This document shows, piece after piece, positions 1-64,000 of a stretch of 64,000 bases of DNA. The notes below the pieces were generated by a model, which saw only the letters and a program-made list of their open reading frames with translations, searched no databases and was not told the DNA's origin. Source of the DNA: Paludibacteraceae bacterium. Its GTDB lineage: Bacteria; Bacteroidota; Bacteroidia; Bacteroidales; Paludibacteraceae. The position numbers and the translations under genes were made by a program. Numbering within the stretch: the stretch's first letter is position 1; every line of letters begins with the position of its first letter. Location: contig JAKSKV010000012.1 in the NCBI GenBank assembly GCA_024401555.1, forward strand, positions 1-64,000, given 5' to 3'.

Positions 1-1
1 A

Positions 2-40
2 TTGTCACTTCTTTCTTTGTTCCCAAAGTGACAACTTTTT
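2..40 (+). terminator. Intrinsic terminator of a gene left of the window
   Basis: A 9-bp perfect inverted repeat (TTGTCACTT at 2-10 and AAGTGACAA at 26-34) is followed by a run of T at 36-40. It would end transcription coming from outside the window. The right arm is also one end of the inverted-repeat element at 25-131, so its primary role is uncertain. Confidence 0.45.
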
Positions 41-131
41 CTAGTATAAGTCATTCAGATGAGCAAGAGCGAAAGCGCAAGTACCCTCAAGAACAGTGTA
101 TTGTACTTAACTGAAAAAGGTTGTCACTTTT
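25..131. repeat. Short element with imperfect terminal inverted repeats
   Basis: The left end (AAAGTGACAAC then TTTTTC, from 25) recurs inverted at the right end (GTTGTCACTTTT, preceded by CTGAAAAAG, to about 131). The arms match over about 20 bp with one-base gaps. The 107-bp interior has no convincing ORF. This looks like a MITE or two facing ends of an insertion sequence; it lies directly beside a decayed transposase. No target-site duplication is obvious. Confidence 0.4.
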
Positions 132-310
132 AGGTGTACGCTAAAATCCATATTGGGACGCGATTTGGAGATTGTCCTTCGCCTTGATGAGTGCCCTTCA
201 ATATTCCAAGTGGTACCAAAACGATGGATTGTTGAAAGATCTTTTGAATATCGTGCGTCGTTTGTTTAAGGACCTGCTAGTAAAAATCGTTCATCTCCGC
301 TGGTAATTTT
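132..310 (+). pseudogene. Decayed IS5-type transposase fragment
   Basis: Reading the frame through codon 183-185 gives an uninterrupted stretch resembling the C-terminal part of IS5-group DDE transposases: a segment like LEIVLRLDE, then VVPKRWIVERSFE, which matches the family signature (V/L)-P-(K/R)-R-W-(V/I)-V-E-R. It meets a stop at about 258. The continuation (LNIVRRLFKDL) is in another frame, so a frameshift lies near 240. There is no start, no N-terminal catalytic region and no intact terminal repeats, so this is a dead remnant. Family placement rests on the motif only. Confidence 0.6.
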
Positions 311-480
311 GTCGCAATCTGCCCTGTGGGACTTTTTTACCGTTCCATTGCACGAAAAATACCCAATCCACTCCTTGCAGCCCCTTTACATTTGCACTGT
401 TCGATTCGACGTGATGACCACCATCGCTTGAAGAGAACCCGTGAGTGAATTACTATTGATTAACACAAAAAGAATAAATT

Positions 481-2436
481 ATGAATATCAAGAATCGTTT
501 GTCATTGGCATTTTGTTTGTTGGCGCTCCCTTTCGCCGGACATTCAGCCACCAATTTGACTGTTAATTTGTCTGACAGCATCCGTCCCGCCCAACATGTG
601 GCCTCTGGATCTTTGTATGGTTTGACAGAGTCTCTTCCGAGCAATATCGACGCGGATGTGGCGCCATTAAAACCGAATGTATTCGTTTGTCCTGCCCGTA
701 GCGGTAATGGCCGTCAGCAACGTATCGGAGGTGCTTTCCTGGTCTCTCCGAGAATTAAAAACACGACAGGAAGAATTCAGATCCGTTTGGCGGATGTCTT
801 GCCTGGTTGGCCCTATAAATTCCAATCGATGGACCACTGGAAAAGTGAGGTGCGTTCGGTGATAGAGGAGAAAAAGAAATCCAATATCCAGAATTTCGAA
901 GGTTATGAGATTTGGAACGAACCGAATGGCACCTGGAAGAATCCGAATGGCATCTCCTTCCATACCCTTTGGAAAGAGACCTACCAGTTGATCCGCTCCA
1001 TGGATCCTAATGAGAAGATTGTCGGCCCTTCTTTGGCATGGTTCGATTCCAGTTTTATGGATTCGTTTTTGAAGTTCTGCAAAGAGAATAATTGTGTGCC
1101 TGATGTGATCTGTTGGCACCAATGGGGATCCGGTGGTTTCGTGGGTGCGTTGGAGTCGCTTCGCAACATGGAACGCAAGTATGGTATCTCTCCTCGTGCG
1201 GTGAGCATCAATGAGTATTGCGCGGGATCGGATGCTGCCAACCAGAAGTTTGAGGGTTGCCCAGGTTACTCGGTGCCTTTTATCGCCAAGTTCGAGCGTC
1301 ACGGTGTGGAGAGCGCGATGATCTCCTGGTGGTTCACTGGTTTGCCAGGCCGATTGGGTAGTTTGCTTACTGCCAATAACCAGAGAGGCGGTGGCTGGTG
1401 GCTCTATAAGTGGTATGGTGATATGAGCGGATATATGGCCCGCGTCACTCCTCCGAATGATAAGTCTGATGGTGTGGATGGTTTCGCCGCTGTGGACCGT
1501 AAGAAGAAGGAGATCAGCATTGTGTTGGGAGGTAATACGGTTGGTGATGTGAATGTGCCGATTAGTGGTATCCCTTCCTATATGGGTAGCCGCGTGAACG
1601 TTCGTCTGGAATATGTGACTTGGTCTGATAAGGATACCCCTGTGGCCTCCACGACATTGATCTCTAACACGGAGTACGATGTGAACCAGGGAAAAATCAC
1701 GGTGCCTGTGAAGATCACAAGCAAGTTGTTCGCTTATAGGATTTTTATCACTTCCGCTACGCCGCAAGCTCCCTTTCAGGGCAATATGACACTTCTTCCA
1801 GGTCGTTTGGAGGTGGAACATTTTGATGAGGGTGGCGAAGGAAAGGCTTACCACGATAGCGATGATAACAATCAGGGTGATGCGGGATTCCGAGGCGACG
1901 AGGCGGTTGATATAGTAGCCTCTTCCGAGGGAAAGGCGATTGGATACACCACTGCTGGAGAGTGGTTGGAATACACGGTGAAGGTGGAGCAGGAGGGTAC
2001 TTACGATTTTTCCGCGCTTGTCTCTTCCGGTTCGGACAACTCCTCCTTCTTGGTCTCTTTGGATAATCGAACCTTGGTGGATACCGTGAAGGTTCCCAAT
2101 GGTGGCAGCTGGGATCTCTACAATACGATGGAGGTGGGAACGGTCAACCTTACCGCTGGCGAACATCTACTCCGTCTGACCATTACAGGTAGCTATGTGA
2201 ACATCGATTGGTTGCAGTTCAGCCAACACGACGCGACAGGCGAGGAACTCTTCTTCGGGGAGAATGTCGAGGATGAGTATGCGGTCTATGATGTGATGGG
2301 TTTGAAATTAGTGGATATTACAGCTTATAACTCAACCGAAGTGAATGAGAAGCTAAATACGATCGCTCCCAAGTCGGGCATCTATTTGGTGAGATCTTCC
2401 GGAGGAAAATCTTATAAGACACTGGTTGTGAAATGA
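481..2436 (+). CDS. Secreted GH-A clan (GH39-like) glycosidase with CBM6 and T9SS CTD
   Basis: Predicted extracellular glycoside hydrolase of 651 residues. Residues 1-22 form a signal peptide. The catalytic region (about 30-420) carries the clan GH-A pattern: E147 in W-N-E-P-N as likely acid/base and E245 in I-N-E-Y as likely nucleophile, with a W-H-Q-W segment between. This is closest in style to GH39, but the family is not certain. Residues about 438-582 form a CBM6-type carbohydrate-binding module (starts LEVEHFDEGGEG, ends NIDWLQF). The last ~55 residues are a type-A T9SS sorting domain (YDVMGLKL ... GIYLVRSSGGKSYKTLVVK), so the enzyme should be exported by T9SS and probably anchored at the surface. 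It stands alone; a terminator follows. The substrate cannot be read from the sequence. Confidence 0.85.
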   Translation: MNIKNRLSLAFCLLALPFAGHSATNLTVNLSDSIRPAQHVASGSLYGLTESLPSNIDADVAPLKPNVFVCPARSGNGRQQRIGGAFLVSPRIKNTTGRIQIRLADVLPGWPYKFQSMDHWKSEVRSVIEEKKKSNIQNFEGYEIWNEPNGTWKNPNGISFHTLWKETYQLIRSMDPNEKIVGPSLAWFDSSFMDSFLKFCKENNCVPDVICWHQWGSGGFVGALESLRNMERKYGISPRAVSINEYCAGSDAANQKFEGCPGYSVPFIAKFERHGVESAMISWWFTGLPGRLGSLLTANNQRGGGWWLYKWYGDMSGYMARVTPPNDKSDGVDGFAAVDRKKKEISIVLGGNTVGDVNVPISGIPSYMGSRVNVRLEYVTWSDKDTPVASTTLISNTEYDVNQGKITVPVKITSKLFAYRIFITSATPQAPFQGNMTLLPGRLEVEHFDEGGEGKAYHDSDDNNQGDAGFRGDEAVDIVASSEGKAIGYTTAGEWLEYTVKVEQEGTYDFSALVSSGSDNSSFLVSLDNRTLVDTVKVPNGGSWDLYNTMEVGTVNLTAGEHLLRLTITGSYVNIDWLQFSQHDATGEELFFGENVEDEYAVYDVMGLKLVDITAYNSTEVNEKLNTIAPKSGIYLVRSSGGKSYKTLVVK

Positions 2437-2455
2437 TGAAAATATAGATGTGTGG

Positions 2456-2493
2456 CAATCCGGGGGCCGTGAGGTTCTCGGATTGTTTTTTTT
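2456..2493 (+). terminator. Intrinsic terminator after the glycosidase gene
   Basis: CAATCCG (2456-2462) pairs with CGGATTG (2479-2485), followed by a run of T to 2493. It lies between the convergent glycosidase and ygiQ genes. Confidence 0.8.
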
Positions 2494-2495
2494 GA

Positions 2496-4463
2496 TTATC
2501 TTCTTTTCCCTCCTTTCCCTCCTTGACTACGTTTCCCTCCTTGCGGTCTGAAATCACGGTTGTTTTGTTCCCTGTTGTTGGATTTGTATCCGCTGCTGTG
2601 GCCATTCCTTTCGAAACTGCTGAATCCTGATACTTTGCCGGAGAAGAGTTGCTGCACCAAATCAGGACGTCTCATTCTTTGTAGTTCACGCATGATTTGC
2701 TGGCGGTATTCCGGCTTGTACCAGAAGAAGAATTGGCGTTGCGCCAACTTCTCCTCCTTGTCGTGCGCAGTGAAGACTGGCTCCAAGGTGTAGGGATGAT
2801 AGCCCGTATAATACATCTCTGTGGAGAGTGTCATCGGCGTAGGGGTAAAATCCTGCACCTGCTCCAATTGAAAGTTCAGTTTGTGGGTTTCGCAGGCCAA
2901 TTCCGCCATATTCTCAGCCTTGCAACCTGGGTGGCTGGAGATGAAGTAGGGAATCAGTTGTTGCTTCAATCCGTATTGCTCGTTGACGCGGTCGAAAACC
3001 TTTTTGAATTCATAGAAGAGTTTGAAGGTGGGCTTGCGCATCATGTTGAGCACTGTGTCGCTCGTGTGTTCCGGCGCCACTTTCAGTCGTCCGCTCACAT
3101 GGTTGGCGATGAGCTCCTCCATGTATCTTTTGTGCGTCTCGTTCACTTTCGGATCGGCGTCTTGGTGGAGCAGTAGGTCGTAGCGGATACCGCTTCCGAT
3201 AAAGGATTTCTTGATGCCTGGCAGGGCGTCCACCGCCGCATATAGGTCGAGCAATGGGCCAAGATCCGTGTTGAGGTTCTTGCATACATTGGGGTGGATA
3301 CAAGAGTAGCGTTTGCACTTTGAACAGATGCTTTGGTCTTTGCCGCGAAGTTGGTACATGTCTGCGCTCGGACCCCCTAAATCGCTGAGATAGCCTTTGA
3401 AATCGGGTAGTTCCATGACCTTCTTCACCTCTCGTAGAATCGATTCTTTGCTACGGGAAACGATCTGTTTGCCTTGGTGAGCGGAGATGGTGCAGAAGGA
3501 ACATCCGCCGAAACATCCGCGGTGGATGTTGACGGAGAATTTGATCATCTCGTAGGCTGGAATGGTCTTCCCCTTGTATTTGGGATGGGGCAGTCTGGTG
3601 AAGGGGAGTTCGTAGGTCGCGTCAAGATCGGCTGAACTCATAGGCGGGTAGGGCGGGTTGATCACCACGGTACGCTTGTCGTCCAATTTCTGGAGCAGAC
3701 GGTTGGCGTGGACTTTGTTGGATTCCTCCTCCACCACCTTGAAATTCTTCGCTTGGCACAGTTTGTCTTTTAGGCACTGTTTGTGGCTGAATAGCTCAAA
3801 AGTGTCAGCCCCCTCGTAAGCGGGTATCTTGTCGTTGTCCACGATATATACGCTCTGAGGAATGTTGTGCATCTCACTGATGGGGATGCCGGCCTGTGCC
3901 TGCCTTACCAACTCTTTGAGCGGCAATTCCCCCATGCCGTAGGTAAGCAGATCGGCGCCACAATCTTTGAGAATACAGGGTTTCAACTCATCGTCCCAGT
4001 AGTCGTAGTGGGTGACGCGTCGGAGAGAGGCTTCGATGCCGCCTATCACGACAGGCACATCGGGCCATAACTCTTTTAGGATTTTTGTATAGACGATGGT
4101 CGCTCTGTCCGGACGGAATCCCGCCTGCCCGTTAGGGGAGTAGGCGTCGTCGCTGCGGAGACGTCGGTTGGCGGTGTAGTGGTTGACCATACTGTCCATG
4201 CAACCGGCCGAAACGGCGAAGAATAGGCGGGGCTTCCCTAACTTTTTGAAGTCTCGTAGGTCGTCGCGCCAGTTGGGTTGAGGCACGATGGCCACCCGTA
4301 GCCCGTAACTCTCCAAGATGCGTCCCACCACGGCACCTGCGAATGAAGGGTGGTCCACATAGGCGTCGCCCGAAAATAGGATTACGTCCACCTCGTCCCA
4401 CTGACGAAGCTCCAACTCCTTTTTTGTGGTTGGGAGGAAATCTGAGAGTCTGTATTCTTTCAT
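2496..4463 (-). CDS. ygiQ: YgiQ family radical SAM protein
   Basis: A 655-residue member of the YgiQ (UPF0313) radical SAM family, a widespread family whose reaction is not settled. The N-terminal half (1-300) resembles the family's cobalamin-binding-like region. The radical SAM cluster motif C-X3-C-X2-C is present at C317, C321 and C324 (R-G-C-F-G-G-C-S-F-C), followed by the radical SAM barrel and a family-typical C-terminal region. The last ~50 residues are rich in Gly, Lys and Arg (low-complexity basic tail). A TAACTTCG box at 4469-4476 (minus) lies only about 6 nt before the ATG, so the message may be leaderless. The gene is convergent with the glycosidase and divergent from tRNA-Gln. Confidence 0.93.
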   Translation of the reverse strand: MKEYRLSDFLPTTKKELELRQWDEVDVILFSGDAYVDHPSFAGAVVGRILESYGLRVAIVPQPNWRDDLRDFKKLGKPRLFFAVSAGCMDSMVNHYTANRRLRSDDAYSPNGQAGFRPDRATIVYTKILKELWPDVPVVIGGIEASLRRVTHYDYWDDELKPCILKDCGADLLTYGMGELPLKELVRQAQAGIPISEMHNIPQSVYIVDNDKIPAYEGADTFELFSHKQCLKDKLCQAKNFKVVEEESNKVHANRLLQKLDDKRTVVINPPYPPMSSADLDATYELPFTRLPHPKYKGKTIPAYEMIKFSVNIHRGCFGGCSFCTISAHQGKQIVSRSKESILREVKKVMELPDFKGYLSDLGGPSADMYQLRGKDQSICSKCKRYSCIHPNVCKNLNTDLGPLLDLYAAVDALPGIKKSFIGSGIRYDLLLHQDADPKVNETHKRYMEELIANHVSGRLKVAPEHTSDTVLNMMRKPTFKLFYEFKKVFDRVNEQYGLKQQLIPYFISSHPGCKAENMAELACETHKLNFQLEQVQDFTPTPMTLSTEMYYTGYHPYTLEPVFTAHDKEEKLAQRQFFFWYKPEYRQQIMRELQRMRRPDLVQQLFSGKVSGFSSFERNGHSSGYKSNNREQNNRDFRPQGGKRSQGGKGGKRR

Positions 4464-4549
4464 GTCTGCGAAGTTACTCGCTCTTTGGCTAAATCCCTAA
4501 ATTTTTGGATGATTTTGTTGCTTGTGATGTAAAAAAGTCTTCTTATCCT

Positions 4550-4579
4550 TTTGTGGGTAGGGGAAATATCGTATATTCG
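4550..4579 (+). promoter_or_regulatory. Promoter of tRNA-Gln
   Basis: TTTG at 4550-4553, an 18-nt spacer and TATATTCG at 4572-4579 form a Bacteroidota-type promoter; the tRNA starts 15 nt downstream. Confidence 0.75.
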
Positions 4580-4593
4580 CGGTCAAATAAGAT

Positions 4594-4664
4594 TGCCTTA
4601 TGGTGTAATGGTAGCACATCAGTTTCTGGCACTGCTTGTCCGGGTTCGAATCCTGGTAAGGCAA
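4594..4664 (+). tRNA. tRNA-Gln (anticodon CTG)
   Basis: The acceptor stem TGCCTTA (4594-4600) pairs with TAAGGCA (4657-4663). The D arm holds GGTGTAATGGTAGCA. The anticodon stem CAGT/ACTG encloses the loop TTCTGGC, giving anticodon CTG (codon CAG). The T arm contains GGTTCGAATCC. The length of 71 nt fits tRNA-Gln. The 3' CCA is not encoded (CAA follows position 4663). Confidence 0.95.
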
Positions 4665-4674
4665 CAAAATGAAA

Positions 4675-4709
4675 AGCTAAAATACTTGAAGGGTATTTTA
4701 GCTTTTTTT
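4675..4709 (+). terminator. Terminator of tRNA-Gln
   Basis: AGCTAAAATAC (from 4675) pairs with GTATTTTAGCT (to 4703), followed by seven T. Confidence 0.88.
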
Positions 4710-4823
4710 GAATGCGTGTTTTTATGTGGCACAAGAACTTTTTTACATTTATGATGAGATTTTTTATGTTTTATACATAAGAGGTTTTTTGCTTACCGTT
4801 GTAAAATAGATTGGTGATCCCGT

Positions 4824-4867
4824 ATTATTATTATTTTTATGTCTAATTATTATTATTTTTATGTCTA
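4824..4867 (+). repeat. Exact 22-bp tandem duplication over a start region
   Basis: The 22-bp unit at 4824-4845 (ATTATT-rich, ending TTTTTATGTCTA) is repeated exactly at 4846-4867. Each copy contains an ATG (4839 and 4861). Because 22 is not a multiple of three, the first ATG is out of frame with the second, which starts the following gene. Confidence 0.95.
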
Positions 4868-5367
4868 TGGAAGAGAAACTCAAATCATTGTCTGATAATC
4901 AGTTACTTGATATTGTAAAGAATTATAAAAAATATCAGTATACGGAAGAGGTTAAGACGCAGGCGCTCTCTATCTTGCTGAGCGAAAGAGGATTTGACGA
5001 AGACTACTTAAGGAATAATGGTTTTCTGAATAATGATGTTCGGGAGAGTGCGCAGTCCTATTTTAAGCGGTATAAGAAGAAAAATATCATAGCGCTATCT
5101 CTTTTCATCAGTGTGCCGCTGCTTACGATTATCTCTTCAATCACGGATTTAACTGTTTTGGCTATCTTGGCTTGGATCGCGTTTTTCGCTTTCGTATATG
5201 AAGTCGTTTCATCCTTCTTCTTGCTGCAAAAATGTTATGGGCTTATGCCTGACAAGGAGTGCCCGATATCTTCCGCTTTCTATTTCCTTATGAGTGTTCT
5301 TCTCTACTTTGTCATATTCTTTTACTACAACAAAGAGATAGAAAAGGATCTCAACGATATAAGTTGA
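4861..5367 (+). CDS. Small hypothetical membrane protein
   Basis: A 168-residue protein that I do not recognise. The N-terminal third (1-73) is soluble, charged and helical, resembling a short helical adaptor segment. It is followed by three or more hydrophobic segments at about 75-95, 98-120 and 137-155, so it is probably an inner-membrane protein with a cytoplasmic N-terminus and a short charged tail. The start at 4861 lies in the second copy of a 22-bp tandem duplication; the second codon-level Met (residue 3) is an alternative start. No clear Shine-Dalgarno is seen. It lies between tRNA-Gln and a lipoprotein gene that has its own promoter, so it may be a single-gene unit. Confidence 0.7.
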   Translation: MSMEEKLKSLSDNQLLDIVKNYKKYQYTEEVKTQALSILLSERGFDEDYLRNNGFLNNDVRESAQSYFKRYKKKNIIALSLFISVPLLTIISSITDLTVLAILAWIAFFAFVYEVVSSFFLLQKCYGLMPDKECPISSAFYFLMSVLLYFVIFFYYNKEIEKDLNDIS

Positions 5368-5389
5368 TGCTTCGGACTGTTTTTTATTG

Positions 5390-5397
5390 TATCTTCG
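5390..5397 (+). promoter_or_regulatory. Promoter -7 box of the lipoprotein gene
   Basis: TATCTTCG matches the Bacteroidota -7 box; the start codon is about 40 nt downstream. Confidence 0.65.
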
Positions 5398-5438
5398 CGG
5401 ATGTGTAATAGTGATAATATTACAGCTGATATAGTATT

Positions 5439-7607
5439 ATGAAAATGAAAAATAAGTTACAAACATTGTTCAGCCTCTTACGGCTCATTTCTGTGATGTC
5501 GGTCTCACTCCTTCTTTTGGGTGCTTGCTCCAAGAAACCGGAGCGTATGGAGTATGTGAGTGGTATCGTGAAAAGTGTGGAAGGTGATCCGTTGGCGGAT
5601 GTGGAGGTGAAGTCGAATGGATACATCGTGAAGACCGATGCGCTGGGTTCATTTACGATCGAACATGTCGAGAATGTGGATGGCCGTTATATCCTCAAGT
5701 TCAGTAAAAAGGGGTATTTCCCGGTCACTCGTTCTGGAGAGAGCGGTTCGGTTGGATTGATGGAGGTGGTATTGGTCAAGGAGAATCAAAAAGAGGTCAG
5801 CACTACCACGAAGTTCACCTCAACCAAGGGCGCTACCGTGCGAGTTGGTGGTATGGCTGTCGAATTCCCGAAAGATGGCATTATCTACGAAGACGGTACT
5901 TCGTATAAAGGTACGGTGGATGTGAAAGTCCTCTACTTGGATCCTAAGAAACCTATCTTCCCTGCCGCTATGCCTGGTGGAGACTTGGTGGCGCAAGACA
6001 GTTCGTTGACAGATGTGCCGTTGGTATCCTATGGTATGGTCAATGTGGAGTTGCGTGACGCGAAAGGCGCGAAGTTACAGGTCAATGACGAAGTGAAATC
6101 GAAGGTGACCTTCCCGATTCCGGAAGGTATGATGGCCAAGGCTCCCGAAAAGATGCCGTTGTGGCACTTCAATGAATCCACCGGTAAATGGGAGGAGAGT
6201 GGTCTGGCTGTGAAGAACGGAGATGTCTATGAAGGCGAAGTGGAGCATTTCTCGTGGGTCAATTTGGATGATCCAAAACAATTCGTCGTTCTGAAAGGAA
6301 AAGTGAAGGATGCCGATGGCAGACCATTGTCGGGCGTTAGAATCGTGGTGGAACAGGTGAGCGTCTATTCCGACGAGGAGGGCGAGTATAGTGTTCGGAT
6401 TCCAAGCGAGACCGATGTGACGGTGACCGTTCGTAAGGAGGATTACCTGAACTACGATAATGAGTTCTCCGTGACCATCTCTGGCCAGCCGGGTAATTCA
6501 ACCTATAAGCAAGATATTGTATTGCCGGTGATGCCATCCGTTACTGGTAAGTTGGAGAATATGTGTGACGACAATGTCATTTTCCCAGTCTATTGTTGTT
6601 ACGAGGTGGATGGAAGAAAAAACGCCACACCATTTTCTTTGCCGAAAAAGGATGGAACCTTCTCTGTTAGGGTGCCTTCTAATGCGACGAAGGTCTCTTT
6701 GTGTGTCAAGGTGCCAGGTATGGATGACTTGGTTCGTGAAATTGAATTTGAGGGAAGCGATTACCAAATCGTAGGCAGTTTATCTCTCTGCCGCAAGAAT
6801 TTGGTGGACCGAGAGACGCCGCATCTCACAGTCGATGGGAAGGAGACCGTCATTGAAGTGGATGAGTTGGATTATATTGATTTCACCAAGACGGGCGTGA
6901 CCGTAGGAGGATCTGGTATCACCGTGACCATCGATAAATATACCGAGGGTGCGGCGATGATGGATGGGAAGGTGACGATAGAGAAGTATGGATTCGAATC
7001 CTCCTCCGCGCGCATAGAGAAGCGCACAGTCGATAACCATGTCAATCTGGTGGTAGTGGCGACAGGAAAGGCGCTCGGTGAGGATGGCTCCACCATGAAA
7101 GACGCCACTTTTGAGGGTGTGCTTACCGCCTCGTATATGTATCATGGTAAATGTTCGGATTTCTCTGAACTCTGTTGGAACAAGTCCTTTCCGGAGATGA
7201 GATGCCCAATTTCATACGCCTCCCAAGAGAGCTTTTTGGGTATGCCGTTGAGCGCTTTCATCTACGACAAGGCGACTGATGTGGACTTTAAGCGGTTGAT
7301 GAAGATGTCAAAAAATGTGGATCCGTTTATGTTGTACATCGGTTACAATAAGGCGAATAAAGCGACCTTCGAAAAGATCTCATCCGTCTTAAAGAGCGCA
7401 GGTTACGAGGAAGTGGAGAGCAAGCGTCAAGGCAAACACTCTTATTCCAATGGCGAGGTGAACTTCGACATCTACTTCGAAGAAGGAATGGTTTGGGAGT
7501 TTAGGGATGGCGGATCCAAAATGCAGATGACCGTAAGCGTAAGCACAGGTTGGGATAAATGGATTAAGGCTTTGGCAAAGAAGTATTTGTTTGACTGGTT
7601 GTCGTAG
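5439..7607 (+). CDS. Large lipoprotein with carboxypeptidase-regulatory-like domains
   Basis: A 722-residue predicted lipoprotein: the signal peptide ends in the lipobox L-L-G-A-C (about residue 30), followed by S-K-K. Residues about 37-110 and 284-350 are carboxypeptidase-regulatory-like beta-sandwich domains (pattern G-x-V ... G-x-P-L-x-x-V-x-V ... T-D-x-x-G-x-F). Between them (about 120-280) lies a region with G-G-M-A-V-E-F-P, a P-G-G-D-L segment and W-H-F-N-E-S-T-G-K-W-E-E-S-G; this arrangement recalls the ectodomain of FAM171-like proteins. The C-terminal ~370 residues are unassigned. Likely sits in the outer or inner membrane facing periplasm or surface; function unknown. A promoter box precedes it. 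Confidence 0.8.
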   Translation: MKMKNKLQTLFSLLRLISVMSVSLLLLGACSKKPERMEYVSGIVKSVEGDPLADVEVKSNGYIVKTDALGSFTIEHVENVDGRYILKFSKKGYFPVTRSGESGSVGLMEVVLVKENQKEVSTTTKFTSTKGATVRVGGMAVEFPKDGIIYEDGTSYKGTVDVKVLYLDPKKPIFPAAMPGGDLVAQDSSLTDVPLVSYGMVNVELRDAKGAKLQVNDEVKSKVTFPIPEGMMAKAPEKMPLWHFNESTGKWEESGLAVKNGDVYEGEVEHFSWVNLDDPKQFVVLKGKVKDADGRPLSGVRIVVEQVSVYSDEEGEYSVRIPSETDVTVTVRKEDYLNYDNEFSVTISGQPGNSTYKQDIVLPVMPSVTGKLENMCDDNVIFPVYCCYEVDGRKNATPFSLPKKDGTFSVRVPSNATKVSLCVKVPGMDDLVREIEFEGSDYQIVGSLSLCRKNLVDRETPHLTVDGKETVIEVDELDYIDFTKTGVTVGGSGITVTIDKYTEGAAMMDGKVTIEKYGFESSSARIEKRTVDNHVNLVVVATGKALGEDGSTMKDATFEGVLTASYMYHGKCSDFSELCWNKSFPEMRCPISYASQESFLGMPLSAFIYDKATDVDFKRLMKMSKNVDPFMLYIGYNKANKATFEKISSVLKSAGYEEVESKRQGKHSYSNGEVNFDIYFEEGMVWEFRDGGSKMQMTVSVSTGWDKWIKALAKKYLFDWLS

Positions 7608-7667
7608 ATATAAACTTGTCAATCTCTTTTCATATATAATTTCGCATTTTGTAAGATAAAAAAATAA

Positions 7668-8042
7668 ATGGGAACACGGGCTATTTTGACTATTTTGATG
7701 CTGGTGGTTTCGAATGTCTTTATGACCTTCGCATGGTATGGTAATTTGAAATTGCAGGAGATGAAGATCTCGTCCGATTGGCCGTTGATCTTGGTTATCC
7801 TCTTTAGTTGGGGCATCGCTTTGTTTGAATACTGTTTTATGATTCCCGCCAACCGTATGGGGTCCCAAATTATGGGCGGACCTTTTTCCTTGGTTCAGTT
7901 GAAGGTAATCCAGGAGGTGGTCTCCATTATGGTTTTCTCTGGAATCGTCACATTGGTCTTCAAGGGACAGTCGTTCCATTGGAACCATTTGGCTGCCTTT
8001 GTCTGTCTGGTATTGGCTGTCTATTTTGTTTTTAAAAAGTGA
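7668..8042 (+). CDS. DUF486/DMT-type small membrane protein
   Basis: A 124-residue integral membrane protein with four hydrophobic segments (about 5-25, 37-58, 75-97 and 105-122). It matches the DUF486 (DMT_6) family in length and in features such as F-x-W-Y-G-x-L near the first helix, a central W-G-I-A-L-F-E-Y segment and N-R-x-G. The family is related to drug/metabolite transporters, but no substrate is established. It starts about 60 nt after the lipoprotein gene; no terminator is seen between, so co-transcription is possible. Confidence 0.88.
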   Translation: MGTRAILTILMLVVSNVFMTFAWYGNLKLQEMKISSDWPLILVILFSWGIALFEYCFMIPANRMGSQIMGGPFSLVQLKVIQEVVSIMVFSGIVTLVFKGQSFHWNHLAAFVCLVLAVYFVFKK

Positions 8043-8104
8043 AAAATTTGACGTTTTATGCGATAGTTGCCGGCGAAATGTTTCCTCATTACGACACAAA
8101 TGAC

Positions 8105-8112
8105 TAATTTTG
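8105..8112 (+). promoter_or_regulatory. Promoter -7 box of the first type-B surface protein
   Basis: TAATTTTG matches the -7 box. Transcription would start near 8119, which argues for the start codon at 8179 rather than an upstream one at 8128. Confidence 0.65.
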
Positions 8113-8178
8113 CGGCGTTGAATTGATGTGTTTGATTGCGATTGGTCTTTTATTTGTTGCATAAGCGATTCCGATAGT

Positions 8179-11100
8179 ATGGATAAGACTTCTGGTAAGG
8201 TGATATTTCGTCGAATAGGGCTTTGTTGCCGACTTCTAATTGCCGCATTGGCACTGCCTTTTGCGGGGGAAGCGTATGGTCAGTCTTGTGACTATTTGGC
8301 GGGTGCCACCTCCTTCGCTCCAACCAAGGCGCACGCATCGGATGCTTTCTATGCGTTGAGTGATGTGGTGATAGAGGGGCCGATGGAAAACCACTTGAGC
8401 GTGAGCTCATTCTTGGCGAAACGAGTGGGGCAGTTCCATCCGGATTCCACCTGTTTCGTCTATGCTGTGACTGATTCCGCTCCACGATTGCTGCCTGGTT
8501 GTCGTCCATTGAATCGACCTGCCTTGGTGACTACGCTGAAGTGTGATCCCTATACCAAATTGTTTGCTTTTACGATCAATAACCTACAGCCCAATAGTAC
8601 GGTGAGAATATCCGGAAGTTTGGGAGTGTTGGTCTCCGGTCAGGATAAAAGATTCTCCCAAGCGGGTTCGTTCTCTGACGAGAAGAGTAGTCGCCTTCGT
8701 ATTGGAACATCCAAACGAATGGTGGATTTGGATGTGCCCTATTCTAAAGGAGATGTCGATTTCGATTTTGAATATCACTTAGGTGCTTACGAGACAAGCG
8801 TTGTTTTTCAGGTGATGACCAGCGATAAATTCAATCCGGACGATTGTATCGCCATTTATCAGGTGAAGGTGGAGGGTTGTTTGAAACCCAAGGTGAAATC
8901 TTCATTAGGTCTCTCCGTATGCCAAGGCGAGAAGGATTTGATTAGTTTGAACAAAGAGTATTTCGCCTCCTCCTATGCTTGGATGAAATCGGTGGATGGT
9001 GGTGCCAATTGGTTCTTGACCAGTACCGCTAAGAATCTCTACGAGGAGATTGAAAATGAACGGGTGATGTATTACTGTGTGATGGACGGAATGACATCCG
9101 ATACCATTACGATCTCACCCTCTCGTTGTTGCGAAAACGAAGAGGGAAACAGTATGTCCAGATTGACTGTTTTTTACGAGAATTTTGGACATTTCGTGGA
9201 TGATCATCTCTATGTGGACAGTAAAGGCGTGGAGCATGAGACGAATGAACTTTGGGCGCCGATGCGTGCCAATACCAGCTTCTCGATGCCGGATATGAAT
9301 GCGTTTGACCCATACGGTCAAATCGATGAAGGTTATGGTGTCATTGTGCCAACGGTGAATGGATTCCCCTCCACCTATTCTTGGACCACGTGGATGACGG
9401 GTGTAGTCACAGACCACTCCTATGCGATAGAGGGATTCGACAACAGTGCGTGCCTCTTCATCAACACCGAGCCAGGGTTCCACGATGTGATCTTCTCGAT
9501 GCAGGTGGATGACTTGTGCCCGAATAAACCTTTCTATTTTGAGACATATATTGCCAATATGGCGGCCAACGGATCCGCTCCTGAGATTACCCTGAACATC
9601 CGTAATGCGGCGACCGGATCGCTGATCGGCACCTCGACGGAGGTGGCGTATGAAGGTGCGGGATGGGTGCGTGTCCATATTGATGATTTGGAGTTGGAAC
9701 AGGGTGTATCATCGGTGGTATTGGAGATTGTCTCCACAGGAACGAAGGATGACCAACACGACTATTCCACTTGTACCAATGCGAACAGTCCGATGAGATA
9801 TTGGTTGTGTGGCAACGATTTGGCCATAGACGATATCCGTTTTATGGTTTGTTCACCGCCCGCTGTGGATCTTTATTCGAACATCTCATCTTATACCGGC
9901 GATACGGTCATTTGCACCAATTCCGATTTTACTATATGGTCGGAACTCAGTTCGATGCTGACCTCTTTCTATAAGGGCGACCTCAATTTCATTTACCAGC
10001 AAAGTGATAATGGAAAGGATTGGCGAAACATCTCGGAAATGCTCTCGTCAAAAGGAATTGTGCCGGGAAATAAGTTCACGTTCAACACAGCGACATTCCC
10101 GGCAGACACCAATTATTTCAGGGTGATTGCGGGTTCTGCGGTCTCTCTGACGCCACTGCTTTCCGATCCGACGCTCGCCAATTACGACGATGCGTGTCGG
10201 GATTACTCCGTCTCCAAACCTATATCGATAGTCAGGGAGGGTGAACTCTTCTTGGGTGCCACCGCTAAATCATCCGTTTGCATGGGCGATGGATTTGTCC
10301 TTGTTCCTCCGACCATCACGAAAGAATTGTCCACTTGGGCGTGGATGAAGGATGGCGCGGTTGTGGAGAGTACCAACTTGGACAATGCAGTTCGCTCGTA
10401 CAAGTCTGTCAAAGAGGACGAAGAGGTGAACTCGTACCTCTTCCTTGCCATGACTACCAATGGTTGCATGGGCAAACGCAAATATGAGGTCTCCCTTCGT
10501 CCGGAAGATCAGTGTGAAGTTGCCCGTCCTTGGGTGAAGGACACAAGCGTCTGCTTGGGAGAACCTTTGGATTTGAATCGTTTGGCCCAAGCGGAAGATG
10601 AAGCCTATGAATTGGTTTGGTACGCCTCGGCAACCCCAACTGGCGAGGGTGAGGGTACGCCTCTTCTGACGGCACCATCTGTAGATACGGATAGTTTGGC
10701 GATACAAACCTTCTATGTGTCCCAGCGTAATAAGTATAATCCATCCAGGGAGAGTGCACTCTCTGAACTCCATGTCACAGTGGGTCAGCGTGCGCCTATG
10801 GGCTCTTTTGTCATAGAAGAGGCAGGACAGAGGGAGGAACTTAATATTGATACCGAGCATGCGGAGATTTACAGTTGTGGAGGGGCGATACGTGTCGTAG
10901 CCAACTTCAAAGACATGGAGACGAATCCAATTGCTGATTATACTTGGTATAAAGGAGAACAAAAATTACATACCGGTTCCGTCTTGCTTTTGGAGGAGAA
11001 TCGGGTAACAGAGGATCAAACCTATCGTTTGGAGTTTATGAACGGTTGTGTCACGAAGGTTGAATTGACGGTACATTATCGTCCGTTGTTCGTCGCACCC

Positions 11101-12888
11101 GTGACAGAACCTACAACGGTTGCTGTTTGTCCGGGCAAGCCATTCCAGACAGGCGTGAAGATTTCCCCTTCGGAGGGTGGCACGCCTTCGTTTACTTGGT
11201 TTAGAAATGGTGCGGAGATAGAACCGCTTGATGATGCTGCTTTGACCTCGCCTCTCTTGGTGGTGGATTCCGTTACAGAGAAGGAGTCGGGAAGATACAG
11301 TGTGGCGGTAGTGAGAGATGGCTGTTCCGCCAAGGTGGTGTTGGATAGCCTGAGCCTATTGCCTGCGGTTGTGACACCGCTCAATGTCGATACGATTGTG
11401 AAACGTAACTCGGATGTGACGCTTCGTCTGAACATCATCCAACCTGTGGGTGGGGCAGGTGTCGCTTGTGAGTGGAAGGGAACGTCACCTATCGCTTCAA
11501 AAGCCGATTCCGCCTCTTTGAAACAGGTGACGACAGACCAAAAGTATATGGTTACGTTGACGGCTGACGGCTATTGCGCCACCACAGCTAAGGTCAATGT
11601 TTGGGTAGATGCTATGCTGACGATGAAGAGCTCCCTGACGGAATATGTCTGCGGAACCGATACGGCGGAGCTTGTTGTGGATACGACAGGTACAGGACAG
11701 ATGCGTCATTTCGACTGGCAAACTTCGCTCTCCGTGTGGGAGTTGGATGGCCTTGATCGACGAGATGTCACCCAACAAATGGTCTGGGTGGATGGAAAGT
11801 CTCATCTGATGGTGGTGCCTACCAGAGACCTCTCCTATGAAATTCTGTATACTTATGGCACGGATTCTGTCACGGATGTCAAGCGTGTGGAGGTGATTAC
11901 TTCTAATAGGGTGGTGACACCGGTTGGTTTGGCCGTATGTGAGGGTGATACCGCTGAAATTGCTTTGACGAATATCTCTCCGAAGGAGGCTGTCGTTCAG
12001 TGGATGACGGATCCGACTCTTTTGGGTGCGGCGAATGCCACAACGGTGAAGGTAGTGCCCCGTTACAAACGCAATGCGGAACACCATTCGATAGCGGCCT
12101 ATCCATTCATTGTGAGCAATGAGCGTTGCCATCATACCGATACGATGGTAGCTACGGTTCGTGTTGATGAGGTTTTGACTGGAGAGTTGGAGGGTGAAGA
12201 AATCGTTTGTGAGGGTGAAAGCGTTTTGTTGAGCGCCTCCAGATATGGGGCTTCGAAGCATACTTGGGTGTCTGATGGCGACACGGTCTCCTCTGCAGTC
12301 TCTATGAAGTTGACGCCTACGAAATCCGTCGATTACAAACTCTATATGGAGAGAGGTCTTTGTCGTGCGACCGATTCCATCTCGTTGACACTCAAACCCA
12401 ATCCTGTGATCGTCCGTGTGGATTCGGTTGGAATCCGTAGTCGGGAGGTTGTTGTCAAGGAGGGGACAGGAGAGGCACCGTACTTTTATTGGGCGGATGA
12501 CCGTACCGAGAGATCCTATTCTCCAATCATCGAAAAACTGACTATCTTTACCCATACGGCTCATGTGGAGGATCAAAATGGCTGCCGTGCGGATTATATC
12601 TTCTCGATAGACCGACAGGGTATCCTCATCCCGGAATATTTCTCTCCGAATGGGGATGGTGTGAACGACCGTTGGGTGATTGATGATTTGGTGGATTATT
12701 ATCCGGATGCGGAGATAAAAATCTTCCATCGAAGCGGTAAATTGCTGAAGGTGATGAGGGGAGCTGATTTGGGTTGGGATGGCTACTACAATGGGCTTCC
12801 TGCGCCGGAGGATGATTATTGGTACATCATCAATGTCCCTGAAATCGGTGAGTTCTATACGGGACACTTCCTTCTTTTGAGAAAATAA
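8179..12888 (+). CDS. Large T9SS type-B surface protein (gliding-motility-type CTD), paralog 1
   Basis: A secreted protein of about 1569 residues. I chose the ATG at 8179 because it begins a normal signal peptide (basic MDKTSGKVIFRR, hydrophobic core, A-Y-G-Q) and lies a sensible distance after the promoter box; an in-frame ATG at 8128 would add 17 non-signal residues. After an N-terminal beta-rich region come many Ig-like modules, most opening with a C-x-G-(E/D) motif (such as SVCQGEKD, SVCLGEPL, VCPGKPF, AVCEGDTA, VCEGESV). The C-terminus carries a type-B T9SS domain: IPEYFSPNGDGVND ... GWDGYYNGLPAPEDDYWYII ... GHFLLLRK. It should be exported by T9SS as an adhesin or matrix protein. It is paralogous along most of its length to the next gene. 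Confidence 0.88.
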   Translation: MDKTSGKVIFRRIGLCCRLLIAALALPFAGEAYGQSCDYLAGATSFAPTKAHASDAFYALSDVVIEGPMENHLSVSSFLAKRVGQFHPDSTCFVYAVTDSAPRLLPGCRPLNRPALVTTLKCDPYTKLFAFTINNLQPNSTVRISGSLGVLVSGQDKRFSQAGSFSDEKSSRLRIGTSKRMVDLDVPYSKGDVDFDFEYHLGAYETSVVFQVMTSDKFNPDDCIAIYQVKVEGCLKPKVKSSLGLSVCQGEKDLISLNKEYFASSYAWMKSVDGGANWFLTSTAKNLYEEIENERVMYYCVMDGMTSDTITISPSRCCENEEGNSMSRLTVFYENFGHFVDDHLYVDSKGVEHETNELWAPMRANTSFSMPDMNAFDPYGQIDEGYGVIVPTVNGFPSTYSWTTWMTGVVTDHSYAIEGFDNSACLFINTEPGFHDVIFSMQVDDLCPNKPFYFETYIANMAANGSAPEITLNIRNAATGSLIGTSTEVAYEGAGWVRVHIDDLELEQGVSSVVLEIVSTGTKDDQHDYSTCTNANSPMRYWLCGNDLAIDDIRFMVCSPPAVDLYSNISSYTGDTVICTNSDFTIWSELSSMLTSFYKGDLNFIYQQSDNGKDWRNISEMLSSKGIVPGNKFTFNTATFPADTNYFRVIAGSAVSLTPLLSDPTLANYDDACRDYSVSKPISIVREGELFLGATAKSSVCMGDGFVLVPPTITKELSTWAWMKDGAVVESTNLDNAVRSYKSVKEDEEVNSYLFLAMTTNGCMGKRKYEVSLRPEDQCEVARPWVKDTSVCLGEPLDLNRLAQAEDEAYELVWYASATPTGEGEGTPLLTAPSVDTDSLAIQTFYVSQRNKYNPSRESALSELHVTVGQRAPMGSFVIEEAGQREELNIDTEHAEIYSCGGAIRVVANFKDMETNPIADYTWYKGEQKLHTGSVLLLEENRVTEDQTYRLEFMNGCVTKVELTVHYRPLFVAPVTEPTTVAVCPGKPFQTGVKISPSEGGTPSFTWFRNGAEIEPLDDAALTSPLLVVDSVTEKESGRYSVAVVRDGCSAKVVLDSLSLLPAVVTPLNVDTIVKRNSDVTLRLNIIQPVGGAGVACEWKGTSPIASKADSASLKQVTTDQKYMVTLTADGYCATTAKVNVWVDAMLTMKSSLTEYVCGTDTAELVVDTTGTGQMRHFDWQTSLSVWELDGLDRRDVTQQMVWVDGKSHLMVVPTRDLSYEILYTYGTDSVTDVKRVEVITSNRVVTPVGLAVCEGDTAEIALTNISPKEAVVQWMTDPTLLGAANATTVKVVPRYKRNAEHHSIAAYPFIVSNERCHHTDTMVATVRVDEVLTGELEGEEIVCEGESVLLSASRYGASKHTWVSDGDTVSSAVSMKLTPTKSVDYKLYMERGLCRATDSISLTLKPNPVIVRVDSVGIRSREVVVKEGTGEAPYFYWADDRTERSYSPIIEKLTIFTHTAHVEDQNGCRADYIFSIDRQGILIPEYFSPNGDGVNDRWVIDDLVDYYPDAEIKIFHRSGKLLKVMRGADLGWDGYYNGLPAPEDDYWYIINVPEIGEFYTGHFLLLRK

Positions 12889-12914
12889 CTTCTATCGACT
12901 GAGGTAGTTGTATG

Positions 12915-12950
12915 AGAAGCGACGCTCTGAGGGTGTCGCTTCTTTTTTTT
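12915..12950 (+). terminator. Terminator between the two tandem surface-protein genes
   Basis: AGAAGCGAC (12915-12923) pairs with GTCGCTTCT (12935-12943), followed by a run of T to 12950. Confidence 0.9.
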
Positions 12951-12985
12951 CGTCTTGTATTAGTATGAAAAACTTACTTTTAAAA

Positions 12986-13015
12986 TTGTTTATATGTTCT
13001 TTTTCCCTATTTTTG
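12986..13015 (+). promoter_or_regulatory. Promoter of the second type-B surface protein
   Basis: TTG at 12986-12988, a 19-nt spacer and TATTTTTG at 13008-13015 fit the Bacteroidota promoter; the ATG is 41 nt downstream. Confidence 0.78.
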
Positions 13016-13056
13016 TAATATAGTATTTTTTATAGGGTAATGAAAACAATGTTACT

Positions 13057-16000
13057 ATGAGGATATTCAGAATATTTAAGGGCTTATTGACATCGATGGT
13101 GTTGGTAGCCGTGCCGATGTTGTCGCAAAGAGCGTCCGCGGCGATTGTTGCTGGTTCTGATTTTGAACCGACGGTATATCCAGGAGATTCCATCCCTTGG
13201 GATTTCCCTTCCGCAATTCAGTATGGAATGTCGGGCAACTCCTTCTCCTCCAATGCGACTTACTCCGGTAATGGTGAGAACTATCGTGTGGCGGAAGATT
13301 TGGACTTTGTCTATTGCTTGACCAATAATCCAAGTACGTTGAATGAGGATTACATGGAGGCGGACGAGTATATGTGCGTCGTGCAGTATGCGGGAAAAAT
13401 GAAGGAGATGACCTCTTTCTTCTCCTACAAAGTGAATGGTTTGAGGCCGGGATCTAAGTTCACCGTGACAATCGAGTATTATGTTTTGAACACGGAGACC
13501 GATACGAAAAAACTTTTCGGTTATACCTATACGCCAACTGTGGATTTCAAAGCTTGCATCAATCCGAATGAGTATGGAAGCAACGAGGCCTATGATGCAG
13601 GGGGCGGTTCTGTGAATGTGGCATGCAAAGAGTTCCAAACCAAGCAAACCGTCACTTTAAAGGGTGTTGTCGCTGCGGGAGAGTCGACGATCGACATCAA
13701 TCTCCTTTATGGTTATAATGGTAAAGCGGAGGGTATTGCCCTTGGTATCAGCAATATCATCGTGGATGGTACGCCTGACCCTAAGATAGCGTCAAGCCAA
13801 GGCTTGGAGGCTTGTAAGGGTGAACAGACGCTTTTGTCGTTGGATAAAGATTATAATGCGAAGAAATACTCTTGGCAACACCGTGTCGGCGGTTCATGGG
13901 AGGAGATCGGAACCTCCAAGAACTTGCTCTATGAGATGAGTCAAGATGAGACCTTCCGCTGTTTGGTGGATGGCGTCGAGTCCAATGAATTGGAGGTGAA
14001 GGCTATCGTTTGTTGTGAGATGAATGGCAAGCCTGCTTCCCGAAAGACTTTGTTGTGGGAGACCTTCGGACACTTCTCCGATCCGCATACCTATATCGAC
14101 CGTGACGGAAATGAATCCACCACGCCTGCAGCGTGGCCTGCTTATAGAGCGGACGTCTCTTATGATTTGCCGGGAAACCAATTTGATGATGGTAGTGGCG
14201 CTAAGTGTACAAGTTGTAAGTCGGGGCAAGTGGCAGATGGTGCCATCAATGATGGATTCTATGCTATCGTGACGCCTACGGCCAATGGGTATTACACCTC
14301 TCAGAGCATCTATCAGACCGCTAACTGGATGAAGGCAGTTACAACAGACCACACTTCGCTTATTACCGGAGAAAAGAATGGTGGTGCGCTCTTCATCAAT
14401 GTCGATTACTTCTTTACGGGTGTTGTCTTCGAGGCGGAGTTCCCGAATGTATGTACAGGTAAGACGGTCTTTTACGAGACATGGATCGCCAACTTGAGTG
14501 GAGGAACCTCCACGAACCCTATTGTGACGGTGAACATCGTTGATGCGGAGACAGGAGAACTTTTGGCCCAAGAGAAGGATGTGGAGGCTGTTCAAGGCAA
14601 GGGCTGGTATGGTATCAAGGGAAGCTTCTTGTTGGACGGTACAGGTACGAAAAATGTGAAACTTCAGGTGTTGAGTACCAATGGTTCGCACTCCACCAGC
14701 AATGATTCTTACTGGAGGAATGGTAATGACTTGATCATTGATGACATCAAGTTCATGGTTTGCTCTCCTCCTTCATTGGAGGCTTACTCCGATATCAACA
14801 CCTTTGCGAAGGATTCCACCATCTGCTCTGATATGGACTTTACTATTGAGTGTCCGACCAGTACTTTGTTGAACGATTTCTTCGGTAAAAACCAGAAGTA
14901 TTTGTTCCAGTATAGTGGAGATAAGGGCAAGAATTGGAAGAATATCTCCGGCCTTGAGGCGGATAGCAAGTATGTGATCAATACGGGTGACTATGCCGAG
15001 GATGTCATGCAGTTTAGGGTGATTGTAGCGACTCCGGATGTTTTGAGCGATTTTCTTGCTCAACCGAATGGTGCGGACTTCGAGGATAACTGCCGTAACT
15101 ACTCCATTACGGAACCGTTCACCATTACTCGTGCAGGAGATTTGGATTTCGGAGCGACCTTTAACACTGCCGCTTGTCAGGACGACAAGGTGGATTTGAA
15201 GGCGCCAGCAGTAGCTGCTGAACTCAACAGTTGGTGGTGGACCGAGGAGGATGGAACTACGGTTGTGGATGGTTACAGTCCATCGGATGATGAGAACAAT
15301 TGGACATTGTCCTTCTTGAAGGGTGCCACGGAGGATAAGGTGGACGAGGTGGAGACCTATTACTTCTACGGATTGTCCGCCTCTGGTTGTCAAGGAAGAC
15401 GCAAGTATGTGGTGGATGTGAAGCCAGGCGTGAAGTTCGATTATGACAAGGTCGAGGAGTGTGGTAAGACAACATTCTCCATTACTGACAAGAAACCTGC
15501 CACCGCCTCTTTTGTATGGACCTACGATGGAGAGGATTACGATGGTGATGAGTTTGTTTATGATAGCGAGTTCTTGTCTTTGGGAGAGGATCCTAAGGAG
15601 AAGAAGATTGCCCTGTTGTCGGGTACCGCTACAGGTTATTGCGCAACTACGGATAATGCATATCAATTTATTTTGAAGACCATTCCTGATGCTCCGACAG
15701 CTGCCAATCCATCTTTGGATTTTGTGGTGGAGGCAGATCCTGTCTCTGTGGCGAAAGCCGCCATTGCGGAAGATGATATGACTTTAGAGTGGGTGAAAAC
15801 TACCGCTGACGCCGAGGTTGAACCTACATCGGGATGGAGCAGCGATGAACCATTCGTTCCTAGAACTGAGGATGCGACCTACTACTTCTTCGTCCGTCAG
15901 GTGAATGAGGACGGTTGTGCGGGTCCTGCCATTAAGGTACACGTTACTGTTAGCTCCTCACCACTACCATTGGCGATCGATACGATCGTCTGCGTGGGAT

Positions 16001-19000
16001 CGGATGTTGATTTGAAAGATATCGTCAATACGACCGACGACATCTACGAGTTGCGCTGGTACGAGAAGGATGGCAAGCCGGACGGCACGGGATCCACCGA
16101 GCCATTCACGGTGAAGACCGACAAGCCGGCGGAGTTGAAGTACTATGTCACACAACGCAGCACCAAGTCGCCATATCCGGAGAGTAAGATGAAGGAGGTG
16201 AAGGTGACCGTGATCGGCGTTGACGTGCCAGACACGACAGGCAACACCTACCACTACTGCGCGGGCGACGAGCCTGTTGATTTGAAGGCTAAGCTCAGAA
16301 AGGATCAAGACAAGTTCTACTACGCCGACCAACTCCATTGGACGTTGGACGGAGGCGAAGAGACGGACGAGTTCACGGCGGTGAAGACCAAGGTGGATAA
16401 GACGACGACCTACGAGTACAGCGTGTACCAAAGCTACACGATCAACAACAAGAACCAGGATGTATGTAAGGGCGATGTGTTGACGTGGAATGTCGAGGTG
16501 ACCTACGTTCCTGAGTTGGAGACGAGTCAGGTTACCTACATGAGGGCGGATGCCGACAAGAACGGCAACTTCGACAAGAACCTGATGGAACAGAGCGAGA
16601 ACGGCGTGATCAGCGGCTACGACAGGAGCATGAACCTGTTGTGGTACGAGGCGAACTGTGAGGATATGATCGGCAACGGCAAGACCGCTCCGACACCGAA
16701 GGTGGATGTAGACGGCGCGGCCGGCATCGACCAGGAGCGCACCTACTGCGTGAAGCAGGAGATCGACGGATGCCTCAGCAAGGGCACTCCAGTCAACGTC
16801 ATCATCAGCGACGCGCCGAAACCGTTGATCACCGACTACGTCTATTGCCGCGGCGACGAGGCAGGCAAGCTGACCACGAAGCCGGACATGAGCATCAAGC
16901 CGACCGCCACCTATGTGTTGAAGTGGTACGGCAACGGAGAGAAGAACGACTACACCGACCTGAAGATCAGCGGCGACGAGGGCCCTAATCCGACGACGAG
17001 CATGCGCGCCGGCGAGAACGGCAGAAGCGAGTACTACTACTACGTCACCCAGACGGAGATGGTTGACGGCAAGGAGGGCGCCGAGAGTAACAAGACGGAG
17101 ATCAAGGTAGTCGTATACGACCAGCCAAGGATCGAGATAGACAAGAGCGAGCTGAAGACCGTATGTAAGCCAGCCAAGGTGGACATCAGCAAGAGCGTCT
17201 CCTTGAGCAACGAGGTGGCGAGCCTCAGCTACGAGACCAAGTACTACAAGGACGCCACGCTCAGCGAGGAGCTTGGCAGCACGAAGGTCGAGGAGAGCGG
17301 CGAGTACCAGGTGGTAAAGAGCTTCTCCGTGACAGCCAAGGCCAACGACGCGACCTGCGTCTCCGATGCAACCGAGATTCCGGTGACGATAGACACGCTC
17401 CGCGTGGAGGTGGAGAACGTGACGACCTGCCCTAACATGGACGCCACCTTCACGGTCAACGTGAAGACCAACACCAAGGGCGACGTGAAGTACACCTGGA
17501 ACGGACTCACCGAGTCAGATCCGAACGGAGGCATCAGCACCTCCGCCACATTCACGACCAAGAAGTTCGCGAACGCCGACTACGGCCAGGAGTTCAAGTA
17601 CTCGTTGAAGGTCACTGCGGGCGAGTGCTCGTTCGAGGCCGACACGATGAAGGTGACCTTGGGCGAGGGTCCTGTGAAGGGAACGATGACCGTCACGGAG
17701 GAGGGCAACGCCGAGGAGGATAACGAGTTCAAGGATACGAAGTTCAACGAGTTCTACAGCTGCGGCGGTCCGTTGACCGTGACCGCGGCGTACGTTGACG
17801 AGGACGGCAAGGCCATCAGCGACTACGTGTGGTACGACGGAACGAAGAAGGTGGGCGAGGGCGCCGACCTGAATTTGCCGGAGAACAGGGATTCGGAAGA
17901 CAAGACCTACCGTCTGGAGTTCACCAACGGCTGTCCAACGAGCGTGACGATCACGATCCACAACCGTCCGATCAGCGTGACGGCGGTGAGCATGAAGGAC
18001 ATCAAGCTCTGCGAGGGCGAGAAGTTCAACACGATCGTCAAGAGCGAGTCGCCTAAGTCGGAGAAGCCTGACTTCAAGTGGTACCGCAACGGCGAGGAGA
18101 TCACCACGGGCGGCGGCGTGTCGTTGGACAACGGCAAGACGGAGCTCACGATCGACAAGGTGGCCACCAAGCATAACGGACGCTACAGCGTCGTGATGAC
18201 CAACAGGGGATGTACCTCGAAGACGAACGTTGACAGCCTTGTTGCGATGCCATACATCGTTGCCACGGAGAAGATCGACACGATCGTACCTCGCAACTCG
18301 AACCCAAGCATCAAGTTGGATGTGACGGTACCAGCCGGCGGATCGGGCGTCGAGTACGACTGGAAGGGCACCAACGGCGAGAAGGAGAGCACTAACCCGC
18401 TCGTCCTCAGCAACGTGGTAGCCGACCACTACTACAACGTTGTGATGAAGGCGGAGGACCACTGCGACGCGAAGGCGACGGTTGACGTCAAGGTAGACGC
18501 CAAGCTGACGTTGAAGACCACATTGAAGGATACGATCTGTACGGGCTTGAGCGCCGTACTCGTGATAGACACCACAGGCACGGGCAAGATGCGCCACGAG
18601 GATTGGGAGCGCTCCCTCACTGTCAGCGTGACGAGCGGCGGCGTGACCGAGGACTTGACCTCGTCGATCATCCGCGACGGCGACATGCTCAAGCTGACGG
18701 TCTCACCGAAGAACTTGGCCACCTACGAGATCAAGTTCCACTACGGCGAGCAGGATACCGTCGCGACCGAGGTGCTTGAGGTTATCCCGGCCATCAAGGT
18801 CACCATACCGGATCCAGTCACCATCTGCGCCGGCGAGACGGCCGACATCGAGTTGACCGACATCACGCCGGACGGAACGACCGTCCGCTGGGTGGCCGAC
18901 GAGACCATCGTCTCCGGCGACCTCGATTCACCGGCGATCACGGTTCAACCGGAGTACAGGGGCGGAACGGCGCACCAATACCAATACGGCTACAAGTTCG

Positions 19001-19785
19001 TGGCGACGAACAGCTTCTGTAACGGAAGCGAGACGATGACGGCGTACATCTACGTCGACGAGCCTCTCACGGGCGAGATCCTTGGCGACAAGGTGATCTG
19101 CGAGACCTTCAATAGCCGCATCGACGCGTCAAGCTACTCCGCGTCGGTCTATAAGTGGAGCGTAGACGACGAGCCAGTCAGCAACAGCGCGTCCATGGTA
19201 GTCTCACCGAAGGCGACCACCACCTACAAGCTCTCCATGGAGAGGGGCGTATGTAAGGCGGAAGACGAGTTCGTGTTGACGGTGAAGAGCAATCCGGTGA
19301 TCGTCGCTATGGACTCCGTCGACATCAGGGAGCGCGAGACCATCCTGAAGGACGGCACGGGCGAATCACCGTTCAGCTACTGGGTGGACAACACCGAGTC
19401 GTTGAAGTCAGAGGATCCTATCCTCCGCGACTTGAGCTTCACGAAGCACATCGCGCACGTTGTTGACGTGAACGGATGCCGCGGCGAGTTGGAGTTCGAG
19501 ATCGAGGCTCCGAAGATCTTCATCCCAGAGTACTTCTCTCCAAACGGCGACGGAAGGAACGACGGATGGGTAGTCAAGGAGTTGGTTGATGTCTATCCGA
19601 ATGCGTTGGTGACCATCTACGACCGTTTCGGTAAGGTGGTTGCTCAGTTCCCAGGCGCACAAGCCGAGGGATGGGACGGAACCTACAACGGCAATCCATT
19701 GCCTTCGACCGACTACTGGTATGTGATCGACATCGAGGAGATCGACAGACAGTTCAAGGGTCACTTTACTTTGATTAGACAGTAA
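13057..19785 (+). CDS. Giant T9SS type-B surface protein, paralog 2, with a recoded internal segment
   Basis: A 2242-residue secreted protein with an N-terminal signal peptide (about 1-28, ending S-Q-R-A-S-A-A), beta-rich N-terminal modules, many Ig-like modules opening with C-x-G motifs, and a C-terminal type-B T9SS domain (IPEYFSPNGDGRND ... GWDGTYNGNPLPSTDYWYVI ... GHFTLIRQ). It aligns with the upstream gene in order: the F-G-H-F ... module, the S-C-G-G module, the P-R-N-S-N module, the T-G-T-G-K-M-R-H module, and the CTD. Relative to that paralog it has several hundred extra residues in the middle (about 1060-1540). From about 16020 to 19560 the DNA changes to GC-rich codons (GAC, AAC, GGC, AAG, ATC), unlike either flank, while the protein homology continues. 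Likely a surface adhesin or filament protein. Confidence 0.88.
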   Translation: MRIFRIFKGLLTSMVLVAVPMLSQRASAAIVAGSDFEPTVYPGDSIPWDFPSAIQYGMSGNSFSSNATYSGNGENYRVAEDLDFVYCLTNNPSTLNEDYMEADEYMCVVQYAGKMKEMTSFFSYKVNGLRPGSKFTVTIEYYVLNTETDTKKLFGYTYTPTVDFKACINPNEYGSNEAYDAGGGSVNVACKEFQTKQTVTLKGVVAAGESTIDINLLYGYNGKAEGIALGISNIIVDGTPDPKIASSQGLEACKGEQTLLSLDKDYNAKKYSWQHRVGGSWEEIGTSKNLLYEMSQDETFRCLVDGVESNELEVKAIVCCEMNGKPASRKTLLWETFGHFSDPHTYIDRDGNESTTPAAWPAYRADVSYDLPGNQFDDGSGAKCTSCKSGQVADGAINDGFYAIVTPTANGYYTSQSIYQTANWMKAVTTDHTSLITGEKNGGALFINVDYFFTGVVFEAEFPNVCTGKTVFYETWIANLSGGTSTNPIVTVNIVDAETGELLAQEKDVEAVQGKGWYGIKGSFLLDGTGTKNVKLQVLSTNGSHSTSNDSYWRNGNDLIIDDIKFMVCSPPSLEAYSDINTFAKDSTICSDMDFTIECPTSTLLNDFFGKNQKYLFQYSGDKGKNWKNISGLEADSKYVINTGDYAEDVMQFRVIVATPDVLSDFLAQPNGADFEDNCRNYSITEPFTITRAGDLDFGATFNTAACQDDKVDLKAPAVAAELNSWWWTEEDGTTVVDGYSPSDDENNWTLSFLKGATEDKVDEVETYYFYGLSASGCQGRRKYVVDVKPGVKFDYDKVEECGKTTFSITDKKPATASFVWTYDGEDYDGDEFVYDSEFLSLGEDPKEKKIALLSGTATGYCATTDNAYQFILKTIPDAPTAANPSLDFVVEADPVSVAKAAIAEDDMTLEWVKTTADAEVEPTSGWSSDEPFVPRTEDATYYFFVRQVNEDGCAGPAIKVHVTVSSSPLPLAIDTIVCVGSDVDLKDIVNTTDDIYELRWYEKDGKPDGTGSTEPFTVKTDKPAELKYYVTQRSTKSPYPESKMKEVKVTVIGVDVPDTTGNTYHYCAGDEPVDLKAKLRKDQDKFYYADQLHWTLDGGEETDEFTAVKTKVDKTTTYEYSVYQSYTINNKNQDVCKGDVLTWNVEVTYVPELETSQVTYMRADADKNGNFDKNLMEQSENGVISGYDRSMNLLWYEANCEDMIGNGKTAPTPKVDVDGAAGIDQERTYCVKQEIDGCLSKGTPVNVIISDAPKPLITDYVYCRGDEAGKLTTKPDMSIKPTATYVLKWYGNGEKNDYTDLKISGDEGPNPTTSMRAGENGRSEYYYYVTQTEMVDGKEGAESNKTEIKVVVYDQPRIEIDKSELKTVCKPAKVDISKSVSLSNEVASLSYETKYYKDATLSEELGSTKVEESGEYQVVKSFSVTAKANDATCVSDATEIPVTIDTLRVEVENVTTCPNMDATFTVNVKTNTKGDVKYTWNGLTESDPNGGISTSATFTTKKFANADYGQEFKYSLKVTAGECSFEADTMKVTLGEGPVKGTMTVTEEGNAEEDNEFKDTKFNEFYSCGGPLTVTAAYVDEDGKAISDYVWYDGTKKVGEGADLNLPENRDSEDKTYRLEFTNGCPTSVTITIHNRPISVTAVSMKDIKLCEGEKFNTIVKSESPKSEKPDFKWYRNGEEITTGGGVSLDNGKTELTIDKVATKHNGRYSVVMTNRGCTSKTNVDSLVAMPYIVATEKIDTIVPRNSNPSIKLDVTVPAGGSGVEYDWKGTNGEKESTNPLVLSNVVADHYYNVVMKAEDHCDAKATVDVKVDAKLTLKTTLKDTICTGLSAVLVIDTTGTGKMRHEDWERSLTVSVTSGGVTEDLTSSIIRDGDMLKLTVSPKNLATYEIKFHYGEQDTVATEVLEVIPAIKVTIPDPVTICAGETADIELTDITPDGTTVRWVADETIVSGDLDSPAITVQPEYRGGTAHQYQYGYKFVATNSFCNGSETMTAYIYVDEPLTGEILGDKVICETFNSRIDASSYSASVYKWSVDDEPVSNSASMVVSPKATTTYKLSMERGVCKAEDEFVLTVKSNPVIVAMDSVDIRERETILKDGTGESPFSYWVDNTESLKSEDPILRDLSFTKHIAHVVDVNGCRGELEFEIEAPKIFIPEYFSPNGDGRNDGWVVKELVDVYPNALVTIYDRFGKVVAQFPGAQAEGWDGTYNGNPLPSTDYWYVIDIEEIDRQFKGHFTLIRQ
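16020..19560 (+). other. GC-rich, codon-shifted segment inside the giant surface-protein gene
   Basis: I counted 36/60 G+C in 16861-16920 and 37/60 in 17401-17460, against 29/60 in 13741-13800 of the same gene. Asp is mostly GAC, Asn AAC, Gly GGC and Lys AAG inside, while GAT, AAT and GGT are common outside. The left edge falls near the start of an Ig-like module (IDTIVCVGSDVD); the right edge falls just after F-S-P-N-G-D-G in the CTD. The edges are estimated by eye to within about 50 bp. Confidence 0.8.
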
Positions 19786-19792
19786 TAGAAAC

Positions 19793-21442
19793 GTGATGAA
19801 GGAGATGGGTGACGAATCTGCTAAGTTCTTTCATCATTTTCAAAAAAGCATTGAGGGAATAGCGTTGCCTAAGCAGTTCACTTTCCCTTTCAGTTATGAA
19901 CCTCATCAGTTGTCTGTCATGGCAACTGATGAGGTTTTGCGTTACATCACCGCTCAATCCGCATGGCACAAGGAGTTGTCGTTGGGAAAAATGTTCGGTG
20001 TCTTGGTTGCGCGAAACCAACGTGGCGACATTGGTTTTTTCGCCGCCTTTTCTGGACAGATAGCAGGCAGTTATCAGCATTCCTATTTTGTTCCTCCTGT
20101 TTATGATCTCTCCCAACCGGGTGGTTTTTTTAGGGAGGAGGAGCGTGCCATTTCAACCATTAATCAGGAGGTGGAGTCGATCCTTCAATCGGAAACCTAT
20201 TTGCGATTGTGCCGATCTATAGAGACACAAAAGTCGTTCTGCGAACAATTGACTCTCTCTTGGAAACAACGACTGGAGGAGGCCAAGGCGAAGCGAGACC
20301 ACATGAGAAGTGAAGGAGTCTCCACGGAAGAGGAGGCCGCTTTGATTCGTGAAAGTCAGTTCATGAAGGCAGAGTACAAAAGAGAGCGACAAGCGGAAGA
20401 ATCGAAACTTGAAACTTTACGTCGTGATTTAGAGGTGTATGAACAGCGAATCGCGGCTTTGAAACAGGAACGAAAGAGTCGATCCGCTCAGTTGCAGAAT
20501 AGACTTTTCGACCAATTTGTATTCTACAATGCGGAGGGTGACAAGGATACCTTATGCGGAATATTCCGTCGGGCCACGTTGCCTGTGCCCCCAAGTGGGG
20601 CGGGAGAGTGCGCCGCTCCGAAACTGTTGCAGTACGCCTACCTTCATTGTTATCAACCACTCTGTATGGCCGAGTTTTGGTGGGGCGAATCTCCTAAATC
20701 AATTGTGCGGGTCCATGGCCATTATTACCCGGCATGTAAATCCAAATGTGAACCGATTCTTCAGTTTATGTTGCAAGGATTGGATGTGGAGCCCTCTCCG
20801 CTTATCAACACCCCCGTATCGTTGGATTTGGAAATCGTGTGGGAGGATGCCTCTTTGTTGATTCTTCGTAAACCTCATGGGGTACTCTCCGTGCCGGGTA
20901 AGAGTTCCGCCCCATCTGTATTATCATTCGTTAGGGAGCGCTATCCGGAGGCGACAGGGCCTATGGTAGTTCATCGCTTGGATATGGCCACTTCAGGGTT
21001 GCTGATGGTTGCAAAGACGAAGGAGGTGCATTGCGCCCTTCAAAAGCAGTTCGAAAACCATACGATAAAAAAAGAGTATGTGGCCTGGTTGGAGGGTGTG
21101 TTGCCCCAAGATGAGGGTGATATTGTTCTGCCGATTTGCCCTGATGTGGAGCATCGTCCTTGCCAAATGGTCAGTGAAAAGTATGGAAAGTATGCGGAGA
21201 CGCACTATGAAGTGGTGGAGCGAAGAGGAGATCGGACGAAGGTGTTCTTCTATCCCAAGACAGGCCGTACCCATCAGTTGCGTCTGCATGCCGCTCATGT
21301 CTTAGGACTGAATGCGCCTATTGTAGGAGATGAATTGTATGGTACAAAGTCGGACCGCCTCTATTTGCAAGCTCGAAAAATTGAGTTCGTTCATCCTATC
21401 ACGCACCGTGTGGTAATCGTGGAGATTCCTTGTGAATTCTAA
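19793..21442 (+). CDS. RluA-family pseudouridine synthase with coiled-coil N-terminal extension
   Basis: A 549-residue fusion typical of Bacteroidota RluA-like enzymes, which isomerise uridine to pseudouridine in rRNA or tRNA. The C-terminal catalytic domain (about 335-549) carries H-R-L-D-M-A-T-S-G with catalytic D397, then R-T-H-Q-L-R-L-H. The N-terminal 330 residues include a long charged coiled coil (about 120-235) and Cys-containing segments; this region's role is not known. The start is 8 nt after the stop of the giant surface-protein gene and no promoter box is evident in between, so it may be read from upstream. The RNA target cannot be assigned from sequence. A weak hairpin follows. 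Confidence 0.88.
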   Translation: MMKEMGDESAKFFHHFQKSIEGIALPKQFTFPFSYEPHQLSVMATDEVLRYITAQSAWHKELSLGKMFGVLVARNQRGDIGFFAAFSGQIAGSYQHSYFVPPVYDLSQPGGFFREEERAISTINQEVESILQSETYLRLCRSIETQKSFCEQLTLSWKQRLEEAKAKRDHMRSEGVSTEEEAALIRESQFMKAEYKRERQAEESKLETLRRDLEVYEQRIAALKQERKSRSAQLQNRLFDQFVFYNAEGDKDTLCGIFRRATLPVPPSGAGECAAPKLLQYAYLHCYQPLCMAEFWWGESPKSIVRVHGHYYPACKSKCEPILQFMLQGLDVEPSPLINTPVSLDLEIVWEDASLLILRKPHGVLSVPGKSSAPSVLSFVRERYPEATGPMVVHRLDMATSGLLMVAKTKEVHCALQKQFENHTIKKEYVAWLEGVLPQDEGDIVLPICPDVEHRPCQMVSEKYGKYAETHYEVVERRGDRTKVFFYPKTGRTHQLRLHAAHVLGLNAPIVGDELYGTKSDRLYLQARKIEFVHPITHRVVIVEIPCEF

Positions 21443-21457
21443 TTCGTCTATTTTATT

Positions 21458-21471
21458 AGCGTTCAAACGCT
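21458..21471 (+). terminator. Possible weak terminator after the pseudouridine synthase gene
   Basis: AGCGT (21458-21462) pairs with ACGCT (21467-21471) around a TCAA loop, followed by CTTTCTT. The stem is short and the T run is broken. Confidence 0.35.
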
Positions 21472-21536
21472 CTTTCTTGTGGCATTTTGTCTCCCCAAGT
21501 TGTGTTTTTCCTATGTATATATTGGAATTTTATTCT

Positions 21537-21544
21537 TAATTTTG
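21537..21544 (+). promoter_or_regulatory. Promoter -7 box of dxs
   Basis: TAATTTTG lies 40 nt before the dxs start; no good upstream TTG at the usual distance was found. Confidence 0.55.
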
Positions 21545-21584
21545 TAATTGGCAAAATGTATGAGTTTTTTAATAGTTAGGTGAT

Positions 21585-23480
21585 TTGGAATCTTTATTAA
21601 ATAGCATTGAATATCCCTCCGATTTGAAGAAATTGGAAGAGTCTCAGTTGCCTCAATTGTGCGATGAACTGCGTCGTTTCATCATTGATGAATTATCTCA
21701 CAATCCAGGCCACTTGGCATCCAGTCTTGGTGTGGTGGAACTGACGGTGGCGATTCATTATGTATATGATATGCCAACGGATAGTTTGGTTTGGGACGTG
21801 GGGCATCAAGCCTATGGCCATAAGATTTTGACGGGACGCAGGAAACTTTTCCATACCAATCGCCAGTTCGGAGGAATCAGTGGATTCCCTAACCCTGCCG
21901 AGAGCGAGTATGACTCCTTTGTTGCGGGACATGCCTCCAACTCCATTTCTGCCGCTTTGGGAATATCCATCGCCGATGACCGATTGAAGAAGGATGGGGC
22001 GCATACGGTCGCAGTGATCGGTGATGCCGCCATGTCGGGCGGTTTGGCTTTTGAGGGGTTGAACAACGCCTCTTTCTATCCCAATAATCTCTTGGTTGTC
22101 CTGAATGACAACCATATGGCGATCGATGATCCTGTAGGTGGTATGAGTGAATATTTGGTTCGCCTAACCACCTCCGAAACCTATAACAAGTGGCGCTACC
22201 GCCTCTATCGATTGATGAAGAAGACAGGGTGGTTAAGCGATGATCAAAAGGGTAACCATATTCGTCTTCACAACTCATTGAAGGCAGCCATTGCTAATGA
22301 ACATAACCTTTTCGAAGTGTTGAATCTCCGGTATTTCGGCCCTGTGGATGGCCACGATGTCATCAATCTGGTAAAGATTCTCCGTTCGATCAAGGACTAT
22401 AAAGGTCCGAAGGTGTTGCATATTAAAACGAAAAAAGGAAAAGGTTTCAAACCTGCCGAGGAGGCCGCCTCGATTTGGCATGCGCCTGGTAAGTTCAATA
22501 AAGAGTCCGGCGAGAGGGTTATACCTCCTATCACCAAGGATACGCCGCCTCTCTTCCAGGATGTCTTTGGACACACTTTGGTGGATTTGGCGAAGATGAA
22601 TGATAAGGTTGTGGGTGTAACGCCCGCCATGCCTTCGGGTTGTTCTATGTCTTTCTTGATGCATGAGATGCCTGAACGGGTGTTTGACGTAGGTATTGCG
22701 GAGGGACATGCAGTGACCTTCTCCGCTGGTTTGGCGAAGGGTGGTTTGATGCCTTTCTGTAATATTTATTCCTCTTTTATGCAACGTGCGTATGACAATG
22801 TCATCCATGATGTCGCATTGCAGAATTTGGATATGGTGATGTGTTTGGATCGTGCGGGTTTGGTGGGGTCGGATGGTGCCACTCACCATGGAGCTTTTGA
22901 CTTGGCCGCATTCCGTTGTGTGCCAAACCTTACCATCGCTTCTCCGATGAATGTGGTGGAACTTAGAAATCTGATGTTTACGGCCTCTCAGCCTGGTCAT
23001 GGACCATTTATGATACGTTATCCAAGAGGAAAGGGTGTCTTGTTGGATTGGCATGGAGAGATGCGGGAGATGCCTGTCGGTAAGGGTGTCTGTTTGAAAA
23101 AGGGAGATTCCTCTTTGGCGATTCTGTCGCTCGGTCCATTGGGCTTTGCCGCAAAAAAAGCTGTGGAGCGTGCGGAGGCAGAGGGAATGAGTGTTTCTCT
23201 CTACAATATGCTTTTCCTCAAACCTTTGGACGAAGCCTTGTTGGATGAGGTGGCATCCCGCTATCAACATGTGATTACGGTGGAGGATGGTGTGGTCAAC
23301 GGTGGTTTTGGTTCCGCCGTCTTGGAATATTTCGCCGACCACGAATATTCGGTGAAGGTGAAACGCATCGGCATCCCGAATCTCTTCGCGACGCATGGTA
23401 CGCAGGAGGAGTTGTATCATCTATACGGTATGGATGCTGAGGGCATCTACAATGCGATTACCGCTATTCTCAAAAAATAG
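21585..23480 (+). CDS. dxs: 1-deoxy-D-xylulose-5-phosphate synthase
   Basis: Condenses pyruvate and glyceraldehyde 3-phosphate to DXP, the first step of the MEP isoprenoid pathway; needs thiamine diphosphate and Mg2+. The 631 residues match the family's normal length. The ThDP-binding stretch is G-D-A-A-M-S-G-G ... L-N-D-N-H-M-A-I. The conserved Glu is in V-G-I-A-E-G-H-A-V, and the transketolase C-terminal domain is complete. The start codon is TTG: an in-frame TAG sits at 21573-21575, no ATG or GTG lies between, and the protein N-terminus ([14 protein letters not shown]) matches other DXS proteins from here. The following gene begins 6 nt after its stop. Confidence 0.95.
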
Positions 23481-23486
23481 TCAGTT

Positions 23487-24257
23487 ATGAATAATCAAAA
23501 TATCACGAAGATTGCCGCAGCCGCTACTATCCTTTTGCTTTTGGCCTGTGGTATATTCTATTTCTGTTGTCCGGAAACGGTTGATTACCTTTCGGCTATC
23601 AATAAAAACACGGTGGGTGGATATGTCTCATTTAGGGAAAAGTATCCAGAGAGTGGCTATTGGCCAGGCTTGGACCAACGAAAGTCACAGTTGGAGGATG
23701 CTTATTTCTCGTATCGTAGGGAGAAAAATACGCTCGAAGCATACGATGAGTTCCTTTTCGCCTTCCCGCATGATAAATATACGTCGGAAGCGAATCGTTT
23801 GCGGGATAGTATCATCCAATGGCAAAGCGATTGGGAGAAGTATGGTAAAAATTCGTTGGATAATGGTTCTATGCCTTATGAAAAGCATTTCGGAAAACCT
23901 CACAAATATCGTAAGGACTCCAACTCGGATATTATCGTCAAGGCGCCTATCTCCTTTGATGTGGTGACTGTCTTGCGTAAGAATGATGAGCATGGCGAGG
24001 TGGTTTCCCACGCCTATATCAAGGCGGATAGCACTTACACCTTTACCGTTGACAATGGTAAGTACCAAGCTTTTTTCTATATTGGAAGGGGTTGGCATCC
24101 GGAGAAAAAGATGTCGGATGACTTGGTGGGTGGATTCCTCCAGTTCGAGACCTTCTCGAAGGATGATCCTGTCACTTTAATGGATGAGGTATTTGCCTAT
24201 AAACTCTCGATGAGGCAAAAGAAGAGTAGCTCGTGGTGGGAAATCTTCGGTAGGTAA
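23487..24257 (+). CDS. Hypothetical envelope protein downstream of dxs
   Basis: A 256-residue protein that I do not recognise. It has a single N-terminal hydrophobic segment (about 8-28) that contains Cys at L-A-C-G and F-C-C, so it could be a lipoprotein or a signal-anchored protein. Residues 40-115 are helical with regularly placed aromatic residues and repeated S-x-Y/A-x-x-F patterns, weakly suggestive of TPR-like helices. Residues 135-235 look beta-rich. The last residues are basic and aromatic. It is separated from dxs by 6 nt and is probably co-transcribed. No functional link to isoprenoid synthesis is evident. Confidence 0.65.
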   Translation: MNNQNITKIAAAATILLLLACGIFYFCCPETVDYLSAINKNTVGGYVSFREKYPESGYWPGLDQRKSQLEDAYFSYRREKNTLEAYDEFLFAFPHDKYTSEANRLRDSIIQWQSDWEKYGKNSLDNGSMPYEKHFGKPHKYRKDSNSDIIVKAPISFDVVTVLRKNDEHGEVVSHAYIKADSTYTFTVDNGKYQAFFYIGRGWHPEKKMSDDLVGGFLQFETFSKDDPVTLMDEVFAYKLSMRQKKSSSWWEIFGR

Positions 24258-24260
24258 TAG

Positions 24261-25163
24261 TTATTTAGTAACCTCTGGCATCTGTGTTTGCTCGGATTTC
24301 CCAGAGGTTTTCTCTTCCCCCTCTTGCTTCTCTTCCTTGGCTCCAAATTGGAAACCCAACTTCACTCCTGTCTTGAATGGATGAATCTTCTCTGTCAGAT
24401 TGCTGCCATAGGCTCCCTGGTAAACCTGTTCCTCCATTAAATGGTTAGACTTCGGTTCTATACTATTGGTGAATCCATAGTGAAGGTAGAAGCCCAAATA
24501 AAACGAACTCGCTCTACCCATGGCCCTGTTGAATCCCAACTCAAACATTGCGCCAATGTTCTTTTTGAGATTGTCTATTGATTCTGATTGGTTGCTCCTG
24601 TCGGTGCGGAACCCGTGGTTGAGCAAATCCTCATATTCGATGTTGGTGGATTCAAAGTAGCCCGTGGTGGCGAACTCTCCACCAGTTGTTTGGTAGTGTC
24701 CCTTGATTGGAAGAGAGAATAACGCACCCAATCCCCAGCTAATTCCCCATTTTTCTGAAAAGGCCTTCCTGTATTGGAGTAGGATGGGCATCTCTACGCA
24801 TAAAATGTCTTGTCGCTCTTTCCAATTCTTGAATCGGGTGTTGAGCGTATAGGTTAGGTTGTTGTCTTGGTGGAAAAACTCCTGTGTGTATCCGTGGTTT
24901 ACAACTATACTTCCATGGTAGGAAGCGGCTTGGATTCCGATTCCTAGTCCCCAGTTCTTCGGAATGAATTGGTAGCGTATCTCAAATAGGCCACCGGCTC
25001 CCTTCTGACGTTCACCCCCATCTGTCGCATAGAGGTTGGTATGTGCGCCTCCACCGAAGTAGATGCCGATGGAGTGGGGTGCACCAATGGTATACCCCTG
25101 TTCAGAGGCGTGCGTATGGAGCGAGATGCCCAATAGTGCCGCTATTATGATTTTCTTATTCAT
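24261..25163 (-). CDS. Outer-membrane beta-barrel protein
   Basis: A 300-residue protein with a signal peptide (1-19, ending H-A-S). The mature part has alternating polar and hydrophobic strands with Gly/aromatic girdles (GIYFGGGAHTNLYA, GLGIGIQAASY, WGISWGLGALF, FYLGFYLHYGF, TGVKLGFQFG), typical of Bacteroidota outer-membrane barrels of 10-14 strands. The last ~25 residues are charged and probably disordered. It ends 4 nt from the stop of the convergent gene and starts 24 nt after the Cys-repeat gene upstream, so the two are probably one operon. No specific role can be assigned. Confidence 0.75.
   Translation of the reverse strand: MNKKIIIAALLGISLHTHASEQGYTIGAPHSIGIYFGGGAHTNLYATDGGERQKGAGGLFEIRYQFIPKNWGLGIGIQAASYHGSIVVNHGYTQEFFHQDNNLTYTLNTRFKNWKERQDILCVEMPILLQYRKAFSEKWGISWGLGALFSLPIKGHYQTTGGEFATTGYFESTNIEYEDLLNHGFRTDRSNQSESIDNLKKNIGAMFELGFNRAMGRASSFYLGFYLHYGFTNSIEPKSNHLMEEQVYQGAYGSNLTEKIHPFKTGVKLGFQFGAKEEKQEGEEKTSGKSEQTQMPEVTK
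24270..24309 (+). terminator. Plus-strand terminator lying inside the convergent gene
   Basis: AACCTCTGG (24270-24278) pairs perfectly with CCAGAGGTT (24301-24309), followed by TTCTCTT. The stem is 9 bp with a 22-nt loop. It lies within the 3' end of the minus-strand barrel gene and would stop the dxs transcript. Confidence 0.5.
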
Positions 25164-25186
25164 GACATTGACATTGAAAGGGTGGT

Positions 25187-27202
25187 TTACTTTTTAATTA
25201 CCTTCAAACTCGTGCCGTCCACATTGATGATGTACCTGCCAGGAGCGTAGTGACTGCATTTCAAGGTGTATTGATTGCCGAAGAAGCTGCCTCTCTCCAT
25301 AATGGTGCCTGCTTCGTTGACGATGACGAATTGGTGGGAACCCTCTTCGAAATGGTTCAATTGTAGGGTGGCCTCCTCCTCCATAGGGTTAGGTGTGACC
25401 GTGATCTCCGTAAGCGATACTTCTGCCGACTCCCAATCCTCTTTCACGCATGTCCTCATCTCTTGTGGGGTGCCGATGTTTACTTTGACGTAATAATTAC
25501 CGGTTAGTCCTCCCTTCTCTTGGAAATAGGGTTTGATGGCGCCCTCTATCATCTCTCCGTTGTGATACCACTGGTAGCTCTTGAAGTGGTTGCCTCGATT
25601 ATCCAAGCTTACCACATCCTTGAAAATGGCTACTGTCAATGAGGACGGCAAGTTGACCTTAAAGGAGAACTGGTACGGAACGCTCTCTTCGCCTGTCTCG
25701 TCTCGGAATATGATTGTGCCGAGATAGATTCCTGCCGCACACGCTTCGGGTACTTCAATGGCGATTTTAGCGTCGTCTGGTGTGCTGGTCCAATCCCTGT
25801 CGGAGAATCCTGCCTCTTGCGCGTTCTCGTTGAAGGTGAGTGCGTATTCGATTGGAGAACCTGAGGCGACAGCGTAGCCGATAAAGTATTCCCCACCGGG
25901 GCAGAAACCATCTTTGGCTACTCTGAGTGGTTCCCCTTTGTTGTTTTTGGAGAGGGTGATCTTTTCGTGTAACTTATCAATGATTTCGTGTCTGGTGAGT
26001 CTACACTCTGTGCAAGTATAGACAATTTTCCCTTTGTTGGAGACGGTAGGGTAGATGACATAACTTCCCTCGTCCCATTGATGTTCCTTGGCGGGAATTT
26101 CGATGGTCATTCTGTAGGTCTCTTGTTTGCATACGGTGCAATAGGTGACCTCGTCGTATTGGCCCTTGCTGTGGCAGCCAGGTGTGATCATCCTTTCGAT
26201 GATTGTGTCTCCGCTGATGTGGGGAATGGCAGGGACGGTGATGCTCTCCGCATGGGCATCGCAGCGTGTGCAGTGTCTTGATTTGCTTCCCTCATGGGCG
26301 CAGGTTGCCGCAAAGTCGGTCGTGTATTCTGCCGCAAAGTTATGTCCAAGCGCCTCTCTCTCTTGTATGATTTGTTTGCCGCAATGCTCGTGTTGACAAG
26401 AGATGACGCTGATCTCTTTTTGTGTGCAAGAGATCTCTTGCTTGACAACCGGCTCTCCCCAGGCGTGTCCGGTGGCGGGAACTACGGTGATGTTGATGCG
26501 TTCGTCGCAGACGATGCAGTGCTGTGATTTCTTGCCTGATTTCTCACAGGTGGGCTCCAAGTCCATTGTGAACTCAGGGTTGAAACGGTGTCCGATCTCA
26601 CGAACGGATTCGTGCTTGCGACCATTACATCCTGGATTCAAGCAGGTGTATTTTTTTATTCCCTTCTCGGTACAGGAGGCGTTGGTAGTGATGACGCCCT
26701 CGTCCCAGTTGTGTCCGGTGGCGGGAATCAACTCTTTAAGGGTAGCTTTGCATCCCGTTGTGCGGCAGTGGTGCTCCAACTCTCCGGTGGAGATGCAGTT
26801 GGCGTGTTGGAGGGTGTCTCCATCGTCCCATTTATGGCCAGTGGCTGGAATTTCTGTTGTTTCGTCGTGTGCTTCGCAACGGGTGCAATGTTTTGATTTT
26901 GAACCGGCTTCTGTGCAAGAGGGGTAGGTGTCGGTGATGAATTCCAAGTAGAAGTCGTGTCCGAGCGCTGCGACGCTCTCCTCTTTGGTGGCTTCGCAGT
27001 TATCGTCAAGACAGACGTACAGAAGAATACCCGCTTCGGTGCAATTCGCTTTTTTGACTATGCGACCTTTGCTCCAATTGTGGGAGGTCTCTATATCTTC
27101 TATATTGTTGGCTGGAGTATTCGTCTCCGCATAAGTGGTAGCTGCTATTCCCGATAGCAGAGCCAGCGCGACGGCTGTTGAAGTAATTGCTGAATTTCCC
27201 AT
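25187..27202 (-). CDS. Secreted Cys-repeat protein with T9SS type-A CTD
   Basis: A 671-residue protein with a signal peptide (about 1-25). Residues about 40-408 hold nine units of about 40 residues. They alternate between two forms: W-x-x-G ... C-T-E-x-G ... Y-x-C-x3-6-C ... G-H, and C-T-E-A-G-S-K-S-x-H-C-T-R-C ... P-A-T-G-H. Such Gly-His/Cys repeats are best known from surface proteins of gut Firmicutes; paired Cys suggest metal binding or disulfides. Residues 410-590 are beta-rich, including an Ig-like W-Y-H-N-G-E-M-I-E-G segment, and the last ~75 (V-T-P-N-P-M ... GRYIINVDGTSLKVIKK) are a type-A T9SS domain. Its ribosome-binding site is unusually strong for this phylum. Confidence 0.82.
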   Translation of the reverse strand: MGNSAITSTAVALALLSGIAATTYAETNTPANNIEDIETSHNWSKGRIVKKANCTEAGILLYVCLDDNCEATKEESVAALGHDFYLEFITDTYPSCTEAGSKSKHCTRCEAHDETTEIPATGHKWDDGDTLQHANCISTGELEHHCRTTGCKATLKELIPATGHNWDEGVITTNASCTEKGIKKYTCLNPGCNGRKHESVREIGHRFNPEFTMDLEPTCEKSGKKSQHCIVCDERINITVVPATGHAWGEPVVKQEISCTQKEISVISCQHEHCGKQIIQEREALGHNFAAEYTTDFAATCAHEGSKSRHCTRCDAHAESITVPAIPHISGDTIIERMITPGCHSKGQYDEVTYCTVCKQETYRMTIEIPAKEHQWDEGSYVIYPTVSNKGKIVYTCTECRLTRHEIIDKLHEKITLSKNNKGEPLRVAKDGFCPGGEYFIGYAVASGSPIEYALTFNENAQEAGFSDRDWTSTPDDAKIAIEVPEACAAGIYLGTIIFRDETGEESVPYQFSFKVNLPSSLTVAIFKDVVSLDNRGNHFKSYQWYHNGEMIEGAIKPYFQEKGGLTGNYYVKVNIGTPQEMRTCVKEDWESAEVSLTEITVTPNPMEEEATLQLNHFEEGSHQFVIVNEAGTIMERGSFFGNQYTLKCSHYAPGRYIINVDGTSLKVIKK

Positions 27203-27209
27203 ACACTCT

Positions 27210-27217
27210 CCTCCTTT
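27210..27217 (-). promoter_or_regulatory. Strong Shine-Dalgarno of the Cys-repeat gene
   Basis: On the minus strand AAAGGAGG sits 7 nt before the ATG at 27202. Bacteroidota genes in this window otherwise show weak or no Shine-Dalgarno, so this site stands out. Confidence 0.8.
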
Positions 27218-27312
27218 GACATTAATCGTTAAAAAAATGGCCTCCTTGGGCTTTCGTCTATTGAATAACTATAATACTTTGTTTCCCTGTATTGTTTCAA
27301 ATCCCTTTATTA

Positions 27313-27320
27313 CGAATATA
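27313..27320 (-). promoter_or_regulatory. Promoter -7 box of the Cys-repeat gene
   Basis: TATATTCG on the minus strand, about 110 nt before the start codon. Confidence 0.55.
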
Positions 27321-27412
27321 GTTAATAAATTGTTGAAAACCTATTTGAAAACCTGTTGATAAATTGAGGAAAGTTAAATTCACACAATGGAATTGTCGGT
27401 GCTTTTTAGTTT

Positions 27413-27451
27413 TAAACAAAAAAAAGGCGTACATTAGAAATGTACGCCTTT
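27413..27451 (-). terminator. Terminator after the TSP3-OmpA gene
   Basis: AAAAGGCGTACAT (27421-27433) pairs with ATGTACGCCTTTT (27439-27451); on the minus strand a T run follows. A stem this symmetric may work in both directions. Confidence 0.88.
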
Positions 27452-27472
27452 TCGGTTTATCGGGAATTAAAA

Positions 27473-28933
27473 TTATTTCTCGAATCTTACCTTGAACTCA
27501 ACACGTCTGTTCTTAGCACGGCCCTTAGCAGTCTTGTTGTCTGCAACTGGTTGGCTTTGACCGAAACCTGCAGAAGTCAAGCGGCTTGACTCAACACCCT
27601 TGTTCTCCAAGTATGCCTTTACAGAAGCTGCACGGTCCTCAGAAAGTTTTTGGTTCTTGTCTGCCTTACCAACATTGTCAGTGTGACCGTTGATAGAGAG
27701 CTTGTATGAAGGGTTCTCCTTCATGATAGCTACAACGTCATCCAAAATCTTGTTAGAAACCTTCTTGATCTTAGCGGAACCAGTCTCGAACTCGATACCG
27801 TTCAAAGCTCTCTCGAATACCTTCTTAACAGACTCTTTGATCTCTGGGCAACCATTGTTAGCTTTTACGCCTGGCTCCTTAGGACATACATCCTCGAAGT
27901 CGTAAACACCGTCACCGTCAGTATCGATAGGGCAACCCTTCTCGTCAACGAATCCCTTAGCGGCAGAAGGAGTACCAGGACATTGATCCAAGTAGTCAGC
28001 TACACCGTCACCATCAGAATCCAATGGACAACCCTTCTCGTCAACCATACCTCTTGCCTCAGCTGGAGTGTCTTCACACTCATCCAAGTAGTCAGCAACA
28101 CCGTCGCCGTCAGTATCGATAGGACAACCCAAAGAGTCAACTTGAACACCTGCAGGAGTACCAGGACACTTATCCAAGTAATCAGGTACACCATCCTTGT
28201 CTGTATCAAGTGGACAACCCTTCTCGTCAACTTGAACGCCTGCAGGAGTGTCTGGACATTGATCCAATTTGTTAGGTACACCGTCGCCATCCTTATCGTT
28301 GTTAGTAGCGAAGCTAAATACGAAACCTAGGTTGTGCAACAAGTGTTGGTCGTTGAACTTACCGCACTCTCTGTTATCAACTCTATCCGCGTTGATGAAT
28401 GGGTAACCGTAAGTTGCGAAGTAACGGATAGCGAATGCCTCAGTTACGCGCAAATCGCAACCAAGACCTCCACCCAATACGAAGTTAACGGCCTTGTTGT
28501 TCTCTGCTGTTGTCTCGAACTTGATGTTATCTCTATCGTAACCCTTGATTGATCTTACACCCAAAGAGATGAATGCAAATGGGTGAAGAAGCTTCTCCTC
28601 GTCCTTCACGAACTTGAATTTTCCGTGAACGTCAGCGTAAATCATATTAGATTTGAAAACACCGTCGGTAGGAATGATGTCACCACCCTTGATACCGTAA
28701 CGACCCCACAACCCGTGAACTCCAACGTCGAATCTCTCGTTCAAATAACGCTCGAAACTAAGAGATGCAGATCCGAAGAAGTCGCTTGCTGGGTGGAAGA
28801 AATGTGAGCCCCAATCGTTGGCAGCCTCAACTTTACCACCATAAAGACCTACGCTCCATGGCTTGTCTTCTGTTTGTGCAGCTACTGACAATGATGCCAA
28901 AGCAGCGCATACGAATACGAAAAGTTTTTTCAT
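27473..28933 (-). CDS. OmpA-family protein with thrombospondin type-3 repeats
   Basis: A 486-residue outer-membrane protein. A signal peptide (1-19, A-A-Q) is followed by an N-terminal eight-stranded-type barrel (about 22-210). Next come five calcium-binding thrombospondin-3-type repeats (about 213-355) of the form D-x-D-G-D-G-V-x-D-x-x-D-x-C-P-x-T-P-x-G. The last domain (about 370-486) is an OmpA peptidoglycan-binding domain with the S-I-N-G-H-T-D-N-V-G and N-R-R-V-E-F motifs. It should tie the outer membrane to the cell wall. Codons are of the highly-expressed type (AAC, GGT, GCT), suggesting an abundant protein. It has its own promoter and terminator. Confidence 0.95.
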   Translation of the reverse strand: MKKLFVFVCAALASLSVAAQTEDKPWSVGLYGGKVEAANDWGSHFFHPASDFFGSASLSFERYLNERFDVGVHGLWGRYGIKGGDIIPTDGVFKSNMIYADVHGKFKFVKDEEKLLHPFAFISLGVRSIKGYDRDNIKFETTAENNKAVNFVLGGGLGCDLRVTEAFAIRYFATYGYPFINADRVDNRECGKFNDQHLLHNLGFVFSFATNNDKDGDGVPNKLDQCPDTPAGVQVDEKGCPLDTDKDGVPDYLDKCPGTPAGVQVDSLGCPIDTDGDGVADYLDECEDTPAEARGMVDEKGCPLDSDGDGVADYLDQCPGTPSAAKGFVDEKGCPIDTDGDGVYDFEDVCPKEPGVKANNGCPEIKESVKKVFERALNGIEFETGSAKIKKVSNKILDDVVAIMKENPSYKLSINGHTDNVGKADKNQKLSEDRAASVKAYLENKGVESSRLTSAGFGQSQPVADNKTAKGRAKNRRVEFKVRFEK

Positions 28934-28991
28934 TTTAAATGTTTTTATGTTTTGATAATTATTTGCCTACTTTTCTTTTCACAACTTTCTG

Positions 28992-28999
28992 CAAATATA
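28992..28999 (-). promoter_or_regulatory. Promoter -7 box of the TSP3-OmpA gene
   Basis: TATATTTG on the minus strand, about 58 nt before the ATG, is an exact match to the consensus. Confidence 0.75.
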
Positions 29000-29094
29000 G
29001 TCTAATTTATGTAAAAGAAACTAAAAATGGGTAGATTTTTTTGAATGAAATTGTCGGAAAAGTATTTTACGAAATCAAACAGAATGTCGGTTAA

Positions 29095-29126
29095 CAAAGA
29101 AAGGAGAGGCTTTTCGCTTCTCCTTT
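29095..29126 (-). terminator. Terminator after porP/sprF
   Basis: AAAGGAGA (29100-29107) pairs with TCTCCTTT (29119-29126); on the minus strand CTTTGTT follows. The tail is weak. Confidence 0.6.
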
Positions 29127-29136
29127 CCTCTCGACA

Positions 29137-30126
29137 TTAATTTCTGTAATATCGTGTGTATTTCTTTTTGCTTCTACCATAGTTGGCGAAACAGCCTTTG
29201 CCTTTGGTCCTGATTTTGAATTCAAGTCCTAACTCATGCGTGCCGAAACTGCCGTGTCTGAGGTTGGCGAATATGTAATCGTAGGAGTAGTAGATGCTGA
29301 AAGGCCCATAAGAGAAGCCGGCGATGAAACCCACCTCGTCTGGAATTTTGTAGGTGGCTCCCACATAAAAGAGATCGGCTGGGTGGTTGTCGTACTCATT
29401 TACGTAGTAGTAGTACAACGATAATTGGTGTTTCATCACATCTTTTGAGTTGGTCTTCCGGTCACCGTCAAAGTAGTAAAAGGCGTAAGCGGGAGCCAAC
29501 CTCCACCACTCGGAGGTCTGGAGGTTATAGTTCATGAACCCGTAGAAAGTTCGGTTCATACTGACATTGTCGGTTCCCTTCAAAAGGTGCATACCTGCTG
29601 CGCCAAACTCGAAGTTCTGGATGAGGATTTCGAAGCCAGCGTCGATGTCGGCTGCGTTTCCATGCTCAAGATCCTCCACGATCATCGCGATGTTTTGGTT
29701 GTCGTGTTTGTCGTCGTTGACAATTGCATTGGCATCGTAACTTTTGCTGATCATGCCGGCTGCCACACCCATGTTGAGGTAGGAGTCGTCACCGATTGGG
29801 ACACAAAAGGCATAGTCCACCTTGGGGTTCACGACTCTTTGATAGCCGATTTTGTCTGCCAATACGTTGACGCCGACTTGGGAGTGGGCGCCTACGAAAA
29901 AGTATTTGGCCGAGAAAAATAGATCTTTGGGCATTCCCTCCAAGTGGGTCCACTGTAATCTTCCTCCGGTTTGTATGGTGGCGTATTGCAGTTCTGGAAT
30001 GTATCCGGGGTTGAAGAAACTATATTGCAACTGTTTGTTCGTGAAGAAGGGAACCTCTTGTGCGAACATCGTTGTGGCCATGGCCATCATGGCGATGGTA
30101 TGTATGATTCTCTTTTTCATTTTCAT
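29137..30126 (-). CDS. PorP/SprF family type IX secretion system membrane protein
   Basis: A 329-residue outer-membrane barrel of the PorP/SprF family. The signal peptide (1-22, M-F-A-Q) is followed by the family opening with F-F-N-P-G-Y in the first strand, then barrel strands through the end. PorP/SprF proteins act with type-B CTD cargo: SprF is needed for surface export of the adhesin SprB in Flavobacterium. Here the gene's ATG overlaps the stop of the 3840-residue type-B protein by 4 nt (ATGA), indicating translational coupling and a dedicated partner. The C-terminal ~20 residues are basic (R-S-K-K-K-Y-T-R-Y-Y-R-N). Usual length for the family. Confidence 0.93.
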   Translation of the reverse strand: MKMKKRIIHTIAMMAMATTMFAQEVPFFTNKQLQYSFFNPGYIPELQYATIQTGGRLQWTHLEGMPKDLFFSAKYFFVGAHSQVGVNVLADKIGYQRVVNPKVDYAFCVPIGDDSYLNMGVAAGMISKSYDANAIVNDDKHDNQNIAMIVEDLEHGNAADIDAGFEILIQNFEFGAAGMHLLKGTDNVSMNRTFYGFMNYNLQTSEWWRLAPAYAFYYFDGDRKTNSKDVMKHQLSLYYYYVNEYDNHPADLFYVGATYKIPDEVGFIAGFSYGPFSIYYSYDYIFANLRHGSFGTHELGLEFKIRTKGKGCFANYGRSKKKYTRYYRN

Positions 30127-33100
30127 GGTCTAACAAGTGTAATAAATCCTGTTTTAATGATTTTCTCGCCCTTTTCGTAGTAGGTGAGGGCGTAGAAATA
30201 GGTGTCTTCCGATGCTGGCATACCCTTGTAGGTGCCGTCCCATCCGCGTCCTTGATAGATCAAAGTGCCGACTCTGTCGAAGATCTGAAGATCGTAATTC
30301 TCCATAAAGACATATTCTCCATCCGCGATCATTGTGTTTGGAACAAAGATGAATGGATCGATCTTCAAGATGGTGTTGGCGCTCTTCTTGCAACCGTATT
30401 CGTGCTCGACGACTAAGTTGACAGGAATATCCCTTCGGCTACGGATGATGGTGTCGTTGTAGGAGTGAGTCACGTAGTTGCTGCCCACCTCTTTCCAAGA
30501 ACGACCGTCACCGAAGTTCCAAGTGTAGGTGATCTTCTCGCTTCCGCTTTGAATATTAGATTCCCGCAATTCGATTTCGTTCACATCGTCGCTTAGTGCG
30601 TATTCCGAATCCTCGATTAAATCGAATAGGATGGTAGGATCGTCCAAATATACGACATCGGTTAGGATGGATTCTTCCGTAGGACATCCGTTTTCATCAA
30701 TGCCGGATACGAGAAGCTTCTTGCTCTCTTCCGCCACGAAATGGATGGTTCGCTCCTTGACGATGCTATCGCCGAAATTCCATTGGATATCGGTCAAAGC
30801 GCTCTCCACACTGAGTGTGATGATGGAGTCGCGGCAACTGTTCGGATTACCGGTGATGATGATGTTTTTCTTTGGATAGGCCTCTACCGAGAAACGAACG
30901 GTATCTTGACAGCCCAACTCCTTCTCTGTGGCGATTAGCATAAAGTCTGTGTTCCCAGTGATAGGTTCGTCGTATCGCGCGCCCTCCTTGATTGTTCCGT
31001 CGTTGAGGTTGTTCCACTCGAATGATCTGGCGTTTTCGCCGGAAACGGAGAAGTTGGCGAGGCTACCGTAGCAATAGGTGCTCGCTTGTCGATCCACTTT
31101 CAAATTATCCACTTGATGCATCTTCACGGCCAATGTGTGGTGTGCGTGGCAACCTTCATCATTGTGGACCGCAATTTCATAAGAACCAGTTTTGCCAAGG
31201 TTCTGTTGCAGATTGCTGTAACGGATATCGTCGGTGCGGTTCCAAATGGTATCGACCGTCTCGGCAACTTGATTTTTTAAGATGACATCCTGGATGGTGA
31301 CAGGGTTGCCCGCGCAGGTGTCGAAGGTGAGAACTCTTGGCGTGACTGCGTTGCGGAATTCGACAGAGACGGTAGTGTCCTTTGCGCAATATATATCGTG
31401 GAATAGACGACGTCCCTCTACGGTATATTGCTTGATTGCGGATTCTTCCGAGGTGACACTGATCTGATCGCCCTTCTCTCCGTTGCTCCATTCGTATTGT
31501 TCCGCTCCTGATACGCTTAATGTGACGGTTTGGTCGGTGCAGGCGAAACCTGTTCCCTCGATCGACAATTCAATAGGTTGGTCCACCTCAATCTTAAAGG
31601 TGGCGGTATCGCGGCAAACATTTGCGCTATCCGCATAGAATGCGAAGTAGGTGTTGCTCTTCGTCACGTGGTCTGCTGTGAAATTTTGTCCGTCCGCATT
31701 CTTGAATGAGACGGAGTATTTAGGCGTTCCTCCCAAATAACTGCCCTTCGCGAATTGGTTCAAATCGACCGCCTCGCCGAAACAGATGGCTGTATCCTTG
31801 TCGATTGATTCGATGGCAGGGTAGATGGTGATCATTGCGGTGTCGGCCTCACTGACACAACCGCTCAAATCTTGGATCTGACGGATGAGGAACATCTTTT
31901 GGGTGGCGATGTCCGTGCTGACTGTTGCCGTATTGGTATCTACCTTGGCTGGGTAAACGGAGAGATCCTCCCACAACAACCTTACGTGGGTGCTATTCAC
32001 CTTTCCGACCAATTCGTGATCGCCACTCTTTTGGCAGAAGTTTTGGTCCGCAATGGCAGGGCGAATCGGTTGTTTGTTGAAATGCAATTGGATCGCGTTC
32101 TCCGATTGGCAGGTGACGCCGTTGCTTTCGTATTGGTAACGTACGCGGTAGGTGCCCTCTTGGGTAAGCGCATCCGCTTGGTCGCTGACATCGGTGGCAT
32201 TGCCGTTATTCATCAAATCGTAAGCGATGATCGTGATGTCATCGGTGTGCTTGCCTGCCGTAGCTGCGGTGGAGGCGATGTTGGACAAACTAATACTATT
32301 CGGAACGCAAGTAGTGGTGTCCTCAAAGTGGATGTTGATTTGTGGAAGCACATTCACGACCACTTCAGCCGCCTTGTTGGTACACTGCGTCTCCTTGTTC
32401 ACTTGCGAAACAAAATAGTGGGTAGTGCCCTCCTCCGTGATAGGAGAGGTCGCCTTGTCTGTTCCGTTGAATAGTGTGTCGCCAGCCGCATCTCTCCATA
32501 CCAATGTCAATTTTTCGTTTTCCTGGGCGATGACACTTCTTGCGATGCTTTGAGGTGTGCCGGCTGTGTCTTGGCAAAGGAAGATGTTGGTGTCTGGGAG
32601 GATGGCTGGAATGGTGTTGACGGTGATGTTGAGGTAGATGCTATCCTTGCAGAATAGGGAGCCAACCTTCTTCTCTCCGATGATTTGGAATCGCTCGCTT
32701 TGTTGTACGCTGGTCGCAAATGGGAACTGCGCTCCATTGCTATGGGTGCCGTTGGCTCTTATCCATAGATAATCATCCGCGTTCAATGCCTTCAAGTCGT
32801 TGATCTCTTCTCCTTGGCAAATGACGGTGGTTCCCTCTGTGGTGATCGCAAGGGAGTCGTGGAAGAGCACTTCCACGGTGTCTTGTCTAGCGCAGCCAGA
32901 CTCCGTTTCGCTTGCCTTGACCACATAGCGTCCGGATTGGGCGATGCGTTCAGGTGTGTCGATGGCGTTGAGGCTGTTTGCTTCGGTTAGGAAGTAGTAG
33001 CTGAGCGTTTTCTCCTCGTCGCTGCCGCTGTGGGCGCCCTTTAACTTCTCCGCTAAATCGATGGTGGTGCCGTAGCAACCCTCCAACAGACCGATAGGGG

Positions 33101-36100
33101 AGAATCCGATGCTTTCGCGTATGTCGAAATTGAATTTGATAGGTTCGCTGAAACATTGACTCTTTTTGTCCACCGCACGTAGGGTGTATGGTGTCTTGCC
33201 ATAATTTTGAGTGCTGAGGAAAAGCGTGTCGCTGACGGTGGTCTCCGCGGCGGATTTCCATTCGAATGTTTGGTTGACGCTGTTGGCACCCACTCTTTTA
33301 GCGGTCAATTTTACGGTAGGAGAACCTTGGCAAACAATGGTGTCTCCAATCAATTGAGGCGTGCCTGGCTGCTCGAAGAATTGGACGGAGATCGTCTTGG
33401 CAGCGTCGCATTGGTTGTCGTCCGTGTAGTGGACGGTGTATAGGCCGCTCTCCGCGATGGCGTCGTCGTTGGTGATTTCCGTGCCATTGAGGGTGGTGTT
33501 TACATAAGTTGGGCGAGTTCCACCACTGATAGTAGCCGCTAAACTGCCAGCTAAATCGTAGGTGAACGGTTGACAAATCGTATCTGGATGATCCAATCCA
33601 ATGGTGATTTGCGGATTGACGGTGACCACTACGTTACTGCGTTGGCTGACGCAACCCGTGTTCTTATTGATGGTCTCCACTTGGTACTTAAATGTAGCCG
33701 CATTTCGCTTATCTACCTCGATAGACTCTGTTTCTGAAAGAGGCGTGTCGTTGTCGTCGTACCATTTAATCAAGTATCCTTGGATCTCATCATTGCTTCT
33801 ATTCATATTGATGAGTTCATTCTTCTTGGCGGCGGTGTCTTGACACATAGCGATCGCAGTGTCCGCCAATTGGGTTGGTGCCACATTCACCTTGATGAAT
33901 TGGCTTACTGTATCGGCACAGAGGGTTCCGCTTAATTTCTCGATCAATACGACAGTGGTGTCGTGGGTGAGGTTCCTGTAAAGGAATGCGTCTGTGGTAT
34001 TGACCACTGTTGAACTCTCCTTGAACATCCAAGCGAAGGAGACTGGTCGTTCTTCGCCCGTTGCCTTCAATTCTATGTTTTCTCCTTCACAAAGGATCGT
34101 AGTTCCTTCTATGGCGAAGGTAGGGTTCTTGTGGTAAATTAGTGTCAGTCGGTTGGTGGCGTCGCATCCTGTCACATCATCCTCCACGGTGAATAGGTAG
34201 TGGCTGGTGTCTTGACTGGTACGACTGATGTTTCTTAATTCATCTTCGCTAATAGGGTAACCATTCTCCGTGGCAGAGAACTTGATAGAGGAGTTTGGCG
34301 CCTTGTTGAACTTAAATGAGTTGTATGCCAATTCGTAGAGGTCGATGATTTCTCCCTCGCACTTCACGATGGTACCCTCTTCACCGATAGGTTCCACTTT
34401 GATGGTCTCCTTTACTACGGCTATGATGGTGTCGAATCCGCTGGTGCATCCTGAGAGAATGTTTTTGCTGAATGCCGTATATTTGGCTACTGGCGTGTGT
34501 CCAGAAATGGCGAGTGTATCGCCGTATGTGGTTGAGTTGTAATCGCCCCAGAAAATCTTGGTGTTTCTCTTGTCATTCTCTTGCTTAGCCACCAATCGCA
34601 TCTCTTGGTTAGAGGCGCAGAAGTAGATGGTGTCGATGCCCTCTTCGATGACTGGTGTGGCCGGTTTTCTGTTGATGGTCACGTAAACAGAGTCCGCTGA
34701 TTCGCAGACATTGTCCTTCACGTGGTAAACGTACAACATACTGTCTATTCCTTCTGTATAGGCGATGTTGCTGGCCTCCTCATCCGTCAAGGCGCTTTCG
34801 CTTAGATTTACGATTTTACCGAAGGTGATGTCGCAATTGCCGACATTCGAGATGTTTGTATTGGCGGTGGTGAGGTAGTCTAATACCTTGCCTCTGAAAT
34901 CGATAACCTCAGGTTGGCAAACCGCTTTGAGATCCTCCATTTGAAGGTCAAGTCCTTTGTTGACCACGAATGGCACGATGGTGTCTTTGTAACATCCCGT
35001 GATTTTGTTGTATTGTCTGATGGTGTATTTCAAGGCACGACTCTTTCCGTTCACCTCCACCTCGTCGGTGTTGATTGGATTAGGAACTGTGTTGCCCTCT
35101 TCGTCAATCCATTGGATGGAGAGGTCGTTGCGTGGATTGTCTAGAGATTCCCTGATCTCCGCCTTGATCAAATGTTCTCCTGAGAATTGGCAGAATGTGT
35201 CGCTGGCCACCCCTGCACTGGTTGGTATGGTCTGTACATCCATATAGACATTTAAGGAGTCGTAGCAAGAGAGTTGGTGTTCCTCGAACTGCTCAGTAGC
35301 CTTCAAGTAGAGATACTCCTTGATGTCGGTGTTAAAGTGGCTCGGATCATTGATCAACATATCGTTGGAAGCCCTGAACCACTCATACATATAGCCCTTG
35401 TCAGGTGTTGGCAAAGCGGTGTCTTGGTATTGGCAAACGACAATGTCCTGGATCTTGTCGATGACAGGTAATCCGTGGAAGATGACCGTCGCCGTGTCGT
35501 GGAACTCGCATCCGCTGACGTAGTCCTTGATTTCGATCGCGTAACGGGTGGTGTCATTCTCGTTGATGGCCTTGTTGGAACCCACTTTCTTGACAATAGG
35601 GGTAGGGAGGGATACGTTGCCACTCATCCTATATATGTTGAATCGAAGATCGGACTTGCTGTTCTTCTTGTTTTGTCCAACCTGCTTCTCCACCATGCCG
35701 TAAAGGTCAAGAGAGTCTCTGAAACAGAGATGCTGAGGTGCTATTTTTATGAAATCGATCGGGTAGGAGATGACGGCGTGGATGGTGTCCAAGTCGCTGA
35801 CGCAACCCGTCGCCTCATTCTTGGCGAAGGCCATATAGTTGCCCTTGTGCTCGCTGATTGTGAGGGAGTCGCTCGCTTGGGTGGATTTGTAATCGCCCCA
35901 GTAGATGGCGGTTGGATATTTCTCTTCGTTCTTATCCTCAGCGCCGATGCGGATAGGTGCATCGTCTTGGCAGAAGTAGATGGTGTCTAAGCCCGATTCG
36001 ATGACAGGGACAAGCGGTTTCTTGTTGATCGTGATGAATACGGAGTCGCTCGCCGAGCAGACGTTGTCCACATCTGTGAGCGTGTAAGTGTATAATACAC

Positions 36101-39100
36101 TGTCGATGTCACTTGTATAGGTAATCTCCTCGGCTTGCTCTTTGGTCAATGCGCTCAGAGAACCGTTGATGATCTTGCCGTATTTGAATTGAACACCCGT
36201 CAAATTCGCCAAATTGGTGGAGGCGATATTCTCGGAGAGGTATTTGTTAACCTGTTGCACGAATGAGATGGTGTCAGGTTCGCATACCGCCTTGAGGTCT
36301 GGCATAGCCAAAACTGGACTCTTTTTTAATGTGACGGTGATGGTGGTATCCCTGAAGCATTGGGTGATGTTATTCCTTTGTCTTACCGTGTAACTCAGTG
36401 CTTGGGAGAGTTCGTTCATTGTGATGGTGTCCATATCGAGTGGATTCTCTACCGATTCCATTGCTGAATTAAACCACAACAACGAGAAGTTGGCGGTCTC
36501 CTTGTTGTAAGCGTCATCCGAGGTACGGATCTCCGCCTTCACCTCTTTTGAAGAAGTGCTTTGACAAAATACGGTGTCGCGTACCAATGCGTTGGCTGGT
36601 GTAGGGAAGACGGTCACCTTTACTTCGAAAGTGTCTTGACATCCTGTCAACTTGTTTTCTTCTGTAAGTGTGATGGTTTCATCTGCAGAGAGGGCGAGGA
36701 GGGTAGGAACGCCCTCGATCTTGTCTCCTGCGCTTCTCTTCCATATGTAGTTGAAATCCTGGTTGGTAGGTGTCGGTAATGTGATGGCCACATCCTGACA
36801 AGCCTCTATCTTCTCCACTACTTTCGCGTCGGGAAGCGCATGGAAGATGATGGTGGCTGTGTCTCTCTTTTCGCATCCGCTCACTTCATCATAAATATTG
36901 ATGAGGTAGCGGGTGGTGTCGCTCTCGTGTCTGGATTTGCTTGATTTCACATTTTGTGTGATCTCGATTCCTCTGGAATCACCATTCAAGAGATAAACAT
37001 TGTATTTCAAACCGCTCTTCGCAATTACGTTGTCGTTGTGGCGAAGTAGTCGGTTGACTGTGTCGCGGATGGAAATGCTCTCCCCGTAACAGAATCGCTT
37101 GGTGCCGAAAGGAGTGTACTTGATGGTGTTGGATACCTTTACGGTGATCTCTATCGGATCTCCGGCGCACAAGGTGACACTGTCTTGTTGGTAAAATTTG
37201 TATAGGGAGCTGATGTCTCCATTCGTAATGACGGTATCGTTAGGTGTCCATACGATTCTCGTGTCGTAGTCGCTTGGGTCGATTGCCGCTTCGACTCTTT
37301 TCCCTAAGTTGACGGTGTCACCGTTAGCGCAGAGATATACGGTTGTGTCTTCGTTCATCTGCGGCAATTTCGGCTTTGGGTTGATGATGACATCCACCGC
37401 CACCTTTTTTCCTTCACATTGTGTCTTTGTATTGGTCAGCGAGACATAATAAAGGTTGTTGTTGTTGACCTTGGTGAATTTGCCTGCCTCTTTTGCCAAC
37501 ACATAAGCTGAATCCGTGATGGGAATGACATTCTTGTTTTTGTCGAAATAGTTGATGCCTAATGATTCTGTTGCATTAAACTGCACGTAATCCTTCACCT
37601 GTACGCTGTCTTTCCCTTGACAAAGGATGATGTCCTCCACTTGGGGCATCTCCCTAACGGAGTCGTTGATGACGATCTCAACATTTTTCCAAGGGCCTTT
37701 GCATCCCAGCACGGTGCTTTGTCGGATACAGTAGTAGGATTTGCTTACCACATCCGTATTGACTGGAATTTGTTGGAATTTGTTTTTGTGTGCGTCGGAC
37801 TCCCTCTTGACGGTGGTGTCGCATCTCACGTCGTGACCATCTTTTTCCGACCATTCGAGTTGGTAATTCTCCAATGTCGGTATCAAAGGCAAGACATTGG
37901 ACGGGTAGGCTTGTACGCCTTTACAGAAGCCCAAGGTGACAAAGGTGTCGTTCCTGTACTCCAAAGCGCGAGGGTCGTCGATGAGCGGCATCTCGCTGAT
38001 GGCGTTGTCCACCACTACTTTGAAGGCGGCTGGGTGGCTCACGCAGTTGTTGCTATCCTTTCTGGTTACATAGTAGGTGGTGTTGGATGGCTGGTTGGAG
38101 TAGATGCTGATCTCGTCCGGTGCGTAAGGGGTAGGTCCTTTAACCGTGTTGGTCGGTGCATAGTTGACATCCTTGAACCATTCCCAAACATAACCGTCTT
38201 CAAGCGGATATCGCTCTTTGACGATGAATTGGTCGATGGTCTTCACCTCATCTCCTACGCAATAGAGGACAGAATCTCCCTCTTTGTCGAATTTGCTTCG
38301 TGTCGAATCGAAACAGAGGACATTGATCTTGATGAGAGACGTGTCTCCGAAACATCCATGTATGTTCTTGGCTCTGACGATGAATTGTTTCTCTCCGCAC
38401 TCGTTGAAGTTGGCGAGACTTAACAACCGATCCAACGACATGGAGTCTTTCTCCTCAAATGTCGGGTTGTTGATCAACCCTTTGTTGGTAGGGAACCAAT
38501 AGAGAGTGTCCGTGTCAAGTGGTTTGGTGATGTAGTCTAAGATGTCAATGCTTTTTGGCTCCACATATTGACAGAATTTGATGCTGTCTTGGGTGACCTT
38601 GCCGGCCAATTCGTGTACCTCTACTTCCACTTCGTCTACGTCACTGCTACATCCTAAATAGTAGTATTGCGCACCATAGGTGAATTTACCCACAGAGTCG
38701 ATAGGTACGTTGATCTCGGTGACATTCTCCTGAAGGGTACTGTCTCCGATGGTGGCGTCGCGTTTTAGCAACCATCTCACGTCGAAACCTTTCCTTCGCA
38801 TCTCATCCACACCATTGAGATCGGCTATCTTGATCGAGATGGAGTCTCCAATTCTTCCTAAACAGGAGAAGGTGTCCTCTTGGACGGTAGGTTTTTTAGA
38901 CGCCTCCACGTTCAAAACCTCGATATAGAGTTTGAAGGTGTCGCCCGCACATCCCGTATTATTTTTCTCCACAAGCGTGAAGACTTCGACTTTCGCCACG
39001 TCGGTGGTCATCTCCGGTACATATTTGTATACGGTGTCATTGAATAATTTGATGTAACTATCGTTGTGGTTGGTCAGTTCAATCTTGTAGGTCGGTTTCT

Positions 39101-41645
39101 TCTTTTTGATGAGGAAGGTATCGATGGTGGCGCCCAAGCAGAACTGCACGGTGTCTTGGTTGAGCACCTCTTTGCCGTTGTGCGTCATTTTCGGTTCCTT
39201 CATGTTCTCCATGTTGATGACGATGTGAATTTCGTCGTTGCACAAGGATTCCTTGTTCCTACCGATGTATGGGGTGGCGTATAAAACAGAGACGGTATCG
39301 CTCTTGGTTACTTTGATGCAGCTGTCCTGTTCCCATTCTGGGTGAAGACCGAATAGATAATCGATGTGTGATACCTCGATTGGATTGCTGATGATCTTGT
39401 CCACCCTTGTGAAGACGAAGTCAACCACATAAGCGCTGTCCACTTTACAGATCTTATGCATGTAGTTGAGCAACTCATCTTTGTTGTAACCATCCAGTTT
39501 CGCGGGAGCCTTCTCCCAGAATCGCTTAACATCCAACCAGTTACAAGAGTCGCTGTATAGTATGTTGTTTGCGTTTCGGAGCTCCCCATGTCTGTTGATG
39601 GCAAGTTGGCAAAGATCGATGATGCTATCTCGCTTCACCTTCATCCATCTGGCGCTATCCTCTTTCGCGATGGCTGCCAAATCGAAGTTGTGCTCCCTGA
39701 GCATGACGCTGTTGATGGTGTCGAATTTGATGCAGTCATCTTCGCAGGCGTCGATTCTAATGGTGTCGGGTATCTCGATGCATTCGAACTTAAAGTTCAT
39801 TCCTACTTTGGTAGGTTCGCCGTTGATGCCACCACCACCTCCGCCGCCGCCACCGCCGCCACCGCCAAGATCCATGTCGCCATCTCCGTTTCCGAAGCCG
39901 AATAGGTCGGAACATGGAATCCTTTCTCTTTGCTCGAATTCGGAAGTGGGATTACTATAGGATTTTGCCACCTCTCCGCTGATGGCGCCTGTGACAGAGA
40001 CTTGACTCTGCGAAATCACCTCTGAACCACCTCCTGTCAAAGCGCTCTGTGCTGCGTATGAGGCGCTGTCCACACAAGCGGTGAATGTAATGGTGATGAT
40101 AGTGGTGTCGTTCAGTGTTTCTGGAATGAGTCCATTATATTGAAGTTTTATGTACTGTTCGGTAGGTGATTCTGCGGAGAACGCAGCTCCCTTTCTTTTT
40201 ATGCAATTTTCTATTTTTGCGGTTTTGCCTGGTGAAGTAAAGAATTCTGGCCTAAACCAACCGTTAATGGTGTCTTGTGTGTAGGTATAGCTGCTGGTGC
40301 TTGTAGTCGGTGTTCCGGAAGCGTTGATACCGAATGCGAATCCCTTCTCATCTCTCAATGCTTCGAAAACGGCGCCTGTCATGGAGAAGTTGGAAACTTC
40401 TGTGGTGTAATCGGGCAGTTTGATGTCCAATTTGAAGTTGTTGAGGTTCTCGATGTATTTACCAGTGTTGATGTCTATAGCATATTCTATGCAAGAAGGA
40501 CTGACGACTCTACCAGTTTGGACAGCCTCTACCTCTGTGGAGGGTACTCCTGTGACTATGAGGACGTCGGTGAGCAGGTGTTGTTCTACACCTCCTTTGA
40601 GTTTGATATGCAACTCCTTTCCGTCCTTGTCCAAAAATTTACCTATCCCTTTGTTGTTTATTTGGTTGTCAAGCTTTTGTATGAGTTGGTCATAGCCTTT
40701 GGAGTAGGTTGTTGTGTCGTCGGCGACAGTTAGATCAGAGCAACCTGTATGTTGGAATACCACATTATCCATGCTGCTGACTACATTTTCTCCCTTGCCA
40801 TCTATCAATCCGGCGTCTTTGTCGATATACAGGGGTGAGTCATCTTTTTTGGAGGTACCCGCACAAACGACACCAACCACAATGTCTCCAGCTCCATTGA
40901 ATTGTTTGGCCAATTCGACGCTCTCGACTAAGGGATCTCCTGGCTCTCCTCCCAAGCCACCAGGCATGAATGAACTGAGTGGATAGTAGGCGATGTTCAT
41001 CTTCTCTTTCCCCTTTTTCTGGTAGATGATGGTCAGTGTCCAACCTCCGAATTTTGTGCTGATCTCTCCTTCAGTGTAGGAGTCGCAACTGCTTTGTAGA
41101 TTGGCGACTGTAAAGGTGGTGCTACCTACTTGGTTGTTGTTGATGGCGGTGTTGAAGAATGCGGTTAGATCGGCGTGACAATTGTATATTCCTTTGGCAT
41201 CTGCGAATTTCACATCGTCATTGATGAATGATGCGTTTGCCGTCACATTGGTGTAGGCGCCGCTTCCTCCCAATCTCACTTTGACACTTTGCCATTGGTT
41301 ACCTATGCTTGCTCGGTCTTGGTCCAATATTTTTCCGCTCCAGGAGAGGACGGCTTTGAGAATACCATCGCTTGGACAAGGCATTTCCGGAAGACAAATT
41401 GGTGCGTTGTTAGCATTGAAAATGGACGGATTGGATTCGTCTATGTTGATTGGAATAATTTTCTGTGTCGCTTCTGTCTTGTAATCATAGCCATTCTCCA
41501 GGTTGAAATTAACGTTTCCGACCATGATGAAATCAGCCTCTCTTTCGACAACTTTGAAAGGCGCCATTTGAGCATAGACGGGAAGTACTATGTTGAAAAG
41601 CACAGCTATCGCTGTGAACCTGATAATATTCTTAAACTTTGCCAT
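30123..41645 (-). CDS. 3840-residue T9SS type-B adhesin (SprB-like partner of PorP/SprF)
   Basis: A giant secreted protein. Signal peptide 1-25 (V-Y-A-Q). The N-terminal ~570 residues are globular, with a DUF11-like beta pattern. A tract of 13 Gly lies at about 593-605. Then come dozens of Ig-like modules, most opening with C-x-G or F-C-Q and closing with D-T-x-x-V-x-V. A larger unit of roughly 430-455 residues recurs about five times, starting near residues 1518, 1973, 2427, 2855 and 3287. A PKD-like domain (Y-T-W-N-F-G-D-G) precedes the end. The last ~80 residues form the CTD (LQIFDRVGTLIYQG ... GWDGTYKGMPASEDTYFYALTYY ... GFITLVRP), but its usual PNGDG motif is replaced by PNTMIADG. Coupling to porP/sprF supports export by T9SS as a surface adhesin, possibly for gliding or attachment. 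Confidence 0.9.
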   Translation of the reverse strand: MAKFKNIIRFTAIAVLFNIVLPVYAQMAPFKVVEREADFIMVGNVNFNLENGYDYKTEATQKIIPINIDESNPSIFNANNAPICLPEMPCPSDGILKAVLSWSGKILDQDRASIGNQWQSVKVRLGGSGAYTNVTANASFINDDVKFADAKGIYNCHADLTAFFNTAINNNQVGSTTFTVANLQSSCDSYTEGEISTKFGGWTLTIIYQKKGKEKMNIAYYPLSSFMPGGLGGEPGDPLVESVELAKQFNGAGDIVVGVVCAGTSKKDDSPLYIDKDAGLIDGKGENVVSSMDNVVFQHTGCSDLTVADDTTTYSKGYDQLIQKLDNQINNKGIGKFLDKDGKELHIKLKGGVEQHLLTDVLIVTGVPSTEVEAVQTGRVVSPSCIEYAIDINTGKYIENLNNFKLDIKLPDYTTEVSNFSMTGAVFEALRDEKGFAFGINASGTPTTSTSSYTYTQDTINGWFRPEFFTSPGKTAKIENCIKRKGAAFSAESPTEQYIKLQYNGLIPETLNDTTIITITFTACVDSASYAAQSALTGGGSEVISQSQVSVTGAISGEVAKSYSNPTSEFEQRERIPCSDLFGFGNGDGDMDLGGGGGGGGGGGGGINGEPTKVGMNFKFECIEIPDTIRIDACEDDCIKFDTINSVMLREHNFDLAAIAKEDSARWMKVKRDSIIDLCQLAINRHGELRNANNILYSDSCNWLDVKRFWEKAPAKLDGYNKDELLNYMHKICKVDSAYVVDFVFTRVDKIISNPIEVSHIDYLFGLHPEWEQDSCIKVTKSDTVSVLYATPYIGRNKESLCNDEIHIVINMENMKEPKMTHNGKEVLNQDTVQFCLGATIDTFLIKKKKPTYKIELTNHNDSYIKLFNDTVYKYVPEMTTDVAKVEVFTLVEKNNTGCAGDTFKLYIEVLNVEASKKPTVQEDTFSCLGRIGDSISIKIADLNGVDEMRRKGFDVRWLLKRDATIGDSTLQENVTEINVPIDSVGKFTYGAQYYYLGCSSDVDEVEVEVHELAGKVTQDSIKFCQYVEPKSIDILDYITKPLDTDTLYWFPTNKGLINNPTFEEKDSMSLDRLLSLANFNECGEKQFIVRAKNIHGCFGDTSLIKINVLCFDSTRSKFDKEGDSVLYCVGDEVKTIDQFIVKERYPLEDGYVWEWFKDVNYAPTNTVKGPTPYAPDEISIYSNQPSNTTYYVTRKDSNNCVSHPAAFKVVVDNAISEMPLIDDPRALEYRNDTFVTLGFCKGVQAYPSNVLPLIPTLENYQLEWSEKDGHDVRCDTTVKRESDAHKNKFQQIPVNTDVVSKSYYCIRQSTVLGCKGPWKNVEIVINDSVREMPQVEDIILCQGKDSVQVKDYVQFNATESLGINYFDKNKNVIPITDSAYVLAKEAGKFTKVNNNNLYYVSLTNTKTQCEGKKVAVDVIINPKPKLPQMNEDTTVYLCANGDTVNLGKRVEAAIDPSDYDTRIVWTPNDTVITNGDISSLYKFYQQDSVTLCAGDPIEITVKVSNTIKYTPFGTKRFCYGESISIRDTVNRLLRHNDNVIAKSGLKYNVYLLNGDSRGIEITQNVKSSKSRHESDTTRYLINIYDEVSGCEKRDTATIIFHALPDAKVVEKIEACQDVAITLPTPTNQDFNYIWKRSAGDKIEGVPTLLALSADETITLTEENKLTGCQDTFEVKVTVFPTPANALVRDTVFCQSTSSKEVKAEIRTSDDAYNKETANFSLLWFNSAMESVENPLDMDTITMNELSQALSYTVRQRNNITQCFRDTTITVTLKKSPVLAMPDLKAVCEPDTISFVQQVNKYLSENIASTNLANLTGVQFKYGKIINGSLSALTKEQAEEITYTSDIDSVLYTYTLTDVDNVCSASDSVFITINKKPLVPVIESGLDTIYFCQDDAPIRIGAEDKNEEKYPTAIYWGDYKSTQASDSLTISEHKGNYMAFAKNEATGCVSDLDTIHAVISYPIDFIKIAPQHLCFRDSLDLYGMVEKQVGQNKKNSKSDLRFNIYRMSGNVSLPTPIVKKVGSNKAINENDTTRYAIEIKDYVSGCEFHDTATVIFHGLPVIDKIQDIVVCQYQDTALPTPDKGYMYEWFRASNDMLINDPSHFNTDIKEYLYLKATEQFEEHQLSCYDSLNVYMDVQTIPTSAGVASDTFCQFSGEHLIKAEIRESLDNPRNDLSIQWIDEEGNTVPNPINTDEVEVNGKSRALKYTIRQYNKITGCYKDTIVPFVVNKGLDLQMEDLKAVCQPEVIDFRGKVLDYLTTANTNISNVGNCDITFGKIVNLSESALTDEEASNIAYTEGIDSMLYVYHVKDNVCESADSVYVTINRKPATPVIEEGIDTIYFCASNQEMRLVAKQENDKRNTKIFWGDYNSTTYGDTLAISGHTPVAKYTAFSKNILSGCTSGFDTIIAVVKETIKVEPIGEEGTIVKCEGEIIDLYELAYNSFKFNKAPNSSIKFSATENGYPISEDELRNISRTSQDTSHYLFTVEDDVTGCDATNRLTLIYHKNPTFAIEGTTILCEGENIELKATGEERPVSFAWMFKESSTVVNTTDAFLYRNLTHDTTVVLIEKLSGTLCADTVSQFIKVNVAPTQLADTAIAMCQDTAAKKNELINMNRSNDEIQGYLIKWYDDNDTPLSETESIEVDKRNAATFKYQVETINKNTGCVSQRSNVVVTVNPQITIGLDHPDTICQPFTYDLAGSLAATISGGTRPTYVNTTLNGTEITNDDAIAESGLYTVHYTDDNQCDAAKTISVQFFEQPGTPQLIGDTIVCQGSPTVKLTAKRVGANSVNQTFEWKSAAETTVSDTLFLSTQNYGKTPYTLRAVDKKSQCFSEPIKFNFDIRESIGFSPIGLLEGCYGTTIDLAEKLKGAHSGSDEEKTLSYYFLTEANSLNAIDTPERIAQSGRYVVKASETESGCARQDTVEVLFHDSLAITTEGTTVICQGEEINDLKALNADDYLWIRANGTHSNGAQFPFATSVQQSERFQIIGEKKVGSLFCKDSIYLNITVNTIPAILPDTNIFLCQDTAGTPQSIARSVIAQENEKLTLVWRDAAGDTLFNGTDKATSPITEEGTTHYFVSQVNKETQCTNKAAEVVVNVLPQINIHFEDTTTCVPNSISLSNIASTAATAGKHTDDITIIAYDLMNNGNATDVSDQADALTQEGTYRVRYQYESNGVTCQSENAIQLHFNKQPIRPAIADQNFCQKSGDHELVGKVNSTHVRLLWEDLSVYPAKVDTNTATVSTDIATQKMFLIRQIQDLSGCVSEADTAMITIYPAIESIDKDTAICFGEAVDLNQFAKGSYLGGTPKYSVSFKNADGQNFTADHVTKSNTYFAFYADSANVCRDTATFKIEVDQPIELSIEGTGFACTDQTVTLSVSGAEQYEWSNGEKGDQISVTSEESAIKQYTVEGRRLFHDIYCAKDTTVSVEFRNAVTPRVLTFDTCAGNPVTIQDVILKNQVAETVDTIWNRTDDIRYSNLQQNLGKTGSYEIAVHNDEGCHAHHTLAVKMHQVDNLKVDRQASTYCYGSLANFSVSGENARSFEWNNLNDGTIKEGARYDEPITGNTDFMLIATEKELGCQDTVRFSVEAYPKKNIIITGNPNSCRDSIITLSVESALTDIQWNFGDSIVKERTIHFVAEESKKLLVSGIDENGCPTEESILTDVVYLDDPTILFDLIEDSEYALSDDVNEIELRESNIQSGSEKITYTWNFGDGRSWKEVGSNYVTHSYNDTIIRSRRDIPVNLVVEHEYGCKKSANTILKIDPFIFVPNTMIADGEYVFMENYDLQIFDRVGTLIYQGRGWDGTYKGMPASEDTYFYALTYYEKGEKIIKTGFITLVRP
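39829..39868. repeat. GGN trinucleotide tract encoding poly-glycine
   Basis: About 13 consecutive CCN/GGN triplets encode an uninterrupted Gly run between an acidic segment and the repeat region of the giant adhesin. Such tracts can change length by slippage in multiples of three. Confidence 0.85.
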
Positions 41646-41701
41646 GAGCGGTAAGTGATGGTTTTAAATAATAAAGTGTAATATCCCCTACAAAAACTGT
41701 G

Positions 41702-41709
41702 CAAAGGTA
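41702..41709 (-). promoter_or_regulatory. Promoter -7 box of the giant adhesin-porP unit
   Basis: TACCTTTG on the minus strand, about 57 nt before the ATG at 41645. No clear TTG was found upstream. Confidence 0.65.
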
Positions 41710-41989
41710 CTTATTTTTTGTCTTCTTTTTTGTCTTTTGTGTTTAAATTTGGTCGTATGTGGGGATGTTCCGCTTTTGTGATAGATTTAGATATTGAAAA
41801 TTAAAATGTGTTTATAATTGTCAAAAATTTTAAATTAAGGATGTTTGTTATTGAAAGGTGGAAAAAATAGCGTAAAAGGTGTTGCGTAGAAGTGTTTAAT
41901 GTTGTATCTTTGCGCAGTTTTTCCTTCGTGGTATAATAAGTGGTCCAAAGGGATCCACCACCGGATGTAATTTTAAATAATTTTATACA
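41710..41989 (+). promoter_or_regulatory. Intergenic region with rplU promoter and leader
   Basis: The AT-rich gap between the divergent adhesin and rplU genes holds a TATCTTTG box at 41905-41912. A leader of about 70 nt follows, containing an imperfect hairpin (TGGTCC ... GGATCCA at about 41941-41959) that could be a ribosomal-protein leader structure. The rest of the gap shows no ORF or repeat. Confidence 0.6.
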
Positions 41990-42307
41990 ATGTACGCAAT
42001 TGTAGAAATTCAAGGACAACAGTTCAAGGTAGAAGAGAACATGAAGTTGTTCGTACACCACATGGCTGAGGCTGAGAGCGGAAAGCAAGTGGAGTTTGAG
42101 AAAGTTTTGTTGGTTGACAACAACGGTACTGTAACAGTAGGTGCTCCAGTTATCTCTGGCGCTAAGGTTGTTGCAGAGGTTGTTTCTCCTCTTGTAAAGG
42201 GTGACAAGGTATTGGTATTCCACAAGAAGAGAAGAAAGGGTTCTCGCAAGTTGAACGGTCATCGTCAACAATTCACTGAGTTGAAAATTAAAAACGTAGT
42301 TGCTTAA
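41990..42307 (+). CDS. rplU: 50S ribosomal protein L21
   Basis: A 105-residue protein with the L21 signature: [16 protein letters not shown] at the start, and [17 protein letters not shown] near the end. It binds 23S rRNA. It is followed 18 nt later by rpmA, the conserved L21-L27 pair. Codons are of the highly-expressed type (GGT, GCT, GTT). Promoter TATCTTTG at 41905. Confidence 0.98.
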
Positions 42308-42325
42308 CTTTAAAAATTCAAGAAA

Positions 42326-42592
42326 ATGGCACACAAAAAAGGTGTTGGTAGTTCCAAGAACGGTCGTGAGTCAGCAAGTAAGCGACTCGGTGTTAAGATT
42401 TTCGGTGGTCAATTCGCAAAGGCTGGTAACATTTTGATTCGTCAACGTGGTACAGTTCACCACCCAGGTGAGAATGTTGGTATGGGTAAGGATCACACTT
42501 TGTTCGCATTGGTTGACGGTGTGGTTGTATTCAGAAAGAAGAAGGACAATCGTTCTTATGTTTCTGTAGACCCAATTGATGCTCAAAACTAA
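42326..42592 (+). CDS. rpmA: 50S ribosomal protein L27
   Basis: An 88-residue protein matching L27: [16 protein letters not shown], then R-G-T[18 protein letters not shown]. The N-terminus reaches the peptidyl-transferase centre and begins directly with AHKKG, so there is no Firmicutes-type cleavable extension. It forms an operon with rplU and is followed by a strong terminator. Confidence 0.98.
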
Positions 42593-42612
42593 TATTTGAG
42601 TTGATAATGAAT

Positions 42613-42648
42613 ATCGGGGGATCGAGCAATCGGTTCCCCGATTTTTTT
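42613..42648 (+). terminator. Terminator of rplU-rpmA
   Basis: ATCGGGGGA (from 42613) pairs with TTCCCCGAT (to 42642), followed by TTTTTT. Confidence 0.9.
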
Positions 42649-42681
42649 AGTGATAGGAAGGAAGTCTCTTGAATTGTTTGC

Positions 42682-42708
42682 AAAAAAAATACCCGCTGGT
42701 GGGCGGGT
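42682..42708 (-). terminator. Terminator of uvrB
   Basis: On the minus strand ACCCGC and GCGGGT (42708-42703 and 42696-42691) form a stem followed by a run of T (complement of the A run at 42682-42689). Confidence 0.85.
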
Positions 42709-42732
42709 GGTGTCATAAAATGGGCGTTTCCC

Positions 42733-44757
42733 CTATTTCCTTTTCAATAACTCTTTTTCTAATTTGACGATTTCGTCTCTGTATTGTGCTGCCTCCAGGA
42801 ATTCCAGTCGTTTGGCACACTCCTTCATTTTCTTCTTGGCGATTTCGATGGCTTTCTCAAGGTCGTTCTTTGAGAAGTGTTGCGGATCCTCCGCTGCGTA
42901 ACGGTTGGTGGTTTGTCTCTCTTTCTCGTACTCTTTGCTGACAGGTTGGTTGCTTTCTGTGTTGGTGATGCCCAATACCGCTTTGCTGTTCTTTCCGACT
43001 GCTTTTGGGGTGATGTTGTGCTCTTTATTGTATTGTTGTTGTTTCTCCCTCCTTCGATTGGTCTCGTCGATGGTCAGTTGCATGCTTCTTGTAATCTTGT
43101 CTGCATACATGATGACTAGTCCATTCACGTTTCTGGCAGCTCTGCCGGCTGTCTGTGTCAAGGCTCTGTGGGAACGGAGCATGCCCTCTTTGTCTGCGTC
43201 GAGAATGGCCACCAGAGAGACTTGCGGAAGATCCAGACCTTCTCTCAATAGGTTGACACCTACCAATACGTCGAATAATCCGTTGCGGAGGTCCTCCATG
43301 ATTTTCACACGTTCCAACGTCTCCACATCCGAGTGTATGTAGTTGCTTCGTATGCCCATTTTGCATAAGTAGGCCTGTAATTCTTCTGCCATACGTTTGG
43401 TAAGGGTGGTCACCAAGACACGCTCGTCCTTCTCCGCCCTGATTTGGATTTCTTCGATCAGGTCGTCGATTTGGTTTTGCGATGGACGAACCTCGATAAC
43501 AGGGTCGAGTAGTCCTGTCGGACGGATGATTTGCTCGACAAATACGCCTTCCGACTTTTGTAGTTCGTAGTCGGCAGGGGTGGCGCTCACGTAAATAGCT
43601 TGACCGACCATGCTTTCGAATTCCTCGAATTTAAGTGGTCTATTGTCCAATGCGGAAGGCAGACGGAATCCGAAATCCACCAAGGTGCGCTTTCTGGATG
43701 AGTCTCCTCCGTACATCGCATGGATCTGTGGAATGGTGACGTGGCTCTCGTCGATCACCAAAAGGAAATCTTTCGGGAAGTAATCCAATAAGCAGAATGG
43801 TCTCATACCTGGTTTCCTGCCGTCGAAATAGCGGGAATAGTTCTCTATGCCAGAGCAATGTCCTAACTCTCGAATCATCTCCATGTCATAGTTCACCCGT
43901 TCGTATAACCTCTTCGCCTCGAATACCTTTCCGATGCTTTGAAAATACTCCACTTGCGCCGTCAAGTCATCTCCGATTTCGATAAGCGCTCTGTTGATGC
44001 GCTCGGGGGTGGTGACGAAGAGGTTGGCAGCGTAGATGTTGAACTCTTCGAAAGACTCTATGTGCATGCCGTTCAGAGGGTCGATTGACTCGATCTCTTC
44101 AATCTCGTCTCCCCAAAAGTGGATGCGGATAATGTAGTCCGCATAGGCGAGAAAAACGTCCACAGTATCTCCCTTGACACGGAAACGGCCGTGGTCCAGT
44201 TCTATCTCATTGCGGATGTAGAGACTCTCCACCAACTTTCTGATCAGCACATTCATACTGATCATTTGCCCTTGTTGGACATGGATCATTGTTTCGTGGA
44301 AGTCTTCTGGGTTACCGATGCCGTAGAGGCAGGATACGGAGGAGACGATGACTACGTCGCGTCTGCCTGATAATAGGGCGGAGGTGGCTGATAATCGAAG
44401 TTTTTCCAACTCGTCGTTGATGGCGAGGTCCTTTTCTATGTAGGTGTCGGTGTTGGGTAGGTAGGCTTCCGGTTGGAAGTAATCATAGTAAGAGACGAAG
44501 TATTCAACGGCGTTCTCCGGGAAGAACGCCTTGAATTCTCCGTATAATTGCGCCGCCAATGTTTTGTTATGACTCAATATCAAAGTGGGTTTGTTCACCT
44601 CTTTGATGACATTGGCGATGGTAAATGTCTTTCCTGATCCTGTTACGCCAAGTAGTGTCTGATGGTCGGTCCCGGATTGGACGCCTTTCACCAACTCTTT
44701 GATGGCTTGGGGTTGGTCTCCGGTGGGAGCGAATTCAGATACTAACTTGAAATCCAT
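42733..44757 (-). CDS. uvrB: Excinuclease ABC subunit B
   Basis: DNA helicase-like damage-loading subunit of nucleotide excision repair; works with UvrA and UvrC. The 674 residues are normal for the family. Walker A is G-V-T-G-S-G-K-T-F-T (about 38-47). The beta-hairpin region with Y-F-V-S-Y-Y-D-Y-F-Q-P-E-A-Y-L-P is intact. Helicase motifs (L-L-V-I-D-E-S-H, and the Q-T-A-G-R-A-A-R-N motif VI) follow. The C-terminal UVR domain (E-x-A-x-x-Y-R-D-E-I) that contacts UvrC is present. It starts 3 nt after the PspC gene's stop, so it is probably co-transcribed with it. Confidence 0.98.
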   Translation of the reverse strand: MDFKLVSEFAPTGDQPQAIKELVKGVQSGTDHQTLLGVTGSGKTFTIANVIKEVNKPTLILSHNKTLAAQLYGEFKAFFPENAVEYFVSYYDYFQPEAYLPNTDTYIEKDLAINDELEKLRLSATSALLSGRRDVVIVSSVSCLYGIGNPEDFHETMIHVQQGQMISMNVLIRKLVESLYIRNEIELDHGRFRVKGDTVDVFLAYADYIIRIHFWGDEIEEIESIDPLNGMHIESFEEFNIYAANLFVTTPERINRALIEIGDDLTAQVEYFQSIGKVFEAKRLYERVNYDMEMIRELGHCSGIENYSRYFDGRKPGMRPFCLLDYFPKDFLLVIDESHVTIPQIHAMYGGDSSRKRTLVDFGFRLPSALDNRPLKFEEFESMVGQAIYVSATPADYELQKSEGVFVEQIIRPTGLLDPVIEVRPSQNQIDDLIEEIQIRAEKDERVLVTTLTKRMAEELQAYLCKMGIRSNYIHSDVETLERVKIMEDLRNGLFDVLVGVNLLREGLDLPQVSLVAILDADKEGMLRSHRALTQTAGRAARNVNGLVIMYADKITRSMQLTIDETNRRREKQQQYNKEHNITPKAVGKNSKAVLGITNTESNQPVSKEYEKERQTTNRYAAEDPQHFSKNDLEKAIEIAKKKMKECAKRLEFLEAAQYRDEIVKLEKELLKRK

Positions 44758-44760
44758 GGC

Positions 44761-44943
44761 TTAGGAATTTTTCATGATGATGTAGCAAATCGCATAGGCG
44801 ATCAAACCGCCCAATCCTGCGCTGATCAAGGTAATTACCGCATAAGCGATGCGTGCGATTGTTACGTCGATATTCAAATATTCAGCGATGCCAGCTACTA
44901 CACCGCAAACCATTTTGTTGCTTGATAAACTAAGTTTTGCCAT
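44761..44943 (-). CDS. PspC-domain membrane protein
   Basis: A 60-residue protein consisting of a single PspC domain: the start KLSLSSNKMVCGVVAGIAEY is followed by N-I-D-V-T-I-A-R-I-A-Y-A and one or two hydrophobic helices. PspC proteins belong to envelope-stress systems, but this short form is common in Bacteroidota and its role is not defined. It lies 3 nt before uvrB and 39 nt after pepD in the same direction. Confidence 0.88.
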   Translation of the reverse strand: MAKLSLSSNKMVCGVVAGIAEYLNIDVTIARIAYAVITLISAGLGGLIAYAICYIIMKNS

Positions 44944-44982
44944 ATTCGTATTATTTTAAATTATTATGAATTGTTGTCGAGA

Positions 44983-46425
44983 TTATATATTCTCCAAGAT
45001 ATATACGAGGTGTTTCCAATGCTTTTGAACGGTTGGGATCTCGCAACGCTCCGCTGGAGAGTGGTTTCCTATGATCGTAGGACCGATGGATATCATATCC
45101 ATGTTAGGATATTTCTCTATGATTAGTCCGCACTCCAAACCTGCGTGGATGGCGCCTACGTGAGGCTTTTCTCCAAACAACTTTTCGTAGGATTCCGCCA
45201 CCAGTTTCTTGATGTCGGAATTCATGTTGGGTTTCCATCCAGGATATCCGTCGCTGTGGGTGACCTTCGCTCCCGCTAATGAGAACACCGCTTCCACGCG
45301 GTCTTTTATGTCATGTTTCTTGCTGTTGACGGAACTACGTTGGCTCGTGGCGACTACGATTTTCCCTTCCTTGTTTTTGATGGAGGCTAGGTTGGTCGAG
45401 GTCTCTGGCAAGTTTTCTAACTCTTTGCTCATCTCGATGACTCCGTGAGGGCAGGCGTATAGCGCATTGATCAAACGGTTGGATCCATCCTGTTCATAAA
45501 TCGTATCTGCTGATTCTGTGGATTCCAAATCGATGGTAAGCGCTTTCTCCGTAGGGTACTCCTCTTCCATGGTTTGGATGAAGTGGTTGAGATCTATTCT
45601 GATCGTCTCTTTTTGATTCCAGTCTATGCAGATGGTGGCGTTCGCCTCTCTTGGGATGGCGTTGTGAAGATTGCCTCCCTCTATGTCGCATAAATAAAGT
45701 GGAATTTTCTTTGATTCTTGCCAGAGGAATCTGGACAAGATCTTGATTGCGTTTCCTCTTCCTTTGTTGATGTCGTCGCCGGAATGTCCTCCTTGTAGGC
45801 CTTTGACATATATTTTCAAAAAGAATGCGTTCTTGGGTGCTGCAACTCTCTGAATGTCGAAATAGGCGACGGTGTCAATTCCTCCCGCACATCCGATGCA
45901 GAAACGTCCGTCCTCTTCTGAATCCAGATTGATAAGCTTATTTGATTGAATCCAATTGCTCTTTACATGTTGAGCGCCGGTCAGACCACGCTCCTCGTCA
46001 ACGGTGAAGAGGCATTCGATAGGCCCATGTTGGATGGTGTCGGAAGATAATATCGCCAACATAGCCGCTACACCGATACCGTCGTCCGCACCCAATGTAG
46101 TGCCTTCCGCTTTGAGCCAGTCGCCTTCAACGATGGTTTTGATAGGATCGTTGTCGAAGTCGTGCGCTGTGCCCGCATTTTTTTCGCAAACCATGTCCAT
46201 ATGCGCTTGCAGTACCACGGATGGTGCGTTTTCCCTTCCTTTGGCCGCTTTTTTTCTGATAAGGACATTTCCTACCTCATCAGATTCGGTCTGGAATCCG
46301 TGCGATTTCCCGAATTCTTGTAAAAACTTACCGATTCGTTCCTCTTTTCCTGATGGATGGGGTATATCGCAAATTTTCTTGAATTGCGACCATATCTCTT
46401 TGGGCTCTAACTCTTCTATCGTCAT
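44983..46425 (-). CDS. pepD: Aminoacyl-histidine dipeptidase (M20 family)
   Basis: Cytosolic zinc dipeptidase that cleaves X-His dipeptides such as carnosine. The 480-residue length matches the family. Visible M20 metal-site segments: L-Q-A-H-M-D-M-V-C (His and Asp ligands), G-A-D-D-G-I-G (bridging Asp), D-E-E-R-G-L-T-G (catalytic Glu), L-D-S-E-E-D-G, and H-A-G-L-E-C-G near the C-terminus. A near-consensus box (TATCTTTA, minus, 46451-46458) lies upstream. It may be the first gene of a pepD-pspC-uvrB run, though no internal promoter can be excluded. Confidence 0.94.
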   Translation of the reverse strand: MTIEELEPKEIWSQFKKICDIPHPSGKEERIGKFLQEFGKSHGFQTESDEVGNVLIRKKAAKGRENAPSVVLQAHMDMVCEKNAGTAHDFDNDPIKTIVEGDWLKAEGTTLGADDGIGVAAMLAILSSDTIQHGPIECLFTVDEERGLTGAQHVKSNWIQSNKLINLDSEEDGRFCIGCAGGIDTVAYFDIQRVAAPKNAFFLKIYVKGLQGGHSGDDINKGRGNAIKILSRFLWQESKKIPLYLCDIEGGNLHNAIPREANATICIDWNQKETIRIDLNHFIQTMEEEYPTEKALTIDLESTESADTIYEQDGSNRLINALYACPHGVIEMSKELENLPETSTNLASIKNKEGKIVVATSQRSSVNSKKHDIKDRVEAVFSLAGAKVTHSDGYPGWKPNMNSDIKKLVAESYEKLFGEKPHVGAIHAGLECGLIIEKYPNMDMISIGPTIIGNHSPAERCEIPTVQKHWKHLVYILENI

Positions 46426-46524
46426 CGTAACTCTTTTTATTTATTCAGTGTAAAGATAGTTTTTTGTGTGGATGTAGGCAATAAAAGAGAGACGAAAGAT
46501 AGATTGTTTTGTTAAACTAAATAA

Positions 46525-46650
46525 AAAAATAAGCTTGGAACTTCAGGGAAAAGTTCCAAGCCACATTGCACTGATATTTTAAACAACCTATAAATAGACG
46601 CAGGGGCCTCAGCCGTACTGCGAGTAACTCGAATTCATGCGGATTGCTCC
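46525..46650 (-). ncRNA. Candidate small RNA upstream of pepD
   Basis: In the 507-nt gap between pepD and recG there is a strong minus-strand terminator: an 11-bp perfect stem (46533-46543 with 46551-46561) followed by TTATTTTTTTAT. It lies upstream of pepD, so it must end a separate transcript. Upstream on the minus strand are TTGGCA (46681-46676), a 16-nt spacer and TATAAT (46659-46654), a sigma70-like arrangement unusual for this phylum; no clean TAnnTTTG box was found. The implied RNA is about 120 nt with further short hairpins (CGCAG/CTGCG). No ORF is evident. The 5' end is uncertain. Confidence 0.5.
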
Positions 46651-46891
46651 GTCATTATACTATATGCAAATACCGTGCCAAACTATGCCGTTCTTGCTCT
46701 TGAATTGAAAAAAAACTCTGTCCATATTGATGGTAATTATTTTATTAATTTGAATATTAGTGTTTTAATGCTTAAATTTATAGTGGTTATGGTAGGATGA
46801 AATGTTTGAGGTGGATAATGTGGTGCAGGAGGAACCTTGAACGAAGAACATAGACCTTGGATGGTTCTTTTTCATCTTCTTACCTTTTTTG

Positions 46892-46899
46892 TATATTTG
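46892..46899 (+). promoter_or_regulatory. Promoter -7 box of recG
   Basis: TATATTTG, 34 nt before the ATG. Confidence 0.75.
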
Positions 46900-46932
46900 T
46901 AATATAAAGTCCATTCAATTAATAGACTGAGC

Positions 46933-49044
46933 ATGTCGGATTTTTTAGATAAGGAGATAACCTATTTGCCGGGCGTTGGCCCCAAAAAGTCGGAGGTCTT
47001 GAAGAAGGAACTGAATGTAACTTCTTATGGAGACTTGCTCCGTTGTTATCCTTATCGCTATGTGGATCGGACGAAATTTTACCGTATTAAAGAGATTTCT
47101 CCCGCCTCCATGTATGTGCAGATTCGCGGTACGATTCTCTCCATGACCACGCAAGGAACCGGAAGAAGCGCACGTGTGGTGGCCAATTTTTCGGATGGGG
47201 AATCGGTTATTGAACTGATTTGGTTCAAAGGCGTGAAGTATGTTATGGAGAGATATAAGCCAGGACATGAGTTTGTGGCTTTCGGCAAGGTGTCGGAATT
47301 CAACGGCCGTTGTAATTTGGTGCATCCTGATATGGAGACGATCAATGAGGCACTTTCCAAACAGACGCTTGGTGGTGTGCAGGGAATGTACAATACGACC
47401 GAGAAGATGAAGAACTCTTCATTGACCACCCGCGCGATGCAAAAGATGGTCGCAGAAATTTTTTCTGCCTTGGGAACACAACGATTGGTGGAGACTTTGC
47501 CCGATTACTTGATACAGGAGAAACATTTGATGCCTTTTCATGAGGCGATGCTCAATATTCATTTCCCACAATCCCAGGATGCGTTGCGTTTGGCGCAATT
47601 TAGATTGAAATTCGAGGAACTTTTTTTGATTCAATTGCAGATGTTGCGGCAACGTAATGTCCGTAGGGTTCGTTTTGCAGGTTTCAAGTTTTCGAAAGTA
47701 GGGGAGTTCTTCAACCGTTTTTACAGTGAATTCCTTCCTTTCCAGTTGACTAATGCTCAAAAGAAGGTGTTGAAGGAGATTCATGCCGATATGGCAAGTG
47801 GAAAGCAGATGAACCGATTGCTTCAAGGCGACGTGGGAAGTGGAAAGACGTTGGTGGCATTGATGACCATGCTGATCGCATTGGATAATGGTTACCAAGC
47901 GGCAATGATGGCTCCCACAGAGATTTTGGCACAGCAACATTTTGAATCTATTTCGAAGATGTTGAATGGTCTGGATGTGAAGGTGGCATTATTGACGGGT
48001 TCTTCCAAGAAGAAGGAGCGTGAAGTTGTGCTTCAGGGAATCAAGGATGGAACCATCCAGATATTGATTGGAACCCATGCTTTGTTGGAGGATCCGGTCG
48101 TCTTTCAGTCGTTAGGGTGTGTGGTCATTGATGAGCAACACCGTTTTGGTGTGGAACAACGGGCGAGATTGTGGGGGAAGAGCGAACGTCCACCGCATGT
48201 CTTGGTAATGACCGCCACGCCGATTCCTCGTACTTTAGCCATGACGATATATGGTGATTTAGAGGTTTCCGTCATTGATGAATTGCCTCCTGGCCGTAAA
48301 CCGATTGGCACTTCTCATCGGTTTGATACTCATCGATCGGTCATATATGACTTCATAAAGTCGGAAATTGCAAAGGGAAGGCAGGCGTATATTGTCTATC
48401 CGTTGATTCAGGAATCAGAGAAATCTGATTGGGCGAATATTGAGGCTGGCTATGAGTCGTTGAAGCAGGTATTCCCTGAACCCTATTACCATTTGGGAAT
48501 GGTTCATGGAAAAATGAAACCGGAGGAAAAAGATGCGCAGATGCGACTTTTCGCTTCGGGTGCAACGCAAATATTGGTGGCCACCACGGTGATTGAGGTG
48601 GGTGTGAACGTTCCTAATGCCTCTGTTATGCTGATTGAGAGCGCTGAACGATTTGGATTGTCTCAGCTTCATCAGTTACGCGGACGTGTCGGCCGTGGAG
48701 CTGATCAGTCATATTGTATTCTTCTTACATCTGTTAAACTATCCAATGATGGTAGGCAGCGAATGGAGGTGATGACACGAACCTGTAATGGTTTTGAAAT
48801 TTCCGAGGTGGATCTGAAGATGCGTGGACCAGGTGATTTGGAGGGTACGCAACAGAGTGGTGTCGCCCTGAATCTGAAGATTACGAATTTAGCCACTGAT
48901 GGTGATATTATCCAGTATGCCCGGGATGCGGCAAATGATGTTTTGGACGCAGACCCTGATTTGTTGTCTCCTGAAAATTACTTGTTGAATCGATACCTGG
49001 ATAGGGTAGCCAAGGAGTCAGTTAATTGGGGGGTAATTAGTTAA
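46933..49044 (+). CDS. recG: ATP-dependent DNA helicase RecG
   Basis: Branch-migration helicase for Holliday junctions and stalled forks. 703 residues. The N-terminal wedge/OB domain (about 1-180) includes L-P-G-V-G-P-K-K. Walker A is G-D-V-G-S-G-K-T-L-V-A (about 299-309), Walker B is D-E-Q-H, motif III is T-A-T-P-I-P-R-T, and the RecG-specific C-terminal part holds Q-L-R-G-R-V-G-R-G and the D-L-E-G-T-Q-Q-S-G segment. It stands alone between divergent and convergent neighbours and has its own promoter. Confidence 0.97.
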   Translation: MSDFLDKEITYLPGVGPKKSEVLKKELNVTSYGDLLRCYPYRYVDRTKFYRIKEISPASMYVQIRGTILSMTTQGTGRSARVVANFSDGESVIELIWFKGVKYVMERYKPGHEFVAFGKVSEFNGRCNLVHPDMETINEALSKQTLGGVQGMYNTTEKMKNSSLTTRAMQKMVAEIFSALGTQRLVETLPDYLIQEKHLMPFHEAMLNIHFPQSQDALRLAQFRLKFEELFLIQLQMLRQRNVRRVRFAGFKFSKVGEFFNRFYSEFLPFQLTNAQKKVLKEIHADMASGKQMNRLLQGDVGSGKTLVALMTMLIALDNGYQAAMMAPTEILAQQHFESISKMLNGLDVKVALLTGSSKKKEREVVLQGIKDGTIQILIGTHALLEDPVVFQSLGCVVIDEQHRFGVEQRARLWGKSERPPHVLVMTATPIPRTLAMTIYGDLEVSVIDELPPGRKPIGTSHRFDTHRSVIYDFIKSEIAKGRQAYIVYPLIQESEKSDWANIEAGYESLKQVFPEPYYHLGMVHGKMKPEEKDAQMRLFASGATQILVATTVIEVGVNVPNASVMLIESAERFGLSQLHQLRGRVGRGADQSYCILLTSVKLSNDGRQRMEVMTRTCNGFEISEVDLKMRGPGDLEGTQQSGVALNLKITNLATDGDIIQYARDAANDVLDADPDLLSPENYLLNRYLDRVAKESVNWGVIS

Positions 49045-49149
49045 TTAAGATTTAAGATTTGTGGGTTGGAATATTTGAATATTCCCTAGTCTAAGTATGA
49101 GTTGAAAGGTATCGTTGGATGCCTTTCATTTTTTTTGAGAATACAACGC

Positions 49150-49181
49150 AAAAAAAAGAGCTGCCCTATGGACAGCTCTTT
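49150..49181 (-). terminator. Terminator of the second OmpA gene
   Basis: AAAGAGCTG (49155-49163) pairs with CAGCTCTTT (49173-49181). T runs flank it on both strands, so it may serve recG as well. Confidence 0.88.
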
Positions 49182-49208
49182 TATAATTGTTCTAGACTAA
49201 TCTACTGA

Positions 49209-50426
49209 TTACTTAGAGAACAAGTTAACCTCTACACGACGGTTCTTTGCTCTACCAGCAGCAGTGTTGTTAGAAGCGATTGGCTTAGTTGAACCGAATC
49301 CCTCTGACTCGATGTTTGCAGCTTGAACGCCCTTGTTAGTCAAGTAGTTCTTAACTGAAGCTGCACGATCTTGAGAAAGTTGCATGTTAGCAGCAGCCTT
49401 ACCTACGTTATCGGTGTGACCAGCCAACTTAACTGACCACTCAGGGTGCTTAACGAGCAACTCTGCCAAACCATTCAAGTAAGGGAAAGAACCCTCCTTG
49501 ATGATAGCCTTACCAGACTCGAACTCCAAGTTAGACATTGCAGTCTCGATGATCTTAGCCTCCTCAACAGTTGGCTTGTAAGCAACTTTTGGCTTAGTAG
49601 CCTTGATGTGACGATCCAAAGAGTCTTGAACGAACTTGATGTCGTTTTGCAACTTCTTGATTTGAGCGTTTTGATCCTCGATCTTTTGCTCCAACTTAGC
49701 GTTAGCCTCGTCGCAAGCCTTCTTTTGAGCCTCAAGGAGACCGCTCATATCTGGCATCTCAACTTGTGGGATGTAGTCAGCCCAAGCGATGTTACGGATG
49801 TTGCTCTCGCCAGCGAACTTAACGCGAACACCAAGCAAACCAGTGATAGTAGAACGACCAGCTGCGTAGTTCATGTGCTCAGCAGTTGTGTGAAGACGGT
49901 ATTGACCAGCCAAGTAGATACCTACCCACTTGCATACGTTGTACTCCAACTTAGAACCACCCAACATCAAGAACTTAGCGCCCTTGTTAGCGTCTTCGTT
50001 CTCAACTGCGTTCTTGTAGATAGTTGCACCCAAACCTGCAGTTCCGTACCAGTTCAACTTTTGCCATCCTGCAGAACGGTAAGGAGCGATGATGTTAGAG
50101 ATGTTGATAGATCCGAAGATGTCAATATCGTGGTTCTTAACATCCAAATCGTTCAAATCTTTCTTGATGAACATGTACTCCAAGCCCATTCCCCAACGAG
50201 GGTTGAATGTTCTCTCTACCAATCCACCGATAGCCAAATCTACCTTTTGATCAGCGCAACGTACATAGTTGATACCACCTTGTACTGCTACAGACCAGTG
50301 GTTGAAAGACTCTGATGCTGCTGCCTCTGCTTGAGCTTGCTCAGAAGTTGCCTCAGCTGCCTCTTGAGCGTTTGCAGATACTGCGAAGCTCATTGCTGCC
50401 AATACAGCCAAAAAACTTTTTTTCAT
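49209..50426 (-). CDS. OmpA-family outer-membrane protein with coiled coil
   Basis: A 405-residue protein. A signal peptide (1-20, A-N-A-Q) leads into an Ala/Glu-rich segment, an N-terminal beta-barrel (about 44-215), and a coiled coil (about 228-275) with heptad-like K-L-E-Q-K-I-E-D-Q-N-A-Q-I-K-K-L-Q-N. The C-terminal OmpA peptidoglycan-binding domain (about 290-405) has K-L-A-G-H-T-D-N-V-G and N-R-R-V-E-V. Unlike the other OmpA protein here, it has a coiled coil instead of thrombospondin-3 repeats. Codons are of the highly-expressed type. It lies downstream of rpsA on the same strand, separated by a strong hairpin. Confidence 0.94.
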   Translation of the reverse strand: MKKSFLAVLAAMSFAVSANAQEAAEATSEQAQAEAAASESFNHWSVAVQGGINYVRCADQKVDLAIGGLVERTFNPRWGMGLEYMFIKKDLNDLDVKNHDIDIFGSINISNIIAPYRSAGWQKLNWYGTAGLGATIYKNAVENEDANKGAKFLMLGGSKLEYNVCKWVGIYLAGQYRLHTTAEHMNYAAGRSTITGLLGVRVKFAGESNIRNIAWADYIPQVEMPDMSGLLEAQKKACDEANAKLEQKIEDQNAQIKKLQNDIKFVQDSLDRHIKATKPKVAYKPTVEEAKIIETAMSNLEFESGKAIIKEGSFPYLNGLAELLVKHPEWSVKLAGHTDNVGKAAANMQLSQDRAASVKNYLTNKGVQAANIESEGFGSTKPIASNNTAAGRAKNRRVEVNLFSK

Positions 50427-50474
50427 ACTCTTTATAAAATTAATTGTTTAAAATATCAAAATTTTCCACAAATA

Positions 50475-50511
50475 TCCGAATTATTTTTCAAAGTGTGAAA
50501 AATAATTCGGA
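50475..50511 (-). terminator. 15-bp perfect hairpin between rpsA and the OmpA gene
   Basis: TCCGAATTATTTTTC (50475-50489) and GAAAAATAATTCGGA (50497-50511) form a perfect 15-bp stem with a 7-nt loop. The trailing T run on the minus strand is poor. It may end rpsA mRNA or protect a 3' end; the right flank on the minus strand reads GATATTTG, close to a promoter box. Confidence 0.6.
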
Positions 50512-50521
50512 ATTTTTGTTG

Positions 50522-52321
50522 TTATTTTTTCTCGCTAGCGTCCAATTGGCTCTTCAATGCTGCCAATTCCTCGATGTCACCCAAAGTGGCCTTCTCTACA
50601 GCGATAACTGGTTGATCAGCCTTCTTTGTTGACTTCTTCTTGCGATTGTCTTTCTTCTCCTCAGTCTCTTCGCCGTTTGCCTTTTGAGCATCCTCGAAGA
50701 TTCTGCTGTGAGACAAGATGATTCTCTTTGACTCCTTGTTGAACTCAATTACCTTGAATTGCAACTTCTCGTCAACCTTAGCTTGAGACTTATCCTCCTT
50801 TACCAAGTGCTTAGGAGTAGCGAATCCCTCAACACCGTAAGGCAAAGCGATTACTGCACCCTTGTCCATCATCTCGATGATGGTACCCTCGTGGATTGAA
50901 TCAACGGTGAATATCTTCTCGAATTCGTCCCAAGGATTCTCCTCCAATTGCTTGTGACCCAAGCTCAAACGACGGTTCTCCTTGTCGATCTCCAATACTT
51001 GTACCTCGATGTCTGCACCTGTTTGAGTGAACTCAGATGGGTGCTTGATCTTCTTAGTCCAAGACAAGTCAGAGATGTGGATCAAACCATCAACGCCCTC
51101 AGCGATCTCAACGAATACGCCGAAGTTAGTGAAGTTGCGAACCTTAGCAGTGTGCTTAGTACCTACTGCATAGTCAGTATCGATAGTATCCCATGGATCT
51201 GCCTTCAATTGCTTGATACCCAAAGACATCTTTCTCTCCTCGCGGTCCAAAGTCAAGACAACTGCCTCAACCTCGTCACCTACCTTCATGAAGTCTTGTG
51301 CGCTACGCAAGTGTTGTGACCAAGACATCTCTGAAACGTGGATCAAACCTTCAACGCCTGGAGCGATCTCAACGAATGCACCGTAGTCAGCCATAACGAC
51401 TACCTTACCCTTCACCTTGTCACCAACCTTCAAGTTAGCGTCCAAAGCATCCCATGGGTGAGGAGTCAATTGCTTCAAACCAAGAGCGATACGCTTCTTG
51501 TCATCATCGAAGTCGAGGATAACAACGTTCAACTTTTGATCCAATGCAACTACCTCTTCTGGATGAGTTACGCGACCCCAAGACAAGTCTGTGATGTGGA
51601 TCAAACCGTCTACGCCACCCAAGTCGATGAATACACCGTAAGAAGTGATGTTCTTGACAGTTCCTTCCAAAACTTGACCCTTCTCGAGTTTTGAGATGAT
51701 GTCCTTCTTTTGTTGCTCCAACTCAGCCTCGATAAGAGCCTTGTGTGATACAACAACATTTTTGAACTCGTGGTTGATTTTTACTACCTTGAATTCCATT
51801 GTCTTGCCAACGAATACATCGTAGTCACGGATTGGCTTAACATCGATTTGTGATCCTGGCAAGAATGCCTCGATGCCGAATACATCAACGATCATACCAC
51901 CCTTAGTGCGGCACTTGATGTAACCCATGATAACTTTATCGTTCTCCAAAGCCTCGTTAACGCAATCCCAAGAACGAGCTGCGCGTGCTTTCTTGTGAGA
52001 AAGGATCAATTGTCCCTTCTTGTCCTCTTGGCTCTCGATGTAAACCTCTACATCGTCACCGATCTTCAAATCTGGGTTGTAACGGAACTCGTTCATAGAA
52101 ACGATACCGTCTGACTTGTAACCTACGTTTACAACAACCTCTCTCTTGTTCATAGAGATTACCTTACCGATAACAACGTCCTTGTCCTTTACTACGTTCA
52201 AGGTGTCGTCATACTTGCTGGTAAGTTCCTCGCGGCTAATGCTTGAATCAGCGTCGCCGTTCTCAAAAGCGTCCCAGTCAAATCCTTCAACTGGCTTTAC
52301 GTTTTTTGTTAATTCGCTCAT
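50522..52321 (-). CDS. rpsA: 30S ribosomal protein S1
   Basis: A 599-residue S1 with six S1/OB domains, beginning about residues 50, 130, 215, 305, 390 and 475 (repeats of the form G-x-V-x-x-x-x-x-x-G-x-F-V-x-x-x-x-G-V-x-G-L-I-H-x-S-x-x-S-W). It brings mRNA to the 30S subunit, which matters in a phylum with weak Shine-Dalgarno use. The C-terminal tail (about 555-599) is charged and low-complexity. Codons are of the highly-expressed type. Leader about 50-150 nt; no single clear promoter box was settled. Confidence 0.97.
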   Translation of the reverse strand: MSELTKNVKPVEGFDWDAFENGDADSSISREELTSKYDDTLNVVKDKDVVIGKVISMNKREVVVNVGYKSDGIVSMNEFRYNPDLKIGDDVEVYIESQEDKKGQLILSHKKARAARSWDCVNEALENDKVIMGYIKCRTKGGMIVDVFGIEAFLPGSQIDVKPIRDYDVFVGKTMEFKVVKINHEFKNVVVSHKALIEAELEQQKKDIISKLEKGQVLEGTVKNITSYGVFIDLGGVDGLIHITDLSWGRVTHPEEVVALDQKLNVVILDFDDDKKRIALGLKQLTPHPWDALDANLKVGDKVKGKVVVMADYGAFVEIAPGVEGLIHVSEMSWSQHLRSAQDFMKVGDEVEAVVLTLDREERKMSLGIKQLKADPWDTIDTDYAVGTKHTAKVRNFTNFGVFVEIAEGVDGLIHISDLSWTKKIKHPSEFTQTGADIEVQVLEIDKENRRLSLGHKQLEENPWDEFEKIFTVDSIHEGTIIEMMDKGAVIALPYGVEGFATPKHLVKEDKSQAKVDEKLQFKVIEFNKESKRIILSHSRIFEDAQKANGEETEEKKDNRKKKSTKKADQPVIAVEKATLGDIEELAALKSQLDASEKK

Positions 52322-52515
52322 TTTAAATTAGTTAATAAATTTAATTAGTCGTTAGACATTATATTTTGTAAAAATCAGTGCGAAATTAGTCATTTTTATT
52401 TACATATGGAAATATTATTGATAATTTTTTGTGATAAGAAACCTCTCTTTTTGAGATAGATAGATGGATAAAATCGGATTGGGGAATTGTTGCACAGGTA
52501 TGGATTGGATTGGAT

Positions 52516-52717
52516 AAAAAAGCCGCACCGAAATTAATTAAACTCCTGTAAAATAGGAATTGAGCGTTTTCCAGTCTTTGTAATCCACCGTGTCATGATG
52601 ACAACCCGAAGGTGTGGCCCGCCATTGATTTGGAGGTGTACGCCCGTTATGAGATTTGATTGTTAAGTTTAACCATAATAGACGGTGCGGCCATTCTTTC
52701 TTTGTTTCTATGTTTTT
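52516..52717 (-). ncRNA. Candidate 6S-like RNA
   Basis: A minus-strand RNA gene in the rpsA-methyltransferase gap. Its promoter is exact: TTTG, a 20-nt spacer, then TACCTTTG (plus coordinates 52755-52724). The 5' part GCCGCACCG (52691-52683) pairs with the 3' part CGGTGCGGC (52530-52522), followed by TTTTTT (52521-52516). A second closing segment pairs TTAAAC with GTTTAA. Inside are GGGCGT/ACGCTC, CCAC/GGTGG and a TGTCA/TGACA hairpin, giving a long rod of about 170 nt. This size and shape resemble 6S RNA; Rfam has separate 6S-like Bacteroidales families. No ORF. Confidence 0.65.
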
Positions 52718-52723
52718 TCAATT

Positions 52724-52755
52724 CAAAGGTAACGCCTTTTTTCTATTTCTGCAAA
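52724..52755 (-). promoter_or_regulatory. Consensus promoter of the 6S-like RNA
   Basis: On the minus strand TTTG (52755-52752) and TACCTTTG (52731-52724) are separated by exactly 20 nt, the best promoter match in the window together with that at 61852-61878. Confidence 0.82.
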
Positions 52756-52788
52756 TCTTTTCCCTGCTTCTTTTTATTTAATATTTGC

Positions 52789-52796
52789 TAAATTCG
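52789..52796 (+). promoter_or_regulatory. Promoter -7 box of the RsmI-like methyltransferase gene
   Basis: TAAATTCG, 75 nt before the ATG; divergent from the 6S-like RNA promoter. Confidence 0.6.
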
Positions 52797-52870
52797 CGGT
52801 CGGTTTTGAAGAGTGTTTTGTTCTTCTTCAAGGACTATTTATGGTATAATGTCCGTTATTCTTGAACGTT

Positions 52871-53578
52871 ATGGCTGGCACAGTTTATTTGATTCCGAAC
52901 ACATTGGGTGAATGTGATACCCAACATGTCCTTCCTACCTATAATAGGGAAGTGATCCTTTCAATCAAACATTTTATTGTGGAGGATGTCCGTACTGCCC
53001 GTAGATTTCTGAAAAAGGTGGAATCCTCCATTAATATAGATGAACTGACCTTCTATACCCTTAACAACCATACGTCGCCAGAGGAGATTGGCGGTTATTT
53101 GTTGCCTGCGAAGTCGGGGTTTGATATGGGTATCATATCTGAGGCTGGATGTCCCGCCATAGCGGATCCGGGTGCCGATATTGTCCGTATGGCGCAAGAG
53201 GCGGATGTGAAAGTAGTCCCTTTGGTTGGCCCGTCCTCTATTCTGTTGGGGTTGATGGCCTCCGGGTTTAATGGGCAGAGTTTCGCCTTTGTGGGGTATC
53301 TTCCGATCAAGCCCAATGAGCGAGATCAACGTTTGCGCCAATTGGAAAAGCGTGCGCATGTGGAGAAACAATCTCAGATTTTTATAGAGACTCCATATCG
53401 TAATAATACCATGTTTGAGAATATCCTCTCTGTTTGTCAGGGTGGAACCAAGTTGTGCGTCGCATGTGATATTACCTTGGAGACGGAGTATATCAAGACG
53501 AAGAGTGTCGCTCAATGGAAGTCGTCCAAACAACGTCCTGACCTTAACAAACGTCCTTGTATCTTTATATTGTATTAG
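52871..53578 (+). CDS. RsmI-like SAM-dependent methyltransferase (tetrapyrrole methylase fold)
   Basis: A protein of about 235 residues of the tetrapyrrole-methylase superfamily, closest to the RsmI-type 16S rRNA methyltransferases. Seen: G-T-V-Y-L-I-P-N-T-L-G at the start, I-S-E-A-G-C-P-A-I-A-D-P-G (the family's glycine-rich motif), V-V-P-L-V-G-P-S-S-I-L-L, and F-I-E-T-P-Y-R-N. It is shorter than true RsmI (about 280) and lacks its C-terminal part, as in a second Bacteroidota subfamily. I prefer the ATG at 52871 (MAGTVYLIPN) over an upstream in-frame TTG at 52862. Its 3' end overlaps the convergent phosphatase gene by 14 nt. Confidence 0.85.
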   Translation: MAGTVYLIPNTLGECDTQHVLPTYNREVILSIKHFIVEDVRTARRFLKKVESSINIDELTFYTLNNHTSPEEIGGYLLPAKSGFDMGIISEAGCPAIADPGADIVRMAQEADVKVVPLVGPSSILLGLMASGFNGQSFAFVGYLPIKPNERDQRLRQLEKRAHVEKQSQIFIETPYRNNTMFENILSVCQGGTKLCVACDITLETEYIKTKSVAQWKSSKQRPDLNKRPCIFILY

Positions 53579-54212
53579 CAGCCTTATTCGTTTGCTCGTC
53601 AAACTCGGCTAAATGGGCAGTGTCGTTCCATGAGACCACATTCCAGACGCCGTCTCTCTTTTCAACGATGGCTACGGCTGTAGAAAGCGGGTGCACCGCG
53701 TAGGCGATGTCGGAAATCTGTTGGTATTTGAGGTAGGTGTAGAGCGTTTTCAGAAGAGCGCCGTGGGTGACCACCAATATGTTTTCGCCAGGGTGCTCTG
53801 CGGCCACTCTCTCCATGAATTGAGCAGCGCGTATTCTGACCTCTTCGTAGGTTTCGCAAGTTTCCCTTCTATACTTTTCGGGATGGTTCCAAAAGAGATC
53901 AATCTCTTCTGGGTACTCCTTTTTTAGGTCGTCGATCAGAATGCCTTGCCAGTCTCCCATCAGAATCTCCTTCAGCGCATCCTCCTTTTGGATAGGGATC
54001 TGCCTCTCGCCAAGAATGTTTTTTGTTGTTTCCAAGGCGCGTCTGAGCGGACTGCTGTAAACTTGGTCGAACGGTATCTCCTGGAGGTGCTTGCCAAGTG
54101 CTTTCGCTTGGTTTACGCCGAGTGGGGTGAGGTCGGTTTCGAATTGACCTTGCATGCGGTTCTCTTGGTTCCAGTAGGTCTGTCCGTGTCTGACGAGGTA
54201 AAAACGTGTCAT
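53565..54212 (-). CDS. Histidine phosphatase family protein
   Basis: A 215-residue member of the phosphoglycerate-mutase-like histidine phosphatases. The catalytic L-V-R-H-G-Q-T lies at 6-12 (H9 the phospho-acceptor), R-A-L-E-T-T provides the second Arg, G-D-W-Q-G is the acidic segment and V-V-T-H-G-A-L-L holds the second His. Members include phosphoglycerate mutase-like, CobC-like and broad sugar phosphatases; the substrate cannot be chosen from sequence. The gene lies downstream of DUF177-rpmF but a terminator separates them. Confidence 0.93.
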   Translation of the reverse strand: MTRFYLVRHGQTYWNQENRMQGQFETDLTPLGVNQAKALGKHLQEIPFDQVYSSPLRRALETTKNILGERQIPIQKEDALKEILMGDWQGILIDDLKKEYPEEIDLFWNHPEKYRRETCETYEEVRIRAAQFMERVAAEHPGENILVVTHGALLKTLYTYLKYQQISDIAYAVHPLSTAVAIVEKRDGVWNVVSWNDTAHLAEFDEQTNKAANTI

Positions 54213-54231
54213 TGATGATTTCCTTTGCTGT

Positions 54232-54267
54232 GAAAAAAAAGAAAGGAGTCACACGAGGCAACTCCTT
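54232..54267 (-). terminator. Terminator of the DUF177-rpmF operon
   Basis: On the minus strand AAGGAGT (54267-54261) and ACTCCTT (54249-54243) form a stem followed by TCTTTTTTTT. Confidence 0.85.
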
Positions 54268-54293
54268 CCGATACGTTTATTATACGGCGTCGA

Positions 54294-54479
54294 TTAAACA
54301 GCTTCTTGCTTCTCGACAGCTACCATACCACGATAGTATCCGCAAGAACCGCATACTCTGTGATACAAATAAAGTGCGCCGCAATTTGGACATACTGCCA
54401 ATGTAGGAGCTACTGCCTTGTAGTGAGTTCTTCTCTTAGCTCCTCTTGATTTACCTTGTCTTCGTTTAGGATGTGCCAT
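54294..54479 (-). CDS. rpmF: 50S ribosomal protein L32
   Basis: A 61-residue protein: MAHPKRRQGKSRGAKRRTH at the start, then a zinc-ribbon with C-P-N-C-G and C-G-S-C-G-Y-Y. All four Cys are present, so this is the zinc-binding form. It follows the DUF177 gene by 17 nt, the conserved yceD-rpmF pairing. Confidence 0.98.
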   Translation of the reverse strand: MAHPKRRQGKSRGAKRRTHYKAVAPTLAVCPNCGALYLYHRVCGSCGYYRGMVAVEKQEAV

Positions 54480-54496
54480 TTTGTTAATATTTTAAA

Positions 54497-55084
54497 TTAG
54501 TTATTGTCTAATAATTTTTTGAGGGCGTTCCAGCGTGGATCGATTTCCCTCTCAGTATTCTCTTCGGATTCTTCGCTAGAGACGTCACTTGCCAGGCTGT
54601 CGTCATCTGAATCCTCTATTTCATTTCTGTCAACTGCCAAATGTTTCCTGAGCGTCTTGACCATCTCTTCGTCACATTCTCCCGCCTCGTGGATATGGCG
54701 GATAGGAATTTGAAGGGCGATGAACTCGTACATATACCAAGAGAGGTCGATTTCTCCTTCCTCCTCTGATACGACCACTAATCGGTCGTCCTCTTCGGAC
54801 TTGTCCTCTCCAAACTTCACAGTCAAACTCTCTTCGCAAGAGATCTCCTGATCCATTTCGCTCAAACATCTGTCGCACAATACTTTTACTGTGCCTTCCA
54901 TACTGAAGTTGATTAGAAAAGAGTGGAGTGTCTTCCTGATGATGATGTCGGCTTGTACCTTGCCGCTGTTCACCTCCGGACCATCCACCATTTCGAAGAA
55001 CTTGTCATCCAAAGCGTAATGGAACTCGTGATCACCGATTTCCAAGTCTTTTAGGGGTACTATGTAAGTATCTTCTATTTCCAC
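54497..55084 (-). CDS. DUF177 (YceD-like) protein
   Basis: A 195-residue YceD/DUF177 family protein. The central C-D-R-C-L-S-E-M with a nearby E-E-S-L-T-V segment is the family hallmark; the C-terminal half is very acidic, and the last residues (R-E-I-D-P-R-W-N-A-L-K-K-L-L) match the conserved D-P-R-W-x-x-L-x-x-L ending. The family is linked to 23S rRNA accumulation and sits next to rpmF in most bacteria. A TAATTTTG box (minus, 55111-55118) precedes it. Confidence 0.93.
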   Translation of the reverse strand: MEIEDTYIVPLKDLEIGDHEFHYALDDKFFEMVDGPEVNSGKVQADIIIRKTLHSFLINFSMEGTVKVLCDRCLSEMDQEISCEESLTVKFGEDKSEEDDRLVVVSEEEGEIDLSWYMYEFIALQIPIRHIHEAGECDEEMVKTLRKHLAVDRNEIEDSDDDSLASDVSSEESEENTEREIDPRWNALKKLLDNN

Positions 55085-55110
55085 TTATGTATGGATTCTA
55101 AAAATCTCCG

Positions 55111-55118
55111 CAAAATTA
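55111..55118 (-). promoter_or_regulatory. Promoter -7 box of the DUF177-rpmF operon
   Basis: TAATTTTG on the minus strand, about 27 nt before the start codon. Confidence 0.75.
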
Positions 55119-55205
55119 CAAAATTTACTGATATCTTAAACCTCTCTGAGATTCATTTTTTGAAAAATTGTAATTTTATTTTATAACGAATTGTTACTTA
55201 ATGTT

Positions 55206-56384
55206 TTAGCTGTTTGGTAGGATGATTCTAAATGTCGTTCCTACATTGATTTCAGAGTGTTTTACGAATATTTTTCCTTTGTGGTACTCCTCAACAATGC
55301 GTCGGACGAGGGATAATCCTAATCCCCAGCCTCTTTTCTTGGTGGTGAAACCAGGGTTGAATACCGTTTCGAATTTTGATTTAGGTATGCCTTTGCCCGT
55401 GTCGGTCACGTCGATGATGACCTTCCCGTTGATACGGCTCACCTCCACGTGGATTTTTCCTTCGCCCTCCATGGCGTCGATCGCGTTCTTGCATAGGTTT
55501 TCGATCACCCATTCGAAAAGAGGTTGGTTGAGTGCCACCGTGATAGGACTCTCCTCGGTATATTGGCAAGTGATGGAGACTTTGTTGGAGGTCCTTTTCC
55601 GCATGTAAGCCAGTGCGTTGTCCAAAATGTCGTTCAACACGACGGGGGTCAACTCTGCCTTGGATCCGATTTTCGAAAAACGTTCCGCAATGGTACGGAG
55701 TCGATTCACATCCTTCTCCATTTCGTCCATCATGCTCTTGTCCACGCCTTCGCTTTTGAGTATCTCCACCCAAGCGAGTAGGGAAGAGATGGGGGTGCCT
55801 AATTGGTGCGCTGTCTCTTTGGATAATCCCACCCATACTCTGTTCTGCTCCGATCTTTTCGCACTGGCGAATACGAAGAAGAGAACGACGAAGAAGGTGA
55901 CGATGATGCACCATTGTATGTAGGGGTAATACTCTAACTTGTTTAGAATGGTTGATTTGCCATAGTAGAGGAAATGCTGGGTGTCTTCATCAATTTGGAT
56001 GGTGATGGCCGTCTCCTCTCTTTTGAATTCTTCCAGTTTCTTGTTAAGGAATTTGGCCACCTCCGCCGAGTCGCTTTTCTCCTCCGCCTCTTCTGATAAT
56101 CCAAGGTTCCTGTGCATGATGACGCTGCCGTTGTCGTCCGCGATCAGCACGGGGATTGTTGTGTTTCCCTCTATAACCTCCATCAAAAAAGAGAGGTCGC
56201 TCTCATCGTTTGTGGAGACCAATCTTCGTGTGGCTTCCGCCCAAAGGTTGATTCTCTGTCGCTCTTCTCCTGCCATCTCTTGGGCGAGGTGGTTGGAGTA
56301 GTAAACGGATATTCCCACGATCAAGATGGCGATGGCGGAGAAGATGTATTTGATATTTTTTTGATTGTCTAATCCGAATTTCAT
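55206..56384 (-). CDS. Membrane-bound sensor histidine kinase
   Basis: A 392-residue kinase with TM1 about 12-30, an extracytoplasmic sensor region about 31-153 and TM2 about 156-173. The DHp helix carries K-E-T-A-H-Q-L-G-T-P with H193 as the phospho-acceptor; the ATPase domain has N-L-C-K-N-A-I-D-A-M (N box), D-T-G-K-G-I-P (G1) and G-W-G-L-G-L-S-L (G2). No response regulator gene is adjacent, so its partner lies elsewhere. It starts 4 nt after rsgA's stop and is probably co-transcribed with frr-rsgA. Confidence 0.93.
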   Translation of the reverse strand: MKFGLDNQKNIKYIFSAIAILIVGISVYYSNHLAQEMAGEERQRINLWAEATRRLVSTNDESDLSFLMEVIEGNTTIPVLIADDNGSVIMHRNLGLSEEAEEKSDSAEVAKFLNKKLEEFKREETAITIQIDEDTQHFLYYGKSTILNKLEYYPYIQWCIIVTFFVVLFFVFASAKRSEQNRVWVGLSKETAHQLGTPISSLLAWVEILKSEGVDKSMMDEMEKDVNRLRTIAERFSKIGSKAELTPVVLNDILDNALAYMRKRTSNKVSITCQYTEESPITVALNQPLFEWVIENLCKNAIDAMEGEGKIHVEVSRINGKVIIDVTDTGKGIPKSKFETVFNPGFTTKKRGWGLGLSLVRRIVEEYHKGKIFVKHSEINVGTTFRIILPNS

Positions 56385-56388
56385 CGTA

Positions 56389-57315
56389 TCATCTGTATTT
56401 TCCCTCTTCGCAGTCGTCCAAAATGCTCAGATAACTGGTGTAGCGGGATTCGCTGATCGTGTGGTTTTCTATGGCTTGTAGGACGGCGCAACCGGGTTCG
56501 TGGATATGGGTGCAATTGCCGAATTTGCAATTGGCGGATTCCTTGAATATTTCAGGGAAATAGTGTCCGACCTCCTCTTTCTTGAAATCGATGGTGCCGA
56601 ACCCTTTGATGCCTGGGGTGTCAATTAGGTAGGAGTTCTCGTTCAGTTCGAACATCTCGGAGAAGGTAGTGGTGTGCATGCCCTTGTTGTGGACATCCGA
56701 TATCTCGCCTGTTTTTGTCTCGAATTCCGGTGCGATGGCATTGATGAGGGAGGATTTCCCCACGCCTGAGTTGCCGGAGAGTAGGGAGGTCTTCCCTTGC
56801 AGCATCTCTTTGAGTTTGTCGATGTTTTCGCCTGTTTTGGCGGATACGGCCAAACACTCGTATCCGATGGTTTCATACAGGTATATCAGCGCCTTCATGT
56901 ATTCGGTCTCCTCGTCGTCATAGAGGTCCGTCTTGTTGATGATGATCTTGGCGTTTACCTGATAAGCCTCGCTGGTGGCGAGTGCTCTGTCGATGAAGAC
57001 GGTGGAGGTTTGTGGATGGTTGATGGTCACGATCAATAGCAGTTGGTCCAAATTGGCTGCGATGATGTGCAACTGCTTGGAGAGGTTGGTAGGTTTCCTG
57101 ACGATGTAGTTTTTTCGCTCCTCGATAGCGGTGATCCATCCGGGCCCTTCCGTGGGCATATCGAAAGAAACCCGATCGCCGACGGCAACCGGGTTTGTGC
57201 TTTTGATCCCTTTGATACGGAAGTTTCCTTTGATTTTACATTCAAAGAGTTGGCCGTTGGATTCGCTTTTGACCCAATAGCCACTTCCTGTATTTTTGAC
57301 CACGAGACCGATCAT
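56389..57315 (-). CDS. rsgA: Ribosome small-subunit-dependent GTPase A
   Basis: A circularly permuted GTPase that helps mature the 30S subunit. 308 residues: N-terminal OB domain (1-70); then G4 (I-I-N-K-T-D-L) before G1 ([12 protein letters not shown]) and G3 (D-T-P-G-I-K-G-F); the C-terminal zinc finger is [14 protein letters not shown]. The ATG overlaps the frr stop by 4 nt, so translation is probably coupled. Confidence 0.97.
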
Positions 57316-57872
57316 ACTGTCATCACCTCTTTCTCCTTTGCGGCGAGAATCTCATCAACCTTCTTGATATATTTGTCGTGGATCTTTTGAACTTCAGCCT
57401 CTGCGTCCTTCTCAGCGTCTTCCGCCAAACCGTTCTTGATCTCCTTCTTCAAACCGTCGATCGCGTCGCGGCGAGCGTTACGGATGCTGATCTTGGCGTC
57501 TTCGCCGTCCGCACGGGTCTGCTTTACCAAAGCCTTACGTCTATCCTCTGTCAAAGGTGGAATGCAAAGGCGGATGAGCTCTCCGTTGTTCTCAGGTGTG
57601 ATACCTACCTCAGAAGCCATGATGGCCTTCTCGATCTCTGATATCATCTTCTTTTCCCAAGGTTGGATCGCGATGGTGCGGGCGTCGGGTGTAGTGATTG
57701 TGGCAACGCCTGAAAGGGGAACGATGCTTCCGTAGTAATCCAAACGCACACCGTCAAGGATGCGGACATTCGCTTTGCCTGCTCTGATGCGTGCCAATGA
57801 GTCATCCAAGTGGAGCAATGCTTGTTCCATCTTCTCTTCAGCCGCTTTGAAATAATCTTTTACTTCTGCCAT
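57312..57872 (-). CDS. frr: Ribosome recycling factor
   Basis: Splits post-termination ribosomes with EF-G. 186 residues, the family's usual length, from the ATG at 57872 ([15 protein letters not shown]). An in-frame ATG at 57914 is rejected because a promoter box (TATTTTTG, minus, 57912-57919) puts transcription start downstream of it. Family segments include [13 protein letters not shown], the central P-L-T-E-D-R-R-K, and the E[14 protein letters not shown] helix. First gene of frr-rsgA-kinase. Confidence 0.97.
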
Positions 57873-57911
57873 ACTATTTAATATTTTTATTGTCAAAATT
57901 TGAATTGAACG

Positions 57912-57919
57912 CAAAAATA
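57912..57919 (-). promoter_or_regulatory. Promoter -7 box of frr-rsgA-kinase operon
   Basis: TATTTTTG on the minus strand, about 40 nt before the chosen frr start. Confidence 0.72.
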
Positions 57920-57960
57920 GGAAAAAATCCGTAATTCAAGCGATTTGTGTGCGATTATTG

Positions 57961-58887
57961 TCACTCCTTTATGAGCCGATGCCCAATTTCTCCTTCTGCG
58001 CCGATCTCTTTGATGAGATAGAATCCCTTGCGTTTATTGTTGGAAGAGACGAATTCAGCTTGGTTGGCGTAAACTCCGATTCTTCTCCCTGTTAGGTCGT
58101 ACACCTCGATTTTGATGGGAGAGGGGATTGCTTCCATTGTGAGGTCGTCGAGGATTGTCTCCTCGTTAGCTCCCTCGTTTCCGCATTCGTGGAGAGGAAA
58201 TTGAATGCCTAGATCAATCTCCTTCCCCGCTACATATTCGACGGGATCTGTGATGAGTGTGTCGCCCTCCGAAGAGGTGAGACGGAAGGTGTAGGGACCT
58301 ATTTTGCTCTTGTCTTCGTCTATCCCTCCATTCTCCACATAGTAGTTATACATCTCTCTGTGGATAGGGACGAAGGTGCCGTCTTGTCGTTGGTACTCCA
58401 CTTGGTTGATGCGGTATTTGATGTCGTAGAAAATGGCTTTGAAGTAGAATTGGCTGGTTCCCTCTTCAAATTTCACTTTGATGTTTTTCTCCTCCTCGCA
58501 GGGAACGAATTGCCATTTGATTGGCACTCTTCCAGCTTCTAATGTCGCTATTTGCAGGAAGGATAAGGTGCTGAAATCAATGTCTCCATGTTTGCATTCC
58601 GGACAGCGGTCCACCACCTTTACAGTGATCTCTCCCAAGGGACCGAATACCCTTACGCAGGCGCCACAAGCGTAGCTGCTGTCGTATTGCGTATGGTTCA
58701 TGGCACAGTGGAGAAACTCGTCTTCTGGGACGTAGATGCCACAGTTACCTCCGTTAGAACCCGCCACGCCTCCGTATTGGGTGCCTTCTCCCGTGTACCA
58801 CGTGGTGTCGCACTCGGCTATCGGAAAGGCCATCGTCATAAAGGTACATAGGGATAATAATAAAAGTGTGCCGATTCTTTTCTTCAT
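57961..58887 (-). CDS. Expansin-like protein with T9SS type-A CTD
   Basis: A 308-residue secreted protein. The signal peptide (about 1-20) is followed by a double-psi beta-barrel expansin D1 domain (about 28-130): G-E-G-T-Q-Y-G-G, paired Cys, A-C-G-A-C-V-R-V, V-V-D-R-C-P-E-C, and H-G-D-I-D-F-S with D104 at the position of the essential Asp of bacterial expansins. A D2-like beta-sandwich (about 133-235) ends with G-P-Y-T-F-R-L-T. The last ~55 residues (V-Y-D-L-T-G-R-R ... GFYLIKEIG) are a T9SS type-A sorting domain. Expansins loosen plant cell-wall polysaccharide without hydrolysis. Alternative: an RlpA-like or barwin-like protein, less likely given the D2-like half. Confidence 0.8.
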   Translation of the reverse strand: MKKRIGTLLLLSLCTFMTMAFPIAECDTTWYTGEGTQYGGVAGSNGGNCGIYVPEDEFLHCAMNHTQYDSSYACGACVRVFGPLGEITVKVVDRCPECKHGDIDFSTLSFLQIATLEAGRVPIKWQFVPCEEEKNIKVKFEEGTSQFYFKAIFYDIKYRINQVEYQRQDGTFVPIHREMYNYYVENGGIDEDKSKIGPYTFRLTSSEGDTLITDPVEYVAGKEIDLGIQFPLHECGNEGANEETILDDLTMEAIPSPIKIEVYDLTGRRIGVYANQAEFVSSNNKRKGFYLIKEIGAEGEIGHRLIKE

Positions 58888-58910
58888 GCGCTATTCGATA
58901 AAGTGTTATG

Positions 58911-58918
58911 CGAAGATA
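58911..58918 (-). promoter_or_regulatory. Promoter -7 box of the expansin-like gene
   Basis: TATCTTCG on the minus strand, 24 nt before the ATG; divergent from the RES gene promoter. Confidence 0.65.
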
Positions 58919-58950
58919 GGTATTTTCTTTTTTTTGATGGCAATTTTCGT

Positions 58951-58958
58951 TATATTTG
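58951..58958 (+). promoter_or_regulatory. Promoter -7 box of the RES-domain gene
   Basis: TATATTTG, followed by GGAAAGG at 58961-58967 and the ATG at 58979; this fixes the start downstream of other in-frame ATGs. Confidence 0.7.
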
Positions 58959-58978
58959 TGGGAAAGGATGATTTTGAT

Positions 58979-59818
58979 ATGCAATTTGAGGAGATAAAAG
59001 AGCGGTTGTTGCGGATGGATATGCAATCCTACCCGGTAGAGGAGGTGCGTTTCCTGTTGCGGGAGGCTGGACCCAGCGGCTTTATGGTTGCCTCCTTGGA
59101 GGTGGGGCAGCGTATCGTCCGGGCCCGTGTGGGAACGAATGTGATGAAGGCCACCGACCTTTCTTACCGCCATTCTCCGGAACTCAATCCTCATTATTGG
59201 CGGGCAAGCACACCGGATATGCGTATGTTTTATGGCTGTTTGGTGGCGGATGAAACTTCCGCGTTCCCTTCCGAATATGTGTCGGCTGTCGAGTGTTCAC
59301 GGCTCCTTTCGGAGGCGTGTGTGGATGGCGACGAGTTGGTTACTTTCGGTATTTGGAAGGTGGTACGTTCCATCTCTGTGATAGAGGTGATTCATCCTAA
59401 CTACTTCTCCCATGCGGAGGAAAATCCTCTTCTGAAACAGGCGAAGTTTCAATACGAGTCCCTGCTGGCGAGTTGTCCTAAGCATCTTCGGGAGGAGTTG
59501 GACCAACGGGCAGAGTTCTTCTCTTATGTCTTTTCCCGCCCTAATCCTTCGAAGCGTGACTATGAATACCTGATTAGCGCTCTCTTTTCTGAAATGTCCG
59601 TGAAGAAGGGGTACGATGGCGTGCTCTACCCATCGGTCGCCACAGATGGCATGGTGGGACTCAATGTGGCTTTGACGGATCGTGTGGCGGACAAATGCGT
59701 CTGTTTGGATAGCGTAAGTCGATATAAGATTCATCGAATGGAAGATGGCTCCGTATCCATGGAGTACAAAGATGATGGATATCTAATGCCGAACGGAATG
59801 ATCCGTTATGGCGTTTAG
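58979..59818 (+). CDS. RES-domain protein without adjacent antitoxin
   Basis: A 279-residue protein that looks like a RES-family member (named for conserved Arg, Glu, Ser; known members degrade NAD+ as toxins). Candidates: R48/R50 in I-V-R-A-R-V-G, R-A-S-T-P-D-M-R-M-F-Y-G and a D-E-T-S acidic stretch near 91-94, and S219 in G-Y-D-G-V-L-Y-P-S-V, followed by G-L-N-V-A-L. I chose the ATG at 58979 since the promoter box at 58951 excludes upstream ATGs. It is longer than typical RES toxins (about 150-230), and no Xre/MbcA-type antitoxin gene is next to it; flanking genes are an expansin (divergent) and AlkD (convergent). A non-toxin role is possible. Confidence 0.65.
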   Translation: MQFEEIKERLLRMDMQSYPVEEVRFLLREAGPSGFMVASLEVGQRIVRARVGTNVMKATDLSYRHSPELNPHYWRASTPDMRMFYGCLVADETSAFPSEYVSAVECSRLLSEACVDGDELVTFGIWKVVRSISVIEVIHPNYFSHAEENPLLKQAKFQYESLLASCPKHLREELDQRAEFFSYVFSRPNPSKRDYEYLISALFSEMSVKKGYDGVLYPSVATDGMVGLNVALTDRVADKCVCLDSVSRYKIHRMEDGSVSMEYKDDGYLMPNGMIRYGV

Positions 59819-59839
59819 TAATGGAATGAAAACCCTGAA

Positions 59840-60556
59840 TTATACCTCGCCTCGTAGATAGGCCCTCCGTTCTTCCTCTTCAAATCGCTCGATGGCGTAG
59901 CGCAGTGTCGTGCGGGGCATGGTTTTGTAGCGATCCTTCAAATAATTTTTTAGTCTATCCTCCTTTTGCTTTCCACACTCTCTTAAAAGCCAGCCGACTG
60001 CCTTTTGGATGAGGTCGTGCGGGTGATGTGATAATATGTCCGCTATTTTGAAGGTGTCGTCTATATCGCCATTCCTCACGAATTTCATAGTGCTGACGAT
60101 GCCGATGCGTTGCTCCCAAATGGTTTTGCCGTTCTGGGCCAAGTCATAGAGTAGGGTACGGTCTTTGTCGAAAAGCCATGCACCCAATATTTCGTAGCAG
60201 GAGAGATCCACCAAGTCCCAATTGTTGATGTGGGCGGTGTGGGAGAGATAAAAGTCCACGCATTGTTTTTGCTTTTCGGGCTCTTTTTTTGCGTGCTTAA
60301 ATATTTGGATAAGGGTGAGCAAAGCGGCCAAGCGGATCTCGTGGAGCGGTGAGGTGACGCATCGCTCCAACTCTTCGAAAGTGGTGCTGCCCCATACGCT
60401 TTTAACGATCGCTCTGGTGACTGGTACTTTGATGCCTAAAAATTGGTCACCTTCGCCATACTCTCCTTTGCCGGTTTTGAAAAAGCGGGAGAGGTTAGCC
60501 ACTTGACTTTCGTCGCGGTGCGATAAGATCGCCTCGTATAGTTTCTCTTCTGACAT
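59840..60556 (-). CDS. AlkD-type DNA alkylation repair protein
   Basis: A 238-residue all-helical HEAT-like repeat protein of the DNA alkylation repair (AlkC/AlkD) family, which removes bulky alkylated bases such as 3-methyladenine. Family segments include the early F-F-K-T-G-K-G-E-Y-G-E-G-D-Q-F-L-G-I-K-V-P, a central W-D-L-V-D-L-S-C-Y-E-I-L-G, and K-A-V-G-W-L-L-R-E-C-G-K near the end; the W/D/R residues lining the DNA cleft appear present. It starts 3 nt after the upstream secreted protein's stop, probably one transcript. Confidence 0.93.
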   Translation of the reverse strand: MSEEKLYEAILSHRDESQVANLSRFFKTGKGEYGEGDQFLGIKVPVTRAIVKSVWGSTTFEELERCVTSPLHEIRLAALLTLIQIFKHAKKEPEKQKQCVDFYLSHTAHINNWDLVDLSCYEILGAWLFDKDRTLLYDLAQNGKTIWEQRIGIVSTMKFVRNGDIDDTFKIADILSHHPHDLIQKAVGWLLRECGKQKEDRLKNYLKDRYKTMPRTTLRYAIERFEEEERRAYLRGEV

Positions 60557-60559
60557 ATT

Positions 60560-61627
60560 TTATTTGCTTTTTTTGATGGTTTTCCCGTAGGTGGCCATCT
60601 TAACGCATAGTAAATCTAATCTGTTCTTATTGCCCTTTTCGTTGTAAACCTTTAAAAACTCTTCGTGGAAAAGGATGAAAGGGCGACCTCCGCATTTGAC
60701 GTTCCCTTCGTTGTAGGCGCAGAGCCTATTCTCCAACTCCACTTGGTAGAGGTCGTCGTTGCCGTTCTCCTTGCAGTACATCAAGAAGAGCGAAGCGCTC
60801 ATAAATTCCAAAAACTCATTCCCCTTCTGCGTGTATTGACGAAGGAAAGATTGTGCCATCGATTGGAAGAAGGGATATTCGCTCTTCACGTTCGCGTGGC
60901 ATCTCCAACTATCGTAAACCATGCCACAGCCCGTTTGTAAAAGCGTGTTGCCACTCTTTTTCGCCAATTGGTAGGTGTGGATGGAGGAACGGAAATCAAA
61001 AGGGGATACCTTGGCGGTGATGTAGTCGTATTTTTTCTTGGACTTATTGTTGAGCCAGTTGAATTGCGTATTGGTTACTTTGTCCGCCCAAGTCAGGTAT
61101 TCCGTGATGTGGGCAGCCAACTCCGCGATGTTGTTGTCGTATTTAATGACAGCTGCGAACTCTTCCAACATTGGGATGGCCACATTCATCAGCGAATCGC
61201 CTTTTGCGCAAACGCTGTGGTAGCGGTTGTCCTTCTCGATGTGTCCGGATTTGTACCGATAGAAGTAGGAGGCGGCGCTGAGGGTGTTGATATCCTTCTC
61301 CACGGTGTTGAGCCAATCCACGATTTTGTAACTTTTGTATTTGCTGACGTTGATCGCGCTGATCGTCGAACTGTATAGGTTGGAAAAATCCCAAGGCGAG
61401 GTGAAGCTTAGAAGATCTTTGGACCCTTTCTTTTGATTTTCGTTCTGGTAGATCCTGATGGAGTTGGCCAACATTAGGAATCCGTTCACATTGGAGAATT
61501 CCACGTTGGAGAATTTGCTTTTGAAGAAAAGATCCTCCTGCCAGTATTTATCCGTGGAGTTGCTTTGCGAAAAGGCCACATGGCAAACGGAAAGAGCCAT
61601 GCATAACGCTACAATTGTCTTTTTCAT
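60560..61627 (-). CDS. Secreted hypothetical protein upstream of the AlkD gene
   Basis: A 355-residue protein with a signal peptide (1-20, V-A-F-S-Q). I do not recognise it. The mature part is helical and rich in Asn, Lys and Tyr, with no repeats and few Cys; the C-terminus is basic. No T9SS domain or lipobox, so it is probably periplasmic. It is separated from the AlkD gene by 3 nt, but a secreted protein has no obvious link to DNA repair. The upstream leader contains a CCCTAT ... ATAGGG stem (61670-61711). Confidence 0.7.
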   Translation of the reverse strand: MKKTIVALCMALSVCHVAFSQSNSTDKYWQEDLFFKSKFSNVEFSNVNGFLMLANSIRIYQNENQKKGSKDLLSFTSPWDFSNLYSSTISAINVSKYKSYKIVDWLNTVEKDINTLSAASYFYRYKSGHIEKDNRYHSVCAKGDSLMNVAIPMLEEFAAVIKYDNNIAELAAHITEYLTWADKVTNTQFNWLNNKSKKKYDYITAKVSPFDFRSSIHTYQLAKKSGNTLLQTGCGMVYDSWRCHANVKSEYPFFQSMAQSFLRQYTQKGNEFLEFMSASLFLMYCKENGNDDLYQVELENRLCAYNEGNVKCGGRPFILFHEEFLKVYNEKGNKNRLDLLCVKMATYGKTIKKSK

Positions 61628-61669
61628 TTTCTTGGAGTTTTAATGGTTAATAAAAGGGCTTCCTCGTCG

Positions 61670-61711
61670 CCCTATTCCGCACGGAATAACCGCTTGTGGA
61701 ATCTGATAGGG
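61670..61711. other. Inverted repeat upstream of the secreted hypothetical gene
   Basis: CCCTAT (61670-61675) pairs with ATAGGG (61706-61711), with an inner ATTCCG/CGGAAT hairpin. It could be a leader structure or operator; no T run follows on either strand. Confidence 0.4.
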
Positions 61712-61851
61712 ATATTTAAACGCTAATCAAACAACGCAAATTTCGCTTTTTTTACGATATCTACCAACCTTAAAATTCATTTTTCGTCAAAAATTCAGCG
61801 TCAAAGCCGTTTTTTTTAGGAAAATTCAAAAAAATAGAATCATTTATTTTG

Positions 61852-61878
61852 TAAAGTAAAAAATGCGTCTTAATTTTG
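61852..61878 (+). promoter_or_regulatory. Consensus promoter of a small RNA
   Basis: A TTTTG at about 61847-61851, a 19-nt spacer and TAATTTTG at 61871-61878 match the Bacteroidota promoter closely. It does not belong to kdsB, which has its own box at 62002. Confidence 0.78.
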
Positions 61879-61884
61879 TGGCGC

Positions 61885-61961
61885 AAACAAAACAGGTAGA
61901 TTTTTTCATAGTTAAGGTGGGTGCGCCGAAGTCGTGAGATTTTGGCGCACTAATTTTTTTT
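61885..61961 (+). ncRNA. Candidate ~77-nt small RNA upstream of kdsB
   Basis: A strong promoter ends at 61878, and about 45 nt later a perfect 7-bp stem GTGCGCC (61921-61927)/GGCGCAC (61944-61950) is followed by TAATTTTTTTT, a good terminator. The transcript of about 77 nt contains no credible ORF. Its 5' part is A-rich and single-stranded. It could be a trans-acting small RNA or a terminated leader upstream of kdsB. The remaining parts of the 61628-62040 gap are AT-rich with no other clear feature. Confidence 0.6.
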
Positions 61962-62001
61962 AGAATTTAGAATTAAGAATTATGTTTTGTTGTATTTTCG
62001 T

Positions 62002-62009
62002 TATCTTTG
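62002..62009 (+). promoter_or_regulatory. Promoter -7 box of kdsB
   Basis: TATCTTTG, 32 nt before the chosen ATG; transcription would start near 62016, so an in-frame ATG at 62017 would be leaderless. Confidence 0.75.
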
Positions 62010-62040
62010 TGGATAGGTGAAATTAATCCCTAAAATTATT

Positions 62041-62808
62041 ATGGATAAAAATAAATTTATTGGCATTATCCCTGCTAGATACGCCTCCACCCGTTTCCCC
62101 GGAAAGCCTTTGGTGGAGATTTGTGGAAAGAGTATGATTCGTCGCGTGTATGAGCAAGTTTCCCAGATTTTGGATTGTGTCTATGTGGCCACGGACGATA
62201 ATCGGATATATGAGGCAGTTGAGGCTTTTGGCGGAAAGGCCGTTATGACCTCCGACCAACACAAAAGCGGTACCGACCGTTGCTTTGAAGCTTATAACAA
62301 AACGATGTCCGGTAAGGAAATCGTCATTAATATCCAGGGTGATGAGCCCTTTATTCAACCGCAACAGATTCAGGCCTTGTGCGATTGTTTCGATGATCCG
62401 ACCGCTCAGATCGCCACTTTGGTGAAACCTTTTACGGTGGAGGATGGTGAGGCCGCTTTGTTCAATCCAAATTCGCCCAAGGTGGTATTGAATAAAAATA
62501 GCGAGGCAATCTATTTTAGTCGTTCTGTCATCCCCTATAAGCGCGGTGCCGAAACGAAGGATTGGTTGTCGCAACACACTTATTACAAACATATTGGACT
62601 CTACGCCTATCGCGCGGACGTTTTGGGTGAAATCACGAAACATCCCCAATCCTCATTGGAACTGACGGAGTCGTTGGAACAACTGCGCTGGATTGAGAAT
62701 GGTTACAAAATCAAGGTGGGCATTACTAAGATGGAGACCATTGGCATCGATACGCCTGAGGATTTGGCGAGAGCGGAGAAGTTTTTGCGAGAGCATATTG
62801 GAAAATGA
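62041..62808 (+). CDS. kdsB: 3-deoxy-manno-octulosonate cytidylyltransferase
   Basis: Activates Kdo to CMP-Kdo for lipopolysaccharide inner-core synthesis. About 255 residues from the ATG at 62041 (MDKNKFIGIIPARYAS), as in homologues; an in-frame ATG at 62017 would add eight residues not typical of the family. Motifs: I-P-A-R-Y-A-S-T-R-F-P-G-K-P-L (nucleotide-binding), S-G-T-D-R-C-F-E-A, N-I-Q-G-D-E-P-F-I (metal/CTP site) and Y-F-S-R-S-V-I-P. The M16 homologue follows 23 nt later. Confidence 0.97.
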   Translation: MDKNKFIGIIPARYASTRFPGKPLVEICGKSMIRRVYEQVSQILDCVYVATDDNRIYEAVEAFGGKAVMTSDQHKSGTDRCFEAYNKTMSGKEIVINIQGDEPFIQPQQIQALCDCFDDPTAQIATLVKPFTVEDGEAALFNPNSPKVVLNKNSEAIYFSRSVIPYKRGAETKDWLSQHTYYKHIGLYAYRADVLGEITKHPQSSLELTESLEQLRWIENGYKIKVGITKMETIGIDTPEDLARAEKFLREHIGK

Positions 62809-62831
62809 ATTAGAGAGATACGCTGAACAAT

Positions 62832-64000
62832 ATGGATAGAACCAATGTGGATAGAACCAAATGTCCATTGATTAGCCCCGTTTCGGGCGTCGATTTCCCG
62901 AAAGCCGTTGTCCGTCCGTTGGCCAATGGTGCGATATTGCACGAATTGCCATTTTGCGAGGAGGAGATTGTGAGGGTGGACTGCCTATTCAAGGCGGGCT
63001 CCGTTCATCAGTCGCACCTGTTGGAGGCGAGCTTCGCTGGGCAATTGTTGAATGAGGGAACTTCCCGTCACTCATCCGCTGAGGTGGCGGAGATGCTGGA
63101 TTCTTATGGTGCGATGTTGAACGTAAGTGTCTCTTACGAAAACGCTTGTGTGACGCTTCACTCTTTGAAACGACACTTGGAGCCGATGCTTCGCCTCCTT
63201 TCGGAGATCATCACGGATCCTCTCTATGGAGAGAAGGAGTTCGTCACCTATCTGAACAAAAGGAAACAACAATATTTGATCCAGCAAGAGAAGGTGACCA
63301 CACTCGCATCCCGCAATATGAATGCTGCGTTGTATGGTCCGAAAAGTCTCTATGGTACGGTGGCGCAATTATCCGATTACGACCAACTGAATGTAGCGTG
63401 GATAAGGGATTTCCATCGTAAACGCTATGTGATGCGAGGATGCGACATCATCCTTTCCGGTAAGGTGGATGATGCGGTCAGAAGGGTGATGGAGCAGACG
63501 TTAGGATCCATCCAAACCACAGATCCGGCTCCGTTGCCGGACAGCATCTACGAGTGGAATGAATTGAACAAGACTTACTGCTTCCACGAGAAGGCGGAGA
63601 GTGTCCAGTCGGCCATTTATATGGGCAGGAAGGTGATGTCGGCGAAGGATCCCCGTTTCCATCAATTCTCAGTCTTGAATACACTTTTGGGTGGTTATTT
63701 CGGTAGTCGTCTGATGATGAACATCCGGGAGGAGAAGGGCTACACGTATGGAATCGGTTCCTATCTGTTGACGCAGCCTCAATCGGGCCGTTTCATCATA
63801 TCTACCCAAACGGCTACGCAATTTGTGGAGCCGACCCTTGCCGAAATCGAAAAGGAGTTGAAGAAGTTGCGAGAGACGCCTGTTTCGGAAGATGAGCTGA
63901 ACGAGGTGCGCAGTTATATGTTGGGAGAGAACGCCAGGGTAGTGGATGGCTCGTTCTCCTTTGTCGATGCCTATATCTCTTTCTTGGCGTTGGGTGTAGA
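62832..64000 (+). CDS. M16 (insulinase) peptidase homologue lacking the zinc motif, truncated by window end
   Basis: At least 389 residues of an M16-family protein, continuing past the window. The region where active members have H-x-x-E-H is replaced by E-A-S-F-A-G-Q-L-L-N-E-G-T, so it cannot bind the catalytic zinc. The C-terminal-half motif G-S-R-L-M-M-N-I-R-E-E-K-G-Y-T-Y-G-I is present, as in non-catalytic subunits that pair with an active M16 partner. The start has a 15-bp imperfect duplication (M-D-R-T-N-V-D-R-T-K). It is co-directional with kdsB. No signal peptide is evident. Confidence 0.88.
   Translation, partial: MDRTNVDRTKCPLISPVSGVDFPKAVVRPLANGAILHELPFCEEEIVRVDCLFKAGSVHQSHLLEASFAGQLLNEGTSRHSSAEVAEMLDSYGAMLNVSVSYENACVTLHSLKRHLEPMLRLLSEIITDPLYGEKEFVTYLNKRKQQYLIQQEKVTTLASRNMNAALYGPKSLYGTVAQLSDYDQLNVAWIRDFHRKRYVMRGCDIILSGKVDDAVRRVMEQTLGSIQTTDPAPLPDSIYEWNELNKTYCFHEKAESVQSAIYMGRKVMSAKDPRFHQFSVLNTLLGGYFGSRLMMNIREEKGYTYGIGSYLLTQPQSGRFIISTQTATQFVEPTLAEIEKELKKLRETPVSEDELNEVRSYMLGENARVVDGSFSFVDAYISFLALGV

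Follow-up and report, generated by a model that had tools for sequence, protein, structure and literature searches.

Analysis of the first 64,000 nucleotides of contig JAKSKV010000012.1 from a Paludibacteraceae genome (the window) revealed that a giant surface-protein gene, termed gene B, contains a GC-rich block of codons within a tract that it shares almost identically with a second gene, gene A, of the same genome. Comparison with congeneric genomes leaves very little doubt that the A/B pair evolves in concert by recurrent ectopic gene conversion. A GC bias of this conversion is the best explanation for the codon shift, and we consider it moderately probable.

Gene B (13057..19785, forward strand, as are the other features of this locus) encodes a T9SS-type surface protein of 2242 residues with its own head, an Ig-like stalk and a CHU_C sorting domain (Pfam matches to CHU_C at aa 2155-2237, Ig_7 and I-set). 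The codon style shifts within the reading frame. In overlapping windows of 100 codons, the G+C content of third codon positions (GC3) is 0.43-0.61 up to approximately position 16050, 0.77-0.91 across 16057-19506, 0.76 at 19357-19656 and 0.65 in the final 129 bp. A two-edge likelihood (change-point) fit placed the GC3-rich block at 16030..19536 with a log-likelihood gain of 134.8 and edge support intervals of 16012-16048 (5') and 19495-19636 (3'), while the largest gain among 200 codon shuffles, run on a coarser grid, was 11.2. The codon-shifted block that a preliminary description had placed at 16020..19560 is thus real, and GC3 does change at the claimed edges. GC3 amounts to 0.856 in the fitted block vs 0.539 in the rest of the gene. 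The background was taken from the window and 20 further stretches of this genome, picked for CHU_C genes rather than at random, which gave a mean GC3 of 0.554 (sd 0.097, 99th percentile 0.867) for 983 windows of 100 codons; GC3 exceeded 0.72 in 31 of these, 24 of which lie within the block or its second copy. The shift is limited to third positions, as GC1 and GC2 are 0.492 and 0.401 in the block vs 0.47 and 0.42 in the head. The neighbouring paralog P0002 (8128..12888, 1586 aa), for which we saw no near-identical copy in the genome, served as a control; its GC3 is about 0.51 throughout, and its GC1 (0.55) and GC2 (0.42) are not lower than those of the block. In agreement with the preliminary description, the block protein aligns with this paralog (42% identity over aa 1531-2241). 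Tandem repeats could be dismissed as the cause of the composition, with just two short arrays present in 8000-22000.

The source genome (G000; 3.52 Mb, 159 contigs) belongs to a rumen-type bacterium. A whole-genome DNA search detected two full copies of the block and five short matches to its tail. The tract homologous to gene A (15882..19786) matches contig C80 (31557-35461) without gaps at 99.28% over 3905 bp. All 28 differences between the copies fall into a 5' transition zone (15891..16077), which is followed by a homogenised core of 3709 bp (16078..19786) that is 100% identical in both genes and ends one base past the stop codon. Upstream of the tract, the gene-B-specific N-terminal part (13057..15881, GC3 0.546) has no DNA-level match in gene A, and the orthologous heads in congeners show a GC3 of about 0.3-0.7. 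Gene A is an open frame of 2336 aa with a different N-terminal part (GC3 0.41) and the same GC3 step. Both proteins combine Ig-like modules with a terminal CHU_C T9SS sorting domain according to Pfam (57.8 bits for gene B and 60 bits for gene A; cut-off 27), and no Pfam family was recognised in either head at the E-values used. Membership in the CHU_C family predicts export and surface attachment, and the likely role of the two genes would be to present two different heads on a common stalk at the cell surface. Across the CHU_C C-terminal signal domain (CTD; 19519..19770), GC3 drops while the two copies remain identical. The homologs P0002, C94 and C90 of G000 are diverged, share the same module types and have no near-identical copy that we could see; their GC3 is about 0.34-0.66 with no step to 0.85.

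The history of the two genes was reconstructed from the congeneric genomes. At the DNA level, gene A matched the corresponding congener loci on both of its flanks and gene B on its right flank; for the gene-B left flank in the window this comparison gave no match. A tree of 12 rows for aa 865-985, directly upstream of the block, places the A copies in one clade and the B copies in another across species (support 100/98). Within the block the picture is reversed. For aa 1015-1090 (11 rows) the A/B labels require five changes, three of them forced by starred branches: A and B of G000 are identical, and the copies of G007 (100/99) and of G009 (93/95) join each other. Copies of G009 also join for aa 1050-1140 (nine rows, 100/100) and those of G010 for aa 1100-1350 (five rows, 97/99). 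The exception is gene B of G010, which at aa 1015-1090 is nearer to gene A of G011 (0.97) than to gene A of its own genome (0.84), the two G010 copies being unjoined in that tree. Apart from this case, both trees and identity matrices show paralogs that are more alike within a genome than orthologs are between genomes. The separation upstream together with the within-species pairing inside the block indicates that the duplication predates the species and that homogenisation took place independently in several lineages.

Assembly records of the relatives carry the same signature. In G009 (MAG Tb.RUG.361, Paludibacteraceae) the block is a contig of 3427 bp that shares exact 127-base overlaps with four contigs, two at its upstream and two at its downstream end, and the coverage given in the record titles is 41.11 for the block contig vs 21.04 and 21.25 for the upstream contigs of A and B. 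The G009 block contig is two collapsed copies. Fourteen contig-end pairs (A/B, second pair and other tails) were chosen by hand from eight genomes, and 13 of them showed exact overlaps of 55, 77, 87, 127 or 141 bases; the remaining pair, G010 C24/C29, was unoriented and uninformative. Exact overlaps of assembler length are expected where an assembler halts at a repeat border. The block tail at G010:C51:1-812 is 93.8% identical to G007:C8:4-815 over 812 bp, compared with 75% further upstream in gene B, in a part made up mostly of head, and judging by these identities the stretch was likely exchanged between congener species. As a separate observation, about 300 bp behind a gene of a second pair in G011 resemble the stretch upstream of gene A (77% in G000, 95% in G010; L172:5335-5634, L059:7489-7770), which is perhaps a repeated element between these genes.

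The block composition is also found in the congeners G001, G007, G009 and G010, where block GC3 is 0.75-0.95 and the block protein 62-69% identical, with a GC3 of 0.28-0.69 in the heads of the same genes. At this protein identity, synonymous sites should be near saturation, and the high block GC3 therefore points to a standing force that maintains the composition. In four species the 5' GC3 edge tracks the A/B identity edge, species by species. In residues of the window protein, the identity and GC3 steps are found at 963 and 989 in both copies of G000, at 1057 and 1059 in both copies of G009, and at 1021 and 1053 in both copies of G007; in G010 the identity step is at 1018 and the GC3 step at 991 for B vs 1045 for A. 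The support intervals of the GC3 step are disjoint between G000 (986-995) and G009 (1054-1080 for B, 1016-1073 for A). Rows without a partner copy gave GC3 steps at 978 (G001_B), 1062 (G005_A) and 980 (G011_A), and the G015_B row, with a log-likelihood gain of 3.2, was too short to place its step reliably. The preliminary description had set both edges at module borders. This is correct for the 3' GC3 edge (19536), which lies at the start of the CTD and about 250 bp inside the identity edge, but the 5' edge differs between species, and its species-specific steps rule out a fixed module border. In all five homologs that were assembled whole, GC3 dips in the last CTD bin (0.36-0.49).

Windows of 50 codons were grouped by copy identity for the mid-GC genomes G000, G007, G009 and G010 and small extra pairs of G010 and G001 (67 windows). 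Mean GC3 was 0.504 below 60% identity (n=10), 0.534 at 60-80% (n=5), 0.810 at 80-95% (n=19) and 0.827 at 95% or more (n=33), corresponding to a Spearman coefficient of 0.56, or 0.49 over all 82 windows with the AT-rich genomes included, neighbouring windows being non-independent in both cases. Identity does not account for everything. In G002, G006, G008 and G012, where the tract ends alone are readable, windows of at least 95% identity have a mean GC3 of 0.443 (n=8, range 0.28-0.69). The flank genes of these genomes have a GC3 of 0.354, 0.318, 0.482 and 0.325, respectively, and the shared tract ends stay near this level in G006 (0.34), G012 (0.28), the first pair of G002 (0.30-0.41) and the first window of G008 (0.47). 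Higher values were seen in one small shared tail of G002 (0.58-0.65) and in the last window of G008. The homologs assembled whole in G007 (C19) and G010 (C3) have a stalk GC3 of about 0.65 vs 0.3-0.5 in the head, so part of the GC3 step does not derive from sharing. AT-rich genomes G004 and G014 contain a gene B with a related head and a different stalk, assembled whole, and GC3 is flat near 0.3; in G003 such a gene runs into the contig end. In a second pair of giant T9SS-type genes, G011:C144 (L213, 8000-14070) and G011:C235 (L214, 1-8244), identity is mostly 0.35-0.57 over the first 1450 alignment columns and climbs to 1.00 beyond them, with GC3 rising from about 0.3 through 0.5-0.75 to 0.80-0.89. 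The GC3 rise is partly ahead of the identity rise, again suggesting that identity is not the whole story. In other genomes, G010 and G007 among them, contig ends likewise coincide with edges of this family.

Codon classes were defined by comparing 2048 ribosomal-protein codons with 126 sample ORFs (46,727 codons; 44,812 without Met and Trp). The preference of highly expressed genes for GGT and GCT, noted in the preliminary description, was borne out by the ribosomal proteins (GGT 0.59, GCT 0.56), as was its view that translational selection explains the block poorly. The share of optimal AT-ending codons is 0.067 in the block, compared with 0.143 in the sample and with 0.152 and 0.257 in the two heads; GC-ending codons avoided by ribosomal proteins reach 0.323 in the block, 0.218 and 0.118 in the heads and 0.200 in the sample. 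With optimal codons down and avoided codons up, translational selection for the block is ruled out. GGT falls to 0.04 in the block and GGC rises to 0.74. CCC (0/53), GGG (0/89) and CGG (0/32) are absent from it and are nearly absent from ribosomal proteins and heads as well, while CCT and GGA remain at 0.21 each. Such a pattern would fit a drive from A/T towards G/C combined with ongoing avoidance of a few bad codons. ACG accounts for 0.72-0.75 of Thr codons in the blocks of the relatives (block codons alone counted); this is a choice between G and C and hence not predicted by GC bias alone. Replacement sites between the block and the three same-genome homologs revealed no pull towards GC (224 GC-side to 258 AT-side, p 0.13; P0002 33:61, C94 114:117, C90 77:80), with 53:36 in the head. 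Arithmetically, the rise in GC3 from about 0.54 to about 0.86 equals a log odds, or scaled bias, of about +1.6, and a weak bias of this size could be masked at replacement sites by selection on the protein.

Taken together, we favour a reading in which genes A and B are ancient paralogs that join different heads to a common Ig-like stalk and T9SS sorting domain. Ectopic conversion, repeated over time, keeps stalk and sorting-domain DNA near-identical within species while it diverges between species. Where the copies differ, heteroduplex repair may be biased towards G:C, and at weakly selected synonymous sites this bias would lift the GC3 of the tract in opposition to the codons that highly expressed genes prefer. 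The 5' border of the tract would mark the limit of the remaining A/B homology, and the codon border would move with the homology border between species. This reading as a whole, ectopic A/B conversion plus GC bias as the source of the composition, we judge to be probable. The broader proposition, that bacterial GC-biased conversion can be strong enough to override translational selection and replace synonymous codons along a 3.5-kb tract inside a gene where two paralogs stay identical, has in our estimate slightly better than an even chance. The GC bias is supported by the 5' GC3 edge that follows identity, the higher GC3 of windows with greater copy identity, the contrast between optimal and avoided codons, the similar second pair and the small G002 tail. 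It is weakened by unraised GC1 and GC2, the lack of a replacement-site pull, the 3' edge at the CTD start, the near-flank GC3 at other tract ends, the differing A and B steps of G010, the raised stalk GC3 of whole-assembled homologs, the early GC3 rise in the second pair and the ACG preference.

Several of these weaknesses are what would be expected if synonymous selection on the stalk, through mRNA structure, the pace of decoding during export or similar, favoured GC-ending codons and conversion merely equalised the copies. We regard this as unlikely, though a good deal less so than the other alternatives. The restriction of the shift to synonymous change, the GC-rich stalks of the whole-assembled homologs, the 3' edge at the CTD, the continued absence of CCC, GGG and CGG and the bias towards ACG all speak for it. 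However, such selection would have to favour the codons that ribosomal proteins avoid, the 5' GC3 edge varies between species together with the identity edge, and C94, C90 and P0002 carry the same modules at ordinary GC3 in the same genome. We know of no selective agent whose effect would end where recombination ends.

The import of a cassette from a relative of higher GC, as the preliminary description had proposed, followed by its copying into the two genes, appears very improbable. Its sharp composition edges and the one stretch with between-species exchange would suit an import, but the congeners have similar block GC3 despite their protein divergence. Moreover, a DNA-level search through 200 family genomes (best two candidates each scored) found the block in nine, all of this genus (one of 33 genera), and plasmid and phage collections held no matching record. 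Among the matches listed for 61 genomes, non-genus protein matches of at least 500 residues overlapping the block are at most 41% identical, and short CTD matches outside the genus reach up to 58%. A one-off import is rejected on the basis of the congener GC3, the within-species A/B pairing, the genus-restricted DNA matches and the empty plasmid and phage search. Recombination is indeed involved, as had been proposed, but its source is a paralog in the same genome and it recurred in several lineages. An assembly chimera or duplicated consensus scarcely deserves consideration: the 3.7-kb perfect repeat is beyond short-read resolution, and this head and this tail may have been wrongly joined without any effect on the composition result, but three of the four A/B flanks match congener loci, 28 edge differences tell the two G000 copies apart and the collapsed block of G009 has doubled coverage.

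In mammalian histone and Hsp70 genes, paralogs are more alike than orthologs and converted genes gain GC. Mammalian gene pairs in concerted evolution resemble the A/B pair in the greater likeness of paralogs, but are eukaryotic (PMC2720389, as far as the portion available states). Whether bacterial gene conversion is GC-biased is disputed, with Lassalle et al. 2015 (PMC4450053) arguing for and Ely 2021 (PMC8153448) against it in the available portions of these papers. The former uses the contrast of optimal and non-optimal codons to separate conversion bias from codon selection. Its cases, as described there, share with ours a higher GC3 with more recombination, an increase in GC-ending non-optimal codons and a decrease in AT-ending optimal ones, but contrast recombinant with non-recombinant core genes, while here the recombination takes place between paralogs and inside a single open reading frame, where its edge could be mapped and GC3 changes by about 0.3 (PMC4450053). 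Conversion between paralogs that declines with divergence is described for Mycobacterium tuberculosis, where, according to the accessible text, a test of GC content as a possible predictor showed no association with how often conversion occurs, a result that counts against the GC bias (PMC13061034). The Porphyromonas gingivalis genes rgpA, kgp and hagA likewise encode large T9SS-exported Bacteroidota proteins and carry identical repeats, both inside single genes and shared among them, at which short-read assemblies break; they differ in having CAD and DUF2436 modules instead of an Ig-like stalk, and the sections available draw no connection between the shared regions and GC content (PMC5266723). 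Rhs genes have a G+C-rich core and low-G+C tips (67.7% vs 46.4% in one Serratia locus), but their exchanged tips are C-terminal and conversion bias in the core is not treated in the part available (PMC2935791). Among the open-licence papers listed on GC-biased conversion (bacteria, paralogs) and on T9SS gene conversion, titles and abstract beginnings yielded no description of GC-biased conversion between bacterial paralogs.

The A/B locus makes the disputed question testable. Gene B is its own control, as converted and unconverted stretches stand under one promoter in a single gene and their border differs in position from species to species. An abrupt GC step inside a gene is no proof of foreign origin, and blocks of this kind are prone to being fragmented or lost in short-read genomes. 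If the GC bias is true, tracts of twin genes would be self-contained natural experiments for GC-biased conversion, and other GC-rich shared cores, such as those of Rhs genes, may owe their GC to conversion rather than to foreign origin.

Additional repetitive or related genes were recorded in G000. An array of repeats of about 90 bp each, 84-88% alike (G000:C57, L064:2673-4162), overlaps an open frame of 882 aa. The reverse strand of the window encodes a protein of 3840 aa with Ig_7 and CHU_C (30123-41645) whose GC3 is 0.45-0.73 in 100-codon windows, with no such block. Finally, a contig of 3218 bp (G000:C9:3128-3214, L144) ends in a CTD that is 83-86% identical to other family tails and is perhaps the edge of a second pair in G000 itself.
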